Source: Bacteroidota bacterium | GTDB taxonomy: Bacteria; Bacteroidota; Bacteroidia; Cytophagales; Cyclobacteriaceae | Direction: 5' to 3' | Length of the DNA: 64,000 bases | Assembly (NCBI GenBank): GCA_022567155.1 | Contig: JADFHN010000002.1 | Span: forward strand, 1 to 64,000 | Shown: in pieces, positions 1 to 64,000 of the stretch | Layout of the letters: each line of letters starts with the position of its first letter | How positions within the stretch are numbered: the stretch's first letter is position 1 | Notes under the pieces: model-generated | Told to the model about the DNA's origin: nothing | The model's database searches: none | The model's input: the letters and a program-made list of their open reading frames with translations, nothing else | Position numbers and translations under genes: made by a program

Positions 1-1
1 C

Positions 2-142
2 AGCATTAAAGTGAAGTTCGACAGTGCGGGGAAAATAGGGAGGCAAAACAAGGTGATCTTGATCGTTTCCAATGCAACCAACCCGCTTCCTCAGGTGAAG
101 ATCGTAACCAATGTGCTTCCGAAAAAGAAGGATTCAGAGTAA
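2..142 (+). CDS. DUF1573 family protein, C-terminal fragment
   Basis: An open frame runs in from the left edge and stops at the TAA at 140-142, giving 46 residues. The fragment has the pattern FDSAGKIGRQNKVILIVSNA followed by a short beta-strand segment and a charged PKKKDSE end. This resembles the last strand pair of DUF1573 domains, which are exported Ig-like proteins common in Bacteroidota whose function is not settled. The start and any signal peptide lie outside the window. The family call rests on a short tail, so it is moderately secure only. Confidence 0.6.
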   Translation, partial: SIKVKFDSAGKIGRQNKVILIVSNATNPLPQVKIVTNVLPKKKDSE

Positions 143-153
143 TCGGAAACGGC

Positions 154-171
154 GAAAGTGCATGCACTTTC
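154..171. repeat. Perfect 18-bp palindrome after the DUF1573 gene
   Basis: Arms GAAAGTGCA and TGCACTTTC meet with no spacer, 12 bases after the stop codon. There is no T-run after it, so it is not a typical intrinsic terminator. It could still form a 3' hairpin. The rest of 143-347 shows no gene. Confidence 0.45.
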
Positions 172-347
172 ACCGACCACTGCCGGATACTTTTACTGGT
201 TAGCGTGAGGATGCTATCACCATCTGCCGCAAGTACGCTTTCACCTTCACCGGTTTAATTTAAAAAATGTTAATTCAAAATTGAGATATGATTTTTTCCT
301 GCATCCTGTGAAGGCTTCGCAGCGGGTTAAAGCATCAAACCCGGCTA

Positions 348-722
348 TCAGCTATTCCTATACACGCCCGCAAAAAGCATAACCCATCCGATAATAAATG
401 CCAGTCCCCCGAATGGCGCTACGGCGCCCCATTTGGTCACCCCGCTTAAGGCTAATATATATAAGGATCCGGAAAATAATATGATGCCTGCCAGCATTGA
501 TATCGCTGAATATTCAAGCAGTTTTGAAGCATACCTATCCATTAACAGGGCTACCAGAATCATTGCAAGTGTATGAAAAAAATGGTATTTGACGGCAGTA
601 TTAAATGTTTCAAGCGTGCCGTTTGCTTCCAGAATGGATTTGAATGAATGCGCGCCAAATGCGCCTAACATTACCGCCACTGCTCCCAACGCAGATGCGA
701 TAAGTAAAATTATTTTTTGCAT
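348..722 (-). CDS. DUF423 family small membrane protein
   Basis: A 124-residue hydrophobic protein with about four membrane segments, starting MQKIILLIASALGAVAVMLG and carrying the GAFGAHSFK signature of the DUF423 (YgdD-like) family. Members are inner-membrane proteins of unknown function. I chose the ATG at 720-722 because the family begins directly with the first membrane helix; an upstream in-frame start at 764 would add 14 atypical residues. A TATATTTG element lies 40 bp upstream of the chosen start. The gene stands alone, and nothing in the context suggests a role. Confidence 0.85.
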   Translation of the reverse strand: MQKIILLIASALGAVAVMLGAFGAHSFKSILEANGTLETFNTAVKYHFFHTLAMILVALLMDRYASKLLEYSAISMLAGIILFSGSLYILALSGVTKWGAVAPFGGLAFIIGWVMLFAGVYRNS

Positions 723-761
723 GTAAATATAGGCTAAAGTTAAAATCAGGGATGCAATCTG

Positions 762-769
762 CAAATATA
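762..769 (-). promoter_or_regulatory. Bacteroidota-type -7 element (TATATTTG)
   Basis: Exact match to TAnnTTTG on the minus strand, about 40 bp upstream of the DUF423 start. No convincing TTG at the -33 distance was seen, so this is a half-match. Confidence 0.4.
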
Positions 770-770
770 C

Positions 771-826
771 AGGACTAAAGTCCTTTTTTTATTCGTACTA
801 CTAACCCCAGGCTTAAGCCTGGGGTT
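771..826. repeat. REP-like double palindrome
   Basis: Two hairpins lie side by side: AGGACT-AA-AGTCCT at 771-784 followed by a T-run, and a perfect 24-bp palindrome at 803-826 with core CCCCAGGCTT/AAGCCTGGGG. Paired short palindromes of this form resemble dispersed intergenic REP elements of Bacteroidota. The T-run means the first hairpin could also terminate transcription on the plus strand. No transposase is nearby. Confidence 0.6.
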
Positions 827-918
827 TTGAGATCACTATAATATACTGGGCTTTAGCCATTTACATTTAACACCGCTGTATTAAACTATAGCCTGAATAT
901 ATGTGTTTAGTGTTGATT

Positions 919-1587
919 TTAATTTCTTGCCCCGAATATAGCGCTTCCCACACGTACCATTGTGCTACCTTCCTCAAGTGCGATTTCATAGTCGCTGGTC
1001 ATGCCCATTGATAACTCCTGCATGGCCACATTTTCAGGAATTTCCATCGTTTTAATCTTTACAAATAATTGCCTCAGACCAGCAAATTCAGCTTTAATCT
1101 TTTTTTTATCCTGTGTGTTGGTGGCCATTCCCATCAGTCCCCTGATCTGTGTGTGCTGCATTTCACGAATATCATATGAATGTATTAGTTCGATAAGTTC
1201 ATGCTCTGCAAGGCCGAATTTTGTTTCCTCTCTGGCAATGTGAACCTGTAGAAGACAAGGGATAACGCGGTTGAATTTTTGACCTTGTTTGTTTATTTCC
1301 CGCAAAAGTTTCATGCTGTCAACCGAATGTACAAGGTAAACAAATGGCGCAATATATTTTACTTTATTTCTTTGAAGGTGACCGATCATATGCCACCGGA
1401 TGTCGTTGGGCAATTCAGCCGCTTTTTTTTGAAGTTCCTGGGCCTTATTTTCGCCAAAATCCAATTGGCCGGCATCATAAGCTTCCAGGATGGTTTCAGC
1501 AGGTTTAGTTTTACTTACCGCAACTAAAGTGCAATGCTTTTTGTTTAGTATATCTTTAACGGCTTTTATATTATCTTTTATTTTCAT
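919..1587 (-). CDS. YggS-family PLP homeostasis protein (PLPBP)
   Basis: A 222-residue TIM-barrel protein of the YggS/PROSC family, which binds pyridoxal 5'-phosphate and helps keep the free cofactor and amino-acid pools balanced; no catalytic activity is firmly known. K26 in the VAVSKTKP motif is the expected PLP lysine. FGENKAQE, RWHMIGHLQRNK and the C-terminal SMGMTSDYEIALEEGSTMVR are family hallmarks. Full length. A TATTTTTG element lies about 40 bp upstream. It is divergent from the GH3 gene and forms no obvious operon. Confidence 0.93.
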   Translation of the reverse strand: MKIKDNIKAVKDILNKKHCTLVAVSKTKPAETILEAYDAGQLDFGENKAQELQKKAAELPNDIRWHMIGHLQRNKVKYIAPFVYLVHSVDSMKLLREINKQGQKFNRVIPCLLQVHIAREETKFGLAEHELIELIHSYDIREMQHTQIRGLMGMATNTQDKKKIKAEFAGLRQLFVKIKTMEIPENVAMQELSMGMTSDYEIALEEGSTMVRVGSAIFGARN

Positions 1588-1626
1588 TTATTTGATTGCC
1601 CATATACGAAATTCAGTTGAATGGTG

Positions 1627-1634
1627 CAAAAATA
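1627..1634 (-). promoter_or_regulatory. Bacteroidota-type -7 element (TATTTTTG)
   Basis: Exact TAnnTTTG on the minus strand, 40 bp before the YggS-family start. The -33 TTG is not clear. Confidence 0.4.
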
Positions 1635-1671
1635 GCATAGCATATATTTTCTGAAAGAAGAATCACATTAA

Positions 1672-3243
1672 ATGGCATTATTAGGCACACTTTTAAAAAA
1701 GGGAATTAAAATCAGGGAAATCCTTGACCAGGAATACTCTTCACCTTTTGATTTGCAGAAGATCGAACTTAAAACGTTGCTAGTAACCGCAACATCTACC
1801 GATTTCGGGAGGTATTATCAATTTACGGAAATATTGGAAGGCTTCAAAAGCTATCACAAGCATCATTTTTATGACCTTTTTAAGAATCGTATTCCTGTTT
1901 CAGACTATAATTCCATGTACTCCCGGTGGTGGTACAGAAACCTGAAAGGCGACCACCACGTGTGCTGGCCGGGAAAAGTAAATTATTTTGCTCTCAGTTC
2001 GGGTACGTCAGAAGCTGCATCGAAATATATTCCTGTGACCAAAGAAATGGGCAAAGCCATCCGGAAGACCAGTATACGGCAGATTCTGACACTTTCGAAG
2101 TATGAATTACCTGATAACCTGTTTGAAACAGGAATTCTTATGCTCGGAGGATCTACCCACCTGAATTATAACGGAAGGTACTTTTCGGGCGATCTGAGTG
2201 GTATTACGACTTCCCAACTCCCTTTCTGGTTTCAGCATTTTTATAAACCCGGAAGAAAGATTGCAAAAACAAGGAACTGGGAAGAAAAACTCAAGGAAAT
2301 AACAGAAAAAGCCCCATTCTGGGATATCGGCGTGATTGTAGGCGTTCCGGCATGGATTCAGATATTACTTGAACGGATTATCAGCCATTATCAAGTCCGG
2401 AATATTCATGAGATATGGCCTAATCTGTCAATCTATGTACATGGTGGCGTTTCATTTGAGCCTTATAAGAAGGGGTTTGAAAAGCTGCTTGGCAAACCTA
2501 TTTTCTACATTGAAACCTACCTGGCATCCGAAGGATTTGTGGCTTTCCAGGCAGAGCCACACCGTAATTCAATGCGGATGGTACTTAACAACGGAGCATT
2601 TTATGAGTTTATTCCATTTGATGAACAAAATTTTGATGCCCGGGGTGAACTAAGAGAAAATCATGAATCCCTGATGATAGACCAGATTTCGGAAAATGTT
2701 GAGTATGCCCTGGTTATGTCCACGTGTGCCGGCGCCTGGAGGTACCTGATTGGTGATGTAATCAAATTTGTATCAAAAAAAGAATCGGAGATTATCATTA
2801 CAGGCCGAACCAAGCATTATCTGAACCTTTGTGGCGAACATCTTTCGATAGATAACATGAATAAGGCCATTTCGGTGGTTTCGGAAGAGTTGAATCTGAA
2901 TGTCAGGGAGTTTACCGTGGCGGGTATCCCTTACGATAACCTATTTGCACACCACTGGTATATCGGCACGGATGACCATGTGGATTCGGAAGAATTAAAA
3001 CAACGGATTGACAAGGTATTAATGAAGATTAATGATGATTATAAAGTGGAACGGTTGGCTGCCCTGAAAGAAATATTTCTGGATGTTGTTCCTACCAGGT
3101 ATTTTTATCAATGGATGAAAGTGCAGGGAAAAGAAGGCGGTCAGAATAAATTCCCAAGGGTTATTAAATCGGCGCAATTACAGGACTGGCGATCTTTTCT
3201 TGAAAGAGTTTCATTACAGACTGTTAATCTTGAAGCACATTAG
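1672..3243 (+). CDS. GH3 auxin-responsive promoter family protein (acyl-adenylate-forming)
   Basis: A 523-residue member of the GH3 family. Plant members join amino acids to plant-hormone carboxylates through an acyl-adenylate; the bacterial substrate is unknown. The nucleotide-binding motif SSGTSEAASKYIP is near residues 107-120, YVHGGVSFEPY and YLASEGFVAFQ lie mid-protein, and WRYLIGDVIKFV and GRTKHYLNLCGEH follow, as expected for the family. It is full length with no signal peptide, so it should be cytosolic. Its last 20 bp overlap the end of the convergent BatA-like gene, so transcription of the two may interfere. GH3 genes are common in Bacteroidota with no agreed role. Confidence 0.9.
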   Translation: MALLGTLLKKGIKIREILDQEYSSPFDLQKIELKTLLVTATSTDFGRYYQFTEILEGFKSYHKHHFYDLFKNRIPVSDYNSMYSRWWYRNLKGDHHVCWPGKVNYFALSSGTSEAASKYIPVTKEMGKAIRKTSIRQILTLSKYELPDNLFETGILMLGGSTHLNYNGRYFSGDLSGITTSQLPFWFQHFYKPGRKIAKTRNWEEKLKEITEKAPFWDIGVIVGVPAWIQILLERIISHYQVRNIHEIWPNLSIYVHGGVSFEPYKKGFEKLLGKPIFYIETYLASEGFVAFQAEPHRNSMRMVLNNGAFYEFIPFDEQNFDARGELRENHESLMIDQISENVEYALVMSTCAGAWRYLIGDVIKFVSKKESEIIITGRTKHYLNLCGEHLSIDNMNKAISVVSEELNLNVREFTVAGIPYDNLFAHHWYIGTDDHVDSEELKQRIDKVLMKINDDYKVERLAALKEIFLDVVPTRYFYQWMKVQGKEGGQNKFPRVIKSAQLQDWRSFLERVSLQTVNLEAH

Positions 3244-4276
3244 AAACGAAGGTTGACTTAAGCCCAAACCAGATCAGAAAACATACAAGTGCCCATCTGA
3301 GGTAGATCTGGTAAAAGTCGATGGTATCCTGAAATCTTGTTTCCTTTATTTCAGCCTTTTCATACTGATCAATCATGGCAAACACCTGTTCAAGGGCCTG
3401 GTTGTCAGAAACCCGGTAGAATTGTCCTTCTCCGATTTTAGCAATCTCCCGGAGGGTGGATTCGTCAAGCGTATTTTCCACATACCTGGGTCTGCCGAAA
3501 AAGTCCTTTCCGAAAGGCACCCTGCCCTCCCGTCCAACACCAATGGTGTACATCTTGATGTTATAAGCTGCTGCCAGCTTTGCCGCAGTTATCGGATCGA
3601 TGTTACCAGCTGTATTATCCCCGTCGCTGAGAAGTATCAGTACCTTTGATTCTGAATCAGATTCACGCATCCGGTTGGTGGCTACGGCAAGCGCACTGCC
3701 GATAGCGGTACCCCTGTTTTCGATCATATCAAAAGAAATATCCTTAATGTAGGCTTTCAGCAGATCGTAATCTGTGGTGAGCGGCGATAGCGAATAGGCG
3801 TCGCCCGAAAAAATTACCATGCCGATGCGGTCCTGCGACCGGCCATCTACAAAATTAAGGGCTACATTTTTAGCCGCCTCAAGCCGGTTGGGTTTAAAAT
3901 CCTCGATCTGCATTGATTCGGAAATGTCAATAACCAGCATGATATCTATACCTTCGGTCCATTGCTCCACCATTTCATTGGTTTTTTGCGGACGGGCAAG
4001 GGCAATAATTACCAATAAAAGCAAGATAGCAAACAACACCGGTGGTATATAACGGAGCAATACAGACGGATGCCATTTAATTTTTTCGCCGGGAAGTGCA
4101 ATGTCAAGCTTTTCGCTGTATTTTGTCAGAATAATGGCTTTAAAAAGAAAGATAAGTGGAATAATAATAATAAGATATAAAAACCCCGGATGGGCCCAAT
4201 CATAACCACTCAGAGTGGAGGCCCGGAACCAGTTAAGCGATACCCATGATATATCAGTCAACCCCTTATCAATCAT
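3224..4276 (-). CDS. batA: BatA-like von Willebrand factor A membrane protein
   Basis: A 350-residue protein with two N-terminal membrane helices (about 31-50 and 74-95), a VWA domain and a C-terminal helix near 325-345. The MIDAS motif is intact as D117-x-S119-x-S121 (DISES), with the TTD and SDGDN loops downstream. The family sits in the inner membrane with the VWA domain outside; bat genes were linked to aerotolerance in Bacteroides, but the mechanism is unknown. Its start overlaps the end of the upstream gene by 8 bp, indicating translational coupling. It ends the operon, and no batB follows. Confidence 0.85.
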   Translation of the reverse strand: MIDKGLTDISWVSLNWFRASTLSGYDWAHPGFLYLIIIIPLIFLFKAIILTKYSEKLDIALPGEKIKWHPSVLLRYIPPVLFAILLLLVIIALARPQKTNEMVEQWTEGIDIMLVIDISESMQIEDFKPNRLEAAKNVALNFVDGRSQDRIGMVIFSGDAYSLSPLTTDYDLLKAYIKDISFDMIENRGTAIGSALAVATNRMRESDSESKVLILLSDGDNTAGNIDPITAAKLAAAYNIKMYTIGVGREGRVPFGKDFFGRPRYVENTLDESTLREIAKIGEGQFYRVSDNQALEQVFAMIDQYEKAEIKETRFQDTIDFYQIYLRWALVCFLIWFGLKSTFVSNVLQD

Positions 4277-5159
4277 TTTTTATTTCTTCTGTTTTGGTAT
4301 GAAAACTATCTTCTGAAACACGCCGAAGGTAATCAAAACTCCGTGCAATCTTTTTATCTAGGATGCCGCCATAAATAGCCCCGTCAATATGCTGCAATGC
4401 TTTTGTAAGGTCTTTGTCGGGATACAGTACCTTTATTTCCTGTGAGGTGAGTTTGGAATAAGGCTTTTTATTCAGTTGTTCCATATATTTTTTCCATAGG
4501 AGCAGGAGCTTTTCCAATTTAGGATAATCCTGCCTGGGATTCAGATTTTGAATTGCTTTTACAAACGATTCCATAAACTTCCGGTGAAACCTGTGGAGGC
4601 GGTATAATGCGATGCGTTTTCGGATTCCCTTGCCAAACACTAAAAATATAATCAGTGAAATCAAGATAAATGCAGTGACCCCAACTACCAGATATGGATA
4701 ATTAAAGGATAATCTCACATTTGAAAAAGCCGTGTTTTCGAGCATAGCTATAGAGTCGGGGATTGTTTTAACCACCTGAATGAGCCTGATCGAATCCGGC
4801 CCCGGCTTTATGATTATACTGTCGCCTTTTGTTACCAGAAATACCGGTAGCTCAAGTCTTTGAATCGTATCTATCTCGAAAGTTGTAAGATAGTAAACCG
4901 CACTGTCAAAGCTGAAAAGCGAATCAGACATTGTGGCAAAAGCAACTTTGGCGTTCAACTCAAACGGAAAAAAATCATAAAGGGTATCAGGAAAAACGAT
5001 ATCGATTTGCTTTGGAAAGCGTATTGAAAGCGAATACACAACTTCCTCACCAATCCGGATGCTGTCTTTACTAAAGGTAGCGGAAGGTGTAAAAACCTGT
5101 CCGGACAACTTCAACGCCTGAAATAAAATCAATACCGCTACAACTGCTATCTTACCCAC
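4269..5159 (-). CDS. BatD-like exported protein with one membrane helix
   Basis: A 296-residue protein with a signal peptide (about 1-20, ending LSGQ), a beta-rich external region with repeated FPKQIDIVFPD-type strands, one membrane helix near 153-175, and a basic cytoplasmic tail of about 120 residues. This layout, and its place between a DUF58 gene and a BatA gene, match the BatD-like or DUF4381-like members of MoxR/Bat operons. Sequence identity to a named family is not obvious by eye, so the call rests on topology and context. It overlaps both neighbours by 8 bp. Confidence 0.6.
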   Translation of the reverse strand: MGKIAVVAVLILFQALKLSGQVFTPSATFSKDSIRIGEEVVYSLSIRFPKQIDIVFPDTLYDFFPFELNAKVAFATMSDSLFSFDSAVYYLTTFEIDTIQRLELPVFLVTKGDSIIIKPGPDSIRLIQVVKTIPDSIAMLENTAFSNVRLSFNYPYLVVGVTAFILISLIIFLVFGKGIRKRIALYRLHRFHRKFMESFVKAIQNLNPRQDYPKLEKLLLLWKKYMEQLNKKPYSKLTSQEIKVLYPDKDLTKALQHIDGAIYGGILDKKIARSFDYLRRVSEDSFHTKTEEIKND

Positions 5160-6030
5160 GCTTCAGTGTTTTATTTCTTACTTTAAACAATCTGATCAGC
5201 TTTGGTACATAATCTTCCTGCGTGTCTATAGCAAGAAAGTTAATTTGGTATTTACGGCATATTTCAATCAGGCTTTGCTTGTTTTGTGAATAAGTGCGAT
5301 CAATCTGCGACCTGAAATAGGACGAAGAGGTATTGACCCATGTGGTTTTTCTGCTTTCTTTATCAAAGACTGGGATTATACCGAGGTTGGGTATGTTATT
5401 TTCCCGCTGATCATTGATTTGAATGACCACAAGGTCATGCTTTTTTGAAAGGGCTTTCAGATTTTTATGATACCCCTCATCTATAAAATCAGATATTAAA
5501 AATATCACACTTCTTTTTTTGATCGCATTGAGGGTATATACAATTGCTTTGTTAATATCTGTTTTGGTTGATTTGGGTTTTAGATCAAACAAACCAGAGA
5601 GGATGTGGTACAAGTGCAGCTTCCCTTTTGCCGGATTTATAAATTGTTCTTTCTGGTCTGAAAAACAGATCAGGCCCACTTTGCTTGATTCTTTCAGGGC
5701 TACAAGCGACAGTACACCACAAATTTCGCGTGAAATGTCGAGTTTCTGCTGGCCCGGATTGCCTATTTCCTGCGAACCGCTTACATCAATAAGAAAAAAA
5801 ACAGTTTGCTCTTTGGTTTCAATAAACGTTTTCACAAAAGTACCGTGTCCTTTGGCAGTCACATTCCAGTCAATAGTGCGAACGTCGTCGCCATACTGAT
5901 AGGCTCTTATATCATCAAATTCAAGACCGGAACCTTTAAACACAGAATGAAAATCTCCCTGCATCTGGGAGTTGATGGCTTTTCTGATTCTTATTTCATA
6001 TTTCCTAACCTTTTTAAATAAATCTTTCAT
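5152..6030 (-). CDS. DUF58 domain protein of the Bat operon
   Basis: A 292-residue soluble protein. The DUF58 signature D-D-I-R-x-Y-x-x-G-D-D-V-R-x-I-D-W spans residues 39-55, and a VWA-like fold follows with LIDVSGSQE as a MIDAS-like loop. DUF58 proteins normally work with a MoxR AAA+ ATPase and membrane VWA proteins, thought to act in assembly or maturation of envelope complexes. Here it is the first gene of the operon: the next gene upstream is divergent, so the usual moxR is not adjacent and must be elsewhere if present. Confidence 0.88.
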   Translation of the reverse strand: MKDLFKKVRKYEIRIRKAINSQMQGDFHSVFKGSGLEFDDIRAYQYGDDVRTIDWNVTAKGHGTFVKTFIETKEQTVFFLIDVSGSQEIGNPGQQKLDISREICGVLSLVALKESSKVGLICFSDQKEQFINPAKGKLHLYHILSGLFDLKPKSTKTDINKAIVYTLNAIKKRSVIFLISDFIDEGYHKNLKALSKKHDLVVIQINDQRENNIPNLGIIPVFDKESRKTTWVNTSSSYFRSQIDRTYSQNKQSLIEICRKYQINFLAIDTQEDYVPKLIRLFKVRNKTLKRG

Positions 6031-6085
6031 CCCCTCTTGATTGGTAAATAAAAAACCTGGGGTTTAAAATTAGAACAAAAAGGAA

Positions 6086-6093
6086 TATTTTTG
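6086..6093 (+). promoter_or_regulatory. -7 element (TATTTTTG) directly before the DUF4296 gene
   Basis: Exact TAnnTTTG ending 4 bases before the GTG start at 6098, so the transcript could be leaderless or nearly so. No -33 TTG at the usual distance. Confidence 0.4.
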
Positions 6094-6097
6094 TGGA

Positions 6098-6445
6098 GTG
6101 AAACGCAATTTCTGGCTCTTAATTATAATAGTTGTACTTTCCTGTTCAAGGAGGGATAAACTGCCTGACAGAATAATGAAAGAGCAGGAAATGATATCCT
6201 TCCTGGTCGAACTTCATACTATTCAATCCCAGGTTCAAAATCTCAGGTTACCTGCCGATTCATCTGAAATACTCTTTATTGTTCTGGAGAAAGACCTGCT
6301 GTCGAAAATGAACGTTCGTGATTCTACCTTTTATGAGAGCTTTAGCTGGTACCTTGATCATGCGGACATGATGTACGACATTTATTCTGCCGTGGTAGAT
6401 TCATTAAGCCTGCGCAACAGTCTTGTCAGAAAGGTGGAGGAATAA
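6098..6445 (+). CDS. DUF4296 domain lipoprotein
   Basis: A 115-residue protein starting with GTG. The N-terminal hydrophobic stretch ends in a lipobox-like VVLSC, so it is probably a lipoprotein. The rest is helical and charged, with MISFLVELHTIQSQ and the DSTFYESFSWYLDHADMM segment typical of DUF4296, a small family largely limited to Bacteroidota with no known function. It lies 76 bp before mutS2 and may be co-transcribed with it. The start is supported by the lipoprotein signal beginning MKRNFWLL. Confidence 0.8.
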   Translation: MKRNFWLLIIIVVLSCSRRDKLPDRIMKEQEMISFLVELHTIQSQVQNLRLPADSSEILFIVLEKDLLSKMNVRDSTFYESFSWYLDHADMMYDIYSAVVDSLSLRNSLVRKVEE

Positions 6446-6521
6446 TATTATACTATCGTTCATTTGAAAAAAACCATTAAATTCCGATACATTTATTTCA
6501 TCACAGATACTTTGAGTTATC

Positions 6522-8906
6522 ATGCTGCACCCATCAGGTATTGAACAAAAGCTGGGATTTGATGTTATAAAGAGCTGGTTGAGTAACCATTGTCAATTCG
6601 ATTGCAGCAGACAAATGGTTGAAAATATCCGGTTTTCAGCACAATATGATACAGTAACTACGCTTCTTACACAGACCGATGAAATGAAGTTTCTGATTTC
6701 TACCGGTAATGTGCCTGGTCCTAAATGTGCAGATGCGGTAGTATTTCTTGAAAATATCAGAATTGAGGGAACCTACCTGGAATTGGAAGAGATGCTGGAT
6801 ATCGCTCATGCCATGCGATCAGCAAGTGATATCTATGCACATATTGCTGCAGAAAGCGATATTTCTGCTTTGCATGAATCAGGCTTGCTGGTTTTTTTTG
6901 ATAAAAAAATAATAAAGAATATCCTCTCAAAGTTTGACGATCATGGCGGGATACGGGATGATGCAAGCCCGGAGCTGAAGAAAATAAGGCGTAACCTGCG
7001 AAAAGCACAGGGTAACATACGCAAATTGCTGGATCATGTATTTAAAGAAGCAAAAAAGGCAGGATATATACCCGACAATACGGGACCTACCATACGTGAC
7101 GGCAGACTTGTTATTCCGGTTCATGCTTCCAGTAAACGTAAAATAAGTGGATTTATACACGATGAATCATCTACCGGGCACACGGTTTACCTGGAGCCTA
7201 CGGAGGTTCTGGAAGCCAATAATGCTATCGTTGAACTGGGTTATGCGGAAAAAAGGGAGATCATTAAAATACTAAGGAGTTTGACGGATGCTATCCGGGC
7301 CGACATTGACGCCATCGAAAGTGCATTTCAATATTTGTGCCGCATTGATTTTATAACCGCAAAGGCCAGGTTGTCAATAGAAATGGAGGGTGAACTTCCT
7401 GAAATCAGTGGTGACAATATTATTGAAATGGAAAATGCCCGCCATCCGGTTTTACTTCGCAACTACAAAGGTACGGGCCGGCAAGTCATTCCATTAAATG
7501 TTAACCTGAATAAGAAGCAACGGATCATTCTGATTTCCGGCCCCAACGCAGGAGGCAAGTCTGTATGTCTGAAAACAGTTGGTTTACTGCAATATATGCT
7601 GCAATGCGGCTTACTGATTCCGGCAGATAAGGATTCGAAAATCGGTTTATTTGAGGATATATTTGTTGACATGGGTGATGAACAATCGATCGAGAATGAC
7701 CTGAGTACATATAGTTCACACCTTGAAAATATGCGGGTATTTATTACTTCATGCAGGAAGGAATCGCTCATTCTGATTGATGAATTTGGAACCGGAACGG
7801 ATCCGAAATTTGGCGGTGCCATTGCCGAGGCTATTCTTGAGAATCTAATACAATCTGGTTGTTTAGGCGTGATCACAACGCATTACAGCAATCTGAAAGA
7901 ATTTGCGCAGAAATCAGCCGGAATTCTGAACGGAGCCATGCAGTTCGATCTCGAAAACCTCGAACCACTTTACACCCTCGAGACAGGGCGGCCCGGTAGC
8001 TCATTTGCGCTTGAAGTAGCCCGAAAGATCGGGATTCCAAAACATGTTTTGAAAAAGGCAAGGCAAATTGCAGGATCTGACAGTGTTCAGGTAGAAAGCC
8101 TGATCAACAAACTGACGGAAGAAAAAAGAGCCCTTACTGTGAAACTCGGGCATGCAAAGAATATGGAGAGCGATCTGAGCTCGAAAATAGAGCGGCACCA
8201 AAACCTGTACAACGTGTTGGAAGCCAGAAAAAAGGAGATTATTAATAAAGCGAAATCGGAAGCACAGGACCTTTTAAATCAGGCCAACAAGCGCATCGAA
8301 ATGACGATCCGGCATATCAAAGAGAACAAGGCACAGAAAAAAGTAACCAAAACAATCCGGGAAAAACTTTCGAAGTATAAAGAAAAAATAAGACCGGAAA
8401 ATGTCAGGAGTCCGGCTGATGATGTACATGTTTACTTAAAAGGAGCTATACAACCGGGTGATTTTGTATTGATAAACAGCACCGGAATGACCGGTAAAGT
8501 GCTGACAATAAAAGGGAAATCAGCAAAACTTATTATGGGAGAACTTCAAACGCATGCCAGGCTGGCTAATCTGAAGAGAATTAAGTCTCCACCTCCACAG
8601 CATACTCCCGGGCGAAATACCAAGTCTGAAAAAGGCCTGGATATTGTGCAAAAGCAAAAATCATTTTCGACACAGCTTGATATAAGAGGAAGGCGTGCTG
8701 AAGAAATTGCTGCGATACTGGATTCATACCTTGACGATGCACTTCTTCTGGGTCATCATGAAATAAAGATACTTCATGGTAAAGGAGACGGCGTGCTACG
8801 GAAAGTTGTAAGGGAACATCTGAAGTCTAATACCGAAATAGTGTCGGCAGAAGACGAACACATAGAAAGAGGAGGGGCTGGCATAACGGTGGTGAAGCTG
8901 AAATAA
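6522..8906 (+). CDS. mutS2: MutS2 ATPase/endonuclease
   Basis: A 794-residue MutS2 protein. It has the MutS core and clamp helices, Walker A GPNAGGKS at 340-347, Walker B LILIDEFGTGTDP near 416-428, a charged coiled-coil region near 520-620, and a C-terminal Smr nuclease domain (LDIRGRR near 719, HGKGDGVLRKVV near 750). MutS2 lacks the mismatch-recognition domain of MutS; known roles include suppression of recombination and, in some bacteria, rescue of collided ribosomes. Length is normal for the family. A short hairpin terminator follows directly. Confidence 0.95.
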   Translation: MLHPSGIEQKLGFDVIKSWLSNHCQFDCSRQMVENIRFSAQYDTVTTLLTQTDEMKFLISTGNVPGPKCADAVVFLENIRIEGTYLELEEMLDIAHAMRSASDIYAHIAAESDISALHESGLLVFFDKKIIKNILSKFDDHGGIRDDASPELKKIRRNLRKAQGNIRKLLDHVFKEAKKAGYIPDNTGPTIRDGRLVIPVHASSKRKISGFIHDESSTGHTVYLEPTEVLEANNAIVELGYAEKREIIKILRSLTDAIRADIDAIESAFQYLCRIDFITAKARLSIEMEGELPEISGDNIIEMENARHPVLLRNYKGTGRQVIPLNVNLNKKQRIILISGPNAGGKSVCLKTVGLLQYMLQCGLLIPADKDSKIGLFEDIFVDMGDEQSIENDLSTYSSHLENMRVFITSCRKESLILIDEFGTGTDPKFGGAIAEAILENLIQSGCLGVITTHYSNLKEFAQKSAGILNGAMQFDLENLEPLYTLETGRPGSSFALEVARKIGIPKHVLKKARQIAGSDSVQVESLINKLTEEKRALTVKLGHAKNMESDLSSKIERHQNLYNVLEARKKEIINKAKSEAQDLLNQANKRIEMTIRHIKENKAQKKVTKTIREKLSKYKEKIRPENVRSPADDVHVYLKGAIQPGDFVLINSTGMTGKVLTIKGKSAKLIMGELQTHARLANLKRIKSPPPQHTPGRNTKSEKGLDIVQKQKSFSTQLDIRGRRAEEIAAILDSYLDDALLLGHHEIKILHGKGDGVLRKVVREHLKSNTEIVSAEDEHIERGGAGITVVKLK

Positions 8907-8907
8907 A

Positions 8908-8929
8908 AAAGAGGGAACAAGCCCTCTTT
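8908..8929. terminator. Bidirectional intrinsic terminator between mutS2 and the small lipoprotein gene
   Basis: Perfect 8-bp stem AAAGAGGG / CCCTCTTT with a six-base loop. A-run on one side and T-run on the other fit use from both directions between convergent genes. Confidence 0.7.
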
Positions 8930-8958
8930 AACTTATAACATGTTAAAATCGTGATACC

Positions 8959-9438
8959 TTACTTTTTAACGAATTTGAATACCCATTCGCCTTCAATGGA
9001 AGTTACCCTTTCATTTTGATTAGGCCTTGAAAGCACTTTATTAAAACTAAGCGTAAGATTACTTGTTGAAATATTGTCTATGTTGATTTGCTGCTGGTCG
9101 CTTCTTATGATTATATCAAGACCCGCTCCTTCGGTACCTGCAAAATCCCATGTGCCAGCCGATGGCCAGACACTTTCTTCAAATGAACTTGTGGTGTTGT
9201 AGCTTTTGCTCGTAGTTAACGTAAGCTCAAAATTCTGCCAGTCGTCTGTTCTGTCATTGCCTTCTAATGTTACCGCAGTGCCGGTTGCCAATGCCCAAGT
9301 AATGTTGCTGGTACCGGCAAGTTCTTCAAGTCGTAATTCATCTGGCGTAGGTTCAACAGGATCATCTCCTCCGCACGCGGTTATAAATATCAATCCTCCG
9401 ATCATGAGGATGAATGTTATTAAATTAAATGATTTCAT
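8959..9438 (-). CDS. Small surface lipoprotein, unknown function
   Basis: A 159-residue protein with a signal peptide and lipobox ending at ITAC, followed directly by GGDDPVEPTPDE. An acidic stretch right after the lipidated cysteine is the known export signal that sends Bacteroidota lipoproteins to the cell surface, so a surface location is inferred. The mature part is rich in Thr, Ser and Asn with alternating beta pattern (about eight strands), consistent with a small beta-barrel or beta-sandwich. No family was recognised. Monocistronic. Confidence 0.72.
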   Translation of the reverse strand: MKSFNLITFILMIGGLIFITACGGDDPVEPTPDELRLEELAGTSNITWALATGTAVTLEGNDRTDDWQNFELTLTTSKSYNTTSSFEESVWPSAGTWDFAGTEGAGLDIIIRSDQQQINIDNISTSNLTLSFNKVLSRPNQNERVTSIEGEWVFKFVKK

Positions 9439-9470
9439 AATTTATTTTGGTTTATCGAATAATCGTAATT

Positions 9471-9478
9471 CAAAAATA
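9471..9478 (-). promoter_or_regulatory. Bacteroidota-type -7 element (TATTTTTG)
   Basis: Exact TAnnTTTG on the minus strand, 32 bp upstream of the small lipoprotein start; -33 not evident. The rest of 9479-9652 holds two copies of GATAACCAA and an imperfect hairpin but no gene. Confidence 0.4.
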
Positions 9479-9652
9479 TACAATATTGGTTAATATCTAC
9501 ACTAGTTTATATGGTTATTATCAGATAACCAATCCGTGAGATAACCAAAACACATTAATTTATGTTTTTAATAAGCAAAAAGTAACCAGATTTTAAAAAT
9601 TAAAAGGCATTTATTAATCATTTGCATTTTGAGCACTGCTATTTAAATGGAA

Positions 9653-10432
9653 TTACTTCATAAATCCCTTCATGATCCCCCTGTCGGAGCTTCGTACAAA
9701 CCGGATGATTTCATCTCTTTCTTTCGAAGGTTTCATTTCCAGTTCGAGTATATCAAGTGCCATAGAGTTGTTCTTTCCTCTCAGATAAATTTGCCGGTAG
9801 ATTTCCTGAATCTCGATGATTTTATCCGAAGAGTATCCTCTTCTTCTCAGGCCGATCGAATTTATACCACTGTAACTCAGAGGCTCGCGTGCCGCTTTCG
9901 TGTAAGGTGGCACATCTTTGCGTACCAGGGAGCCGCCGCTGACCATAGCATGGGCACCTATTTTAACAAACTGGTGTATGGCAGAAGCGCCCCCGATAAT
10001 GGCATAATCTTCAATATCAACATGGCCTGCAATCTGCACGGCATTCACTAAAATACAATGATCACCGATATTACAATCATGGGCTACATGTACGTAAGCC
10101 ATCAGTAGGCAATTATTGCCTATTTTGGTTTTAAATTTATCTTTTGTACCGCGGCTTATGGTGACGCATTCCCGTATTACTGTGTTATCACCTATTACTG
10201 CGTTGGTGTCTTCACCACTGAATTTGAGGTCTTGCGGAATCGCCGATATACTGGCTCCTGGAAATATTTTAACATTTTTCCCGATACGTGCACCTTCAAA
10301 AATGTTGACGTTAGGGCCTATCCAGGTTCCTTCTTCGATTTTCACATTCTTGTCAATAACAGAAAATGGCTCGATAACCACATTCGGTGCTATTTTAGCA
10401 TCGGGATGTATGTATGCTAAAGGTTGTTTCAC
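9653..10432 (-). CDS. lpxA: UDP-N-acetylglucosamine acyltransferase LpxA
   Basis: A 259-residue left-handed beta-helix protein: hexapeptide repeats run from residue 5 to about 190, followed by a helical C-terminal domain. It begins MKQPLAYIHPDAKIAPNVVI and has HVAHDCNIGD, the segment that holds the catalytic histidine. It acylates UDP-GlcNAc at the 3-OH, the first step of lipid A synthesis in the cytosol. The last gene of the lpx operon, it overlaps lpxC-fabZ by 4 bp (ATGA). Confidence 0.96.
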   Translation of the reverse strand: MKQPLAYIHPDAKIAPNVVIEPFSVIDKNVKIEEGTWIGPNVNIFEGARIGKNVKIFPGASISAIPQDLKFSGEDTNAVIGDNTVIRECVTISRGTKDKFKTKIGNNCLLMAYVHVAHDCNIGDHCILVNAVQIAGHVDIEDYAIIGGASAIHQFVKIGAHAMVSGGSLVRKDVPPYTKAAREPLSYSGINSIGLRRRGYSSDKIIEIQEIYRQIYLRGKNNSMALDILELEMKPSKERDEIIRFVRSSDRGIMKGFMK

Positions 10433-11820
10433 GGATTTTTCTTTATCATGCTTGCGGTCATAGATCCTTCACAAACAAGATTTTTACCTACATAACCCCG
10501 CCCAGTCATTTTTGCAATGCCATGTTTTATTGGAAAATCAAGTTCGCATTTCATTATAAGCGTATCTCCGGGCAGCACCATTCTTCTGAATTTAAAATTA
10601 TCAATAGCAAGGAAATACGTCCAGTAATTTTCTGGATCAGAAACGGAGTTTAACACTAAGATGCCACCGATCTGGGCCATTGCTTCTATCTGAAGCACAC
10701 CGGGCATAACAGGGTTGCCCGGAAAGTGACCCTGAAAAAACGGCTCGTTTACGGTAACGTTTTTCACACCGGTTACCATCTGCTTGTCAAGGTGAATGAT
10801 CTTATCGACCAGTAAAAAAGGATAGCGGTGAGGGAGAATGTTCAAAATTTGATTGATATCAACCACAGGTGGAAGATCGGGGTCATATTTAGGCGCCGCT
10901 TTTTCGTTGGCAAGCATGGCCTTTTTAAGTTTTTTGGCAAATGCAATGTTGGCAGCATGTCCCGGCCTTGCTGCAAGTATCTGTGCTTTTATAGGTTTTC
11001 CCACAAGGGCCAGGTCTCCGATCACATCAAGCAGCTTATGGCGTGCCGGTTCATTTTTATGCCTGAGTTCCACATTGTTAAGTATGCCTTCTTTCTTAAC
11101 GGCCACCTTTGGCTTATTAAACAGTTTGGCAAGCTGTTCAAGTTCATTTTCTTCGACCTCGCGATCCACTATAACAATGGCATTGTTAAGGTCTCCCCCT
11201 TTAATCAAACCTTCTTTGTGGAGTTCTTCCAGCTCGTGCAGAAAACAAAATGTTCGGGAAGCAGCGATCTCTGATTCGAATTGTGAAATGTCGTTGAGCG
11301 AGGCATGCTGCGAACCTAAAACCGGTGATTTGTAATCTACCATCACCGTAATACGATAGTCATCGAGCGGTAAGGCGGCCATTTCAACGTCGCGCGACCG
11401 ATCCCTGTAAAATACGCCTTCATGTACTTCACAAAAATCACGAAGTGCATTTTGCTCTTTAGCGCCTGCTTGTTTGAGTTTTTCAACATAAGGTTTAGAG
11501 CTGCCGTCCCCGATGGGAGGTTCAGGCCCGTCAAGCTGTACAAGTACATTGTCGATCTGCATGCCCACGAGCGCTGCCAAAGTGTGTTCTACCGTGTTAA
11601 TGCGTGCACCGTTTTGTTCTATCGTTGTACCTCTGGAAAGATCAACAACATTATCAACATCAGCATCCACAATCGGTTTGCCAGGAAGATCTGTACGCTG
11701 AAATTTGATACCATGGTTGGGTGGCGCCGGCTGAAACGTCATATTTGCTTCCACACCGGTATGCAGTCCTACACCTGAAATGGTAACAGATTTTTTTATT
11801 GTATGCTGTTTTAAATTCAT
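10429..11820 (-). CDS. lpxC-fabZ: Bifunctional LpxC deacetylase / FabZ dehydratase
   Basis: A 463-residue fusion. Residues 1 to about 305 are LpxC, the zinc deacetylase that makes the committed lipid A step; TVEHTLAAL and HKNEPARHKLLDVIGD carry the metal and catalytic histidines. Residues 320-463 are FabZ, the 3-hydroxyacyl-ACP dehydratase, with HRYPFLLVDKI and the hot-dog catalytic motif GHFPGNPVMPGVLQIEAMAQ. The fusion is a known feature of Bacteroidota and joins the two enzymes that compete for hydroxyacyl-ACP. It starts 19 bp after lpxD ends. Confidence 0.96.
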   Translation of the reverse strand: MNLKQHTIKKSVTISGVGLHTGVEANMTFQPAPPNHGIKFQRTDLPGKPIVDADVDNVVDLSRGTTIEQNGARINTVEHTLAALVGMQIDNVLVQLDGPEPPIGDGSSKPYVEKLKQAGAKEQNALRDFCEVHEGVFYRDRSRDVEMAALPLDDYRITVMVDYKSPVLGSQHASLNDISQFESEIAASRTFCFLHELEELHKEGLIKGGDLNNAIVIVDREVEENELEQLAKLFNKPKVAVKKEGILNNVELRHKNEPARHKLLDVIGDLALVGKPIKAQILAARPGHAANIAFAKKLKKAMLANEKAAPKYDPDLPPVVDINQILNILPHRYPFLLVDKIIHLDKQMVTGVKNVTVNEPFFQGHFPGNPVMPGVLQIEAMAQIGGILVLNSVSDPENYWTYFLAIDNFKFRRMVLPGDTLIMKCELDFPIKHGIAKMTGRGYVGKNLVCEGSMTASMIKKNP

Positions 11821-11839
11821 TGGTTACACCTTGAGTACG

Positions 11840-12886
11840 CTAAACAGTCGGCAAATTTACTATTTTTTCCTCTAGTTCCTTCAGTCGTTTGTTTAATTCG
11901 GGTAACTTCTTGAAAACGGCATACGAATTAAGATAATTTCGATAGTCGATGGCGAAAGAGCCCAACAATTTTTCCCCTTCTTTTTTAGTGCTTTTTGATA
12001 CCCCCGCCTGGGCTCCTATACTGGTGTGGTTATCAATTACAAGGTGGCCTGCAAATCCGACCTGGCCTCCGATTACGCAATAATCGCCGATTTTAGTGGA
12101 TCCTGAAATCCCGGCCTGGCTTGCAATTACGGTATGTTTTCCGATGCAAACATTATGACCTAACTGCACAAGATTATCGAGTTTGGTTCCCTCTCCAACC
12201 ACTGTGCTGTCACCGTCCAGCGTGGCGCAGTCTATTGTGGTATTTGCTCCAAGATGAACAAAATTACCAATGACCACGTTGCCAAGTTGCGGTATGGCTT
12301 TGTATGAACCGTCTTTTTGTGGCGCATAGCCAAACCCGTCGCTGCCTACCACTGCTCCGGCATGTAAAACGCAATTTGACCCGATTATGCATTTTGAATA
12401 AATTCTGACACCTGAATGCAGAATCGTGTTGTCGCCGATTTTCACCTGATCTCCGATGTATGTGTGTGGATAGATTTTAACATCATTGCCGATATGCGTG
12501 TTATCACCAATATAAGAAAAAGCCCCTCTGTAAATGTTATCGCCTGTAGTGGAGTTTTTACCGATAAATGAGGGAGACTCCACACCGGTTTTCTGAAAAC
12601 TCAGGAACCGGTGATATTCTTCAAGCAGAATTGTAAAACTCAGATAAGGGTCGTTTACCCTTATCAGTGTAGTTTTGAGTGCATGCTTAGGCTCAAATTC
12701 TTCACCCACAATTATAGCCGAAGCATCTGAGGAGTAGATATACTTTTCGTATTTGGGATTTGATAAAAATGTGATGCTGCCTTTAGTTGCTTCCTGTATT
12801 TTCTTTAGCATCCGGATATTTTCTGATCCGTTTCCCTCAATTTTGCCGTCCAGCATGCGGGCTATCTGATCAACCGTGTACTCCAT
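11840..12886 (-). CDS. lpxD: UDP-3-O-acylglucosamine N-acyltransferase LpxD
   Basis: A 348-residue protein with an N-terminal LpxD-type uridine-binding domain, then about ten hexapeptide repeats forming a left-handed beta-helix, with [14 protein letters not shown] around the catalytic histidine, and a helical C-terminus. It adds the second hydroxyacyl chain to lipid A precursor. I chose the ATG at 12884-12886 ([12 protein letters not shown]), where the family normally begins; an upstream in-frame start at 12949 would overlap the HD gene by 47 bp. Confidence 0.94.
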
Positions 12887-12902
12887 ACATAAAGTTTTTA
12901 CC

Positions 12903-14135
12903 TCACAAAGATATATGTTTAGGCCAGCAGAGATAATATTTTCTGACAATTTTGCTCATTGCTTTAATATTAGGCAGGTCGGCCGCTTGCGTGATATCAA
13001 TTACCCGGCCATCCTTCATCAGAATGTTTATTTTTTTACCTTCAGCAATATAAGCTGAGTTGGATATAGACCCTTTCGACACATAAAATTCCACTTCAGA
13101 TGATGTAAGCGAATATCTTGCTTTAACTTTGTTTTTGATAGTATCATAAGATTCTACTCCCGGACGTTTACTTGAGATATTTATCTGAAACAGATTTCGG
13201 CTGATTAGTGAATGGCTGAGACCGGCTAATATCTTGTCGGAATGCAAAGCCCAGACTTTCAGCGCATACCAGATATCAAAATCATCCAGTAATGTATAGT
13301 TTTCCAGGTATTTCTGGTCATTTTTAAAATTTTCAATCGTTACTTCTTTGTCAAAAAAAGGCTTCAAATGAACAGGAATAAATAAATCAACACCGTCGTA
13401 GTATAAATACCTTGCCCGGTCAATGACGTTATTGAGCATTCTGTCGGCACAAATGGCTGTTTTGTGCAGGTAAACCTGCCAGTACATTAATCTTCTGGCA
13501 CTGAGAAAATTTTCGATACTGTAAATACCCTTTTCCTCCACTACCAGCCTTTCTTCCGAAATATTCAACATCTGAATAATCCGTTCGGAGCCGATATCGC
13601 CTTCTGAAACGCCGGTAAAATAACTGTCGCGTTTGAGGTAATCTAACCTGTCCATGTCCAGCTGGCTCGATACCAGTTCATGGAAAAATTTACGCTTGTA
13701 CTGATCAGTGAATATCTGGATGGCTAGCGTTAACCTCCCATCATATTTTTTATTTAGTGTTTTCATGATAAGTAGTGATAATTCCTCATGTGGAATTACG
13801 CTGAACAGGCTATGCTCCAGCGTATGAGAAAAAGGACCATGACCGATATCATGCAGCAGGATAGCTATCAGAGCAGCTTCAGATTCTGCATCATATAAAT
13901 AATGGCCTTTTCTTCTGAAGCTATCCAGTGTTTTGTCCATCAGGTGCATGGCTCCAAGCGCATGATGAAAGCGGGTGTGCAGGGCGCCGGGGTACACCAG
14001 GTCCGTAAGTCCCAGCTGGCGTATTCTTCGCAGCCGCTGAAAAACGGGCTCCTGTATCAGGTCGTAAATCAAATCTGAGGGAATGGATATAAACCCGTAA
14101 ACAGGATCATTGATAATTTTTCTTTTATTAAACAA
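12903..14135 (-). CDS. HD domain phosphohydrolase (dGTPase/SAMHD1-like)
   Basis: A 410-residue HD-superfamily protein. [12 protein letters not shown] near 55-66 and [14 protein letters not shown] from residue 95 give the metal-binding H...HD...D pattern, and [20 protein letters not shown] is the segment typical of the dNTP triphosphohydrolase-like group. Relatives act on deoxynucleoside triphosphates, but many bacterial members are uncharacterised, so the substrate is open. It is 16 bp upstream of lpxD and in the same direction, so it seems to lead the lpx operon, an arrangement frequent in Bacteroidota. Confidence 0.88.
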
Positions 14136-14334
14136 TTTGTCAGGAGTAAGATTTGTATTTTTATCCTGAAATTTTCATTAGCAAGATTATTTTTATTTCT
14201 AATTTTTAATATTAGTACAAAACCGGGCTAATATCTATATTTTAAAAAAAATTAACCTGTTGTAAATAAATTGTTATAGTGGAAAAATTCAGGAATTTAA
14301 ACAAAACTGCGATATAATCTGTTAGATTTAATAT

Positions 14335-15894
14335 ATGCAAAATTATAAAATACTCTGGGCAGACGATGAGATTGATCTGCTGACGCCGCATATTCTGTTT
14401 CTTGAAAATAAGGGATATGAGGTGATACCTGTAAACAGCGGATCCGATGCAGTGGACAGATGTAATGAAGAACATTTCGACATTATTTTTCTGGATGAGA
14501 ATATGCCAGGTATGACCGGACTGGAAACATTGAGTATCATCAAAGAAAAAAATCCGGAATTGCCGGTGGTAATGATAACCAAAAGCGAGGAAGAACAGAT
14601 CATGGAAGAAGCGATCGGCGCCAAAATAGCTGATTACCTGATTAAACCGCTGAATCCCAACCAGATTCTGCTTTCGGTAAAAAAAATACTGGATAATAAA
14701 CGGCTGGTAAGTGAACGGGCAAACATTTCTTATCGCCAGGATTTTTTGAATATCAGTATGGCATTCGGAGACAATCTGGATCATGACGAATGGGCAGATA
14801 TTTACCGGAAGCTTGTTTACTGGGAACTTGAGTTTGACGAAACCAAAGACAAAGGCATGATCGAAGTGCTTGTGAATCAAAAAGACGAAGCAAATACAGG
14901 TTTTGTAAAGTTCGTTATGAATAATTATGCAGGCTGGCTGAACGGCCATTCCGGAAACAGCCCGTTGCTTTCTCATAACCTGATGAAAGAGAAAGTTTTC
15001 CCTGCGCTTGACAATGGCCGGCCCGTATTTTTTGTGGTGATCGATAACCTCAGATTTGATCAGTGGCGGATAATAGCCAAAGACCTTAGAGATTATTTTA
15101 ATATTGAAAGTGAAGAGGCTTACTATAGCATATTACCTACCACAACGGGGTATTCAAGAAATTCAATATTTTCGGGTTTGCTTCCCGATGAAATGGCAGA
15201 TATTCATCCTGATATCTGGCAGGGAGAAGATTCAGAATCAGGGAAAAATAATTTCGAACACATATTTCTTGAGCGGCAGCTAAAAAAGAATAATCTGAAT
15301 GTAAAATTCAGCTACCACAAAATCAAAAACGTGATCGAAGGCAAGCAACTGGTTGACAATATCCGGAATTTTATCGCCAACGACCTCTCGGTGATTGTGT
15401 ATAATTTTGTGGACGTATTATCCCATGCACGAACGGAAATGGCTATGATCAAAGAGCTTGCTCCCGACGAATCTGCCTACCGCTCTATTACAAGGTCGTG
15501 GTTTCAGCACTCACCCTTATTCGAAGCATTGAAAATAATTGCTGAAAAGGATGTAAAGCTGATTATTACCACCGATCATGGTACGATACGGGTGAAACGA
15601 CCGTTTAAAATCGTAGGAGATAAAAATACAAACACAAACCTGCGTTACAAACATGGCAAGAATCTGGGTTTTGTTGACGAAGATATCTTTTCGGTAAAAA
15701 ATCCTGAGGATCTTCACCTTTCCAGGCTTAACGTAAGTACACAATATGTTTTTGCCATTAAAGATTATTTCTTTGCTTATCCGAATAATTATAATTATTA
15801 TGTGAAATACTACCGCGATACATTTCAGCATGGGGGTGTATCAATGGAAGAAATCATTATTCCAATTATTTCACTAAATTCGAAGAATGGTTGA
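14335..15894 (+). CDS. porX: PorX-type response regulator with PglZ (alkaline-phosphatase fold) domain
   Basis: A 519-residue two-domain protein. Residues 1-120 are a receiver domain with acidic pair D10-D11 and phospho-acceptor D54 (FLDENMPG). Residues from about 155 form a PglZ domain of the alkaline phosphatase superfamily; VIDNLRFDQWR, ILPTTTGYSRNSIFSG and TDHGTIRV supply expected metal ligands and nucleophile region. In Porphyromonas and Flavobacterium, PorX with the PorY kinase controls type IX secretion. No porY-like kinase is in the window. It overlaps tsaE by 8 bp. Confidence 0.92.
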   Translation: MQNYKILWADDEIDLLTPHILFLENKGYEVIPVNSGSDAVDRCNEEHFDIIFLDENMPGMTGLETLSIIKEKNPELPVVMITKSEEEQIMEEAIGAKIADYLIKPLNPNQILLSVKKILDNKRLVSERANISYRQDFLNISMAFGDNLDHDEWADIYRKLVYWELEFDETKDKGMIEVLVNQKDEANTGFVKFVMNNYAGWLNGHSGNSPLLSHNLMKEKVFPALDNGRPVFFVVIDNLRFDQWRIIAKDLRDYFNIESEEAYYSILPTTTGYSRNSIFSGLLPDEMADIHPDIWQGEDSESGKNNFEHIFLERQLKKNNLNVKFSYHKIKNVIEGKQLVDNIRNFIANDLSVIVYNFVDVLSHARTEMAMIKELAPDESAYRSITRSWFQHSPLFEALKIIAEKDVKLIITTDHGTIRVKRPFKIVGDKNTNTNLRYKHGKNLGFVDEDIFSVKNPEDLHLSRLNVSTQYVFAIKDYFFAYPNNYNYYVKYYRDTFQHGGVSMEEIIIPIISLNSKNG

Positions 15895-16333
15895 TGCGGT
15901 AGAGAAACAGCTCATTTTAACCTGCAAGAGTTTGTTACAGTTACCCGAAATAGCCTCTCAGATTGTTATTTTTAAGGGTAATTGTAATGTGATCGCTTTT
16001 TACGGCGAGTTGGGTGCAGGTAAAACAACTTTGATAAAATCCATTTGCAACAAAATTGATGTGGAAGACATCGTATCGAGTCCTACTTTTGCCATTATCA
16101 ATGAGTACCTTACTAATAGTAACGATCCGGTTTATCATTTTGATTTTTTCAGGATAAAAGATGCAGAAGAAGCGCTGAATATCGGAGTGGACGAATATTT
16201 ATTTTCCGGCCATTTATGTCTTATTGAATGGCCCGAAGTAGTAAATAATCTCCTGCCCGAAAAGCTTTTGAAAGTGCGCATAGAAGTAACCGGGCCTGAA
16301 TCACGAATATTTCATTTAGAAAAACATGGCTGA
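15887..16333 (+). CDS. tsaE: tRNA threonylcarbamoyladenosine biosynthesis ATPase TsaE
   Basis: A 148-residue P-loop protein with Walker A GELGAGKT at 40-47, VSSPTFAIINEY as switch region, VYHFDFFRI and LIEWPE near the Walker B area. TsaE is the ATPase that works with TsaB and TsaD to make the t6A base at tRNA position 37. Full length, cytosolic. It overlaps porX and the alanine dehydrogenase gene by 8 bp each, so the three are translationally coupled; the order porX-tsaE-ald is often seen in this phylum. Confidence 0.93.
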   Translation: MVDAVEKQLILTCKSLLQLPEIASQIVIFKGNCNVIAFYGELGAGKTTLIKSICNKIDVEDIVSSPTFAIINEYLTNSNDPVYHFDFFRIKDAEEALNIGVDEYLFSGHLCLIEWPEVVNNLLPEKLLKVRIEVTGPESRIFHLEKHG

Positions 16334-17555
16334 ATCACAAAAACCTTCCGGATTTGAAGCTCTTGCGCAGGAAACAGCACTTTATCCGCAGGAAATGTTT
16401 GCCAAAATCAAAAAGAATCAAAAATCATTTTTTATAGGCATCCCAAAGGAAATTGCATTTCAGGAAAATAGAATATGTCTGACACCGGAAGGAGTACATC
16501 TGCTCGTAAATAACGGGCATCAGATATGGATTGAATCAAACGCAGGCAAGAAAGCAAAATTTGAGGACAATGAATACAGCGAAGCGGGAGCAAAAATCGT
16601 GAACTCGGTCAAAGAAGTTTATCAGGCAGATATAATCCTGAAAATTGAGCCGCCCACATTATCGGAGATCGATTATTTCAAACCCGGACAAACCCTGATA
16701 TCGGCCCTTCAGATCGGAAATCAGACCGTGGAGTATTTACGTGCGATACTTTCAAAAAAAGTAACGGCATTGGCGTATGAATTTATTGAAGACAAAGTGG
16801 GCGGGTTTCCGATTATCCGTGCAATGAGTGAGATTGCCGGCACCGCGGCCATAATTATTGCATCCGAATACCTTAGCAGTGTCCATGAAGGAAAGGGATT
16901 GCTACTTGGCGGTATTTCGGGTGTACCACCTGCAAAAGTAGTGATCATAGGTGCAGGCACAGCTGCCGAACATGCTGTACGGTCGGCTCTGGGGCTGGGA
17001 GCTGAAGTAAAAGTATTTGATAATCACCTTTACAAGCTTCGCCGCCTGAAGCACATTATTGGAAGCCAGATTTACACCAGCACAATCGATACCATCACCC
17101 TTGCGGAATGCCTCAAAACCACAGATGTTTTAATCGGCGCATTGCGTGCCGAAAAGGGGAGAAGCAGTATCGTAATTACGGAAGATATGGTAATGAATAT
17201 GAAGCCGGACTCATTTATCATTGACCTGAGTATCGACCACGGCGGATGTGTGGACACCTCTAAGCTTACGACACTGGAAAATCCGATATTCAGAAAACAC
17301 GGTGTCATTCACTATTGTGTGCCCAATATTGCCTCGAGGGTTGCCCGCACCGCCTCTACGGCGCTAAGCAATATTTTCACTCCAACCATCCTGCGTGCGG
17401 GTGAAGAAGGCGGAATCAATGAGATGATTTTTAACCATAAGTGGTTTCTTAATGGTGTGTATGCCTACAAAGGGGCCCTGACAAACATGCATATTGCAAA
17501 CAAGTTCGGGCTTGAATGCCGCGATCTTAGCCTGCTGCGGGCAGCAAGGTTTTAG
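16326..17555 (+). CDS. ald: Alanine dehydrogenase / NAD(P) transhydrogenase alpha-like
   Basis: A 409-residue protein. After an extra N-terminal stretch of about 35 residues comes the AlaDH/PNT N-domain (FIGIPKEIAFQENRICLTPEGV), then the NAD-binding Rossmann region VVIIGAGTAAEHAVRSALG from about 204, and SIDHGGCVDTS near the substrate site. AlaDH converts L-alanine to pyruvate and ammonium. The family also includes transhydrogenase subunits, but no pntB is adjacent, so AlaDH is favoured. Its extension makes it longer than the usual 370 residues. Confidence 0.85.
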   Translation: MAESQKPSGFEALAQETALYPQEMFAKIKKNQKSFFIGIPKEIAFQENRICLTPEGVHLLVNNGHQIWIESNAGKKAKFEDNEYSEAGAKIVNSVKEVYQADIILKIEPPTLSEIDYFKPGQTLISALQIGNQTVEYLRAILSKKVTALAYEFIEDKVGGFPIIRAMSEIAGTAAIIIASEYLSSVHEGKGLLLGGISGVPPAKVVIIGAGTAAEHAVRSALGLGAEVKVFDNHLYKLRRLKHIIGSQIYTSTIDTITLAECLKTTDVLIGALRAEKGRSSIVITEDMVMNMKPDSFIIDLSIDHGGCVDTSKLTTLENPIFRKHGVIHYCVPNIASRVARTASTALSNIFTPTILRAGEEGGINEMIFNHKWFLNGVYAYKGALTNMHIANKFGLECRDLSLLRAARF

Positions 17556-17564
17556 CCGGTGAGC

Positions 17565-20210
17565 TTATAACTCTGCCAGCGCAACTTCAAGGGCTTTTAT
17601 CTTCACCAAGGCATCAGCCTGCTTTTTGCGTTCATTTTCTATGACATTTTGCGGAGCATTTTGCACAAAACGTTCATTATGCAGTTTTTTCTCTACTGAA
17701 GCTAGAAAACCCCTTATATAATCCAGCTCCCTGGTAATGTTTTCCTTTTCTTTTTTTACATCTATTCCCCTGGTGGCAGGAATAAAGAACTCGTCTTTAC
17801 CGATGACAAATCCCAGATTTGGGCCTTCTTTTTCATTTACTTCCACAAAAGATTTTAGGTAAGCAAGCTTGGTAATAACAGGTAAAAATCTCCGGTAACT
17901 CCTGAGATCTCCTTTCAGATGGAGCTCAAGGTGCTGCTTTGCAAGTATATTTTTAGAATTTCTGATATTCCTAACTTGTGATATTACTTCAAAAGCTTTT
18001 TTCGCTTCATCAAGAATCACCTTGTCATGTTTCTCAGGTTGTGGCCAGGAAGCTACAATAATGCAATCCTTTTCGTCTCTTTCCCTGATCTGATGCCATA
18101 TTTCTTCGGTAATAAACGGCATAAAGGGATGCAGCAACCGGATCACATTCTCGAAAAAAGTAACGGTCGCTTCATAAGTTTTCCTGTCAATAGGTTTTTC
18201 ATAGGCAGGTTTGATCATTTCAAGATACCAGGAGCAGAAATCATCCCAGATAAAAGAATAGGTGATCATCAGCGCATCTGATATCCTGAACTTATCGTAT
18301 TGCTCATTGAGGTGTTTGAGTATCTCATCGAACCGTTGCTGAAACCAGAGTATTGCTGTTTCGTTTGCTTCAGGCATCTCTACACCACTTTCGATTTTCC
18401 ATCCTTTCACCAGCCTGAAGGCATTCCATATCTTATTTGCAAATTTTCTTCCCTGCTCACACAGCTTAACGTCGAAAAGGAGATCATTGCCTGCAGGCGA
18501 ACTGAATAGCATGCCTGTGCGTACACCATCGGCTCCGTATTTTTGAATCAACTCCAGCGGATCCGGCGAATTACCAAGCGATTTAGACATTTTTCTGCCC
18601 TGCTTATCCCTTACTATTCCGGTAAGATATACATTGTTGAATGGCCGCTCATCCATGTATTCGTATCCGTAAATGATCATCCGTGCCACCCAGAAAAAAA
18701 GGATCTCAGGAGCCGTGACCAGGTCGTTTGTTGGATAATAGTATGAAATATCATTATTGCCCGGATTCTTAATCCCGTCGAACACGGTGATTGGCCAGAG
18801 ACCGCTGCTGAACCAGGTGTCAAGCACATCTTCATCCTGTATCAGGTCGTCGGCCGTTAGTTGCATGTTTCGGGTGTCTTTTTGAGCCTGGATCAGAGCT
18901 TCTTCTTTAGTTTCTGCAACAAAAACCCTGGCGTCCGGATCAGCGGGATTTTCTGAAGTGAGGTAATATGCAGGAATCCGATGGCCCCACCATAACTGCC
19001 TTGATATACACCAGTCGCGCACATTTTCCATCCAATGCCGGTACATATTCTTGAACTTGGAAGGTACGAGTTGCACCGTATCATTCATAACACTATTGAG
19101 CGCCGGCTTGGTCAACTTATCCATTTTTACATACCACTGCAACGACAGCCTGGGTTCTACAACGGCCTCGGTTCTTTCCGAAAAACCGACATTGCTCACG
19201 TAGTCTTCAATTTTTACGATATAACCGGCATGCTTCAGGTCCTTTACAATTTCTTCCCGTGCTTCAAACCGGTCTTTCCCGATATATAACTGTGCATTGC
19301 TGTTCAATGTCCCGTCATCATTAAAAATATCAATAACCTCAAGATTATGTTTTATCCCCAGGTCATAGTCATTCATGTCGTGTGCCGGGGTCACTTTAAG
19401 GCAACCCGTACCAAATTCCATATCCACATAACTATCTTTAATAATCGGGATGGACCTGTCTATTAATGGCACGATGGCTTTTTTCCCTTTTAAATGACGA
19501 AAGCGTTCATCGTTGGGGTGTATGCAAATGGCGGTATCGCCCAGGATGGTTTCGGGCCGTGTGGTGGCAATCGTAAGAAAACCATCCTCCCCTTCGATGT
19601 TGTACTTCACATAGTAAAGCTTTGAAGCCACCTCTTTATGAATAACTTCGTCATCAGCAAGGGCAGTCAGGCTGGCCGGGTCCCAGTTTACCATTCGGTA
19701 TCCACGGTAGATGTTTCCTTTTTTATAGAGATCAACAAATACGTTGATTACCGAATCATACAGGTCAGGCTCCATGGTAAATCGTGTACGATCCCAGTCG
19801 CAGGAAGCACCTAGTTTTTTCAACTGTTCAAGAATGATCCCGCCATATTTTTCGGTCCATGCCCAGGCATGTTTTATAAACTCTTCACGCGTAATATCTT
19901 GTTTTCTGATACCCCGGTCTTTCAGCATTTTTACTACCTTTGCCTCGGTGGCAATAGAAGCATGATCAGTACCCGGTATCCAGCACGCTTCCTTACCCAT
20001 CATTCTGGCTCTACGTATAAGAACATCCTGGAGGGTATTGTTTAGCATGTGTCCCATGTGTAACACGCCAGTGACATTCGGAGGCGGAATTACTATGGTA
20101 TAAGGTTCCTTTTCAGGGTTGGGTTCGGAGTGGAAAAATCCCTGATCGAGCCAGTGACGGTACCATTTGTCTTCTACTTCTTTCGGATTATATTTTGCTG
20201 AAAGCGACAT
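17565..20210 (-). CDS. valS: Valyl-tRNA synthetase
   Basis: An 881-residue class I synthetase. The HIGH motif is HMGH at 51-54 inside [22 protein letters not shown] occurs intact near residue 540 ([11 protein letters not shown]). The editing domain lies between them with [17 protein letters not shown], the anticodon domain follows, and the C-terminal coiled-coil arm ([19 protein letters not shown]) is present. Length is normal. It charges tRNA-Val. It stands alone, convergent with the alanine dehydrogenase gene only 9 bp away. Confidence 0.97.
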
Positions 20211-20238
20211 ATATTGCTGTAATTCGAATTTTAAGCCG

Positions 20239-20246
20239 CAAAATTA
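20239..20246 (-). promoter_or_regulatory. -7 element (TAATTTTG) for valS
   Basis: Exact TAnnTTTG on the minus strand, 28 bp before the valS start; -33 TTG not clear. Confidence 0.4.
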
Positions 20247-20313
20247 CGTAATTAAAATGGTCATATTAAGCTTACTATGGATGATTTACGTATTTATTTT
20301 ACAAACAAAATTT

Positions 20314-20321
20314 TACCTTTG
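20314..20321 (+). promoter_or_regulatory. -7 element (TACCTTTG) upstream of the flavin reductase gene
   Basis: Exact TAnnTTTG, 155 bp before the flavin reductase start. This would give a long leader containing a 48-codon open frame from the ATG at 20340; whether that frame is translated is unknown. Confidence 0.35.
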
Positions 20322-20476
20322 AACAAACATTATCGCAACATGCTGCCATCAAATGATCCTGCACTTAATACTGGAAAGACGTATCCGAAGGAAGTGATTT
20401 TCCCATCCGGAAGTGTTGCCTTCAGGCGGTTTTTGATGTACCGGAAATATTGTTTGAATTCAAAATGTTTAAGTAG

Positions 20477-21370
20477 ATGCTAACCATTGATCCGAAAAAA
20501 GTAAGTGTTCAGAAAATTCATGGGTATTTGCTGGGCGCTGTGGCTCCCAGGCCGATTGCCTTTGCAAGCACAATGGATTTGGATGGAAATATTAATCTGA
20601 GTCCGTTTAGTTTTTTTAATGCCTTCAGCGCCAACCCTCCTATCCTTATTTTTTCTCCTTCGCGCCGGGTGAGGGACAATACTACCAAACATACACTCGA
20701 CAATGTTAATACAAATCCGGAAGTGGTCATAAATATTGTGAATTATGCCATCGCCGAGCAAATGTCGCTTTCGAGCACCGAGTATGAAAAAGGTGTTAAC
20801 GAATTTGAAAAAGCAGGACTAACGATGGTAGCTTCGGAGAAGGTAAAACCGCCGAGGGTGGGAGAATCGCCGGTGGCATTTGAATGCAGGGTAAATGAGG
20901 TTGTTCCGCTTGGTAAAGAAGGCGGAGCTGGAAACCTGGTGATCTGTGAAGTGCTGCTGGCTCATATTAAAAAAGAAATACTTGACGAAAACTTACGGAT
21001 AGACCCCTGTAAACTGGATGCGATCGGAAGGATGGGCGGTAATTGGTACACAAGAGCTGGGGAAACCTCTCTGTTTGAAATTTCCAAACCACTGGCAACG
21101 AAAGGGATCGGTGTTGACAATATACCTGATGGAATAAAAAACAGCATTGTGTTGACTGGAAATGACCTCGGAAAGCTGGGCAATGTAGTGCAATTACCTG
21201 AAAAGGAAGCCATCCAGCATTACACAAATGATTCAAGCATGAAAGAACTCAGGGAAAGGTTTAAAAACGACCGGGAATCATACGTTTTTCATCTTCATGT
21301 GTATGCTAAAGAACTGCTGGCCGGCGGCAAAATTGAAGACGCCTGGCTGACGTTATTGCAGGCTGAATGA
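20477..21370 (+). CDS. Flavin reductase family (FMN-binding split barrel) protein
   Basis: A 297-residue protein. The N-terminal 200 residues form a flavin reductase-like split barrel with GAVAPRPIAFASTMD, NLSPFSFFNAFSANPPIL and SPVAFECRVNEVVPLG, the pattern of the family that binds FMN and reduces flavin or related electron carriers. The extra C-terminal 90 residues are helical and of unclear role. Soluble and full length. Partner oxygenase genes are not present, so the physiological acceptor cannot be told. Confidence 0.88.
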   Translation: MLTIDPKKVSVQKIHGYLLGAVAPRPIAFASTMDLDGNINLSPFSFFNAFSANPPILIFSPSRRVRDNTTKHTLDNVNTNPEVVINIVNYAIAEQMSLSSTEYEKGVNEFEKAGLTMVASEKVKPPRVGESPVAFECRVNEVVPLGKEGGAGNLVICEVLLAHIKKEILDENLRIDPCKLDAIGRMGGNWYTRAGETSLFEISKPLATKGIGVDNIPDGIKNSIVLTGNDLGKLGNVVQLPEKEAIQHYTNDSSMKELRERFKNDRESYVFHLHVYAKELLAGGKIEDAWLTLLQAE

Positions 21371-21516
21371 TACATGTTTTGCATACCGCTAAGTATGCAT
21401 CCTTTATAGATAAACACCGGTTTATGACCCTTGCACCGGGCTGTACCGTGGCAACAGGCAAAAAATCTCATATTTTTACTAATTTGTAACTTTATACTTA
21501 TTACAAACGATAGAAT

Positions 21517-21972
21517 ATGCAATCGAAAGCAACACGAGTACAGGATTATTTAGCGCAGGTTCCTCCGGACAGAATTGAATATTTCAAAAAACTGCGGGAA
21601 ACCATAATTTTTAATTTACCGAAAGGATTTGCGGAAGAAATGAATTACGGTATGATAGGATATGTGGTTCCGCACGATTTATACCCCGCAGGCTACCATT
21701 GTGATCCGGAAGCTCCGTTACCTTTTGCAAGTATTGCATCACAAAAAAACTTCATCGGTTTTTATCACATGGGTATCTATGCAAATCAAAAATTATCAGC
21801 ATGGTTTGTTAAAGAATACATAAAACAATGCAACCGTAAACCGGATATGGGGAAAAGTTGTATCCGCTTTAAAAAAATGGATCAGATACCGTATCAATTA
21901 ATTGGTGAACTTATAGCCAAAATGTCAGTTAAAGACTGGATAAAACTGTATGAAGAAAATATTAAAAGATGA
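21517..21972 (+). CDS. DUF1801 domain protein
   Basis: A 151-residue soluble protein with the DUF1801 (YdhG-like) pattern: VQDYLAQVPPDRIEYFKKLRETI at the start, GFAEEMNYGMIGYVVPHD, then LPFASIASQKNFIGFYHMGIYA and a C-terminal SVKDWIKLYEE. The family is small and of unknown biochemistry, with a frataxin-like fold in solved members. Single gene between two spacers; the context gives no hint of function. Confidence 0.85.
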   Translation: MQSKATRVQDYLAQVPPDRIEYFKKLRETIIFNLPKGFAEEMNYGMIGYVVPHDLYPAGYHCDPEAPLPFASIASQKNFIGFYHMGIYANQKLSAWFVKEYIKQCNRKPDMGKSCIRFKKMDQIPYQLIGELIAKMSVKDWIKLYEENIKR

Positions 21973-21987
21973 AACTTCACTTACTCT

Positions 21988-22162
21988 GGTCGTAGGGTCA
22001 TGGTCGTAGGGTCACCCTACAACCTTGTAGATCGAGGCACAGAACACCGATCGATCAAGTCGGGCAAGTGACTTCATTCGCTTGTTACACCTGCAACAAA
22101 ATTGGTTCGGAAGCTCGTATGTCTGACCGATAAGGCAGGGACAGGCAGGTTGCTTCCGGACC
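21988..22162. repeat. Intergenic cluster of hairpin repeats
   Basis: GGTCGTAGGGTCA occurs twice in tandem (21988-22000 and 22002-22014). The second copy forms a hairpin with CCCTACAACC at 22015-22024. Further on, GGTTCGGAAGC at 22104-22114 pairs with GCTTCCGGACC at 22152-22162 (one G-T pair). The same GGTCGTAGGG hairpin recurs at 40206-40228. No coding frame is apparent in 21973-22271. Confidence 0.65.
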
Positions 22163-22271
22163 AGAAAATTCCAAGATGATGAAAAATTTCACACTCGTCT
22201 AAACCGGGTGTCCATATGTGATAGTCAGGTTTCCCGTTATTCCGCGTCTGGGATATTTTCTGAGGCTTGCT

Positions 22272-23126
22272 TTACCTAATTAAATCGAAAAATACTTTCG
22301 TTTCCTCCACCAGCTTTTTAGTGTCCGGCGGCAATTCCCTGATTTCGTACGGATGTTTGCCACCGAAGGTATGACCTGCGTTTTCAATAATAAAAAGTGT
22401 TACATTTTTATTCCATAATTTCAGGTCAGTAGCCATTGTTAATGGCAGGGATTCATCTTCGGTGCCATGGCAGATCAGCCACGGGCAAGTAATGGAAGCT
22501 GCTGCTTGAGGTATGTTCAGCCGATCCGGATGATTTTTTACGTCCTGCACCAACTGGTAGTAAAGTGGCATGTTTTGTTTTGTACGGCTGTTGAAAATAT
22601 AGAAAACACCGTCTTTCTCCCACTTCTGCAGCACCTCTTCCGGCCATATTTTCAACAAATCTGAAAGAGCTGCCCAGGTAGCAATGCCTTTGATTCGCCT
22701 ATCTTCGGCAGCCTTAAGTATTATCATGCCGCCGCCACGGCTGTGACCGGTCAGGTAGATCGTGTTTTTGTCAATTTCCTTTTCAGGTACCGGATTTTCC
22801 TCGCTTTGCAGTAAATCAATCATAACTCCGATATCGTCCAGTTCGATGCTGAAATTGTTGTTGCCAAAAGCTTCCAGATCGGCAAAATCTTCGGGCTGGT
22901 CGAGTGTGGTGCCATTGTGTGAAAGGTTTATTTTGGAATAAACAAATCCGTTGTCCGCAAAGTAATCTGCAATTAGATTAAAATGACCCCAGTCTTTAAA
23001 CCCTTTAAATCCGTGAATAAACAGAATAATGGGCTTTTTTATGCCATTTGTTTCGTACCGGATATCTGCCAGCATGTGTTTGTGATTGTGTAAAGATTCA
23101 AGGATAATATTGTTGATACGTATCAT
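22272..23126 (-). CDS. Alpha/beta hydrolase (dienelactone hydrolase-like)
   Basis: A 284-residue alpha/beta hydrolase. ILFIHGFKGFKDWGHF carries the oxyanion-hole HG motif, the nucleophile elbow is GHSRGGG with S129, and NAGHTFGG near the C-terminus gives the catalytic histidine; the acid is probably the Asp of CHGTEDESLP. No signal peptide, so cytosolic. The substrate is unknown; the ESLP and KHPY motifs resemble peptidase-S9/dienelactone-hydrolase-type enzymes. Not in an operon. Confidence 0.85.
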   Translation of the reverse strand: MIRINNIILESLHNHKHMLADIRYETNGIKKPIILFIHGFKGFKDWGHFNLIADYFADNGFVYSKINLSHNGTTLDQPEDFADLEAFGNNNFSIELDDIGVMIDLLQSEENPVPEKEIDKNTIYLTGHSRGGGMIILKAAEDRRIKGIATWAALSDLLKIWPEEVLQKWEKDGVFYIFNSRTKQNMPLYYQLVQDVKNHPDRLNIPQAAASITCPWLICHGTEDESLPLTMATDLKLWNKNVTLFIIENAGHTFGGKHPYEIRELPPDTKKLVEETKVFFDLIR

Positions 23127-23215
23127 AATATGACCTTAATTTTCATGGCAATAATAAGAAATCATGGCTTTGGTTTGGGGCTAAATGGTAGTAATATTGT
23201 AATCTTTTATTGCTC

Positions 23216-24190
23216 ATGAAAGCCAAACTAAAGCAAATACAGGCTCCTATTGCCATGGAAATGATGGAATTTGAACGAAAATTCCGGCAGTCCATGAAGA
23301 GCGATGTGTTATTGCTCGACAAGATCATGAACTATATCGTGAAACGCAAAGGAAAACAGATGCGGCCTATGTTTGTTTTTTTGAGTTCGGGCGTCACAGG
23401 AGGCATCACAGAAGCAACTTATCGCGGTGCTTCTTTGATCGAGCTGCTTCACACTGCTACACTCGTACACGATGATGTAGTGGATGATGCAAACTACCGC
23501 AGAGGTTTTTTTTCAGTAAATGCATTGTGGAAGAATAAAATCGCCGTTTTAGTCGGAGATTATCTTCTCTCACGCGGCCTGCTGCTTTCGGTGGACAACA
23601 AAGATTTTGAACTGCTCAGAATTGTTTCGGATGCCGTAAAGGAAATGAGTGAAGGAGAGCTGTTGCAGATCGAAAAAGCAAGAAGCCTGGATATCACGGA
23701 AGATGTGTACTACAATATTATCAAACAAAAAACGGCTTCCCTGATCGCATCATGCTGTGGGGTGGGGGCTGCATCGTCAGGCGCCAGCCAGGAGGTTGTA
23801 AGCAAAATGAAAACCTTCGGCGAATATGTAGGTATGGCATTCCAGGTCAAAGATGACCTGTTTGATTATGGTACCAACGATATCGGCAAACCTTTGGGTA
23901 TCGACATAAAAGAGAAAAAACTGACACTTCCGTTGATTTATGCACTTCAAAACACCTCCTGGCTGCAGAAAAAGAAGATACTTAGGATGATCAGGAGTAA
24001 TAATGGTCAGGCCAGCAAGGTAAGCAGGGTAATTGAATTTGTAGACTCGAAAGGAGGAATTCAGTATGCACAAACTGTCATGCAGGATTTTTATCGCCGG
24101 GCCATTGAAATTTTAGATGAATTTGAAGATACTGACTATAAAAGTTCACTCAAAGAGCTTGTAACCTTTACCATTGAAAGGGAAAAATAA
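23216..24190 (+). CDS. Polyprenyl diphosphate synthase (trans-isoprenyl)
   Basis: A 324-residue all-helical prenyltransferase. The first Asp-rich motif is DDVVD at 86-90 and the second DDLFD at 213-217, with GKQMRP for substrate binding and KKLTLPLIYAL after it. It lengthens allylic diphosphates with isopentenyl diphosphate, most likely for the quinone side chain (IspB-like). I chose the ATG at 23216 over a TTG two codons upstream. It stands just upstream of the dcw cluster but separated by 288 bp with its own regulation. Confidence 0.93.
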   Translation: MKAKLKQIQAPIAMEMMEFERKFRQSMKSDVLLLDKIMNYIVKRKGKQMRPMFVFLSSGVTGGITEATYRGASLIELLHTATLVHDDVVDDANYRRGFFSVNALWKNKIAVLVGDYLLSRGLLLSVDNKDFELLRIVSDAVKEMSEGELLQIEKARSLDITEDVYYNIIKQKTASLIASCCGVGAASSGASQEVVSKMKTFGEYVGMAFQVKDDLFDYGTNDIGKPLGIDIKEKKLTLPLIYALQNTSWLQKKKILRMIRSNNGQASKVSRVIEFVDSKGGIQYAQTVMQDFYRRAIEILDEFEDTDYKSSLKELVTFTIEREK

Positions 24191-24392
24191 TCCGTTATTA
24201 TGTGGTAATTGCTTGATTCCAATAAATTTTCGCCGATAATCCACATTCTGATATAACGACCCACATCCCGTTATTCTTCCAATCCATAAAATTCCGGCCT
24301 CGCCATCCGTTATCCGTTGATAATCAGCTCTATTGGCTTCAAACCGTGTTTTCTGCTTACGGAAGTGTGAGAAAAAAAAACATTATTACATA

Positions 24393-24419
24393 AAAGTGGT
24401 AAAAAGTGGGGGAAAGTGG
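24393..24419 (+). promoter_or_regulatory. MraZ operator: three AAAGTGG repeats at 10-bp spacing
   Basis: AAAGTGG occurs at 24393, 24403 and 24413, all exact and exactly 10 bp apart. MraZ is known to bind short direct repeats with a GTGG/TGGG core spaced by one helical turn upstream of mraZ in other bacteria. Position 60 bp upstream of mraZ supports autoregulation of the dcw cluster. Confidence 0.85.
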
Positions 24420-24450
24420 TTGACTTTACCATTTTTTTTACGGATGTTTG
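24420..24450 (+). promoter_or_regulatory. Probable dcw cluster promoter
   Basis: TTG at 24420-24422, a 20-bp spacer, then GATGTTTG at 24443-24450, one mismatch from TAnnTTTG. The spacing fits the Bacteroidota sigma consensus. The -33 TTG directly abuts the third MraZ repeat. Confidence 0.55.
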
Positions 24451-24478
24451 TTATTGGAAGTAGGTTTACTCTGGGGAT

Positions 24479-24922
24479 ATGTTATTCATTACAGGCGAAT
24501 ATGAATGTAAGCTCGATGCCAAAGGAAGGCTTGTATTGCCTTCCAGGTTAAAGGCATCGTTACCTGAATCCTCCAGCACTGAATTGTATTTGGTGAAGGG
24601 ATTTGAGCCGTGCCTGCTCCTGTATCCCTTAGTAGAGTATAAAAAGATTTTTTCCAGGATTGCCGGCCTGAATGAATTCAATGTTGAATACAGGCGTTTG
24701 CAGCGCAATTTTTTCAGAGGAAGCGCTTCGGTAGAACTGGACAATGCCGGCAGGTTTCTGATTCCTAAAAGTATGCTCATTCATGCAGCGCTGGAAAGGG
24801 AATGTGTATTGGTTGGAATGGGCAACCGGATGGAAATCTGGAATCCGGGTAAATACGAGGACTATCTAATTAAAGATCCTCAGGAACTTTCTGCATTGGC
24901 TGAAAAATATCTGAATGAGTAA
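24479..24922 (+). CDS. mraZ: Transcriptional regulator MraZ
   Basis: A 147-residue protein with two SpoVT/AbrB-like halves, each holding the family motif: CKLDAKGRLVLPSRLK and VELDNAGRFLIPKSML. MraZ forms ring oligomers, binds repeats in its own promoter and controls the division and cell-wall cluster. First gene of the cluster here; its start is set by the family N-terminus (MLFITGEYECKLD). It overlaps rsmH by one base (TAATG), indicating coupling. Confidence 0.96.
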   Translation: MLFITGEYECKLDAKGRLVLPSRLKASLPESSSTELYLVKGFEPCLLLYPLVEYKKIFSRIAGLNEFNVEYRRLQRNFFRGSASVELDNAGRFLIPKSMLIHAALERECVLVGMGNRMEIWNPGKYEDYLIKDPQELSALAEKYLNE

Positions 24923-25845
24923 TGTTGAATTTAATGCCTGATCCATATCATAATCCGGTAATGTTGAAAGAAAGCATAGAAGGGTTGCATATCAATCCTG
25001 AAGGCGTGTATGTTGACCTGACTTTTGGCGGAGGCGGACATGCAGCTGAAATATTACGATCACTCGGAAGCGGTAAATTATTTGCTTTCGATCAGGATCC
25101 GGATGCCAAAGCTAATGCAACGGCTTTTATGGATGATCCCCGTTTTAAGTTTATCGATGCTAATTTCAGGTATTTCGTCAGATATCTGAAAATGCATAAA
25201 ATAACCACTGTAGATGGCATACTGGCAGATCTGGGTGTTTCTTCACACCAGATCGATTCGGCAGAAAGAGGCTTCAGCACACGTTTTGATGCAATTCTGG
25301 ATATGCGCATGAGCCGTGAAGGCAGGCTAACTGCAAGAGTGGTGCTGGATGAATATTCAGGAGAAGAACTTCAAAGGGTATTTTCTGCCTACGGCGAAAT
25401 ACGTAATGCCAGGACGCTTGCCAGTGCCATCGTAAATCAGCGCAAGGTGGAGCCGATCCATACCGTGAACCGGATGAAAGAAATTGCCGGAGCACTTGCC
25501 CCGAAGGGCAAAGAAATAAAGTACATGTCACGTATATTTCAGGCCTTGCGTATCGAGGTAAATGAGGAGATGGCTGCCCTGGAAGAGATGCTCTCACTTG
25601 CTGTGATCATACTCAAACCAAAGGGGCGGCTCGTAGTTATCTCATATCATTCGCTTGAAGACCGTAAGGTGAAATATATGATCAAATACGGCAATCTTGC
25701 CGGCAAACCCGAAAAAGACTTTTATGGAAATCTGATGAGGCCCATGCTGCCTGTTGTAAGAAAACCGGTTACTCCGACTGCGGACGAACTGGCAGAAAAC
25801 AGCAGGGCAAGAAGCGCAAAGCTCAGAATAGGTGAAAAAATATAA
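24922..25845 (+). CDS. rsmH: 16S rRNA (cytosine1402-N4)-methyltransferase RsmH
   Basis: A 307-residue SAM methyltransferase: YHNPVMLKESIEGL at the start, VDLTFGGGGHA as SAM site, GILADLGVSSHQID and FSTRFDAILDMRM, then ISYHSLEDRKVK near the end. It methylates C1402 of 16S rRNA in the ribosomal P site. Standard second gene of the dcw cluster. A second possible start lies four codons downstream (MPDPYHNPV) and would leave no overlap with mraZ. Confidence 0.96.
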   Translation: MLNLMPDPYHNPVMLKESIEGLHINPEGVYVDLTFGGGGHAAEILRSLGSGKLFAFDQDPDAKANATAFMDDPRFKFIDANFRYFVRYLKMHKITTVDGILADLGVSSHQIDSAERGFSTRFDAILDMRMSREGRLTARVVLDEYSGEELQRVFSAYGEIRNARTLASAIVNQRKVEPIHTVNRMKEIAGALAPKGKEIKYMSRIFQALRIEVNEEMAALEEMLSLAVIILKPKGRLVVISYHSLEDRKVKYMIKYGNLAGKPEKDFYGNLMRPMLPVVRKPVTPTADELAENSRARSAKLRIGEKI

Positions 25846-25847
25846 CG

Positions 25848-26219
25848 ATGGCAGAGAACACATATAAAATTGGTGAATATAAAAACAGGGGAAAATCTAT
25901 TTTCCGGTGGATCGAGCAATGGCATGCAGGGATTGCTTTTGACCAGGCAGTGCCAGTAAAGTATATTCCGCATGTGATATTTTTTACTTTTCTCGGGGTG
26001 GTTTATGTCGGAAACACACATTATGCCGAATCGACACAACGTAAAGTAAATATATTGCAGATTGAGGTTGAAGATATGCGCGCCGACTATACCACCCTGA
26101 AGGCGGAATACATGTATGCAAGGTTGCAGTCTGAAGTTGCAAAAAAGGTGAAAGATCAGGGACTGGAGGAAAGTAAATCACCTCCTTATAAAATTGTTTT
26201 GAAAAAAAGTGAACATTAA
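25848..26219 (+). CDS. ftsL: FtsL-like division protein
   Basis: A 123-residue bitopic membrane protein: a 40-residue cytoplasmic part, one membrane helix near 41-60 (YIPHVIFFTFLGVVYVG), and a periplasmic coiled coil (RKVNILQIEVEDMRADYTTLKAEYMYARLQSEVAKKV). This topology and the position between rsmH and ftsI identify it as FtsL, which joins FtsB/FtsQ and activates FtsWI. Sequence identity between FtsL proteins is always low, so context carries the call. Its end overlaps ftsI by 11 bp. Confidence 0.85.
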   Translation: MAENTYKIGEYKNRGKSIFRWIEQWHAGIAFDQAVPVKYIPHVIFFTFLGVVYVGNTHYAESTQRKVNILQIEVEDMRADYTTLKAEYMYARLQSEVAKKVKDQGLEESKSPPYKIVLKKSEH

Positions 26220-28299
26220 GAATTCCATATTACTGCGCGTTCGGGTTGCATTTATTTTTGTATTCCTGTTTGGCCTTGTAATTATTTACAAGATCGTGAA
26301 CATACAGGTTGTTCAGGGAGACAAATGGATATCCATGGCAGAGAGAATCGGCCTGCAGTACCGTACAGTAAAAGCAACGAGAGGGAACATCCTGTCCGAT
26401 AACGGCAGTCTGTTGGCTACATCGCTGCCATTTTACAGAGTGGCATTCGATCCCTCCAGGGCTTCCGATGAACTTTATAAAGCAGAGATTGATTCTTTGT
26501 GCCTGCTTCTTTCGCAGAAATTTAAAGACAAAAGCGCAAAAGAATATAAAAGAAGGATCAACGATGCCCGTCTGTCAGGCAGGCAGTATCTTATTCTGAA
26601 TCGCAAATTGATCAATTATCAGCAAAAAAAGGAAATGTCTTCATGGCCTGTTTTCCGTGAAGGAAGGATTAAAGGAGGTGTGATTTTCGAGAAATCAGAA
26701 AAGCGTTTCCATCCTTTCACCTATCTGGCAAACCGCACCATAGGGTATATAAATATGAACAATCAGGGCGCCGGCCTGGAATACAGCTTCAACCAGATGC
26801 TTGCCGGGCGCGACGGCAAGGCTTTATACCAGAAGGTTGCCGGAGGAAACTGGAAACCCGTGTTTGACGGCAGTGAGGTGAGGCCAGTAGATGGCTACGA
26901 CCTTGAAACTACGATCGATATAAACCTCCAGGATGTTGTAGAATCGGCGTTGCTCCGGGCGCTGGAAAAACATAATGCGGACTACGGAAGTGTAGTGGTG
27001 ATGGAAGTGAAAACCGGGGAGATAAAGGCAATTTCAAACTTAAGTAAATATTCGAATGGCAAATATGGCGAACGGTACAATTATGCCGTCGGGAGTCACG
27101 GGTTAAGGGAGCCCGGTTCTACTTTTAAACTTGTGACCATGATTGCCCTTTTTGAAGAAAACAACATTCAGCTTAGTGATACTATAGCTACCGGGAATGG
27201 GAGGTTGAAGATCTACGATAAAGAGGTGAAAGATCATTATGAAGGTGGCTATGGCACTATCACGGTGCGCCAGGCATTCGAACTTTCTTCAAATGTGGCT
27301 ATGGCTAAACTTGCCGACAAGTATTTTGGTCTGAAGCCCGAAAAATTTTATAAGTATATCGAAGATCTTGGCCTCACACGTCCGCTGGGTTTTCAGATGC
27401 AGGGGGAGGGCGTGCCCAAAATCAAGAAACCGGAAGATTGGAGTGGTATTACCCTGCCCTGGATGGCACACGGCTATGGCCTGGAGCTTACACCGCTGCA
27501 AACTCTGGTGCTTTATAACGGTGTTGCAAACGACGGAGTTATGATCAAACCGGTGATAGTGAAAAGATTATACAATGCCGACAAAGAACTACGAAGTTTT
27601 AATTCCGCTGTACTTACTAAAAAAATGTGTTCGGAGCAAACCCTCGAAAAATTGAAAGAAATTCTTACAGGGGCAGTTGAAAACGGAACCGCTAAAAACA
27701 TTTACACACCGCTATACAAAATTGCCGGTAAAACGGGCACCGCGGTTACATTCAAAAACGGGAAATACATCAATGAATACTATACTTCATTTGTAGGATA
27801 TTTCCCTGCAGACGATCCCATGTATAGCTGCATTGTGGTCATCGAAAACCCACGCGGGATCTATAAATATGGCAATAGTGTTGCCGCACCTGTGTTCAGA
27901 GAAATTTCGGATAAGATATATGTACGGAATATTAAAATGCACAAATCGCTGGCGGATGACATCGTCCCTGAAAAGGGTATTTTCCCGGTAATCCGTTCAG
28001 GCAACGTGAATGATCTAAAATTGATTTGCAATGACATGGGCATATCCAATCATGCCCTAAGCGATGAAGAGTGGGTAAAATCGAAGATAAACAATAATTC
28101 GATAGACTGGAGGCCCAACAAAACGTCCTCGAGCCTGATGCCCGATGTAACGGGAATGACATTGCGTGATGCGGTATTCCTGCTTGAAAACAGGGGTGTC
28201 GAAATTAAATATAAGGGTATTGGCAGGGTCATAAAACAATCACTGGCACCGGGTAAATCATTAAAAAATCATGCCAGTGTAACATTGAAACTGGGTTAA
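26209..28299 (+). CDS. ftsI: Peptidoglycan transpeptidase FtsI (PBP3-like) with PASTA domain
   Basis: A 696-residue class B penicillin-binding protein with GTG start. One N-terminal membrane helix (about 10-30), a dimerisation domain, then the transpeptidase domain with active-site S304 in STFK (304-307), SSN at 360-362 and KTG at 508-510. The C-terminal 65 residues (MPDVTGMTLRDAVFLLENRGVEIKY) form one PASTA repeat, absent from E. coli FtsI but usual in this phylum. It cross-links septal peptidoglycan with FtsW. Confidence 0.96.
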   Translation: MNIKNSILLRVRVAFIFVFLFGLVIIYKIVNIQVVQGDKWISMAERIGLQYRTVKATRGNILSDNGSLLATSLPFYRVAFDPSRASDELYKAEIDSLCLLLSQKFKDKSAKEYKRRINDARLSGRQYLILNRKLINYQQKKEMSSWPVFREGRIKGGVIFEKSEKRFHPFTYLANRTIGYINMNNQGAGLEYSFNQMLAGRDGKALYQKVAGGNWKPVFDGSEVRPVDGYDLETTIDINLQDVVESALLRALEKHNADYGSVVVMEVKTGEIKAISNLSKYSNGKYGERYNYAVGSHGLREPGSTFKLVTMIALFEENNIQLSDTIATGNGRLKIYDKEVKDHYEGGYGTITVRQAFELSSNVAMAKLADKYFGLKPEKFYKYIEDLGLTRPLGFQMQGEGVPKIKKPEDWSGITLPWMAHGYGLELTPLQTLVLYNGVANDGVMIKPVIVKRLYNADKELRSFNSAVLTKKMCSEQTLEKLKEILTGAVENGTAKNIYTPLYKIAGKTGTAVTFKNGKYINEYYTSFVGYFPADDPMYSCIVVIENPRGIYKYGNSVAAPVFREISDKIYVRNIKMHKSLADDIVPEKGIFPVIRSGNVNDLKLICNDMGISNHALSDEEWVKSKINNNSIDWRPNKTSSSLMPDVTGMTLRDAVFLLENRGVEIKYKGIGRVIKQSLAPGKSLKNHASVTLKLG

Positions 28300-28300
28300 T

Positions 28301-29764
28301 ATGGCAGTACTGAAAGACATATTATATAAAGTGAAGTTGCTGGAGGTGTCGGGCAATATGGAACAGGAAGTAAAGCGCATTACTTTCAACAGTAAGGATG
28401 TGGTCAAAGGCGATTTATTTATAGCCATAGCGGGTACACGTTTTGACGGCCATCATTTCATACAGGACGCAACGAGCCTTGACGCTGCCTCGGTTATATG
28501 TGAATACTTCCCGGCAAAGCTGGAGAAAAATGTTACCTATGTTAAAGTAGATCATTCGTCAAAAGCGCTTGGCATAATGGCCGCCAATTTTTATGGCAAC
28601 CCATCTTCAAAATTAAAACTTTGGGGAGTTACAGGCACAAATGGAAAGACCACTACAATAACCCTGCTGTACGGTGTTTTTAGTAAGCTTGGATATAAAA
28701 CAGGCCTTATTTCTACCGTTGCCAACCAGATCGGCGATGAGGTGATCAAATCATCATACACCACTCCTGATGCACTTCAAATCAACAAGCTTTTGGCTGG
28801 TATGGTAAAAGCTGGTTGCACCCATTGTTTTATGGAAGTAAGCAGCCATGCCATTTCGCAGAACCGCATTACCGGGCTGGATTTTGACGGATGTATTTTT
28901 ACCAACATTACACACGAGCATCTCGACTATCACGGCACATTTGAAGAATATATAAGAATCAAAAAAGCATTTTTCGACGGGCTTTCAATGTATGCCTGTG
29001 CATTGGTAAATGCCGATGACAAGCGGGGGAAGATCATGTTGCAGAACACCAAAGCCCGAAAAAAAACTTTCAGCCTCAAAAATATATCGGATTATAAAGC
29101 AAAAGTGCTTTCAAACACATTTCAGGGGCTCGAACTGAATATTAATGACAAAGAAGTGTGGTTTAAGCTTATCGGTACCTTTAATGCCTATAACATACTC
29201 GCCGTCTATGGTGCAGCAGTGGAAATCGGTGAAAACGGGGAGGATGTTTTAACTGCGATTTCTGAAATGGATGCAGCGTCAGGAAGATTTGAACAAATCA
29301 GGTCGGGATCTGACATAACAGCGATTGTTGATTATGCGCATACGCCTGATGCACTGAAAAATGTGCTTCAAACCATAAAGTCAATCCGGACAGGTAACGA
29401 AAGGGTGATCACCGTGGTAGGATGCGGTGGCGATCGCGATAAAGAGAAAAGACCACTGATGGCTTCTGTTGCCTGCAAATACAGCGATAAAGTGATCCTG
29501 ACTTCGGACAATCCGCGTAGCGAAGATCCGGAAGCCATTATCCGCGATATGCAGGAAGGGGTCGGTCCGCTGGAATTTAAAAAAACACTATCTATGGTTG
29601 ACAGAGAGGAGGCCATTAAGACTGCGTGCATGCTTGCTGGTAACAGCGATATTATTCTTGTTGCAGGAAAAGGACATGAAATTTACCAGGAAATAAAAGG
29701 GGTGAAGCATCCTTTTAACGATAAAGATGTGCTGGGCAAAATGCTCAGCTTAACGAGACATTAA
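28301..29764 (+). CDS. murE: UDP-MurNAc-tripeptide synthetase MurE (meso-DAP type)
   Basis: A 487-residue Mur ligase. The ATP site GTNGKTTT begins near residue 112, [11 protein letters not shown] and [12 protein letters not shown] follow, and DNPR at about 403-406 is the signature of ligases that add meso-diaminopimelate, so the cell wall should be A1gamma-type. It begins one base after ftsI ends. Full length, cytosolic. Confidence 0.96.
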
Positions 29765-29772
29765 GTATAAAT

Positions 29773-30981
29773 ATGCTGTACTACTTGTTTGATTATCTCG
29801 ACAGGGAATTTGATCTGATAGGAGCCGGTGTCTGGCAATACATCTCCTTCAGGTCGGGTATGGCTATGATTTTTTCACTGCTGATCACCGTTTTATTGGG
29901 AAAAAGTCTGATCAATAAGCTGCAGAAAAAGCAGATTGGGGAAGATGTACGCGACCTCGGACTGGAAGGGCAGATGCGGAAGAAAGGTACGCCTACCATG
30001 GGGGGTGTGATTATTATCCTGGCCATCATCGTTCCAACCCTGCTGCTGGCCCAGCTTGACAATATTTATATCATTTTGCTTCTGGTGAGCACCTTATGGA
30101 TGGGTATCATCGGCTTTCTGGACGATTACATCAAAGTATTTAAGAAAGACAAAAAGGGACTTGCCGGATGGTCAAAAATTATTGGCCAGGTGGGACTTGG
30201 GCTTATTGTAGGTCTTACTCTTTATTTTCATGAAGATGTGGTTGTCAGGCAGTTTTCAGACCCTGTTGTGATCGAAGAAACCGGAGAGGCAGTACCTCAG
30301 TTTGAAGATATTAAATCCACCATCACCACCATTCCTTTTGTAAAAGACAATGAGGCGGATTATAAAGAAATCTCATTTTTTGGCCCGGATTATACGTGGA
30401 TAGTTTATACCCTTGTAGTGATATTTATTGTGACGGCAGTATCAAATGGCGCAAACATTACCGATGGGCTGGACGGCCTGACTGCAGGCACTTCGGCCAT
30501 TATTGTTCTGACACTGGCTGTGCTGGCGTATGTATCTGGCCGGGTCGATTTCAGTCAGTACCTGAACATCATGTACATACCCAATGCGGGTGAACTGGTA
30601 ATTTTCAGCGTGGCGCTGGTAGGGGCCTGCATTGGTTTTATCTGGTTCAATACCTATCCCGCACAGGTATTTATGGGAGATACGGGCAGCCTTACCCTTG
30701 GCGGCATTATCGCTGTATTGTGCTTCGCCATCCGCAAAGAATTGCTGATACCAATTCTTTGTGGCATTTTCCTGATCGAAAGCCTTTCGGTGATCCTTCA
30801 GGTCGGATACTTTAAATATACCCGAAAAAAATATGGCGAAGGTCGGAGGATATTTCTGATGTCGCCGTTGCATCATCATTACCAGATGAAAGGCTTCCAT
30901 GAAGCCAAAATTGTGACCCGCTTCTGGATAAGCGGCATTTTACTGGCCATTTTAACATTAGCAACACTCAAACTCAGATAA
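29773..30981 (+). CDS. mraY: Phospho-MurNAc-pentapeptide transferase MraY
   Basis: A 402-residue protein with about ten membrane helices. [35 protein letters not shown] and the HHHYQMKG loop are the conserved catalytic and Mg-binding motifs. It makes lipid I by joining phospho-MurNAc-pentapeptide to undecaprenyl phosphate. A periplasmic or loop insertion near residues 150-205 ([16 protein letters not shown]...) lengthens it beyond the 360 residues of E. coli, as in other Bacteroidota. Confidence 0.96.
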
Positions 30982-30991
30982 AGCAAACGCA

Positions 30992-32338
30992 ATGCATAAA
31001 TACATCGTCATATTGGGAGCAGGAGAGAGCGGAACAGGAGCTGCACTGTTGGCAAAATCCCGTGGTTACGATGTTTTCGTTTCGGATTCCGGTGTCATTG
31101 CTGACAAGTATCTGAAAGATATCGAAAAGTATCATATACGGTATGAACAGGAAGCTCATTCATATGCGGAAATTCATAATGCTGATATGATCGTAAAGAG
31201 TCCGGGTATTCCCGAAAATGCCGGCGTGGTATTGGAAGCCAAAGCAAGGCTGATTCCGGTTATTTCCGAAATCGAATTTGCCTGCATGCACACCCAAGCA
31301 AAATTCATTGCCATTACCGGTACAAACGGTAAGACTACAACCACACGGTTGACGTATCATCTGCTTAAAATTGCCGGTTTTGATGTGGGAATAGCAGGAA
31401 ATATAGGCGATAGCCTGGCACGGCAGGTGATCGTGGATAATAAAGAATGGTATGTAGTGGAGTTATCGAGTTTCCAGCTTGACGGGATGCATTCATTTCA
31501 CCCCAACGTTTCAATCCTGCTTAACATTACCCCCGACCATCTAGACCGGTATGACTATGATTTCGACCGGTATGCAGCGTCTAAATTTCGGATAATGCAA
31601 AATCTGGAACCAGCCGATTATTTTATTTACCTGCAGGATGACAAAGTGATTTTGTCGGGATTAAAAAAATCAGAAACCCGGTTTATAAAACAGGGTGTGT
31701 CGGTCAAAAATCCGCATGCGTTTGCCACTGTTCACGAACTGTATCTGCAAATCGGAGAACTAAAGGTGTCCATATCGGATATTCCTTTGAAAGGCAAACA
31801 TAATTTTATCAATGTAATGTGTTCGGTTGCGGCAGCGCTGGATTTGGGTGCAGATGCCGGAAAGGTCATCGAAGGCCTGAAATCCTACCAAAGCGCCCCG
31901 CACAGATTGGAACTGATTGACACGGTAAACGGAGTGCTGTTTATAAATGACTCCAAAGCTACTAATGTAGCGTCAGTGTATTACGCGCTTGACACTTATG
32001 ATAATCCTGTAACATGGATTGCCGGTGGAGTAGATAAAGGCAATAACTATGACAGGCTCAGGCCACTGGTAGAAAAAAAGGTGCAATCGCTGATATGCCT
32101 GGGAGTTGATAATAGTAAGCTCAGGGAAGCATTTCAGGATGTAATCGAGAAAATATTCGAAACGGATAACATCAAAGAGGCAGCAAGGAAAGCATACGAA
32201 TATTCACAGAAGAACGATGTGGTATTGCTCTCACCTGCCTGTGCAAGCTTTGACCTGTTTAAAAATTATGAAGACCGGGGAAACCAGTTCAGGGAGGCTG
32301 TCCGGGAACTTAAAAATGAAGTGGAATTGATTCAATAA
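30992..32338 (+). CDS. murD: UDP-MurNAc-alanine:D-glutamate ligase MurD
   Basis: A 448-residue Mur ligase with N-terminal Rossmann motif VILGAGESGTGAA, ATP site [33 protein letters not shown] and C-terminal INDSKATNVASV. It adds D-glutamate to UDP-MurNAc-alanine. It starts 10 bp after mraY. An unusual inverted repeat separates it from ftsW. Confidence 0.96.
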   Translation: MHKYIVILGAGESGTGAALLAKSRGYDVFVSDSGVIADKYLKDIEKYHIRYEQEAHSYAEIHNADMIVKSPGIPENAGVVLEAKARLIPVISEIEFACMHTQAKFIAITGTNGKTTTTRLTYHLLKIAGFDVGIAGNIGDSLARQVIVDNKEWYVVELSSFQLDGMHSFHPNVSILLNITPDHLDRYDYDFDRYAASKFRIMQNLEPADYFIYLQDDKVILSGLKKSETRFIKQGVSVKNPHAFATVHELYLQIGELKVSISDIPLKGKHNFINVMCSVAAALDLGADAGKVIEGLKSYQSAPHRLELIDTVNGVLFINDSKATNVASVYYALDTYDNPVTWIAGGVDKGNNYDRLRPLVEKKVQSLICLGVDNSKLREAFQDVIEKIFETDNIKEAARKAYEYSQKNDVVLLSPACASFDLFKNYEDRGNQFREAVRELKNEVELIQ

Positions 32339-32358
32339 GGCAAATTGGCTTAAATAAA

Positions 32359-32407
32359 GTCTGTCTATAAAGTAAGGATGTTTGAATTACGGACTTTATG
32401 GACAGAC
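32359..32407. repeat. Inverted repeat between murD and ftsW
   Basis: Arms GTCTGTCTATAAAGT (32359-32373) and ACTTTATGGACAGAC (32393-32407) pair over 15 bp with one G-T pair and a 19-base loop. No T-run follows, so it is unlikely to be a terminator. It may process or tune mRNA inside the cluster, or be the trace of a mobile element. Confidence 0.65.
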
Positions 32408-32424
32408 ACTAAATAAATGTATCA

Positions 32425-33576
32425 ATGAAAGAATGGGCTGAAAAAAATTTACAAGGCGATCCGGTTATCTGGGTCATCGTTATGATACTGTCTATCCTGA
32501 GTATTCTGGTGGTGTATAGTGCTGTGGGTTCCTTGGCTTACCGGAATATGGAAGTTGTTGAAATTTACCTGATCAAGCACACTGCCCTGGTGGTGCTAAG
32601 CCTGTTTGCCATGTGGGTTGCTCACAAAATTGACTACAGGTATTACTCCAGGTTAAGCCGTTTTGCCTTGCTGGTATCCGTGCCGTTGCTGTTGTTTGCC
32701 TGGCAATCAGGCACAACAATAAATGAAGCTTCACGCTGGATTACAATACCGGTGATCAAGCAGGTGTTCCAGCCTTCCGACCTGGCAAAGCTGGCGCTTA
32801 TCGCAAGCCTTGCCAGTATGCTGTCCAAAAGGCAGCAAAATATCGGAGACATCCGCGAATCGCTGATCCCGATCCTGATCTGGATCGGCATAATCTGCGG
32901 CCTGATTGCCATGACCGATCTTTCCACAGCTGCTTTGTTGTTTGCTACCTGCATGCTGGTAATGTTTATCGGCCGGGTTCCGGTAAAATATCTTGCCATG
33001 CTGGTCCTTGTGGGTTTTATGGTGGGCGCTGTAGCCATGTCGTTCGGTCAGCGGGGTGAAACGGCGCGGAACCGGATTGCAAGTTTTCTGGATAAGACGG
33101 AGATGCCTTTCCAGGCTGAGCAGGCACACATTGCAATTGCCACCGGAGGGGTTTTTGGAAAGGGCCCTGGCAAAAGCGGCCAGCGTAATTTTCTACCGCA
33201 CTCGTATTCCGATTTTGTATATGCCATTATTATTGAAGAGTACGGCATGGTGGGGGGTATCGTTATCCTGATGTTGTACCTCGTGCTGCTTTACCGGGGC
33301 ATGCGCGCTGCATTTAACAGCGAACGCGCTTTTGGCGGACTTTTGTCGGCAGGGCTGAGTTTTGCGATCGTGATGCAGGCCATGGTGAATATGGCCGTAG
33401 TGGTGGGGCTGGGGCCTATTACCGGGCTTCCCTTACCACTGTTAAGTATGGGTGGTACTTCTTTATTTTTTACGGGTATATCCCTCGGGATCATTCAGAG
33501 TGTAGCAAGGGGGGAGGTGGATTACACATGGGACCAGAATACAGGAGAAGTTAAAAACATAGCAAAAGCTGCTTAG
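32425..33576 (+). CDS. ftsW: Lipid II polymerase FtsW
   Basis: A 383-residue SEDS-family protein with about ten membrane helices. The hallmark region ITIPVIKQVFQPSDLAKLALI, GKGPGKSGQRNFLPHSYSDFVYAIIIEE and the C-terminal PLPLLSMGGTSLFFTGISLGI are present. It polymerises lipid II at the septum together with FtsI. The 86-bp gap upstream is the largest inside the murD-murC segment and holds the inverted repeat. Confidence 0.95.
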   Translation: MKEWAEKNLQGDPVIWVIVMILSILSILVVYSAVGSLAYRNMEVVEIYLIKHTALVVLSLFAMWVAHKIDYRYYSRLSRFALLVSVPLLLFAWQSGTTINEASRWITIPVIKQVFQPSDLAKLALIASLASMLSKRQQNIGDIRESLIPILIWIGIICGLIAMTDLSTAALLFATCMLVMFIGRVPVKYLAMLVLVGFMVGAVAMSFGQRGETARNRIASFLDKTEMPFQAEQAHIAIATGGVFGKGPGKSGQRNFLPHSYSDFVYAIIIEEYGMVGGIVILMLYLVLLYRGMRAAFNSERAFGGLLSAGLSFAIVMQAMVNMAVVVGLGPITGLPLPLLSMGGTSLFFTGISLGIIQSVARGEVDYTWDQNTGEVKNIAKAA

Positions 33577-33589
33577 CAATAAAAAAAAA

Positions 33590-34726
33590 TTGAAAGGTAA
33601 CGAAACATACAGGCGAAAAATCAGGCTGATCTTCAGCGGCGGAGGCACCGGGGGGCATATCTATCCGGCTATCGCTGTAGCCGGCAAAATCAAGGAGATG
33701 GCTCCGGATGCAGAAGTACTTTTTGTGGGCGCCCACGGAAAGATGGAGATGACCAGGGTACCGCAGGCCGGTTTCGAAATTAAAGGCTTATGGATCAGTG
33801 GTTTTCAGCGCAGATTTACACTGTCAAACCTGCTGTTTCCAGTCAAGGTCATCCACAGTGTACTGAAATCAATGTGGCTGCTAAAGGCATTTAAACCGGA
33901 TGTGGTTGCCGGTTTTGGAGGCTACGCAAGCAGTCCTGTAATGCTTGCAGCCACACGAAAGGGGATTAAAACACTGATACAGGAGCAAAACTCATACGCT
34001 GGCGTGGCAAACAAGGCTGTGGCCCGCAAAGTGGATAAAGTGTGCGTTGCCTATGAGCATATGGAACGGTATTTTCCGCAAGATAAAATCGTGATTACAG
34101 GCAATCCGGTACGGAAAAATATGTTGAATATCACAGACAAGAAAAACGAGGGCGACACCTATTTTTCGCTCGATCCGCTCAGGGAAACCATACTTGTGCT
34201 GGGGGGCAGCGGCGGCGCAAGAACCATAAATGAGAGCATGATCAGCAATATGGAAGCGTGGATCAGGACCGGTGTGCAGATAATATGGCAAACGGGAAAA
34301 TTCTATCATAAAGAAATGCAGGAAAGAATGGCTGGTTTTGATGATGAAAATATCCGGTTACTGGAGTTTATAGACCGGATGGACCTGGCATATGCCGTAG
34401 CTGACATTGTGATTTCCAGATCCGGTGCACTGTCAATCTCGGAGCTGTGTCTTGTAAAAAAGCCTGTGATTTTTGTTCCGTCGCCGAATGTGGCTGAAGA
34501 TCATCAGACCAAAAATGCACTTGCGCTTGCAGAAAAGAATGCCGCATTGATCGTTGAAGACAAAAATGCGGTGAAGGAATTGGTGAGTGTAGCCATGGCC
34601 CTGCTTCGTGATAGCGACCGGAGAGCGGTATTAAGTGAAAATATTGCGTTGTTTGGCAAACCGGACGCTACCGAAGATATAGCCCAGGAAATTTTGAAAT
34701 TAGTGAATAATGAAGAAAAAACGTGA
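33590..34726 (+). CDS. murG: UDP-GlcNAc:lipid I transferase MurG
   Basis: A 378-residue GT-B glycosyltransferase starting with TTG (no suitable ATG is present near the start). FSGGGTGGHIYPAIAVA is the first glycine-rich motif; LGGSGGARTINESM the second; SGALSISELCLVKKPVIFVP the donor site. It adds GlcNAc to lipid I to make lipid II on the inner face of the membrane. The stop overlaps the murC start as GTGA. Confidence 0.95.
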   Translation: MKGNETYRRKIRLIFSGGGTGGHIYPAIAVAGKIKEMAPDAEVLFVGAHGKMEMTRVPQAGFEIKGLWISGFQRRFTLSNLLFPVKVIHSVLKSMWLLKAFKPDVVAGFGGYASSPVMLAATRKGIKTLIQEQNSYAGVANKAVARKVDKVCVAYEHMERYFPQDKIVITGNPVRKNMLNITDKKNEGDTYFSLDPLRETILVLGGSGGARTINESMISNMEAWIRTGVQIIWQTGKFYHKEMQERMAGFDDENIRLLEFIDRMDLAYAVADIVISRSGALSISELCLVKKPVIFVPSPNVAEDHQTKNALALAEKNAALIVEDKNAVKELVSVAMALLRDSDRRAVLSENIALFGKPDATEDIAQEILKLVNNEEKT

Positions 34727-36099
34727 AGATTGAAAATATACATATTGTGTATTTTATTGGCATCGGCGGCATTGGTATGAGTGCCCTGGCACGGTGGTTT
34801 AAAAACCTGGGCGTAAAGGTGCATGGCTACGACCGCACGCGCACGGCACTTACCGATCAACTTGCCGGAGAGGGGATTGAAATTCATTTTACAGATGATA
34901 CCGCCCTGATACCCGGTGAGGTAATCGCTGCAGGCCAGACGGGGTGCGTGGTTTATACTCCTGCCATTCCGGATAATCATAGTGAGTTTAACTACCTGAA
35001 GTCATTGGATATTACTGTACTGAAGCGTTCCGAAGTGCTGGGAATGATCTCCGAAACCGCTTTTACCGTGGCGGTAGCCGGCACACACGGCAAAACGACC
35101 ACAAGTGCCATTATTACTCACCTTCTGAAGCATGCGCACAGGAAGGTGACTGCTTTACTGGGGGGGATATCTACTAATTACGAATCGAATTTTATTACCA
35201 ACGAGCTGGGAACGGGCGAATTGATCTTGGTGCTGGAGGCGGACGAATTCGACCGGTCATTTCTCCGGCTTCATCCCGATTATGCGGTGGTAACCTCTAT
35301 GGATGCTGACCACCTGGATGTGTATGGAAATAGCCGGAACGTTGAAATTTCATTTAATGAATTTGTAGATAAAGCCGGCCCGGACGGGCGTGTGCTAATC
35401 AACGACAATCTTACGGATAGAATTGCCAGGCGTGAGAATTTATATACCTACGGATTGGCAGACGGAGGGTGTCACGCGGAAAATATCAGGATTGAAAAGG
35501 GGATATTCATGTTCGACTATGTTGATATGGAAATATCCATACGTGATATTCAGTTGCACCAGCCGGGGTTTCATAATGTGGAAAATGCGGTGGCTGCCAT
35601 TAAAGTATGTCTCGATTCCGGCCTGAAAGGCGATGAAATCAAACAAGGCCTTGCCACATACAAAGGGGTAAAAAGAAGATTTGAATTTGTGATCAACACC
35701 AGTAAGCTGGTATATGTGGATGACTATGCGCATCACCCGGTAGAGATAGAAGCATGTTTAGGTTCGTTGCGGGCATTATATCCGTCTAAAAGGCTTACGG
35801 CCATATTCCAGCCGCATTTATATTCCCGCACAAGAGACTTTGCGGCAGGGTTTGGCAGCAGTCTGTCAGTGGCCGATGAGATTCTGCTTCTGGATATCTA
35901 CCCGGCAAGAGAAGAGCCCATTCCCGGCGTAACCTCTGAGCTGATATTTGAGCATATCGAATCGGATAATAAAAGGCTTTTGTCGCGGGAAAAAGTGCTG
36001 CCGGCGCTTGACCGTGAAAAGCTGGAAGTGCTGGCTACGCTTGGCGCCGGCGATATAGATCAGTTAGTGGAACCCATTAAACAAAAGTTGACGGCATGA
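34723..36099 (+). CDS. murC: UDP-MurNAc:L-alanine ligase MurC
   Basis: A 458-residue Mur ligase with GTG start: YFIGIGGIGMSALARW, ATP site VAGTHGKTTTSAI, LEADEFDRSFL and DDYAHHPVEIEA are family motifs. It adds the first residue of the stem peptide. Its order after murG and its 4-bp overlaps with both murG and ftsQ (ATGA) match the dcw cluster of relatives. No ddl gene follows. Confidence 0.96.
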   Translation: MKIENIHIVYFIGIGGIGMSALARWFKNLGVKVHGYDRTRTALTDQLAGEGIEIHFTDDTALIPGEVIAAGQTGCVVYTPAIPDNHSEFNYLKSLDITVLKRSEVLGMISETAFTVAVAGTHGKTTTSAIITHLLKHAHRKVTALLGGISTNYESNFITNELGTGELILVLEADEFDRSFLRLHPDYAVVTSMDADHLDVYGNSRNVEISFNEFVDKAGPDGRVLINDNLTDRIARRENLYTYGLADGGCHAENIRIEKGIFMFDYVDMEISIRDIQLHQPGFHNVENAVAAIKVCLDSGLKGDEIKQGLATYKGVKRRFEFVINTSKLVYVDDYAHHPVEIEACLGSLRALYPSKRLTAIFQPHLYSRTRDFAAGFGSSLSVADEILLLDIYPAREEPIPGVTSELIFEHIESDNKRLLSREKVLPALDREKLEVLATLGAGDIDQLVEPIKQKLTA

Positions 36100-36872
36100 T
36101 AAAATTGATCCGGGATAGAAGAATTAAAAACATAGCAGGCTGGTTTCTGGCTGTTGTACTGGTATTTGTTTCCATTGGATTTGCGGATAAGATACAGGAT
36201 CGCCGGTTCAACGGCAAAATAATAATAAAGATCACGAACCAGTTCAATAACTATTTTATTGATGAGAATGACCTGTTAGCCATTATTTACGCCGAAGGAT
36301 TGGATCCGGAGCAGGAAAGCATGCCGCAAAATCCGAACCTGGGGGCTATTGAAAAACGGCTGGAGGCAGAATGGTTTATCAGTGATGCCCAGATTTTCCG
36401 TGACCTGATGGGCAACCTGATTGTAGTTGCTACGCAGCGCAGGCCGATTGCCCGGATCATCCGGCCGGATGCACCCGACGCTTATATAAGTGAAGAAGGA
36501 ACCGTATTGCCTGTATCGGAAAAGTTTACCTCGCGGGTGATGCTTGTAAGCGGGGAGTTTACGGATCAACTTGTGAAAACAGCCTCGCTTACGCTGGATG
36601 ATCAGAACCGGCCTTATTTCGATTTGATACGGTTTATCAATGCCGATCCGTTCTGGAAAGCCCAGATTTCACAGTTGGAGATTGCTAAAGATGGTAAGAT
36701 TAAAATGTATCCGCAGGTTACCAAACAGGTAATCGAGTTTGGGCTGCCGGAAGACATAGAGATAAAGTTCAGAAAGCTAAATGTTTTTTATATGAAAATA
36801 CTGCCTTTCAAAGGGTGGAATTATTACCACAGGGTAAGCCTGGAATACAAAGATCAGATTGTATGCGAATAA
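36096..36872 (+). CDS. ftsQ: Cell division protein FtsQ
   Basis: A 258-residue bitopic protein: short basic cytoplasmic end, one membrane helix about 14-32 (IAGWFLAVVLVFVSIGFAD), and a periplasmic part with a weak POTRA region (NQFNNYFIDENDLLAII) and the RRPIARII-DAYISEEGTVLPVSEKF segment typical of FtsQ/DivIB. It scaffolds FtsL and FtsB. Place between murC and ftsA confirms the call. Confidence 0.92.
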   Translation: MIKLIRDRRIKNIAGWFLAVVLVFVSIGFADKIQDRRFNGKIIIKITNQFNNYFIDENDLLAIIYAEGLDPEQESMPQNPNLGAIEKRLEAEWFISDAQIFRDLMGNLIVVATQRRPIARIIRPDAPDAYISEEGTVLPVSEKFTSRVMLVSGEFTDQLVKTASLTLDDQNRPYFDLIRFINADPFWKAQISQLEIAKDGKIKMYPQVTKQVIEFGLPEDIEIKFRKLNVFYMKILPFKGWNYYHRVSLEYKDQIVCE

Positions 36873-36905
36873 TAACCTAAAGAAAAACCATAACCATAAC
36901 GAAAC

Positions 36906-38210
36906 ATGGAAAATGATAAAATAATTGTGGGACTTGACATCGGGACCACCAAGATCTGCGCAATCGTAGGTCGGAAAAATGAGTACGGAAAACTTGAAGT
37001 ACTTGGCATGGGTAAAGAGGTTTCTGATGGGGTGATCAGAGGCATTGTTACCAACATCGACAAAACCGTGAGCGCGATCCGGAAAGCCATTGAGAGTGCC
37101 GGAGAGCAATCAGGAATTGATATCAATGTGGTAAACGTTGGCATTGCCGGTCAGCATATCCGGAGCTCGATCCATCATGGCAGCATCACCCGGTCGTCAA
37201 CGGACGATGAGATCACCATTGAAGACGTGAATAAGCTGACCAACGACATGTACCGGATTGTGATTCCGCCCGGAAGCGAAATCATACATGTGATGCCGCA
37301 GGATTATATCGTGGATTACGAGGAGGATATCCGTGATCCGGTAGGCATGTCGGGGGTAAAACTGGAAGCGGACTTTCATGTGATCACGGCGCAAACGAAT
37401 GCCATCAACAACATTAACAAATGTGTGCGAAGGGCCGAACTGAAGATCGAGAACCTGATCCTGGAGCCGTTGGGTTCCAGCCTCTCTGTGTTGAGCGAAG
37501 AGGAAAAAGAAGCAGGCGTTTGTTTGGTGGATATAGGGGGCGGCACTACCGACATTGCCATTTTCTTCGATAATATTATCCGTCACACCGCGGTAATACC
37601 TTTTGGAGGCAACATCATCACCTCGGATATCAAACAGGGATGCATGGTATTGAACCACCAGGCTGAATTGCTTAAAACCAAATTTGGCAAGGCGATTGCG
37701 GAAGAAGCCAGTCCGAACGAAATTATTTCGATACCCGGATTGAGAAACCGGCCGCCGAAGGAGATATCTATCAAAAACCTGGCTTGCATCATCGAAGCAC
37801 GGATGGAGGAGATCATCGAAATTGTGCATGCGGAGATCATTACGTCAGGGTATGACCAAAAACTGGCCGGCGGCATTGTAATTACGGGTGGCGGCGCCCT
37901 GCTTCAAAACCTGAAGCAGCTGTTCGAATACATGACAGGTATGGATGCCCGTGTGGGGTATCCGAATGAGCACCTCGGCCGGAGTAAGGTGGAAGCCGCA
38001 AAAAGCCCTATGTTTTCCACTACAATCGGTTTGGTATTGTCGGGTTTCAGGGCCATCGACGAAAGGGAAAACAGGTACAACGAAGCGCTGTCAAACGGGA
38101 AATTTGACAAATCCTATACGTTTTCAGGCGGCGGCGATTTTTTCAAAAAGATCCTGGAGAAAACAAAAGGATTGCTTATAGATGATCTGGACACTAAAAA
38201 GGATTATTAA
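36906..38210 (+). CDS. ftsA: Cell division protein FtsA
   Basis: A 434-residue actin-like ATPase. VGLDIGTTKICAIVG is the phosphate 1 motif, VCLVDIGGGTTDIAIF phosphate 2, and GGIVITGGGALLQNL the adenosine motif. It anchors FtsZ to the membrane; the C-terminal KKILEKTKGLLIDDL is a candidate amphipathic targeting helix. It starts 33 bp after ftsQ. Confidence 0.96.
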   Translation: MENDKIIVGLDIGTTKICAIVGRKNEYGKLEVLGMGKEVSDGVIRGIVTNIDKTVSAIRKAIESAGEQSGIDINVVNVGIAGQHIRSSIHHGSITRSSTDDEITIEDVNKLTNDMYRIVIPPGSEIIHVMPQDYIVDYEEDIRDPVGMSGVKLEADFHVITAQTNAINNINKCVRRAELKIENLILEPLGSSLSVLSEEEKEAGVCLVDIGGGTTDIAIFFDNIIRHTAVIPFGGNIITSDIKQGCMVLNHQAELLKTKFGKAIAEEASPNEIISIPGLRNRPPKEISIKNLACIIEARMEEIIEIVHAEIITSGYDQKLAGGIVITGGGALLQNLKQLFEYMTGMDARVGYPNEHLGRSKVEAAKSPMFSTTIGLVLSGFRAIDERENRYNEALSNGKFDKSYTFSGGGDFFKKILEKTKGLLIDDLDTKKDY

Positions 38211-38277
38211 CCAAACATATTCAGCAAAAGAGATTTAAATTTTCACTGAACTGAAAAGTTCTTAAAATTAATCAGTT

Positions 38278-39852
38278 ATGTCAGAAAATGCTTACAACTT
38301 CGAAGTTCCCGCACACCACAAATCCATCATCAAGGTGATTGGTGTGGGTGGCGGAGGAAGCAATGCTGTGAACCACATGTTTAATCAGGGGATCAAAGAT
38401 GTGGAATTTGTAGTATGCAACACCGACGTACAGGCGCTGCGAAGCAGTCCGGTACCCAATAAGTTGCAGATAGGTATTAATCTCACCGACGGGCTTGGGG
38501 CAGGCGCCAATCCCGAAACGGGTAAAAACGCCGCCATCGAAAGTAAAGACGACATTCGTGACATGCTCGTTAGCAACACCAAGATGCTGTTTATAACGGC
38601 AGGCATGGGCGGAGGCACGGGTACCGGTGCAGCCCCGGTGATCGCCAAGGTGGCCAACGACATGGAAATTCTCACGGTGGGCATTGTCACGGTTCCGTTC
38701 GGATTTGAAGGAAAGAAAAAAATGCAACTCGCATGGGAAGGAATTAACGAGCTCAAGGCATGTTGCGATACCGTGCTGGTGATCCTCAATGACAAGCTTC
38801 GTGAGGTCCACGGTAACCTGCCCATAAGCGAGGCCTTTGCTCAGGCCGATAATGTGCTTACCACGGCTGCGAAAGGAATTGCCGAGATCATTACAGTACC
38901 GGGTTATGTAAATGTTGATTTCCAGGACGTCCGTACGGTCATGCTGGCAGCAGGAGCAGCGGTAATGGGCTCTGCCACCACAGAAGGGGAGAACCGGGCC
39001 AGAAGGGCCGCAGAAGAGGCTATATCATCGCCTTTACTGAATAACAGGGACATCCACGGAGCAAAAAAGATACTGCTGTCCATCATTTCGGGCGAGCAGG
39101 CCGAACTGCAGATGGATGAGCTTACTGAAATTACGGAATATATCCAGGAAATGGCTGGCGAAGATGCGGAGGTTATCTTCGGCCACGGCGTAGATACCTT
39201 GCTTGAAAACAGCATACGGGTAACCGTAATTGCATCCGGATTTGAAAACGACGATGAATCGGCATCTGTACGGATGTCTGATGAAAAACGGGTGATCGAT
39301 CTTGAATCCAATAAGCAGATCGATCTTTTCCGGACGTTTGGCGCCCGCAAGTCAACCCCTGCAGATACAAACCTTACTGAAAACGGAAAGGAAGAAAGCA
39401 CGAAGGACTCAGCAGGTGCAAAGGAAGAGTTTGAGCGTGGATACTTTTTTGAAAACCGGGATACGGATGAGACCGAAGGCCCGGTGAAGAAGGAGGGTAC
39501 TGACGATGAAATTGGGTTGTTTTCCGAGTTGGAGGATGAGATGATTATCGAAGATGTGTCCGTTACCGGAAAAGATATGCTTGACCGGGAGGGCATGGTG
39601 AAGATCAACCCGCGGAAGGAGGAACTTGAGAAAAAAGCCAGGGAACGAATAGAGCGGCTTAAAGGGCTTAAAGGGCATGATATTTCCGACGATGACCTGA
39701 AAGAGCGCCTGGATGTGCCGGCGTATTTACGCAAAAAGGTGGTTCTGCATAATCCCCCGCATTCTTCGGAACACAACATTTCGCGGTATAACCTGAATGA
39801 TGACAATCAACTTACTGGAAATAACAGGTATCTGCACGATAACGTAGATTAG
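38278..39852 (+). CDS. ftsZ: Cell division GTPase FtsZ
   Basis: A 524-residue tubulin homologue. Residues 1 to about 325 are the GTPase core with GVGGGGSNAVNHM near 22 and the tubulin signature GMGGGTGTGAAP near 109. The remaining 200 residues are a long, acidic, low-complexity tail, much longer than the 60-70 residues in E. coli. DVPAYLRKKV about 35 residues before the end resembles the conserved FtsA-binding peptide. Last gene of the cluster. Confidence 0.97.
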   Translation: MSENAYNFEVPAHHKSIIKVIGVGGGGSNAVNHMFNQGIKDVEFVVCNTDVQALRSSPVPNKLQIGINLTDGLGAGANPETGKNAAIESKDDIRDMLVSNTKMLFITAGMGGGTGTGAAPVIAKVANDMEILTVGIVTVPFGFEGKKKMQLAWEGINELKACCDTVLVILNDKLREVHGNLPISEAFAQADNVLTTAAKGIAEIITVPGYVNVDFQDVRTVMLAAGAAVMGSATTEGENRARRAAEEAISSPLLNNRDIHGAKKILLSIISGEQAELQMDELTEITEYIQEMAGEDAEVIFGHGVDTLLENSIRVTVIASGFENDDESASVRMSDEKRVIDLESNKQIDLFRTFGARKSTPADTNLTENGKEESTKDSAGAKEEFERGYFFENRDTDETEGPVKKEGTDDEIGLFSELEDEMIIEDVSVTGKDMLDREGMVKINPRKEELEKKARERIERLKGLKGHDISDDDLKERLDVPAYLRKKVVLHNPPHSSEHNISRYNLNDDNQLTGNNRYLHDNVD

Positions 39853-39895
39853 ACCAGTAAGTACATTACTGACAGCTTTTTAATTTCCCTGAGTT

Positions 39896-39931
39896 AGCCG
39901 TCGGGCCTAATGGCCTGGCGGCTTTTTTTTT
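39896..39931 (+). terminator. Strong intrinsic terminator of the dcw cluster
   Basis: A 12-bp stem (39896-39907 with 39912-39923, two G-T pairs), TAAT loop, followed by nine T. It lies 43 bp after ftsZ. Confidence 0.9.
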
Positions 39932-39975
39932 GTCTGTTCATGTGTTAGGTATTTTTCCTGTTTTCTGAAAGTTTT

Positions 39976-40127
39976 AACCCAAAATCGTCAATAGGATTGA
40001 CAATTTTGCCCTATGGGCAGACAAAAGTCATTGATAAACAATGACTTCATCTGGGTTATCCCAGGCATCCCGCCTTGGCGGGATCGCCTGCACTTCATGC
40101 AAAAAGGTCTAATGAACTTTTTGGGTT
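39976..40127. repeat. MITE-like element with nested hairpins
   Basis: A 152-bp block bounded by inverted ends AACCCAAAA (39976-39984) and TTTTGGGTT (40119-40127). Inside are several stems: GCCC-TAT-GGGC, AAGTCATTG/CAATGACTT, CTGGG/CCCAG, ATCCCGCC-TT-GGCGGGAT and CAAAAAG/CTTTTTG. No open frame of note. It looks like a non-autonomous, highly structured repeat. Confidence 0.6.
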
Positions 40128-40205
40128 TAAGAAGAGGGTCTTGATTTGCGTTATAAAATGTCTGAATCACGGATTAATCCGATAACACGGATTCAATCTT
40201 TTCCT

Positions 40206-40228
40206 GGTCGTAGGGTCGCCCTACGACC
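40206..40228. repeat. GGTCGTAGGG hairpin, second copy
   Basis: Perfect 10-bp stem GGTCGTAGGG / CCCTACGACC with loop TCG. Same unit as at 22002-22024, 18 kb away. Confidence 0.7.
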
Positions 40229-40349
40229 TAATTGCGGATCATATCTTTTCTAACTCTTCGGGCTGAGTCTTCCGGCTTAGGCCCAAAGGGTGGTGAGACT
40301 TGTGCCGGTGTTGTAAATATAAAACCACAACCGCCCATCATCACCACTA

Positions 40350-40467
40350 CTGTCATCCCGAATCCAGCTTTGCTGGATGAGGGATCTTTGCCAGCAAGAA
40401 AAGGAAAAGCAGTTGACCTTCAATTCGGTAAAGATTTCTCTCCCGTTAGCAGCGGGACGAAATGACA
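40350..40467. repeat. MITE-like element with TGTCAT...ATGACA ends
   Basis: A 118-bp block that begins TGTCATCCCG and ends CGGGACGAAATGACA, with the internal hairpin ATCCAGC-TTT-GCTGGAT and GGGATCT / AGATTTCTC segments. This general form (TGTCAT ... GAAATGACA) is common as a dispersed repeat in Bacteroidota genomes. The rest of 40468-40875 shows no supported gene, only a short open frame with a CxxC at 40658-40732 of doubtful meaning. Confidence 0.6.
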
Positions 40468-40875
40468 AGAAGAGATGCTAGATAAAAGCGCATCTGTAAA
40501 TAGTTAACCGTGGCCGGCCGTTGTATTAATTTTTGTACACGAAATTGGCTATTTATCATAATTTGAATAGATTGGAAGAACGATTTTGCTAAACGCAGTA
40601 TTTTTTGCTGCAGCTGCCGTTTGCGGTGTGCATGGGATTGAGAGGGCGATGCTTTGGATGAAAACGAATATGTGTCAACGATGTGGTGCTAAAACCATAA
40701 AATCTTTCGCTCTAAAGAACAAACCAGAATATTGAATATGCATAACTACGAACCCGCGTCATAGCCCAATAAAATTTTATTCTTCATTGTTAACCTTTTC
40801 AATCATTATAGCTAATTTTAGTGCTTAACGAAGGATAAAATCCTTTAAGTTGGCACCCATTGTAAAAAGACAAAA

Positions 40876-43251
40876 ATGACTGACAATCAAGACAGAATAA
40901 GTCAGCTTCTTGAAAACCTGGAGACCCTTATAAAAAGACAGGAGAACTTTTCAAGAGAAGTAAATGAATTGCGGGAAGAAATAAACCGATTGAAAACTAC
41001 CGAGACAAAACAGACCACAGAAAAAGTAGAAATAAAACATGACAGACCTGTAACTAACACGGACTTTGAAATCAAAAAAGAGAAAGTAACTGGCACCTAT
41101 CGCGCACCGCAACAACAGACAATAGTAGAATCACCAAAATATTCTTCCCAAAAAGTCAGCAAGCCACCGAAATTCAAATACAACCTTGAAAAATTTATTG
41201 GTGAAAACCTAATAAATAAAATTGGTATTGCAATAACGGTTATTGGTGTGGCTATTGGTGCTAAGTATTCTATTGAGCACGAGTTAATAAGCCCTCTGAC
41301 ACGAATAATATTAGGATATCTAACTGGAGCAGGGCTTCTGGGTTTTGGAATGAAATTGAAGAAAAAATACGAAAACTATAGTGCTGTACTTGTAAGTGGT
41401 GCAATGGCAATTATGTATTTTATTACCTATTCAGCTTACAGTTTTTATGACCTGATACCTCAGATTTTCGCATTCGGTTTAATGCTGATATTTACCGCTT
41501 TTACGACTGTGGCATCAATAAATTACAATAGACAAGTCATTGCCCATATAGGCTTGGTGGGTGCCTACGCAGTTCCGTTTCTTTTAAGCGAAGGTTCGGA
41601 AAAAGTTGATATACTTTTCAGTTACATGGCAATTATTAATGTCGGGATCCTTGTTATCGCTTTTAAGAAGTATTGGGAGAAGCTTTATTATTCGTCATTC
41701 ATGTTGACTTGGCTTATATACTTTACGTGGTACGCTTCCAACTATCAAACCAATGAACACTTTGGATTGGCCTTTATTTTTCTCTCATTATTCTTTACTA
41801 CTTTCTATTTGACGTCTCTCGCTTACAAAGTAATTCAAAAGCAAAAGTTTGAAACTGAGGATATACTGCTATTGCTGGCAAATTCATTTATCTTTTATGG
41901 AATCGGATACGCGATTTTGGCTAGCCATAAGACAGGTGAGCAATTATTAGGTTTATTTACACTTTGCAATGCCATTGTACATTTAATTGTTAGTGTTGTT
42001 GTTTACAAGCAAAAACTTGCCGACCGAAACCTGTTTTATTTTGTTGCTGGACTAGTGCTGGTTTTCATAACCATTGCAATTCCCGTTCAGTTAGATGGAA
42101 ATTGGGTAACGCTTTTATGGGTGGGTGAAGCTGCTCTGCTATTTTGGATTGGTAGAACGAAAAATTTTCCTATCTATGAAAAAATAAGCTATCCTTTAAT
42201 GATTTTGGCTTTTTTCAGCATTGTTCACGATTGGACAACAGGTTACGACATGTATAATCCTGAACATACGGAAACAAGAATAACTCTTCTACTCAACATC
42301 AATTTCCTTACTTCCTTATTATTTATCGCCTCTTTCGGATTCATAATTTTTTTGAATCTCAACAAAAATTATCCTTCTCCATTGATTAATCAGAAAGGAA
42401 TTTTACGAATTGTTTCCTTCTCCATTCCTGCCATTCTCTTGCTTGCACTTTATTATGCTTTCATAATAGAAATCGCTACCTATTGGAATCAATTGTACGC
42501 TGATTCAGCCATTACAATCGATACTGAAGGTCAGCAATATCCCAATGGCTACAGGAATTATGATTTGAGTATGTTCAAATATATTTGGATAATCAATTAC
42601 TCATTGCTATTTCTCACAGTTTTATCTTTTGTGAATTTCAAAAAACTAAAAAACCAGCAGTTGGGGTTCATTAATCTTGGATTCAATACATTGGCAATTG
42701 TGGTCTTTTTGACAACGGGCCTTTATGCACTCAGCGAATTGCGTGAAAGCTACCTGGCGAAAACTTTATCCGAGTATTATCATAAAGGCATCTTCAATAT
42801 CGGCATAAGATACATTTCCTTCACTTTTGTTTCTGTCTTGCTTATAGCGTGCTATAACTACATTCGCCAGGAATTTATGAAAAGTGATTTAAAAATGGCA
42901 TTTGATTTTTTATTGCATACTTCTATTTTATGGGTTGTCAGCAGTGAATTGATTAACTGGATGGATATTGCTGAATCGAACCAATCGTACAAACTCGGAT
43001 TAAGTATACTTTGGGGAGTATATTCCTTACTCCTCATTGCCCTGGGAATCTGGAAGAATAAAAAACATTTGCGAATCGTTGCCATAGCATTATTTGCAGT
43101 CACTCTTATCAAACTTTTTCTCTATGATATTTCGCACCTCGACACCATTGCAAAAACCATTTTATTTGTTTCTTTGGGAATACTTCTTTTAATAATTTCA
43201 TTCTTATACAATAAATACAAGCATATTATATCCGATGAAATTGAAAGCTAA
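40876..43251 (+). CDS. DUF2339 multi-pass membrane protein
   Basis: A 791-residue protein. The first 40 residues form a coiled coil (ISQLLENLETLIKRQENFSREVNELREEINRLK), then a polar linker, and from about residue 105 more than 20 membrane helices. The pattern FIGENLINKIGIAITVIGVAIGAKYSIE with SPLTRIILGYLTGAGLLGFGMKLKKKY is typical of DUF2339, whose function is unknown. Its coding sequence looks more AT-rich than the dcw genes next door, and repeats flank it, so acquisition is possible but unproven. It stands alone. Confidence 0.85.
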   Translation: MTDNQDRISQLLENLETLIKRQENFSREVNELREEINRLKTTETKQTTEKVEIKHDRPVTNTDFEIKKEKVTGTYRAPQQQTIVESPKYSSQKVSKPPKFKYNLEKFIGENLINKIGIAITVIGVAIGAKYSIEHELISPLTRIILGYLTGAGLLGFGMKLKKKYENYSAVLVSGAMAIMYFITYSAYSFYDLIPQIFAFGLMLIFTAFTTVASINYNRQVIAHIGLVGAYAVPFLLSEGSEKVDILFSYMAIINVGILVIAFKKYWEKLYYSSFMLTWLIYFTWYASNYQTNEHFGLAFIFLSLFFTTFYLTSLAYKVIQKQKFETEDILLLLANSFIFYGIGYAILASHKTGEQLLGLFTLCNAIVHLIVSVVVYKQKLADRNLFYFVAGLVLVFITIAIPVQLDGNWVTLLWVGEAALLFWIGRTKNFPIYEKISYPLMILAFFSIVHDWTTGYDMYNPEHTETRITLLLNINFLTSLLFIASFGFIIFLNLNKNYPSPLINQKGILRIVSFSIPAILLLALYYAFIIEIATYWNQLYADSAITIDTEGQQYPNGYRNYDLSMFKYIWIINYSLLFLTVLSFVNFKKLKNQQLGFINLGFNTLAIVVFLTTGLYALSELRESYLAKTLSEYYHKGIFNIGIRYISFTFVSVLLIACYNYIRQEFMKSDLKMAFDFLLHTSILWVVSSELINWMDIAESNQSYKLGLSILWGVYSLLLIALGIWKNKKHLRIVAIALFAVTLIKLFLYDISHLDTIAKTILFVSLGILLLIISFLYNKYKHIISDEIES

Positions 43252-43469
43252 CATTAGTATCTGTATCATACTGTTGATATGTTTGAACTCTTGTCACCAG
43301 TTTTGACAGAATAAATATAAAATAATTACAGGGGACAGGCCTCTTATTTAAAGATAATACCTGGCTATGTGATCGTCATGAAAGAATTATATTACAACCA
43401 GGATGTTTTTCAGTTAAAATGATAAGACAAAATTTATTGATAACATAGCGATTTATTGGTATCATCTCC

Positions 43470-43503
43470 CCCCTCAGAGTCTCCCGTAGGTGACTCTGAG
43501 GGG
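43470..43503. repeat. Hairpin repeat CCCCTCAGAGT/ACTCTGAGGGG
   Basis: An 11-bp perfect stem with a 12-base loop (CTCCCGTAGGTG). The form suits a dispersed intergenic repeat; no T-run follows. The rest of 43252-43647 has no supported gene. Confidence 0.6.
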
Positions 43504-43647
43504 ATGGAAATCGAAACATTCCAAAACCAAGTAATTTTAAAGAATTCAAAAGACGCATTCAAGAAAAAGTGGGCTAAAGTGTGTAGCAATATAGCTAAGC
43601 ACAATACTTTTATCAAGGACCTTTAGGCGCCAACCATTAACTTCAGA

Positions 43648-43905
43648 ATGCCAAAAAGTATAGCCGGCTTCATTCTACTATTAATTGCTTTCGGGAGTTG
43701 CAAGGTCAGGAATACGACCTACACTTACATGGCACTCATCGATGGCAAACAGCAACGTTTCAATTTCAGAATTCCCAATGAATACGATCTGTCTCCTCTA
43801 ATTTCAGATCAATCCGCAAAATCCAGGGCATTCCTGTTTCCTGATTCCTCACTTCTTTTTATCTCCCAGGGCAAATTGGCTGCAAATAGAGGCGCGAAAC
43901 TTTAG
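43648..43905 (+). CDS. Small putative lipoprotein, unknown
   Basis: An 85-residue open frame with a convincing lipoprotein signal: MPKSIAGFILLLIAFGSC, cysteine at position 18. The mature 68 residues are mixed and include FRIPNEYDL; no family was recognised. It could be an intact small lipoprotein or the front part of a longer, broken one, since the C-terminus is short and lacks an obvious fold. It lies 77 bp before the likely start of the YihY gene. Confidence 0.5.
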   Translation: MPKSIAGFILLLIAFGSCKVRNTTYTYMALIDGKQQRFNFRIPNEYDLSPLISDQSAKSRAFLFPDSSLLFISQGKLAANRGAKL

Positions 43906-43982
43906 TAATTTTATAATATCAATAATTTCCACATTTGTTTTATATTGCTTTTTTGCAATGTTATTCATCAACCACCGGTCCT

Positions 43983-45314
43983 GTGATAAAGCTTAAATCT
44001 TATTTAAAAGACCTGAATCATTTCCTTAAAGTAGGGATATGGAAGTCTGACTTGTCCGATAAGGGTATTGTTAAACGTTATGCTTATCAATTCTTAAAAG
44101 TTGGAATACTATCGTACAAACACTTTCAGGATGATAAATTACAACTTCGGGCTTCTGCCCTTACATTTTTTACTTTATTATCCATAGTACCGGTATTAGC
44201 ATTGGCCTTTGGGCTTGCCAAAGGATTCGGCCTCGACAAGGAACTGGAGATCCAGCTTTTAGAAAAATTCAGCGGCCAGGAAGAAGTGCTGGCACAGAGC
44301 CTGGAGTTTGCCCGGGCATTACTTGATTCAACTAAAGGCGGATTAGTAGCGGGCATAGGATTAGCATTTCTGTTCTACTCAGTAATGAAACTACTCAATA
44401 ACATTGAAGACTCCTTCAATGGTATCTGGTATGTAAGCAAGCAACGAACTATTACCCGGAAAATCACTGATTACTTAAGTATAATGCTTATTGGCCCTAT
44501 ACTGATCGTTCTTGCGAATAGCTTAACCATATTTATTACCAGTGAGATCGCATCACTGACGGAAACGGTTACCCTGATAGGTTTATTCAAAGGTATCATT
44601 TTTCCTCTACTGAGACTATTACCCTACATGGTCGTCTGGATACTTTTTACGCTGATTTATATGATCATGCCAAATACCACAGTCCGGTTCAAATCGGCCA
44701 TGATTGCAGGAGTAATAGCTGGAAGTACTTTTCAAATCGTTCAATGGGGTATTATCTATTTCGGAGTTAATGTATCCAGGTACAACGCGATTTACGGCAG
44801 TTTTGCAGCTTTGCCATTGTTTCTTATCTGGCTCCAGTTAAGTTGGTTGATTGTGCTTATTGGCGCTGAAATATCCTATGCGATACAACATGCAAGCAAT
44901 TATGAAAGCCCTGACGAGGATGAATTCAGCATTGCTGCCAAAAAGAATTTAGCACTATCTATAAGCCTTTTAATAATCAAAAATTTCAAAAATGGTGGTC
45001 ACCCAATGACAGCAGATCAAATCAATATCCATTTTGAAGCTCCTGATAAACTCCTGCGAGAAGTTATAACGGCGCTTATGGCCTGCATGATTTTGTCAGA
45101 AACAAAAACGGCCGATGATACTTCCGCTTATCAACCCGCACAAGATACGGACAGATTAGACGTATGCAGTATCCTCAAATCATATGAAAACATCGGGGTA
45201 CCTGTAAATGATTTAAAAACAAATGAATATATCATATTGATTACCGAAATTGTCGATAAAATGAATTTTACATTAATAAAATCGAAAGAAAATAAATTGC
45301 TTAAAGAGTTATAG
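43983..45314 (+). CDS. YihY/BrkB family membrane protein
   Basis: About 443 residues with six membrane helices. LQLRASALTFFTLLSIVPVLALAFGLAKGFG, the central SVMKLLNNIEDSFNGIWYV and PLFLIWLQLSWLIVLIGAEISYA are the marks of the YihY/virulence-factor BrkB family (once misnamed RNase BN). The C-terminal 140 residues form a soluble winged-helix-like region (MTADQINIHFEAPDKLLREVITALM). Function unknown. The start is uncertain: no ATG fits, so I took the GTG at 43983; a TTG at 43935 is also possible. Confidence 0.88.
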   Translation: MIKLKSYLKDLNHFLKVGIWKSDLSDKGIVKRYAYQFLKVGILSYKHFQDDKLQLRASALTFFTLLSIVPVLALAFGLAKGFGLDKELEIQLLEKFSGQEEVLAQSLEFARALLDSTKGGLVAGIGLAFLFYSVMKLLNNIEDSFNGIWYVSKQRTITRKITDYLSIMLIGPILIVLANSLTIFITSEIASLTETVTLIGLFKGIIFPLLRLLPYMVVWILFTLIYMIMPNTTVRFKSAMIAGVIAGSTFQIVQWGIIYFGVNVSRYNAIYGSFAALPLFLIWLQLSWLIVLIGAEISYAIQHASNYESPDEDEFSIAAKKNLALSISLLIIKNFKNGGHPMTADQINIHFEAPDKLLREVITALMACMILSETKTADDTSAYQPAQDTDRLDVCSILKSYENIGVPVNDLKTNEYIILITEIVDKMNFTLIKSKENKLLKEL

Positions 45315-45390
45315 CACATTTTCCTGTCTAACGTTTGGATTTGGAGCCGGGGAATATCCTGTTAGCTAAAACAGTCCAAACGCTTTCTTA

Positions 45391-45419
45391 ATAAAAACCG
45401 GACTATTTCTAATCCGGTT
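45391..45419 (-). terminator. Intrinsic terminator after tRNA-Lys
   Basis: Read on the minus strand: stem AACCGGA/TCCGGTT followed by TTTTTAT. It lies 43 bp downstream of the tRNA 3' end. Confidence 0.6.
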
Positions 45420-45461
45420 CTGGTATTACTGGCCTCTTTGCTTTAGTTTCAGATACCGTTG

Positions 45462-45534
45462 TGACTCGACTGGGGCTCGAACCCAGGACCCTCTCCTTAA
45501 AAGGGAGATGCTCTACCTACTGAGCTATCGAATC
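45462..45534 (-). tRNA. tRNA-Lys (UUU)
   Basis: A 73-nt cloverleaf on the minus strand. The acceptor arm GATTCGA pairs with TCGAGTC (one G-T pair), the discriminator is A, the D-arm holds AGCTCAGTAGGTAGAGC, the anticodon loop CTTTTAA is closed by TCTCC/GGAGA and gives anticodon TTT, and the T-arm has GGTTCGAGCCC. The 3' CCA is not encoded. It is a single tRNA gene between two protein genes on the other strand. Confidence 0.95.
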
Positions 45535-45584
45535 CGTTCAAATAAAAGCAACCAATCTTCAGATACCTACTTCAGACTATTCTT

Positions 45585-45592
45585 TATATTTG
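45585..45592 (+). promoter_or_regulatory. -7 element (TATATTTG)
   Basis: Exact TAnnTTTG, 50 bp before the SH3-like gene at 45643. Confidence 0.4.
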
Positions 45593-45642
45593 CCCCTCGG
45601 AAGACCAATTACCTCAAAATGGGAATGCAAAGGTAGTAGGAT

Positions 45643-46395
45643 ATGCAAAATTTACAAAGCCGTATATTTAAAATAATCATATTATTATTTGTGAATTTGT
45701 ATCCGGTACAAAACTACGCTGGAGCAATCGATTATTCACGTATCCAGGCCCGGGCAGATTCACTTTTTGCCGTACAAAAATATTTGCGATCCTATGAACT
45801 CTACGACTCAATACATACCGTTGGCAAACTGAGTTCGCCTGCCATGCTGATGAAAATGGCCTTTATCAAGGAAGGTCTCGGTGATTATGCGATGGCTTTA
45901 TATCACCTGAATGAATACTATATACGCACTTCAGATGAAATGGCCCTGGAAAAAATGGAAAGTCTGGCAAAAGCCTATGATCTGGTTGGCTACAACTACT
46001 CCGATAAAGAATATTTTATAAGTGTTTACCACGAATACTACAATTACCTGTTAATTGTGCTTATCACGCTTGCCGTGATTTTTCTTGCCGGAATCATTTA
46101 CGGGAAATTCAAACAGCGCAGAAAACAGGCCGGTAATTTTGTTCTTCTAGCTATAGTTTCAGGCTTACTTCTGCTTCTGATCAATCTGGGTATGGGATTT
46201 CAGGAAGGCATTATTACACATCCGAATACGTATATTATGAGTCAGCCGGCTTCAAGCGCAGAGGTGCTTGACATTGTTGGAAAAGGTCATAAAATAATCA
46301 TTGACAACGAAAACGATGTCTGGCTCAAAACAATATGGAATGATCAGGAGGCATTCATTAAAAAGAAAAATGTGATGCAGGTTTCAGGCTGGTAA
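45643..46395 (+). CDS. Membrane protein with TPR-like and SH3-like regions
   Basis: A 250-residue protein: a signal peptide (about 1-27), a helical TPR-like part (SLFAVQKYLRSYELYDSIHTVG, MALYHLNEYYIRTSDEMA), two membrane helices near 131-150 and 163-182, and a C-terminal SH3-like domain (IMSQPASSAEVLDIVGKGHKI...DVWLKTIWNDQEAFIKKKNV). The layout resembles BatE-like proteins of Bacteroidota, but it is far from the Bat operon and this name is only a possibility. Single gene. Confidence 0.65.
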   Translation: MQNLQSRIFKIIILLFVNLYPVQNYAGAIDYSRIQARADSLFAVQKYLRSYELYDSIHTVGKLSSPAMLMKMAFIKEGLGDYAMALYHLNEYYIRTSDEMALEKMESLAKAYDLVGYNYSDKEYFISVYHEYYNYLLIVLITLAVIFLAGIIYGKFKQRRKQAGNFVLLAIVSGLLLLLINLGMGFQEGIITHPNTYIMSQPASSAEVLDIVGKGHKIIIDNENDVWLKTIWNDQEAFIKKKNVMQVSGW

Positions 46396-46400
46396 GGACA

Positions 46401-46500
46401 GAAATGCGAAATACGAAGCACGAAATACGAAAGCCGAATAAATCCGAAATCCGAAGCCCGAAACTCGAAGCATTAAACTCGAAATACGAAATTCGAAATC
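46401..46500. repeat. Degenerate short tandem repeat (CGAAATACGAA)
   Basis: About 100 bp made of variations on CGAAAT(A/C)CGAA. The 11-mer CGAAATACGAA is exact at 46407, 46421 and 46480. No open frame. The remainder of 46501-46703 shows only a promoter element. Confidence 0.7.
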
Positions 46501-46685
46501 CATGCACTGCCCCTCAATTCCCTGAAGGGGATGCCACCACACTGTTTTTCAATTAAACGATTAAACGAATCAACCTATCCACCCATTTAAGCATTTTCTC
46601 GTTCACGCATTGGTTCATCTCCACCGAAGAAACATTAAAATTGCAAATAATCGCAGCCGGTATCTGTTCAACCACTTCCCTTTAT

Positions 46686-46693
46686 TAAATTTG
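46686..46693 (+). promoter_or_regulatory. -7 element (TAAATTTG) close to the rlmD start
   Basis: Exact TAnnTTTG ending 10 bp before the ATG at 46704, so the transcript would have a very short leader. -33 TTG absent. Confidence 0.45.
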
Positions 46694-46703
46694 CAGCCGC
46701 AAA

Positions 46704-48101
46704 ATGAGAATAAAAAACAATATTATCAGGAATATACGTGTAGAGTCCGTAGCAGCCGAAGGGAAAGGCATTGGTAAAAATAACGGACAGGTGATTTTTA
46801 TTTCCGGCACCGCTCCAGGCGATTTGGTGGATGTACGGATATTGAAAAAGAAAAAAAATTACCTGGAGGCTGTACCACTTAAATTTCATGAATTGTCTGA
46901 TAAGCGTGTCGAACCATTCTGCTATCATTTCGGACAATGCGGAGGATGCAAATGGCAGCACCTGAACTATGAATCACAGCTTGAGATCAAGCAACAACAG
47001 GTAATCGATCAGCTCGAACGGATCGGGAAAGTACAAATACCCCGGATCAACCCGATCATTGCATCAGACAAAACCCAACTGTATCGCAATAAGCTCGAAT
47101 ATACCTTTACCAACCGTCGCTGGCTTACAAAAGAAGAAATTGAAACCGGCGAAGATATAAACCGGAGCGGGCTTGGGTTTCATATGCCCGGCAGATTTGA
47201 CCGTGTGCTCGATATAGACCATTGCTATCTGCTTCCGGAACCTTCGAATGAGTTGAGGTTGTTTATGAAATTTTTTGCGATCAACAACAATCTCACCTTT
47301 TATGATGTATATAGTCATTCCGGCTTGCTTCGAAATTTAATCATCCGGGTTACGGATACAGGGGAAATTATGGTTATCATCCAATTCGGGGAAAATAACC
47401 CTGATAAAATCCGGTTTCTGATGGATGAAGTAAATACTTCCTTTCCCGAAATCACTTCGCTCAACTATGTGGTAAATACCAAAAAGAACGACACATTCTA
47501 CGATCTGGAGGTAAAAAATTATGCAGGAACACAGTACATTACTGAAACAATGGATGATATACATTTCCGGATCGGGCCGAAATCATTTTTTCAGACCAAC
47601 ACCTCACAGGCGTTAAAACTTTACCGGACTGCCCGGGAATTTGCAGGCCTGACAGGAAACGAAGTGGTTTATGACCTCTACTGTGGCGCCGGAACCATTT
47701 CAAATTTTATTGCCCGCAATGCGCGACGGGTAATAGGACTTGAACACATTGAAGAAGCTGTAAATGATGCCAAAATTAATTCGGAAATAAATAATATTGA
47801 AAATACCGAATTTTATTGTGGTGATATCAAAGACAACCTGAACGCAGAATTTTTTAGCACACATGGCAACCCGGACGTGATCATTACCGATCCACCCCGT
47901 GCAGGCATGCATAAAGATGTGGTAAAAGCGTTGATAGCATCTGAGGCAAATAAGATTGTGTACATAAGTTGCAACCCAGCCACACAGGCAAGGGACATCG
48001 AACTGATGACGGAATATTATAACGTGTTGAATGTACAACCTGTAGATATGTTCCCGCATACCCAGCATGTAGAAAATGTGGTTTTATTACAGCAAAAATG
48101 A
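46704..48101 (+). CDS. rlmD: 23S rRNA (uracil-5-)-methyltransferase RlmD/RumA family
   Basis: A 465-residue protein with an N-terminal TRAM domain (to about 60), an iron-sulfur cysteine set C73-x5-C79-x2-C82 with a fourth cysteine likely in DHCYLL, a Rossmann SAM domain (VYDLYCGAGTISNFIA) and the catalytic ISCNPATQARD near the C-terminus. It makes m5U in 23S rRNA (U1939 in E. coli); paralogues with other positions exist, so the exact site is not certain. Confidence 0.92.
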   Translation: MRIKNNIIRNIRVESVAAEGKGIGKNNGQVIFISGTAPGDLVDVRILKKKKNYLEAVPLKFHELSDKRVEPFCYHFGQCGGCKWQHLNYESQLEIKQQQVIDQLERIGKVQIPRINPIIASDKTQLYRNKLEYTFTNRRWLTKEEIETGEDINRSGLGFHMPGRFDRVLDIDHCYLLPEPSNELRLFMKFFAINNNLTFYDVYSHSGLLRNLIIRVTDTGEIMVIIQFGENNPDKIRFLMDEVNTSFPEITSLNYVVNTKKNDTFYDLEVKNYAGTQYITETMDDIHFRIGPKSFFQTNTSQALKLYRTAREFAGLTGNEVVYDLYCGAGTISNFIARNARRVIGLEHIEEAVNDAKINSEINNIENTEFYCGDIKDNLNAEFFSTHGNPDVIITDPPRAGMHKDVVKALIASEANKIVYISCNPATQARDIELMTEYYNVLNVQPVDMFPHTQHVENVVLLQQK

Positions 48102-48107
48102 ACAGAC

Positions 48108-48476
48108 ATGCAAAATGACCCGGAACTTGATGGCAAATATTTAGGTACCATTTCAAAAGATTTTGTAATTGTATCCGAATCAATTAAAGAGGCTTCCTAT
48201 CAGGTACGAAAACAGGGATTCTCGGATTATCCAATATTTCCTATCTCCAAAAAGGATGTTTCGATCGGCCAGTTGCTGATTGCCAAACAGGATGCAGCCA
48301 TCGAATGGAATTATAATATAACGTACCTCGATGAATTTGTACAGCGAAAGATCGTTGCTGAAGATAAACTGGATGATTTTAAGAAGATTTACAAGGATCC
48401 GGAGGAGTTTTGCTGCCTGTTTGTTATGGATGGCGATTTTACACGCTTCCTGTTTATCCCCTACCCGGTAGATTGA
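48108..48476 (+). CDS. Conserved small cytosolic protein, unknown
   Basis: A 122-residue soluble protein starting 6 bp after rlmD ends, so co-transcribed. It contains GTISKDFVIVSESIKEASYQVRKQGFSDYPIFPIS and ends FLFIPYPVD, with no signal peptide or membrane helix. Its compact mixed alpha/beta pattern and clean frame suggest a real gene. I do not recognise a named family. The coupling to rlmD may be incidental. Confidence 0.7.
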   Translation: MQNDPELDGKYLGTISKDFVIVSESIKEASYQVRKQGFSDYPIFPISKKDVSIGQLLIAKQDAAIEWNYNITYLDEFVQRKIVAEDKLDDFKKIYKDPEEFCCLFVMDGDFTRFLFIPYPVD

Positions 48477-48485
48477 TATATCTGA

Positions 48486-49523
48486 TTATTTATTAGTAAA
48501 ATGATCCCATCCCTGTGCCTTTAATCTGATAATCTGATCCTGCTTCGTCACCATAACCGGTTTCTTCTCTTTCTTATCCATATATCCTATCATATGAATA
48601 TCGGGATGCATTTCCACTTTTTTCAGGTTTTTTTGTTTGATGGTAAATAATAACTCATATTCTTCGCCTCCGTTTAATGCACAGGTAACCGGATTAATTT
48701 TGAATTTAATTGCAGTTTCATAAGTTAACTGGTCAATGGGTATTTTATCTTCAAATATCCGGGCGCCAAGACCGGATTGTTTGCATATATGCATCAGGTC
48801 GGAGGCAAGTCCATCCGAAATATCGATCATTGAGGTTGGTACAAGCCCGGTATCCTGCAGCTCATATATGATATCCGTACGAGCCTCCGGTTTCAACTGC
48901 CGTTGTACAATATAGTCGAACCCTTCCAATTTTGGTTGCATCTCAGGATTGGTCAGAAACACCTGTTTTTCTCTTTCAAGAATTTGCAGGCCCATATAGG
49001 CGCCACCCAAATCGCCTGTAACACAGATAATATCCTTATCACCCGCACCTGATCTGTATGCAATCTTTTTTTTATCGACAACACCTAATATCGTGATAGA
49101 AATAAACAACCCCGAAGGTGATGCCGTGGTATCTCCACCTACAAGATCCACCTTATAATTCTTGCAGGCAGCATGAACACCTTCATAAAATGCATCAATG
49201 GCCTCCACCGAAAACCGGTTGCTGATCGCAATATTTACGGTTACCTGCCGGGGTATCCCGTTCATCGCAGCAATATCAGACACACTTACTATCACAGATT
49301 TGTAACCGAGGTGCTTTACAGGCATATAGCTCAGATCAAAATGAATGCCCTCAATAAGCTGGTCCGTTGACACGAGTAAATATTTCTCACCCATGTCAAT
49401 TACGGCTGCATCATCCCCGATTCCTTTGATCGTTGATGCGTTCTTAATATCGACCGTCTTGCTGATCCGGTCTATCAGACCGAACTCGCCAAGCTGACTT
49501 ATTTCGGTGCGTTTTTCACTCAT
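48486..49523 (-). CDS. thiL: Thiamine-monophosphate kinase ThiL
   Basis: A 345-residue ATP-dependent kinase of the PurM-like fold. KGIGDDAAVIDMGEKYLLVSTDQLIEGIHF, VSVSDIAAMNGIPRQV, VDLVGGDTTASPSGLFISI, DISDGLASDLMHI and GGEEYELLFT are family motifs with Mg- and ATP-binding acidic residues. It phosphorylates thiamine monophosphate to the diphosphate coenzyme. No other thi genes are nearby. Its start overlaps the epimerase gene by 8 bp. Confidence 0.95.
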   Translation of the reverse strand: MSEKRTEISQLGEFGLIDRISKTVDIKNASTIKGIGDDAAVIDMGEKYLLVSTDQLIEGIHFDLSYMPVKHLGYKSVIVSVSDIAAMNGIPRQVTVNIAISNRFSVEAIDAFYEGVHAACKNYKVDLVGGDTTASPSGLFISITILGVVDKKKIAYRSGAGDKDIICVTGDLGGAYMGLQILEREKQVFLTNPEMQPKLEGFDYIVQRQLKPEARTDIIYELQDTGLVPTSMIDISDGLASDLMHICKQSGLGARIFEDKIPIDQLTYETAIKFKINPVTCALNGGEEYELLFTIKQKNLKKVEMHPDIHMIGYMDKKEKKPVMVTKQDQIIRLKAQGWDHFTNK

Positions 49524-49929
49524 TATTTACACGTATTTCCTGACACAGTTCAATTAACACTCCATTTGCCGATTTTGGATGGATAAAACAAACCAGCTTA
49601 TTATCTGCACCTCTTTTCGGATTTTCATTTAACAAAACAAACCCTTCCTTTTTCAGCCGCTTCATTTCACTTTCAATATCAGCTACCTCAAAGGCAATAT
49701 GGTGAATTCCTTCTCCTTTTTTTTTAATAAACTTACTGATAGGAGAATCATCGGTTGTAGCCTCCAGCAACTCAATTTTCGATCCGCCTATCCTGAAAAA
49801 TGAAGTTGAAACACCCTCAGAAGCCACATTTTCTGTTTTATAGGCGTTTATATTCAAAAGCCTCGAAAACAGCCATTCTGACTCCTCCATATTGTTTACA
49901 GCAATTCCGATATGTTCAACCTTATTCAT
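49516..49929 (-). CDS. mce: Methylmalonyl-CoA epimerase
   Basis: A 137-residue VOC-superfamily protein with two beta-alpha-beta-beta-beta units. VEHIGIAVNNMEESEWLF gives the first metal histidine, GEGIHHIAFEVADIESEM the central pair, and GVLIELCQ the last glutamate. It interconverts methylmalonyl-CoA epimers on the propionate-succinate route. I chose the ATG at 49927-49929 (MNKVEHIGIAVNN); an upstream ATG at 49947 is also in frame. Mutase genes are not in the window. Confidence 0.93.
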   Translation of the reverse strand: MNKVEHIGIAVNNMEESEWLFSRLLNINAYKTENVASEGVSTSFFRIGGSKIELLEATTDDSPISKFIKKKGEGIHHIAFEVADIESEMKRLKKEGFVLLNENPKRGADNKLVCFIHPKSANGVLIELCQEIRVNNE

Positions 49930-49956
49930 TTTGTTTTCTCTTAACATATTAAATTG

Positions 49957-49964
49957 TATTTTTG
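49957..49964 (+). promoter_or_regulatory. -7 element (TATTTTTG) upstream of the HesB/IscA gene
   Basis: Exact TAnnTTTG, 59 bp before the start at 50024. Confidence 0.35.
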
Positions 49965-50023
49965 TAATTACATAAAGGCCAAATACCTTTTTGTAAAAGA
50001 ATTAATTCAAAAATATAATAAAT

Positions 50024-50350
50024 ATGGTAACTATAACGGATAGAGCTAAAGACCGTATTATCGAACTCCGAAAGAAGGAAGGACGCACCCAGGAATTTAA
50101 TGTCAGGGTATCCGTAAAAGGTGGTGGATGTTCAGGACTCATGTATGACCTGAGCTTTGACAATGAAGAAAAAGAAACTGACCACATCTATGAAGATAAA
50201 GGGGTGAAAATATATGTGGACAAAAAAAGTCTCCTGTATCTGATGGGCACTACTTTAGATTTTTCTGATGGGTTGAACGGGAAAGGATTCCAGTTCATCA
50301 ATCCAAATGCATCACGTACCTGTGGTTGCGGAGAAAGCTTTTCAATTTAA
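50024..50350 (+). CDS. HesB/IscA-family iron-sulfur assembly protein
   Basis: A 108-residue A-type carrier with the three conserved cysteines C36 (KGGGCSGLMY), C100 and C102 (CGCGESF). These proteins carry [4Fe-4S] or [2Fe-2S] clusters from the scaffold to target enzymes. Full length. No isc or suf genes are adjacent, so whether it is IscA, SufA or ErpA cannot be fixed. Nearby rlmD and the radical SAM gene are users of such clusters. Confidence 0.92.
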   Translation: MVTITDRAKDRIIELRKKEGRTQEFNVRVSVKGGGCSGLMYDLSFDNEEKETDHIYEDKGVKIYVDKKSLLYLMGTTLDFSDGLNGKGFQFINPNASRTCGCGESFSI

Positions 50351-50499
50351 ATATAAAAAACCTCCAGGGATTTTTATATCTGCACTTATGGGTAAGTTTA
50401 TAGACTCCTGAACAGGAGGTCCGCATGAAAGCATAAGGGCGATTTGACAAAGACTAATAAATCCTTTGGCAATTTTGTAATTCACCTTACTCACACCTG

Positions 50500-51387
50500 C
50501 TATTTCAGTTTGTTACGGATCATAAAATTATCATACATCTCTTTAAAATCCTCCACTTCCGGAGAAAGCCGGATGGCCTCCTGGTAGCAAAAAATGGCGT
50601 CAATCAGCAGATCCTGCTGTTCGTAAAAACCAGCCAGAATGATCTGATCAAGAGACGATTCCTGACTGATCTCCTGCATTAATGGAAGTAATTCGGACTG
50701 AAGAATGTCTATTTCATTATCAGAAAGCGTGCTGATCACATGTTCACCGGATTGGACTTCTGCATTTTCTTTTAGCGACACGCGTATAATTAATGTATTT
50801 TCCTGATTCAGTTCGGCCAGATCCAGGTCCAGAACAAATCTGTTTGCATTTGTTTCTTCCTGTAACAGTACATCTTCAAAAATACCCATCACCGTGACCA
50901 CATATGTGTTTTCATCCTGCAACGGTTTCCAGGGCAAAATCACTTTCCTGTTCAGCACGTTGGCATTTGAAGGTAACAACAAGTGGATTTTTTGCTCAGC
51001 GCCTCTTGTGACTACTTCTTTTTCGGTGTAAGGCACAGCGGATTTTTTTTCAAAGGTATTGAATACAAATTCAGTGTATTTGGCAGCAATTCCCTTTTTC
51101 TTCAGCCCGATTGTTGACTCAAGTTTACTGATTTCAAAAACTCCCGGGTTTATCAATGCGGTGGTTTTGCCGCTATTATGCACCAGGCCCAGATAGGCGT
51201 CGTCGGCAATCCGGATCCAATCACCGATGTTAAACGATACGCCTTTTTTAACCATCTGCCATTTCGTTCCTGATTCTTTTTTATACTGATTAGAACCTTT
51301 GTTGACCATAACCCTGAATACATATTCCTGGCAAAAGCACGCTGATGATGCACAAATACTGAAAAAAGCGATGAGTATGGTACGCAT
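50500..51387 (-). CDS. Secreted FecR-like protein with C-terminal helical repeat
   Basis: A 295-residue protein with a signal peptide ending near CFCQ (about 1-20), then a FecR-like beta-rich segment (FNIGDWIRIADDAYLGLVHNSGKTTALINPGVFEIS), a middle Ig-like part, and a C-terminal TPR-like pair (IILAGFYEQQDLLIDAIFCYQEAIRLSP). FecR-type domains bind signals or polymers at the envelope. No sigma factor is near. It ends the leftward series and could be co-regulated with the cyclase gene 112 bp upstream. Confidence 0.7.
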   Translation of the reverse strand: MRTILIAFFSICASSACFCQEYVFRVMVNKGSNQYKKESGTKWQMVKKGVSFNIGDWIRIADDAYLGLVHNSGKTTALINPGVFEISKLESTIGLKKKGIAAKYTEFVFNTFEKKSAVPYTEKEVVTRGAEQKIHLLLPSNANVLNRKVILPWKPLQDENTYVVTVMGIFEDVLLQEETNANRFVLDLDLAELNQENTLIIRVSLKENAEVQSGEHVISTLSDNEIDILQSELLPLMQEISQESSLDQIILAGFYEQQDLLIDAIFCYQEAIRLSPEVEDFKEMYDNFMIRNKLK

Positions 51388-51499
51388 AATGAAACGAAAG
51401 ATTAAAATTAAGACATTTTTATAAAATAAGGGGATAATTCGAGATGGTGCTTGTAGTCTGAACAGGAGAAGAGAAAGTAAAGTTCTGATAAATAGGGCA

Positions 51500-53731
51500 C
51501 TAACTTTTTGAAAAGCCAGTCCCGGAGTGGCTCTGCATAGAATTCACCCTATCTCTTGCTTTTTCAATCAATTTCTCAAACCGTTCATCCTGTCGTAAGG
51601 AGTTGAACAAAGGATCGACTGCCGCATACGAATATTCTGTCCATCCGGCTTCAAACGCTTCTTCAAGCCATTTATACGCATTTTTTTTATCTCCCTTTAC
51701 CGCATAAATCTGGGCAATTTCATACCTGAATTTATACGACATTTCTCCCCGTGCAATGCGGTCTGTATTATACGTGAGTTTATAGCTGAATAGCTCATCC
51801 GCAATGCCTGTCATGTTTCCAATATAGTAAATATATCCGATCAGATTATAGATATAGGGTAAATCCGCATAATCAATTTCTCTTCCTTTCATCAGATCAA
51901 GTATAAACGAGGATGTTTTAATTGTATTGGTTATTTCTTCCTGAATCAGCCGTTGCAGCAGCATCAGCAATTTGTCGCTATCGTCATTACCAATGAACCC
52001 CAGCTTTTGCGAAACGGAAAAAGAGGTTTCGGTATCATAGACGATTACAGAAATTAACCATTTCAATAGCAGGGAATTGACGTGGTTGGGATTGATAATC
52101 AATGCTTTTTCAAGATATTCACTTGCTTTGGGCATGTTGTTGAGCCTGTAGTAAGTGGCTGCGAAGCTAAACCAAAGATCAGTATTCATCGGATCGTGCC
52201 ATTGCGCATCGGATAACAAAATCAGGGCTTTATCTAATTGACCGGTACGATAGTACAACCGGCTCAGGTTGATGACCGCCTCGATATTTTTGTCGATATC
52301 AACCGCTTTTTGAAATTCCTGCATGGCTTTCAGTGTATTCCCGTTTATACTGTAGTAAAGCCCCATAGATTTATAACCGCTTGAATTATCAGGTTCTTCC
52401 TGTTGCACAATTCGGGCGTGACGGTAGGCCGAATCAAGCCAAAGATCTTTGGCTTTAGACTTTTGGGCCAACTGGCTGAAGGCATCACTCAGGCCGGCAT
52501 GGGCAAGCGTAAACTCCGGATCAAGTCTAAGCGCTTCGTTAAATAATTCCATCGCGCTGATGTTATCCTGTTCCGTATAACGCGAATAATACTCTTTTCC
52601 CTTCAGATACAGGTCATACGCTGTCATGTTCAGCGTTGGCCGCTTTCCAATTTTTTTAACTTCATCGGCGGTAACCTCGGCCTTTAGCGCTTCTGCAATT
52701 GATATGGCCACTTCGGTTTGAATGGTGAAGATATCTTCAAAAGATTTGTTATAGACATTCGTCCATACTACTTCCTCTGTTTTTGCATTGATCAGCCTGG
52801 CGGTTATCCGGATCCGGTCGGCATCTTTGCGTACGCTCCCAATGAGGAGATTTGATACGTTTAATTCCTTGCCGATGTCCTTAAACGTTTTATTCTGGTA
52901 TTCGTATTTCCTGAGATTAGAGCGGTCGATAACCTTCAGGTCCCTGATTTTCAGCAGCTGATTGAGAATATCTTCCGTAATGCCGATGCTGATGTACGCA
53001 TTTGCGTCATCATTACCTATATTTTCAAAAGGCAGGACCATTACCGTTTTATCTTTATCCCATTCGGGTGAAATGCCGGTAGTAGAACTGAATTCAAATT
53101 TGTATAATACGAGCAGAATCAGAATAAAAAACAAGATTGCGGAAATCCATTTAATGATTTTCCTGTGTCCAGCTTCCCGGATAATTTCTTCTTTTTTCTT
53201 TCTGAAATAAGCTTTACCGGGAACCGATACGAAATCAAGCATTATGGCGTAAATCCTGATCTTTGATTCGGTATTCTTGAATTTTATTTCACCCTGATAG
53301 CAGGTATCTATTTCCCGGATATTTCTGATTTCATGAAATACAGTTTCTGAAATATAGATACCCTGCGAGGGAGCAATGTTTTCAATTCTGGAAGCAATGT
53401 TTACGCCGTCTCCTAATACATCTTTATGGGAGACCACAATTTCGCCAAGGTGTATTCCGATACGCACTTTCAGTGTCGGGTCATCTTTGAGTTGCTGTTG
53501 AATTTCTTTGGCACAAAATACGGCTTTGGAAGCCGTTGGGAATATGGCAAGTATCCCGTCGCCGATTTCTTTGACATACCTGCCTCCGTGTTTTTTAATG
53601 AACGGTTTTTGAATATCCCGGTTTTTATCCAGGATTTCCAGCGCTCTTTGTTCGTCTTTACCCATCAGGGCTGTGTAACCGATAATATCGGTGAACATGA
53701 TTGCGGCCAGCTTTCGGGTTGAGTCGGTCAT
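51500..53731 (-). CDS. Class III adenylate cyclase with membrane helix, TolB-like and TPR domains
   Basis: A 743-residue signalling protein. The class III cyclase domain (1-165) keeps all catalytic residues: metal aspartates D15 and D58, adenine-selecting K54 and D104, transition-state N111 and R115. A membrane helix lies near 195-213, then a TolB-N-like region (MVLPFENIGNDDANAYISIGITEDILNQL) near 230-355, and about six TPRs up to 700. It should make cAMP inside the cell while the TolB/TPR part senses outside. No cAMP receptor is seen in the window. Confidence 0.88.
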   Translation of the reverse strand: MTDSTRKLAAIMFTDIIGYTALMGKDEQRALEILDKNRDIQKPFIKKHGGRYVKEIGDGILAIFPTASKAVFCAKEIQQQLKDDPTLKVRIGIHLGEIVVSHKDVLGDGVNIASRIENIAPSQGIYISETVFHEIRNIREIDTCYQGEIKFKNTESKIRIYAIMLDFVSVPGKAYFRKKKEEIIREAGHRKIIKWISAILFFILILLVLYKFEFSSTTGISPEWDKDKTVMVLPFENIGNDDANAYISIGITEDILNQLLKIRDLKVIDRSNLRKYEYQNKTFKDIGKELNVSNLLIGSVRKDADRIRITARLINAKTEEVVWTNVYNKSFEDIFTIQTEVAISIAEALKAEVTADEVKKIGKRPTLNMTAYDLYLKGKEYYSRYTEQDNISAMELFNEALRLDPEFTLAHAGLSDAFSQLAQKSKAKDLWLDSAYRHARIVQQEEPDNSSGYKSMGLYYSINGNTLKAMQEFQKAVDIDKNIEAVINLSRLYYRTGQLDKALILLSDAQWHDPMNTDLWFSFAATYYRLNNMPKASEYLEKALIINPNHVNSLLLKWLISVIVYDTETSFSVSQKLGFIGNDDSDKLLMLLQRLIQEEITNTIKTSSFILDLMKGREIDYADLPYIYNLIGYIYYIGNMTGIADELFSYKLTYNTDRIARGEMSYKFRYEIAQIYAVKGDKKNAYKWLEEAFEAGWTEYSYAAVDPLFNSLRQDERFEKLIEKARDRVNSMQSHSGTGFSKS

Positions 53732-54007
53732 CAGGTAATATTTGCCGGTAAAAGTTACAAAAAATTAATGGTAGTGCGTTTGGAAACATGTAATTCCAAG
53801 GATTTTTACTTCTGTGGGCAAGCTATTCACATGGATGGCAGTTGATCAGCAACTTTTTTGAATACAACTGGTTGCCCATTGCAGACTAATTGTGTGAATT
53901 GTATCCATTGTGCCTTTTATGCGTAGCTTCCTGACTACACACTAAACACAAAAGATGCTGATTGATAAATATTGCCGTCCGGTGATAACTCAAAACATTA
54001 TCAGGTA

Positions 54008-57000
54008 TTATTTTTCACTCCATTTTAGTTTAGAAAGCACATGTTGAAAATCATCCGTTGTGACTGTTCTTGTGTTATATGTTTTCCGGTAGGAAGTATG
54101 TTTTGGATCCGATGGATAGGATTCATTTTCTCCGTATGGGTATTTTGTCATTCCATGAAAGGGAAGCGGACCTACCGTATTACCCGTAGCGGTATTCATA
54201 TCTCCGTCTTTCACCCAACCGATACTATAGATAAGGAAATCTCTTTTCCAGCCTTGTGGGAGATCAGGTAATTTTGAAGCATCAAAACGGATACTGATTT
54301 CGTCGCCCCCATTCAAAATAATGTACATGTCATCCGGTTCCATCAGCAGTTCACGTACATCCCCGTACCGGGTATAGTTTCCGGTCAGATCACGCCATTT
54401 TTGCCCTTCTGAAATGTCATAATAATCGAACCAGTGCGGACCGTAACGACCTCCTTTACGGTACATCCTTGAGAAGCCCCGGTAGTGAAGATCGGCCTCG
54501 GTGGGGGTAAGTGTGGTTGACTGTACGGATGCATCTTGATCCAGATTGGCAAAGAAGATATGATCCCAGTAGATCTCCATGTTCGTACGGATACGCACCC
54601 TGCGATCTGCTGTAAGAAATTTATCAGTCAGGTCCACGACAACCGTTTTATTTTTTCCCATCGGAAATCCAACATTCGTAATTACAGTTTGCCATTCGCC
54701 GTTTTCATTTATTACCTGCAGAAAAGGTGGTATCAGTTTCAACGCTGCAGATTGTGAAATGGCCACATTGATGCTGGCATCGGTAGGGAATATCCAGCCA
54801 TTCAAAAATAGAAAGAGGTTATCAGGATTGTCACTGGCTACATTTCCAAGGTCAAGAATAAGATCATGCAATTCAGTAATACCCTGAAACTTGGTGTGTC
54901 TAAAAGCGGAGATATATCGGTTGTCTTTTTTGCTTATGAAAGACAGGAGATCGGACCCGTTGCCGTCTTTGACAGATACAGGAGTTTGTTTTTCGGAAAC
55001 GGAATATATCCGGTGACCGGGGAAGGGAGGAGGGGTGAAACGTTCATCCACAAATATATCCGATTTTGCAGGATGATCCACCGCCACAAGACGAAGCTTA
55101 TCAACATAGATGGCTTCCCACAACTCACTCGTTACCCTGATTGAATATCCATTATCCTGAAGTTGCAGCATGTCGTCCGGAATTTTAATATATTCTTCCG
55201 AGGCATCAGGAAACGCATATGCCGTAGTACCCCCCATGATGCCCAGCGGCATCCCAAGAGCGCTTCGCCACATCATATCTTTCACAAATACATATTTTTC
55301 GCCATTCCAGGTATAAAGAAATGGACAGGAACCTTTCAGGATTTGTTCTTCAACCAGGTCCTGATCGCTTCTGGGGGTAAATATATTTTGCGGAACTCCG
55401 TTCGTCCATAAAATACGCACAACATCAGCTTTTGACCGAAAACCCAATCCGAAATGTACCACCGGTTCGGTAACGACTTTCATCTGATACAGGTCACCGG
55501 CACGGACTTCCAACTTGGCGCCGATACCGAAATGATTGTTTTTTCCGCTGCCGGTACTCAGGCCTACAAGCTGAATTTTAAGGAAGTGGTTTGCATTTCC
55601 ACCATCATTCCGGATGAGTCGTACACCACCATGCAATCCGGTAATGAACATATCCAGATCACCGTCCTCGTTATAATCGGTGATAGCAATCTGATGGCCG
55701 CTTAAAAGGTCTGGCGGTAATAATTCTGAAACATCCTTATAGATGCCTTCCGCCTCATTATGAAAGAGAAAAACGCCTTTTCCTCCTTTTTTTAATGGTT
55801 CGCCCACAACCAAAAGGTCAAGAAAGCCGTCGTTATCAAAATCAAAAAATGTGGCATCATGGCCGGCCATTTGTTGCAGCACTTCAAAAACCTCCTGTGT
55901 GATGTTATCTGTTTCAAACGTTCCGTCGCGTTTATTCCGGTACAATAAATAGGGGCTTCCGTCCAGCGAAGTAATAAAAAGATCAAGATATCCATCGTTA
56001 TTGTAATCGCCAATGGCTACCGCGCCCGATTCCCCTTTGTCACTCAATCCGCATTCGGAGGTAATATCTTTGAATACGCCCTCCCTCAGATTAGTGTATA
56101 AAATATTTTCTGCATCTGCATTAATTACGAAAAAATCCATATCCCCATCGTCATCAAAATCCCCGAAACCGGCGTCTGTGCTCCGGGCTTCGTTATTTGC
56201 TGCTGCAAGTTTTTCAGACTGGTCTTGAAAGGAACCATCACCGTTGTTACGGTACAAGCGGTTTTCTCCTGTGTTGGCAACAAACAGATCGAGGTCTCCT
56301 TCATGATCCATATCGAAAAACAGCGCTTTGTTGCCTGCTCTTGCCTTGCCGGTCATTGACTTTTCCGTTACATCAACAAATTTTCCCTCACCCAGATTCC
56401 GGTATAAAATATTGCCTTCCTCTTTCAGAATGTACAGGTCGGGTTTTCCGTCGTTATCGTAGTCGGCAAAGACGGCAGAATATTCTTTTCCGTTGTGATT
56501 TATGCCGGAATTTTCCGTATCGTCGGTAAACTTTCCAAGGTCGTTTCTGAACAGCCGAGGTGTATAAGCGGATTTTAAAACGGAATAGCTACCCAGGTAA
56601 AGGTCTTTGTCGCCATCACCGTCATAATCAGCCACAGCTATATAAGCGGGCAATATGGATTTGCTTGTTTTTTCTGGAGCGGGTAGCCCTGCGGCCTCCG
56701 TAGCATCGGTAAAGCGCAGGGTTTCAAGCAAGGATGTTCCTTCGCTCGTACCCGGCCAGAAATTTGATTCACCGAAAGTAATCACCGGAAAGCCGATCAG
56801 CGGGCCGCCGGGTCCTTCCAGTTCCTGCAATCCGGACTGATATAAGGAAGTAAGTTTAAGAAAGTTATGAAATATCATAATAGGAGTGAGCGCATCTTCA
56901 GCATGGTCGCTTTGTAATAATTCAATGGCATTGTTGTAGAATTGATCTGCGTCTTCCGGAAATACGGGTATCTGGCGGTGTACTTCCTCCAGATGCATAC

Positions 57001-57577
57001 GTGCTTCGTCATAGTCCTGAAGCTTTACGAGTAATTCTGCAAGCTGAAGTCGCGGCAGCATATTTGCCGGAACATTTTCAGTGACTTTTGTTAAATACGT
57101 TCTCCGGTTTTGCAGCGAATTTTCATCAGTTGACCTGCTGTATAACTCTGCAAGTGTGTAAAGTGACTTTACATGATCGGGTTCGTTAGAGATGTTTCCT
57201 TTCAGTTCATCAATGGCTTTTTCTTTTTGATTACTCATTTCATACACTTTCACCAGGATCAAGCGTATATTCGGGTCTTTGGGGCTCCTTTCAATGGCTT
57301 TTAGCAGCTCTGCTTCAGCCTCGGCATATTTACTCATCCGAAGATAAACCAGACCCAGGTTGGCATATCCCAGCGCTTCGTCCGGTACCAGTTCAATAAG
57401 CTTGCGAAATTCTGCCTCCGCTTCCTTGAGCTTGTTTTCTTCGAGATAAGCAAGCCCCAGGGTCCGAACCGAGATCATATCCCAATAAACTTCTTTATTT
57501 TTAATCTTCTTTTCTTTGCAGCTATAGAATAATACCTGTGTTGTTATCCAAAGCAATAAAACAAATTTAATTCTCAT
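54008..57577 (-). CDS. Giant lipoprotein: TPR + FG-GAP propeller + ASPIC/UnbV + extra C-terminal domain
   Basis: A 1189-residue protein with lipoprotein signal (LFYSC, cysteine 20). TPRs span about 30-210; FG-GAP/VCBS repeats with Ca-binding D-x-D-x-D-G loops (DYDGDGDKDLYLG, DFDDDGDMDFFV and others) span about 300-650; an ASPIC/UnbV region follows near 665-745 (GIGAKLEVRAGDLYQM, VRILWTNG). The last 440 residues, from about 750 (CPFLYTWNGEKYVFVKDMMWRSALGMPLG), form a further beta-rich domain I cannot name. Its role is unknown; surface binding or redox partner is inferred. Confidence 0.8.
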   Translation of the reverse strand: MRIKFVLLLWITTQVLFYSCKEKKIKNKEVYWDMISVRTLGLAYLEENKLKEAEAEFRKLIELVPDEALGYANLGLVYLRMSKYAEAEAELLKAIERSPKDPNIRLILVKVYEMSNQKEKAIDELKGNISNEPDHVKSLYTLAELYSRSTDENSLQNRRTYLTKVTENVPANMLPRLQLAELLVKLQDYDEARMHLEEVHRQIPVFPEDADQFYNNAIELLQSDHAEDALTPIMIFHNFLKLTSLYQSGLQELEGPGGPLIGFPVITFGESNFWPGTSEGTSLLETLRFTDATEAAGLPAPEKTSKSILPAYIAVADYDGDGDKDLYLGSYSVLKSAYTPRLFRNDLGKFTDDTENSGINHNGKEYSAVFADYDNDGKPDLYILKEEGNILYRNLGEGKFVDVTEKSMTGKARAGNKALFFDMDHEGDLDLFVANTGENRLYRNNGDGSFQDQSEKLAAANNEARSTDAGFGDFDDDGDMDFFVINADAENILYTNLREGVFKDITSECGLSDKGESGAVAIGDYNNDGYLDLFITSLDGSPYLLYRNKRDGTFETDNITQEVFEVLQQMAGHDATFFDFDNDGFLDLLVVGEPLKKGGKGVFLFHNEAEGIYKDVSELLPPDLLSGHQIAITDYNEDGDLDMFITGLHGGVRLIRNDGGNANHFLKIQLVGLSTGSGKNNHFGIGAKLEVRAGDLYQMKVVTEPVVHFGLGFRSKADVVRILWTNGVPQNIFTPRSDQDLVEEQILKGSCPFLYTWNGEKYVFVKDMMWRSALGMPLGIMGGTTAYAFPDASEEYIKIPDDMLQLQDNGYSIRVTSELWEAIYVDKLRLVAVDHPAKSDIFVDERFTPPPFPGHRIYSVSEKQTPVSVKDGNGSDLLSFISKKDNRYISAFRHTKFQGITELHDLILDLGNVASDNPDNLFLFLNGWIFPTDASINVAISQSAALKLIPPFLQVINENGEWQTVITNVGFPMGKNKTVVVDLTDKFLTADRRVRIRTNMEIYWDHIFFANLDQDASVQSTTLTPTEADLHYRGFSRMYRKGGRYGPHWFDYYDISEGQKWRDLTGNYTRYGDVRELLMEPDDMYIILNGGDEISIRFDASKLPDLPQGWKRDFLIYSIGWVKDGDMNTATGNTVGPLPFHGMTKYPYGENESYPSDPKHTSYRKTYNTRTVTTDDFQHVLSKLKWSEK

Positions 57578-57695
57578 TGTAACCTCAAAAAATAGTTAAC
57601 TTCCTGTATCAATGAATGTTTTAAAATCCTGTTACCACCGGATGTTTAATCCGGTAAAATGAATGTTTAAAAATAGCTGAATTCGCCCAAAGGAG

Positions 57696-58559
57696 TTAGT
57701 TAATATTTTGATTTATTTCAGCCAGATAAGTTTTCAACGTCAGGTATTCCGCATTCATTTCCTGTCGGCTTCCTTCCATCAGGGCCAGTCTTTGAAGATA
57801 GGTATAAAATATGGAGTGATCGGCGGCATTTATAAAAGAAATGCCTGCTTTAGTATCTCCTTCGCCTATTACGTCGTTTTCTTTTGGTTTTATTTTCTTC
57901 GAATATTCAACGGCTCTTGAAAAAATCACATGTGCATTATCCGGATCGCCCTCTTTCCAGTTTATGTATCCTAGTAGAAGATGTGCTTCCACGCTTTTGA
58001 AATTAGACTTGATCACATCTGAAAAATAATTTTTCGCAACATCGTACTGTCCTCTTACAAGAAAGATTTGTCCCAGGTATAGCAGTGGTGCAGATTCTTC
58101 CTTATTCAATTCGAGTGTTTTACGAAATTCGGTTTCTGCTTTGTCGATATCAAAAAAATCTTCCAGGTCATGACTCAGATACAAGTAGCCTAAACGGAAA
58201 TGTGCACGGGTATTTATTGGATTGATATCAAGCAGTTGTTTCCACTTTTTTTCTGCTTCGTGGTATTGGCCGGTTACAAAATGTATGTTTCCGAGGTAGT
58301 ACAGTGCATCTTCGTGCTTGTCATTGAGTTGAAGGGCTTTCTTATATCCTGAGATGGCATTTTGCCAGTCGCCTGCAATACGATATTGGGTTGCCTGCCG
58401 GTAGTATTGCCAGAAATCACGGATTTGTTTTTTTTCAGCAAGGTTTTTTTGCGGTTTTTCTGTGGTGTCATTTTCCACTGACGGTTTAATCTTTAAATAA
58501 GTAAGTAAAAGAAACAGCATTATGAAAACGGCAATGATAATGAGATACAGTTTTTTCAT
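57696..58559 (-). CDS. Membrane-anchored TPR protein
   Basis: A 287-residue protein with one N-terminal membrane helix (about 1-23), then five to six tetratricopeptide repeats (GDWQNAISGYKKALQLNDKHEDALYYLGNIHFVTGQYHEAEKKW and on). TPRs are protein-binding scaffolds. The start overlaps the end of the ASPIC/UnbV gene by 4 bp (ATGA), so the two are made together and likely act together, perhaps as assembly factor for the propeller proteins or the cytochrome. Confidence 0.85.
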   Translation of the reverse strand: MKKLYLIIIAVFIMLFLLLTYLKIKPSVENDTTEKPQKNLAEKKQIRDFWQYYRQATQYRIAGDWQNAISGYKKALQLNDKHEDALYYLGNIHFVTGQYHEAEKKWKQLLDINPINTRAHFRLGYLYLSHDLEDFFDIDKAETEFRKTLELNKEESAPLLYLGQIFLVRGQYDVAKNYFSDVIKSNFKSVEAHLLLGYINWKEGDPDNAHVIFSRAVEYSKKIKPKENDVIGEGDTKAGISFINAADHSIFYTYLQRLALMEGSRQEMNAEYLTLKTYLAEINQNIN

Positions 58560-60373
58560 ACCCCCGGTTCATTAATTTTACCCTCAATAATCTCCATATT
58601 TTGGTTAATATCGGCATTCAAAATGATTTGTTTCGTGCCGGCAGGCCAGATTACTTCAATGGTATCCACCCGGTTATTTTTCTCCAGGCCGAAATGCTGA
58701 ATCAGGCTGTTTTGCGAAAGATACGAACTCTGTGAACCCACTTGCCGGATCTGCACGGTTTCACCTGTCACCACGCGCAACTTAGCTCCAAGTGCGTAAC
58801 GGTTACTTTTTACACCCTGTAATGTTATTTTCAGCCAGTTGTTTTCGGTGCCCCCTTCGTTTCGCATCAGTACACCTGGTCCGACGTTATTTACCACAAA
58901 AATATCCATATCACCATCGTTGTCATAATCGCCAAATGCAGCGCCCCTGCCTACGTATTTTTCCTTGAATATATCGCCGCTCACCGAAGATACATCATAA
59001 AAACCTTCTTCCGCCCCACGGTTCCAGAAAAGCTGATCAGTCATCGGAATAAGAAGATGGGGGTTGTCATTTTGCTGGAAAGTGCTTCCATTAGTAACAA
59101 AAAGATCGAGTTTACCATCATTATTATAATCGAAAAATGAAGCTCCGAAACCAATATAATCAAGGGCAATTTGTCCCAGCCCATAGCGATCGGCTTCATC
59201 CATAAACCGGATATTTGTGCCGGAGACGTTATTTAGTTTACCAACCTGTGAAAGCAGGTTGCTGTAGAGTGCATTTTCCTGGGCTATCCAGTGTGTAATA
59301 AACATGTCCATGTCCGCATCGTTGTCCCAGTCTCCTATGCCGATTCCCATGGCGCCCCGGTAATCGGCAACGAGTGCAGAATGGCTTATATCTTCGAATG
59401 TTTCATTTCCAAGGTTTCGGTAAAGGATATTGTCCGAAACATCATTGGCTACGTACAGGTCGGGCCAGCCGTCTTCATCAAAATCGCACCAGGCGGCTGA
59501 CAAACTGCGCCCGTTTACGCCGTCAACACCGGCTTTTTTTGCTATCTCGGTAAAGGTTCCGTCTTTATTGTTACGAAAAAGTAAGTTGTGCGCTGGCGGA
59601 AAAGAAGAAGGATTTATGCTTGAAGGCACTTCTGTATCGTATTGCAGGGTTACATCCTGTGCATCCTGATAGGAATATTGTACGTACCCGCAAACATAAA
59701 GATCGGGAAACCCATCGCTGTTAAAATCAGCCCATGAAGCGCCTGTCCAGAATCCGTTTTGATCACCGATTCCTGAAAGAATGCTTATATCAGTAAAAGT
59801 ACCGTCGCCATTGTTTTTGTACAACCTGTTTGTCCCATAACATGATACAAACAGGTCTATCCATCCGTCATTGTTATAGTCACCCCATGCGGGCGCCATC
59901 GCCATTGCGCGGAGATCTACCCCTGCTTCTTTGCTTACTTCTGTGAATGTGCCGTCACGATTATTGTGATACAGTGCACAATGTGCCGGTGAGTTTTGCA
60001 TTTCTTCCGGGGTCATTGTAACAGGGCCTGCTACATTTGCCACAAACAGGTCTAACCATCCGTCGTTATCATAATCTCCCCACGCGGCACCTGATCCCAT
60101 ATCCTCCGGCAGCTGGGTGGTGCGTTTGCCATAGAAATGGATAAAATCAATTCCAGCTTCTTTCGAAACATCCTTAAACGTCACTTTCGAATAATCGGGG
60201 GGAATAGATCTTGAAAGCGCAGTTGTCAATCCTTCGATTTCTTCTCCGGGTTTATACATCTTCTTCACCGGCCTCAGCATCCAGAATATGGAGAATATGA
60301 TGATCAGGGCCAACAATCCAAGCCCGGATGTAATTACAACATACTTTTTGCGGCGTGATAGTTTCCTTCCCAT
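58556..60373 (-). CDS. CRTAC1-family protein (FG-GAP propeller + ASPIC/UnbV)
   Basis: A 605-residue protein: a membrane helix at about 12-34, FG-GAP/VCBS repeats with acidic Ca-binding loops (WGDYDNDGWLDLFVANV, WGDYNNDGWIDLFVSC, DYDNDGDMDIFVVNN) and a C-terminal ASPIC/UnbV domain near 520-590 (ALGAKLRVVTGETVQIRQVGSQSSYLSQNSLIQHFGLE). Bacterial homologues are exported, of unknown function, and often neighbour multiheme cytochromes or TPR proteins. It lies 6 bp after the cytochrome gene. Confidence 0.88.
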   Translation of the reverse strand: MGRKLSRRKKYVVITSGLGLLALIIIFSIFWMLRPVKKMYKPGEEIEGLTTALSRSIPPDYSKVTFKDVSKEAGIDFIHFYGKRTTQLPEDMGSGAAWGDYDNDGWLDLFVANVAGPVTMTPEEMQNSPAHCALYHNNRDGTFTEVSKEAGVDLRAMAMAPAWGDYNNDGWIDLFVSCYGTNRLYKNNGDGTFTDISILSGIGDQNGFWTGASWADFNSDGFPDLYVCGYVQYSYQDAQDVTLQYDTEVPSSINPSSFPPAHNLLFRNNKDGTFTEIAKKAGVDGVNGRSLSAAWCDFDEDGWPDLYVANDVSDNILYRNLGNETFEDISHSALVADYRGAMGIGIGDWDNDADMDMFITHWIAQENALYSNLLSQVGKLNNVSGTNIRFMDEADRYGLGQIALDYIGFGASFFDYNNDGKLDLFVTNGSTFQQNDNPHLLIPMTDQLFWNRGAEEGFYDVSSVSGDIFKEKYVGRGAAFGDYDNDGDMDIFVVNNVGPGVLMRNEGGTENNWLKITLQGVKSNRYALGAKLRVVTGETVQIRQVGSQSSYLSQNSLIQHFGLEKNNRVDTIEVIWPAGTKQIILNADINQNMEIIEGKINEPGV

Positions 60374-60379
60374 AACCTA

Positions 60380-62473
60380 TCAGGACCCGGCCAGCTTTAC
60401 GGTAATCGTTTTTGTATCTTCCGAAAGCACTGACACCGGAGCAGTAAGCCCTGCATTTTCACCATACAGGAAATTAAGCATATACTGATCAAACTTTCTG
60501 TACATCAGTTTTGCAGTTATATGCAATTCGGTTATTTCCCTGTCAGGGGCTTTGAATTGAAATTCCTCCTTGGTTTGAGGTTCCACGTCCATAGGCTCTA
60601 AAGATGACGGACAGAAAAACGAAAAGCTTGCTTTATCGGAAAAACCCGGAAACAACGAACGCCGGTATCGAACGCCTACCATTTCCCAAAGGTTATGTTT
60701 GTCAATCAGATTGCCGTACTGATCTACCGGCTCGGCTTTGAAAATGAAGGTGCCGGGTTGGATAAAATAATCTTCGTCAACTTTGCCGGAAGTAAATATA
60801 ATGTTGTCTGACTGATCGGTTACTGTGATCTCAATCCATGCCTGGATGATATCCAGTGGTCCGGTAGGAAAATCGTGTCCGACTTTATTATTTGTAATAA
60901 TGGTCTGAAATTTTACCTCCTGGCCGGGACTGACATATTCCGGTACAATTAGTTCTACAGGAACGGCAGGTCCTTTTTTCCACTTATCAGCAATTTCAGG
61001 GATTTCAAATTCACCTCTGAGCCATTTATTTGTTAACGCAACATGCTCTTCAGCACCGGGAAGGTCCAGTGCAAGTGGCATAAACTGATTTGCCCCAAGA
61101 AAGCGGTGACTGCGGTGTTTTTTATCATTTTTGGTACGGTTATAATCCAGGTCGTCACCCCTGGCCGGATCGTTTGAATCCACCAGCGGCATGTGGCATT
61201 CGCGGCATTCGATCGTTTTTTGTGGCTCACCCGGATGGTTCCACCGGCTCTTACGCCAGTTGTCATATTGATTTTGCAGCTGCACCCATCCCACTTTGTT
61301 TATTTCTTCATCAATAAACTGTTTATGACATGAGGCACAGAATTCAGGACTTTTAAACATGCGGTGCTGCAGGCTTTCCACATGATACCGCGGATAAGAA
61401 CGGATCAGGAAATCACTGATAAACTTTGTGGTCTTACCTTCTGATAGTTCGTACAAATAGCGTTTGGGCTGCCCCATCACATAATTTGCATTGCCTTTTA
61501 CATCTGTTTCTTCAATCGCATGACAGGCAATACACGAAACTCCCTCCTGGTATCCATAGATATTGGTTAAGTCATCATCAGCAGTATAAATATTCTTTGA
61601 ACCTGAAAAAAGGGAGATGGGATCATGGCAACCACCGCAATATCGTGTAGATTCGGGGCCATTCTGTTGTCCCATAACACTTTGCACTGTTTGAAATCCT
61701 ATATCCATAGCAGCATAACGATGTGCGCTTACCTGCCACTCTTTAACAATTTCCTCATGACATCCTGTAGTCCCGCAACTTTGTGAACCTCCCAGCGACC
61801 TCGGATCAAATGCACCTCCGGTATTCGTGGTGGCCAGACTGGGTGCAAATGGCCGGTCTTCACCATAAATATAACTATAGTCTTCCGGGAATTCATTGTA
61901 AAACTTAACCGGCTGGTGGCCATATACCCACAGTGCAACCACTGCAAACAGCAGAACGGTAATAAAAAAAGTATTCCAAAGATACTTACTCTCTAATTTC
62001 ACAATAGGCTGCATAGCTTCCGAAATACGTGCCTTATAATCCCGGATTATTATTAATACCACATGGGGAAGAAGGAAAGCAATCAGGGTAAAAGTTGATA
62101 TGATATGAATCAGATCCCATGTTTGAGAAATTTTTGTCATGAAAACCGACTGATAAGTCAATATGAGACCCGAAATAGACGCAACTAAAACAATGACCAT
62201 GGAAACATACCCAGTAAGCTTATAATGGTTCATAGCCATTGCCCGGTACTTAAGCCAATGCCGTATCTGGTACCAAGCGAAGGGTATAATGAAAATAAGT
62301 CCGGTAATGGTATGCAGTAATACCATGATCTGGTTAGAAATGCTGAACGGCAGCAAATAAATGGAAAGCCCGGTTAGGGTTTCAAATAACAACAAACCCG
62401 AAACGAAAAGTAACAGCCCGTGTTTCCATTCTTTTTCTTTTAGATTTGTAAATTTTTTATTATTCATAGCCAC
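60380..62473 (-). CDS. Multiheme cytochrome c with b-type-like membrane domain
   Basis: A 697-residue protein. Residues 15-190 hold five membrane helices with histidines H54, H123 and H137, like a small cytochrome b. The external part has heme c motifs CGGCH (279-283), CIACH (314-318), CASCH (379-383) and CRECH (423-427), plus CGTTGCH (233-239), a CX4CH spacing. Residues from 470 form an Ig-like beta domain. The shape suggests an electron link from the quinone pool to the periplasm or surface. First gene of the cytochrome-CRTAC1-TPR unit. Confidence 0.87.
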   Translation of the reverse strand: MAMNNKKFTNLKEKEWKHGLLLFVSGLLLFETLTGLSIYLLPFSISNQIMVLLHTITGLIFIIPFAWYQIRHWLKYRAMAMNHYKLTGYVSMVIVLVASISGLILTYQSVFMTKISQTWDLIHIISTFTLIAFLLPHVVLIIIRDYKARISEAMQPIVKLESKYLWNTFFITVLLFAVVALWVYGHQPVKFYNEFPEDYSYIYGEDRPFAPSLATTNTGGAFDPRSLGGSQSCGTTGCHEEIVKEWQVSAHRYAAMDIGFQTVQSVMGQQNGPESTRYCGGCHDPISLFSGSKNIYTADDDLTNIYGYQEGVSCIACHAIEETDVKGNANYVMGQPKRYLYELSEGKTTKFISDFLIRSYPRYHVESLQHRMFKSPEFCASCHKQFIDEEINKVGWVQLQNQYDNWRKSRWNHPGEPQKTIECRECHMPLVDSNDPARGDDLDYNRTKNDKKHRSHRFLGANQFMPLALDLPGAEEHVALTNKWLRGEFEIPEIADKWKKGPAVPVELIVPEYVSPGQEVKFQTIITNNKVGHDFPTGPLDIIQAWIEITVTDQSDNIIFTSGKVDEDYFIQPGTFIFKAEPVDQYGNLIDKHNLWEMVGVRYRRSLFPGFSDKASFSFFCPSSLEPMDVEPQTKEEFQFKAPDREITELHITAKLMYRKFDQYMLNFLYGENAGLTAPVSVLSEDTKTITVKLAGS

Positions 62474-62728
62474 AGTATTTAAATCTCAGATATATCGTAA
62501 TTCATTTAAAAGCGTATAATTTATTGCATACTCCAAAATATTGATTTTTATAAAATGAAGCGGTGTAATTTAATTACTTTAATTAAAGAGAAATATGATA
62601 AAAGTCAGCTATGGTTGGAAAAATAATAATTGCATAGTAAGTGCAATGGTTGGTCGAAGCATAAACGTCTCGAAGACGATCGGGTACATGAGGTAGTGGC
62701 TGGCAATGGAATCAATGCTGTGATTGAT

Positions 62729-63673
62729 TTATCCACATGTACAATTTACCGGAGGTAATACATGCTGGTTTAAATTCATGTCAGTCAGTCTTTTTGTCCG
62801 GCTGTCAAAGCATTTGCTACAATCCGAAAATATTTCGATGTCCCACAAATCGGCAAATACCCTTCCTTTATTAAGCTGAATGCCGTATCCGAGCACCTGC
62901 TCCAGCGATGAAATAGATGGAGGTGAGAAATATCTGTTGGATTGTAGCCAGTCCATGGCCCCGTTTCCCGCCCTGGTGGGAATGATGACAATGCACTCGA
63001 CACCGGTTTCAAAAGCATAATCTATCGATCGCATAGCCCATTGCACGCCTTCTTTTTCTGTTAAAAACGGAGGTCGCAACAAAATAAATGTCCGCGTCGG
63101 AATGTTGTGTTTGTATAAAAAACGAACAGCCCTTTCAAAATCAACTATATCCATTCGTTTGTTAAGTTTTGAAAGTATCTGCGGATTCACCGTTTCCAGT
63201 CCGATAGCCATTTGCAACTCCGGTTTGATCTGATCACTAAACTCCAGGCAGCGCTCATCAATTAGCCTGGGATGACTTTCGACAATCAATGATTCAAAAC
63301 CTGCTACAAGTGATGTAATTTCTGCAAAATCTTCCGCGGGAATCGCCTGTTTGTCAAAGAAATTTCCATTGTTATACAATTTTAAATGTTTTACAGGAGT
63401 AAGCTGCGTCAGTGCCCATTTAATTTGCGCAGGTATGGCTCCCACGGGCACCGGTATATCGGTCGTGTTTTTCCAGAGGTCGCACATAAGGCAATGAAAA
63501 GCGCATTCCCGGTTTGTCAGAAAAATGGTAGCCACTTCTTCGATACGTCCGGGCCTGGTCCTTTCCAATTCAGTGTTTAAAGCGTAGGGTTTAAGCGGAT
63601 CGACCGGATTTTTTTCACCGCGTAGTTCCAGGATCCAGCTATCGTCTGTTTCAAAAGGAGGTATTTTATGCAT
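62729..63673 (-). CDS. Radical SAM protein with C-terminal cysteines
   Basis: A 314-residue radical SAM enzyme; the cluster motif CxxxCxxC is C57, C61 and C64 (CAFHCLMC). ETVNPQILSKLNKRMDIVDFERAVRFL and TFILLRPPFLTEKEG are barrel segments. Near the end lie SDCSKC and a final NCTCG, candidate ligands for a further cluster or metal. I chose the ATG at 63673 (MHKIPPF), which overlaps the upstream gene by 8 bp as elsewhere in the window; an ATG 19 codons earlier is possible. Substrate unknown. Confidence 0.85.
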   Translation of the reverse strand: MHKIPPFETDDSWILELRGEKNPVDPLKPYALNTELERTRPGRIEEVATIFLTNRECAFHCLMCDLWKNTTDIPVPVGAIPAQIKWALTQLTPVKHLKLYNNGNFFDKQAIPAEDFAEITSLVAGFESLIVESHPRLIDERCLEFSDQIKPELQMAIGLETVNPQILSKLNKRMDIVDFERAVRFLYKHNIPTRTFILLRPPFLTEKEGVQWAMRSIDYAFETGVECIVIIPTRAGNGAMDWLQSNRYFSPPSISSLEQVLGYGIQLNKGRVFADLWDIEIFSDCSKCFDSRTKRLTDMNLNQHVLPPVNCTCG

Positions 63674-63998
63674 ATAACGCCTGAAATTCCCTGCGATACT
63701 CACGCTCATGTTCAGGAAAGTGTGCTTCAAATGTATCTTTTGCTGCTACGCCATGCTGAAATCGCCTTTTCGAAAATACCGGCATATCCATGCCTGTGAT
63801 TGCTTTTACTCCTTGCGACACGATTTCACCTTTGAGTTTGTAAAGCTTTTCATGGCTCCATCCGGTCATTTCAATAAAAGGAATTCCCTCGGCGATCTCA
63901 ATCACATTGGGTAGTGTATATGGGCTGAAGCCTTCAAATCCAAACTTTTCTGCCGGAGCACAGGTACGGGTGTATGCACGGCTTAACCCACCTGAATA
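63666..63998 (-). CDS. Asparagine-synthetase-like protein, C-terminal fragment
   Basis: The frame stays open to the right edge, giving about 110 residues that start YSGGLSRAYTRTCAPAEKFG. The segment FEGFSPYTLPNVIEIAEGIPF, then SHEKLYKLKGEIVSQGV and PVFSKRRFQHG, follows the order seen at the end of asparagine synthetase C-terminal domains. These enzymes adenylate a carboxylate and transfer an amine; homologues also act in natural-product and peptide modification. The ATP site lies beyond the window, so the family call is tentative. Coupled by an 8-bp overlap to the radical SAM gene. Confidence 0.5.
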   Translation of the reverse strand, partial: YSGGLSRAYTRTCAPAEKFGFEGFSPYTLPNVIEIAEGIPFIEMTGWSHEKLYKLKGEIVSQGVKAITGMDMPVFSKRRFQHGVAAKDTFEAHFPEHEREYRREFQALYA

Positions 63999-64000
63999 AG

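Follow-up and report, generated by a model that had tools for sequence, protein, structure and literature searches.

We find that a gene cluster in the window, the 64,000-base stretch analysed here (bases 1-64000 of contig C57; assembly total 4.09 Mb), is probably one form of an extracytoplasmic redox system that is widespread among bacteria and apparently undescribed. The system seems to carry electrons through the cell membrane to an outside complex of propeller and repeat proteins. A recognisable description of its core gene triad or of its protein TFA1189 was not found in the open-access literature, searched mostly at listing level. A sequence-only reading of this DNA had described eight same-strand genes from 50500 to 63998, and all eight ORFs are confirmed; they and their main parts are as follows.

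50500..51387, minus strand: 295-aa protein, a neighbour that lacks system-level conservation
51500..53731, minus strand: AC743, class III cyclase with TPR, also a neighbour that lacks system-level conservation
54008..57577, minus strand: TFA1189, TPR with FG-GAP and ASPIC (Pfam domains)
54011..55336, minus strand: TFA C-terminal domain, of its own type, used as a specific marker (alignment A8; model pLDDT 76)
57696..58559, minus strand: TPR287, TPR protein by domain scan, N-terminus hydrophobic by eye
58556..60373, minus strand: FGA605, FG-GAP propeller with ASPIC/UnbV (Pfam), N-terminus hydrophobic by eye
60380..62473, minus strand: CYT697, membrane cytochrome with N-terminal helices and a pentahaem domain (ORF, alignment, model)
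61904..62473, minus strand: CYT697 membrane domain, residues 1-190 (predicted helices, hydrophobic segments)
60404..61807, minus strand: CYT697 residues 223-690, c552-like fold with a C-terminal beta-sandwich domain (structure and profile match)
62729..63730, minus strand: RSAM333, radical SAM protein distantly like RaSEA (TIGR01210, motif), exact start uncertain
63666..63998, minus strand: 3' end of ASN452; whole gene at C57:63666-65024, beyond the window

Domain scans return cyclase with TPR, TPR with FG-GAP and ASPIC, TPR, FG-GAP with ASPIC, cytochrome c554-like, radical SAM and Asn_synthase. The frame at 63666-63998 runs open past the window end, and what had been read as an asparagine-synthetase-like end is the true 3' end of a 452-aa gene finished outside; farther out, the leftward run takes in FGA562, a lipoprotein remnant of 190 aa and a mannosyltransferase. 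The tight spacing described earlier for the central three genes agrees with the gene coordinates, which give a CYT-FGA gap of 6 bp and an FGA-TPR gap of -4 bp. Promoters and terminators at the locus are no more numerous than in shuffled sequence, and we therefore make no claim about transcripts. Among plasmids, 17 records carry distant partial matches, none of which reaches 80% coverage.

Conservation counts place the make-up of the cluster beyond chance. Across 80 CYT loci kept out of 356 relatives from many phyla, FGA lies directly downstream of CYT in 77/77 loci with at least 1 kb (three set aside for a short contig), and the CYT-FGA-TPR triad is complete in all 60 loci that span 2.7 kb or more (20 set aside for the same reason). 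FGA and TPR are fused as one gene in 29 of 66 loci; the other 14 were set aside as loci in which both genes were not seen, among them L063, which is not short and carries a merged FGA stretch of double length, so that an extra FGA-like gene seems to be placed before TPR. Four further Bacteroidota loci whose contigs are long enough (L061, L065, L066 and L067) preserve the longer order FGA562-ASN-RSAM-CYT-FGA605-TPR-TFA. FGA605 matches FG-GAP_3 at 3.5e-52, UnbV_ASPIC at 1.1e-18 and human CRTAC1 (9etn) at E 1.1e-25, and FG-GAP repeats and an ASPIC domain score above cut-off in FGA605, FGA562 and TFA1189. No redox cofactor domain is recognised in FGA or TFA, and Pfam and NCBIfam recognise no catalytic domain in FGA605, TPR287 or TFA1189.

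The sequence of CYT697 was examined in alignment A4, which holds 64 sequences picked by hand out of about 100. All 64, the window copy included, carry five c-haem motifs, the first of them always CX4CH. The structural model (pLDDT 85) predicts helices at residues 3-16, 19-40, 45-76, 83-111, 117-150 and 152-185, with five hydrophobic segments in residues 1-190, and histidines 54, 72, 123 and 137 of this region are kept in 63-64 of the 64 sequences, L055 being the sole one that lacks three of the four. By score the membrane domain belongs neither to DUF4405 (16.8 bits, Pfam cut-off 26.7) nor to b561 (10.0 bits, cut-off 30.1), and it does have conserved histidines; it is predicted to be a b-type domain with four histidines and two putative b-haem sites. 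Residues 223-690, in a haem-free model, superpose on cytochrome c552 (5ze8) with Z 24.4 and rmsd 3.5 A over 341 aligned residues, and the CYT697 profile finds 5ze8 at E 1.7e-7. With its five motifs and this fold CYT697 is a member of the pentahaem c552/ExtKL/PHC superfamily; against the ExtKL equivalog NF040886 it scores 26.3 bits, under the cut-off of 250.

Some lineages have an UnbU-like (NqrB/RnfD-like) membrane protein, paired with its own FG-GAP/ASPIC gene, that may replace or join the cytochrome. PF03116 scores above 27.7 bits in four of the five distinct UnbU-like proteins scanned (24.6 in L185; L036 and L194 are one gene), and an FGA-like gene lies within 400 bp of UnbU in 16/17 loci. 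Counted UnbU genes have E values of 2e-78 or better, and weaker matches in G045, G103 and G292 (1e-19 to 1e-36) and G374 (3e-16) were left uncounted. Distant relatives of CYT vary the same theme: three to five hydrophobic segments precede the haems in 26 of 27, the remaining one having an in-frame stop, and in the three scanned TPRs come after the haem domain. FGA lies within 200 bp on the same strand in 12/13 of their Gemmatimonadota loci, and an FGA match does so in only 4/14 of those in Bacteroidota. Family f37 (three loci scanned; cytochromes distant, 26-28% identity) has an FAD oxidoreductase instead of FGA near CYT, located 3, 3 and 49 bases upstream of a CYT-TPR fusion and beginning with a Tat-like start in the one translated.

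TFA is the hub of the system and probably the common partner of both membrane modules. TFA1189 is probably a lipoprotein that repeats the TPR, propeller and ASPIC plan, with a near-invariant Cys20 in a context that looks lipobox-like by eye. Its C-terminal domain has no Foldseek match at E <=0.001; weak discoidin/CBM-like matches, mostly over residues ~97-267 (Z 6.2-8.8), led us to consider and set aside that identity, the best Z being 8.8. Among 296 Bacteroidota genomes TFA occurs in 29, the CYT family in 20 and UnbU in 14, and the carriers of TFA are exactly the carriers of CYT or UnbU (Fisher 8e-41, or 4e-37 with the three uncounted Bacteroidota UnbU matches added); related genomes are not independent, and the count by genus (14/140 genera, 1.5e-19) corrects for this in part only. 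The pattern recurs in 150 Gemmatimonadota genomes, 37 of which have TFA and 37 CYT or UnbU, with 35 shared (2e-29), two having TFA alone and two having CYT or UnbU without TFA.

The exact match in Bacteroidota holds because distant CYT relatives are counted. The CYT search used a single protein query in Bacteroidota and a profile in Gemmatimonadota, and both sets mix window-type and distant proteins, the distant ones alone accounting for 12/20 and 13/26 CYT genomes, respectively. When only window-type CYT is admitted, CYT or UnbU covers 19/29 TFA genomes in Bacteroidota (5e-23) and 23/37 in Gemmatimonadota (2e-16). TFA is present in 46 of 50 CYT genomes and lacking in four, these genomes representing a manual choice of 50 from the 80 loci, mostly longer ones. 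The ASPIC domain alone occurs in 77/158 Bacteroidota genomes sampled and therefore does not explain the TFA pattern. A neighbourhood search across relatives had been proposed as the check on the cluster; the complete triads and the genome-wide company of the 1189-residue protein bear it out, and the TFA marker itself lies in only 26/80 CYT loci (13/31 with long flanks), indicating that TFA is often encoded apart from CYT.

ASN and RSAM form a pair nested within TFA genomes. ASN452 has an Asn_synthase domain (PF00733, E 6e-10, 39.7 bits against a cut-off of 21) with conserved SxGxDSG and DGxGGDEN motifs; it falls well under the asparagine synthetase equivalog (36.9 vs 267.1 bits), and a conserved N-terminal catalytic Cys is absent across nine sequences. 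We call RSAM333 radical SAM-like, with reserve, because of its CX3CX2C cluster motif (Cys76, 80 and 83, invariant in 10/10) and its match to RaSEA TIGR01210, which at 101.9 bits is below the cut-off of 212.15; against PF04055 it reaches 25 bits, under the gathering score of 29.5. Neither protein has a solved-structure relative at E 0.01. In all 17 further Bacteroidota loci retrieved with ASN, RSAM lies near it; in three of these an opposite-strand gene separates the two. ASN is found in 18/296 Bacteroidota genomes, every one with TFA, and in 16/150 Gemmatimonadota genomes, all 16 of which have CYT or UnbU and 15 TFA; 11 of the 29 Bacteroidota TFA genomes have no ASN match. The pair also turns up outside the cluster, usually accompanied by a flavin monooxygenase/halogenase-like gene, which is present in 15/17 ASN-RSAM loci (five of them family-scanned); recurrent neighbour genes were clustered by similarity, with family scans for named ones only.

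The earlier view of the eight genes as one set holds, by order and co-occurrence, for the cytochrome, propellers, TPR protein, RSAM and ASN, and fails for the cyclase and the 295-aa gene. Forty of the 80 CYT loci extend past the cyclase position, 38 past the 295-aa gene and 43 far enough for the mannosyltransferase GT515; the last two have no match in any of the 80. The 295-aa protein had been labelled FecR-like, a label we drop, as neither Pfam nor NCBIfam gives a match for it at E 0.001. The cyclase domain appears in one of the 80 loci, that of the sister genome (L056, cytochrome 91% identical); the whole cyclase protein also matches L074, on the other strand.

Several known systems share parts of this anatomy. 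Like Thermochromatium tepidum c552 (5ze8) and ExtKL/PHC, CYT697 has five c-haem motifs, the fold over 223-690 and the HxxPTG histidine; unlike them, its pentahaem part is joined to a membrane domain and its first haem motif is CX4CH, and identity to 5ze8 is 18%. The CbcL-type inner-membrane cytochromes of Geobacter combine a b-type membrane domain with a multihaem c-type domain, an architecture that CYT697 resembles, although, as CbcL is generally described, the c-haem domain and the number of haems differ. ASPIC/UnbV is a Pfam name, and UnbU and UnbV are enediyne cluster genes; as in that pair, an ASPIC/UnbV-type propeller here adjoins an NqrB/RnfD-family membrane protein, but CYT-FGA-TPR and TFA are added. 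One study of flavinylated systems describes DUF4405 haem-type (four central histidines) and NqrB/RnfD-type carriers that serve extracytosolic proteins (PMC11334425), likewise two kinds of membrane carrier with extracytosolic partners, whereas the partners here are FG-GAP/ASPIC, TPR and TFA proteins. Clusters of hydrazine synthase homologues also place a CRTAC1-family FG-GAP gene beside genes for haem proteins, homologues of hydrazine synthase subunits (PMC12758564); those haem proteins differ from ours, and TFA, TPR and the membrane module are not described in the accessible portion of that source.

Taken as a whole, the cluster is best explained as follows. CYT697, with its b-type membrane domain and pentahaem c-type domain, would exchange electrons with the quinone pool. 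Electrons would pass to, or back from, the membrane-anchored FGA605 propeller and its TPR287 partner, presumably outside the cytoplasm, the direction of flow and the substrate being likewise presumed, and TFA1189 would serve as the partner shared by the membrane modules. ASN-RSAM, often accompanied by the flavin monooxygenase/halogenase-like gene, may play an accessory part, making or altering a molecule or residue for the complex. An exported redox complex had been proposed from the sequence, and the anatomy fits. Dedicated maturation enzymes, also proposed, are a conjecture, the ASN-RSAM pair occurring outside the cluster as well. The last element, cAMP control by the adjoining cyclase, we reject on the single occurrence of the cyclase domain among 80 loci, 40 of which extend to its position. 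The cyclase gene does follow on the same strand at a distance of 276 bp downstream, but its domain is not seen in L061, L065, L066 or L067, all of which extend past its position, and a cAMP-controlled complex is thus very improbable. That the cluster is an accessory island of coincidental composition is scarcely credible: the conservation does not extend to two of the eight genes, but the invariant triad, the seven-gene order in four loci and the recurrence of the genome-wide pattern in a second phylum all speak against it.

The UnbU/UnbV pair may finish, export or detoxify the product in enediyne clusters, and a biosynthetic role is the strongest of the rivals, though an unlikely one. ASN, RSAM and the monooxygenase would produce a reactive small molecule or a modified peptide, whose completion, export or detoxification would fall to the propellers and membrane redox proteins, consistent with the adjoining UnbU-like and ASPIC/UnbV-type genes, the frequent monooxygenase and the nesting of ASN in TFA genomes; the 11 Bacteroidota TFA genomes without an ASN match argue against this, as does the window's own genome, in which neither an UnbU-like nor a flavin monooxygenase/halogenase-like gene was found. 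Somewhat less likely is a respiratory oxidoreductase for a specific extracytoplasmic compound, which it would oxidise or reduce: the three f37 loci, with their FAD oxidoreductase and its Tat-like start, would suit it, but their cytochromes are distant, and the propeller and repeat proteins have no recognised catalytic domain. Improbable, too, is an extracellular electron-transfer conduit to minerals or partner cells, with the pentahaem domain classed among ExtKL/c552/nanowire-type cytochromes. Rhodothermus is an aerobic heterotroph genus, and the carriers, many of them metagenome-assembled genomes, include the Rhodothermus-like g44; moreover, the haem domain here is tethered to a membrane domain. 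The c552 fold match points the other way, as does the link drawn in PMC11976967 between c552, ExtKL, cable-bacteria pentahaem cytochromes and the archaeal AvECN nanowire.

We suggest, tentatively and with less confidence than we place in the redox reading itself, that the system may constitute a new class of extracytoplasmic redox machine, in which CRTAC1-like FG-GAP/ASPIC propellers would be dedicated to interchangeable membrane carriers, either a quinol-pentahaem cytochrome or an NqrB/RnfD-like protein, with an obligatory TPR-propeller lipoprotein at the centre and an ASN-RSAM chemistry of its own. ASPIC/UnbV propellers are common and have a human relative in CRTAC1, and we know of no general function for these proteins in bacteria; such a class, if real, would give the family its first. 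Cultured strains may be available in the Rhodothermus-like genus, and the finding of two unrelated membrane redox proteins, each with a propeller, and of TFA where either is present provides a testable redox hypothesis for the family.

We find that the pentahaem membrane cytochrome CYT697, the FG-GAP/ASPIC propeller protein FGA605 and the TPR protein TPR287 belong to a conserved triad. A profile built from eight cytochromes recovers 356 relatives in species genomes; among the best 80 of the 356, which were kept, an FGA605 relative directly follows CYT in 77 of the 77 loci with at least 1 kb of contig beyond it, and all 60 with at least 2.7 kb contain the complete CYT-FGA-TPR triad, which agrees with the sequence-only reading in placing the 697-, 605- and 287-residue proteins in one locus. 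These 80 loci include Bacteroidota groups, Gemmatimonadota, Acidobacteriota, Marinimicrobia, KSB1, Planctomycetota, Poribacteria, Latescibacterota, Krumholzibacteriia, Myxococcales/Deltaproteobacteria, Ardenticatenales, Acidimicrobiia, Verrucomicrobia and Pseudomonadales; one, L063, apparently carries an additional FGA-like gene ahead of TPR. Among the 66 loci showing both FGA and TPR, 29 have them fused into a single reading frame, and TPRs lie C-terminal to the haem domain in three scanned distant cytochromes (remote relatives, ~900-980 residues each), so that two types of fusion tie CYT, FGA and TPR together.

All 64 aligned CYT sequences contain five c-haem motifs, the first of which is CX4CH, as well as His251, 364, 456 and 533, with His453 present in 58. 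His54, 72, 123 and 137, in predicted membrane helices, are retained in 63-64 of the 64, L055 lacking three of them. In a structural model of CYT697 (pLDDT 85), residues 223-690 match the structure of T. tepidum cytochrome c552, a pentahaem protein (Z 24.4), which points to a similar fold. PMC11976967 links c552 both with the AvECN nanowire and with cytochromes of the ExtKL type; it assigns c552 no clear role, a function in sulfur metabolism having been suggested.

The window covers bases 1-64000 of a 117-kb contig (C57) within a 4.09-Mb assembly. The eight leftward ORFs claimed there are present as described, and domain scans concur with their assignments save for the FecR-like label of the 295-aa gene, which no family backs. 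The leftward run does not stop at the end of the window: beyond it come the remainder of the asparagine-synthetase-like ASN452, a second FG-GAP/ASPIC protein (FGA562), a lipoprotein remnant and an Alg9-like mannosyltransferase. The remnant lies at

C57:66756-67328 (= L009:4756-5328, the same contig past the edge), minus strand, outside the window: 190-aa lipoprotein

and matches both ends, N- and C-terminal, of ~1,100-residue FG-GAP-type proteins, full-length genes for which sit upstream of FGA562 in L061 and L065; it looks like the product of an internal deletion. Farther along, adjoining plus-strand genes (L009:15727-17022 and 17193-18137) were judged by eye to be an ergothioneine-type EgtB/EgtD-like pair.

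The window's order, FGA562-ASN-RSAM-CYT-FGA605-TPR-TFA, where RSAM is radical SAM-like and TFA is the TPR, FG-GAP and ASPIC protein TFA1189, is repeated in L061, L065, L066 and L067 (whose contig begins within FGA562), and in L057 and L070 as far as the contigs reach. ASN and RSAM are upstream of the triad in Gemmatimonadota loci L080 and L092 and downstream in deltaproteobacterial L107; L117 holds part of ASN. The cyclase domain finds its sole match among the 80 CYT loci in sister locus L056, the whole cyclase protein has a further match in L074 on the opposite strand, and the 295-aa gene has no match in any of the 80, with 40 extending beyond the cyclase position and 38 beyond that of the 295-aa gene.

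One set of 296 Bacteroidota genomes (140 genera) served for all markers, giving CYT in 20, ASN in 18, the TFA C-terminal domain in 29 and the NqrB/RnfD-like membrane protein UnbU in 14, a count that leaves out three weak matches. The TFA set is identical to the union of CYT or UnbU (29/29, 0 outside; Fisher 8e-41), five genomes having both; the pattern holds at genus level (14/140 genera, 1.5e-19), and TFA occurs in 18/18 ASN genomes. Among 150 Gemmatimonadota genomes, TFA is found in 37, CYT in 26, UnbU in 19 and either of the latter in 37, with an overlap of 35 (2e-29); ASN occurs in 16, of which 15 carry TFA and every one carries CYT or UnbU. All four markers fall within ~19 kb of contig G311:C8 and ~15 kb of G323:C10. 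TFA is also present in 46 of 50 CYT genomes chosen by hand. The base rate of ASPIC domains is 77/158 Bacteroidota genomes; the window's own genome has 102 FG-GAP_3 and nine ASPIC matches. CYT, ASN and TFA were not found in any of the seven other sampled genomes of the window's family, and the distribution is therefore patchy.

These genome-wide CYT sets pool distant cytochromes with close relatives of CYT697 (window-type), the latter accounting for 8/20 Bacteroidota and 13/26 Gemmatimonadota CYT genomes. With window-type CYT only, CYT or UnbU is present in 19/29 (5e-23) and 23/37 (2e-16) TFA genomes, respectively. In those Bacteroidota loci that were compared, distant CYT proteins are 26-28% identical over most of their length, and 26 of 27 distant loci checked encode three to five hydrophobic segments followed by five c-haem motifs, the remaining one (L226) having a stop within the frame of the match. 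A same-strand FGA match lies within 200 bp in 12/13 Gemmatimonadota loci but only 4/14 in Bacteroidota; distant proteins thus resemble CYT697 in architecture, though its FGA partner is not always beside them.

UnbU-like proteins (~285 aa) belong to the NQR2/RnfD/RnfE family (39.1 bits in L158; cut-off 27.7), with four of five distinct proteins scanned passing the cut-off. A same-strand FGA-like gene lies within 400 bp in 16/17 loci, and in G155 the UnbU-FGA pair adjoins a triad; a genome search found no UnbU in the window's genome. These occurrences indicate that haem-type and (by family) flavin-type membrane proteins replace or accompany one another. PMC11334425 describes membrane proteins of two comparable classes in other extracytosolic systems, namely NqrB/RnfD-like subunits and DUF4405 cytochromes.

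RSAM is near ASN in 17/17 Bacteroidota loci fetched by ASN (window's genome excluded), an opposite-strand gene separating them in three. A similar flavin-enzyme gene is nearby in 15/17, monooxygenase- or halogenase-like in the five scanned (four, from L156, L158, L163 and L165, were examined a second time); L155-L170 (minus L162) and L080 have this arrangement, and the module occurs away from CYT in many Bacteroidota genomes. Searched at E 1e-5 and without a positive control, the window's genome yielded no such flavin-enzyme gene. The SxGxDSG and DGxGGDEN motifs are conserved in ASN, whose alignment shows no conserved N-terminal cysteine, and RSAM keeps CX3CX2C plus three more invariant Cys; together the two proteins probably form a product or modification of the amide type.

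Known systems with which we compare this one are CbcL and enediyne UnbU/UnbV; no description of the CYT-FGA-TPR/TFA combination was found in the literature searched. According to PMC12758564, CRTAC1-family genes adjoin hydrazine-synthase-homologue genes, an independent hint that FG-GAP/ASPIC-type propellers travel with haem proteins. That the complex is a substrate oxidoreductase seems unlikely, and we retain this alternative because of family f37, where in three scanned loci an FAD oxidoreductase occupies FGA's place, 3, 3 and 49 bases from CYT:

L043:7321-8934, just before a CYT-TPR fusion: PF12831 FAD oxidoreductase gene, with counterparts in L047 and L053

An enzyme of this kind next to CYT would suit such a role, and its N-terminus is Tat-like in the single case translated; a similar-sized ORF of unassigned family stands at this position in L050, L051 and L052. 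In the electron-transfer reading that we prefer, built on the linkage, gene order, fusions, motifs and predicted fold observed here, the CYT membrane domain would exchange electrons with quinone, the pentahaem domain would pass electrons to or from an anchored propeller-TPR pair, and TFA, with its near-invariant Cys20, would be a lipoprotein partner.
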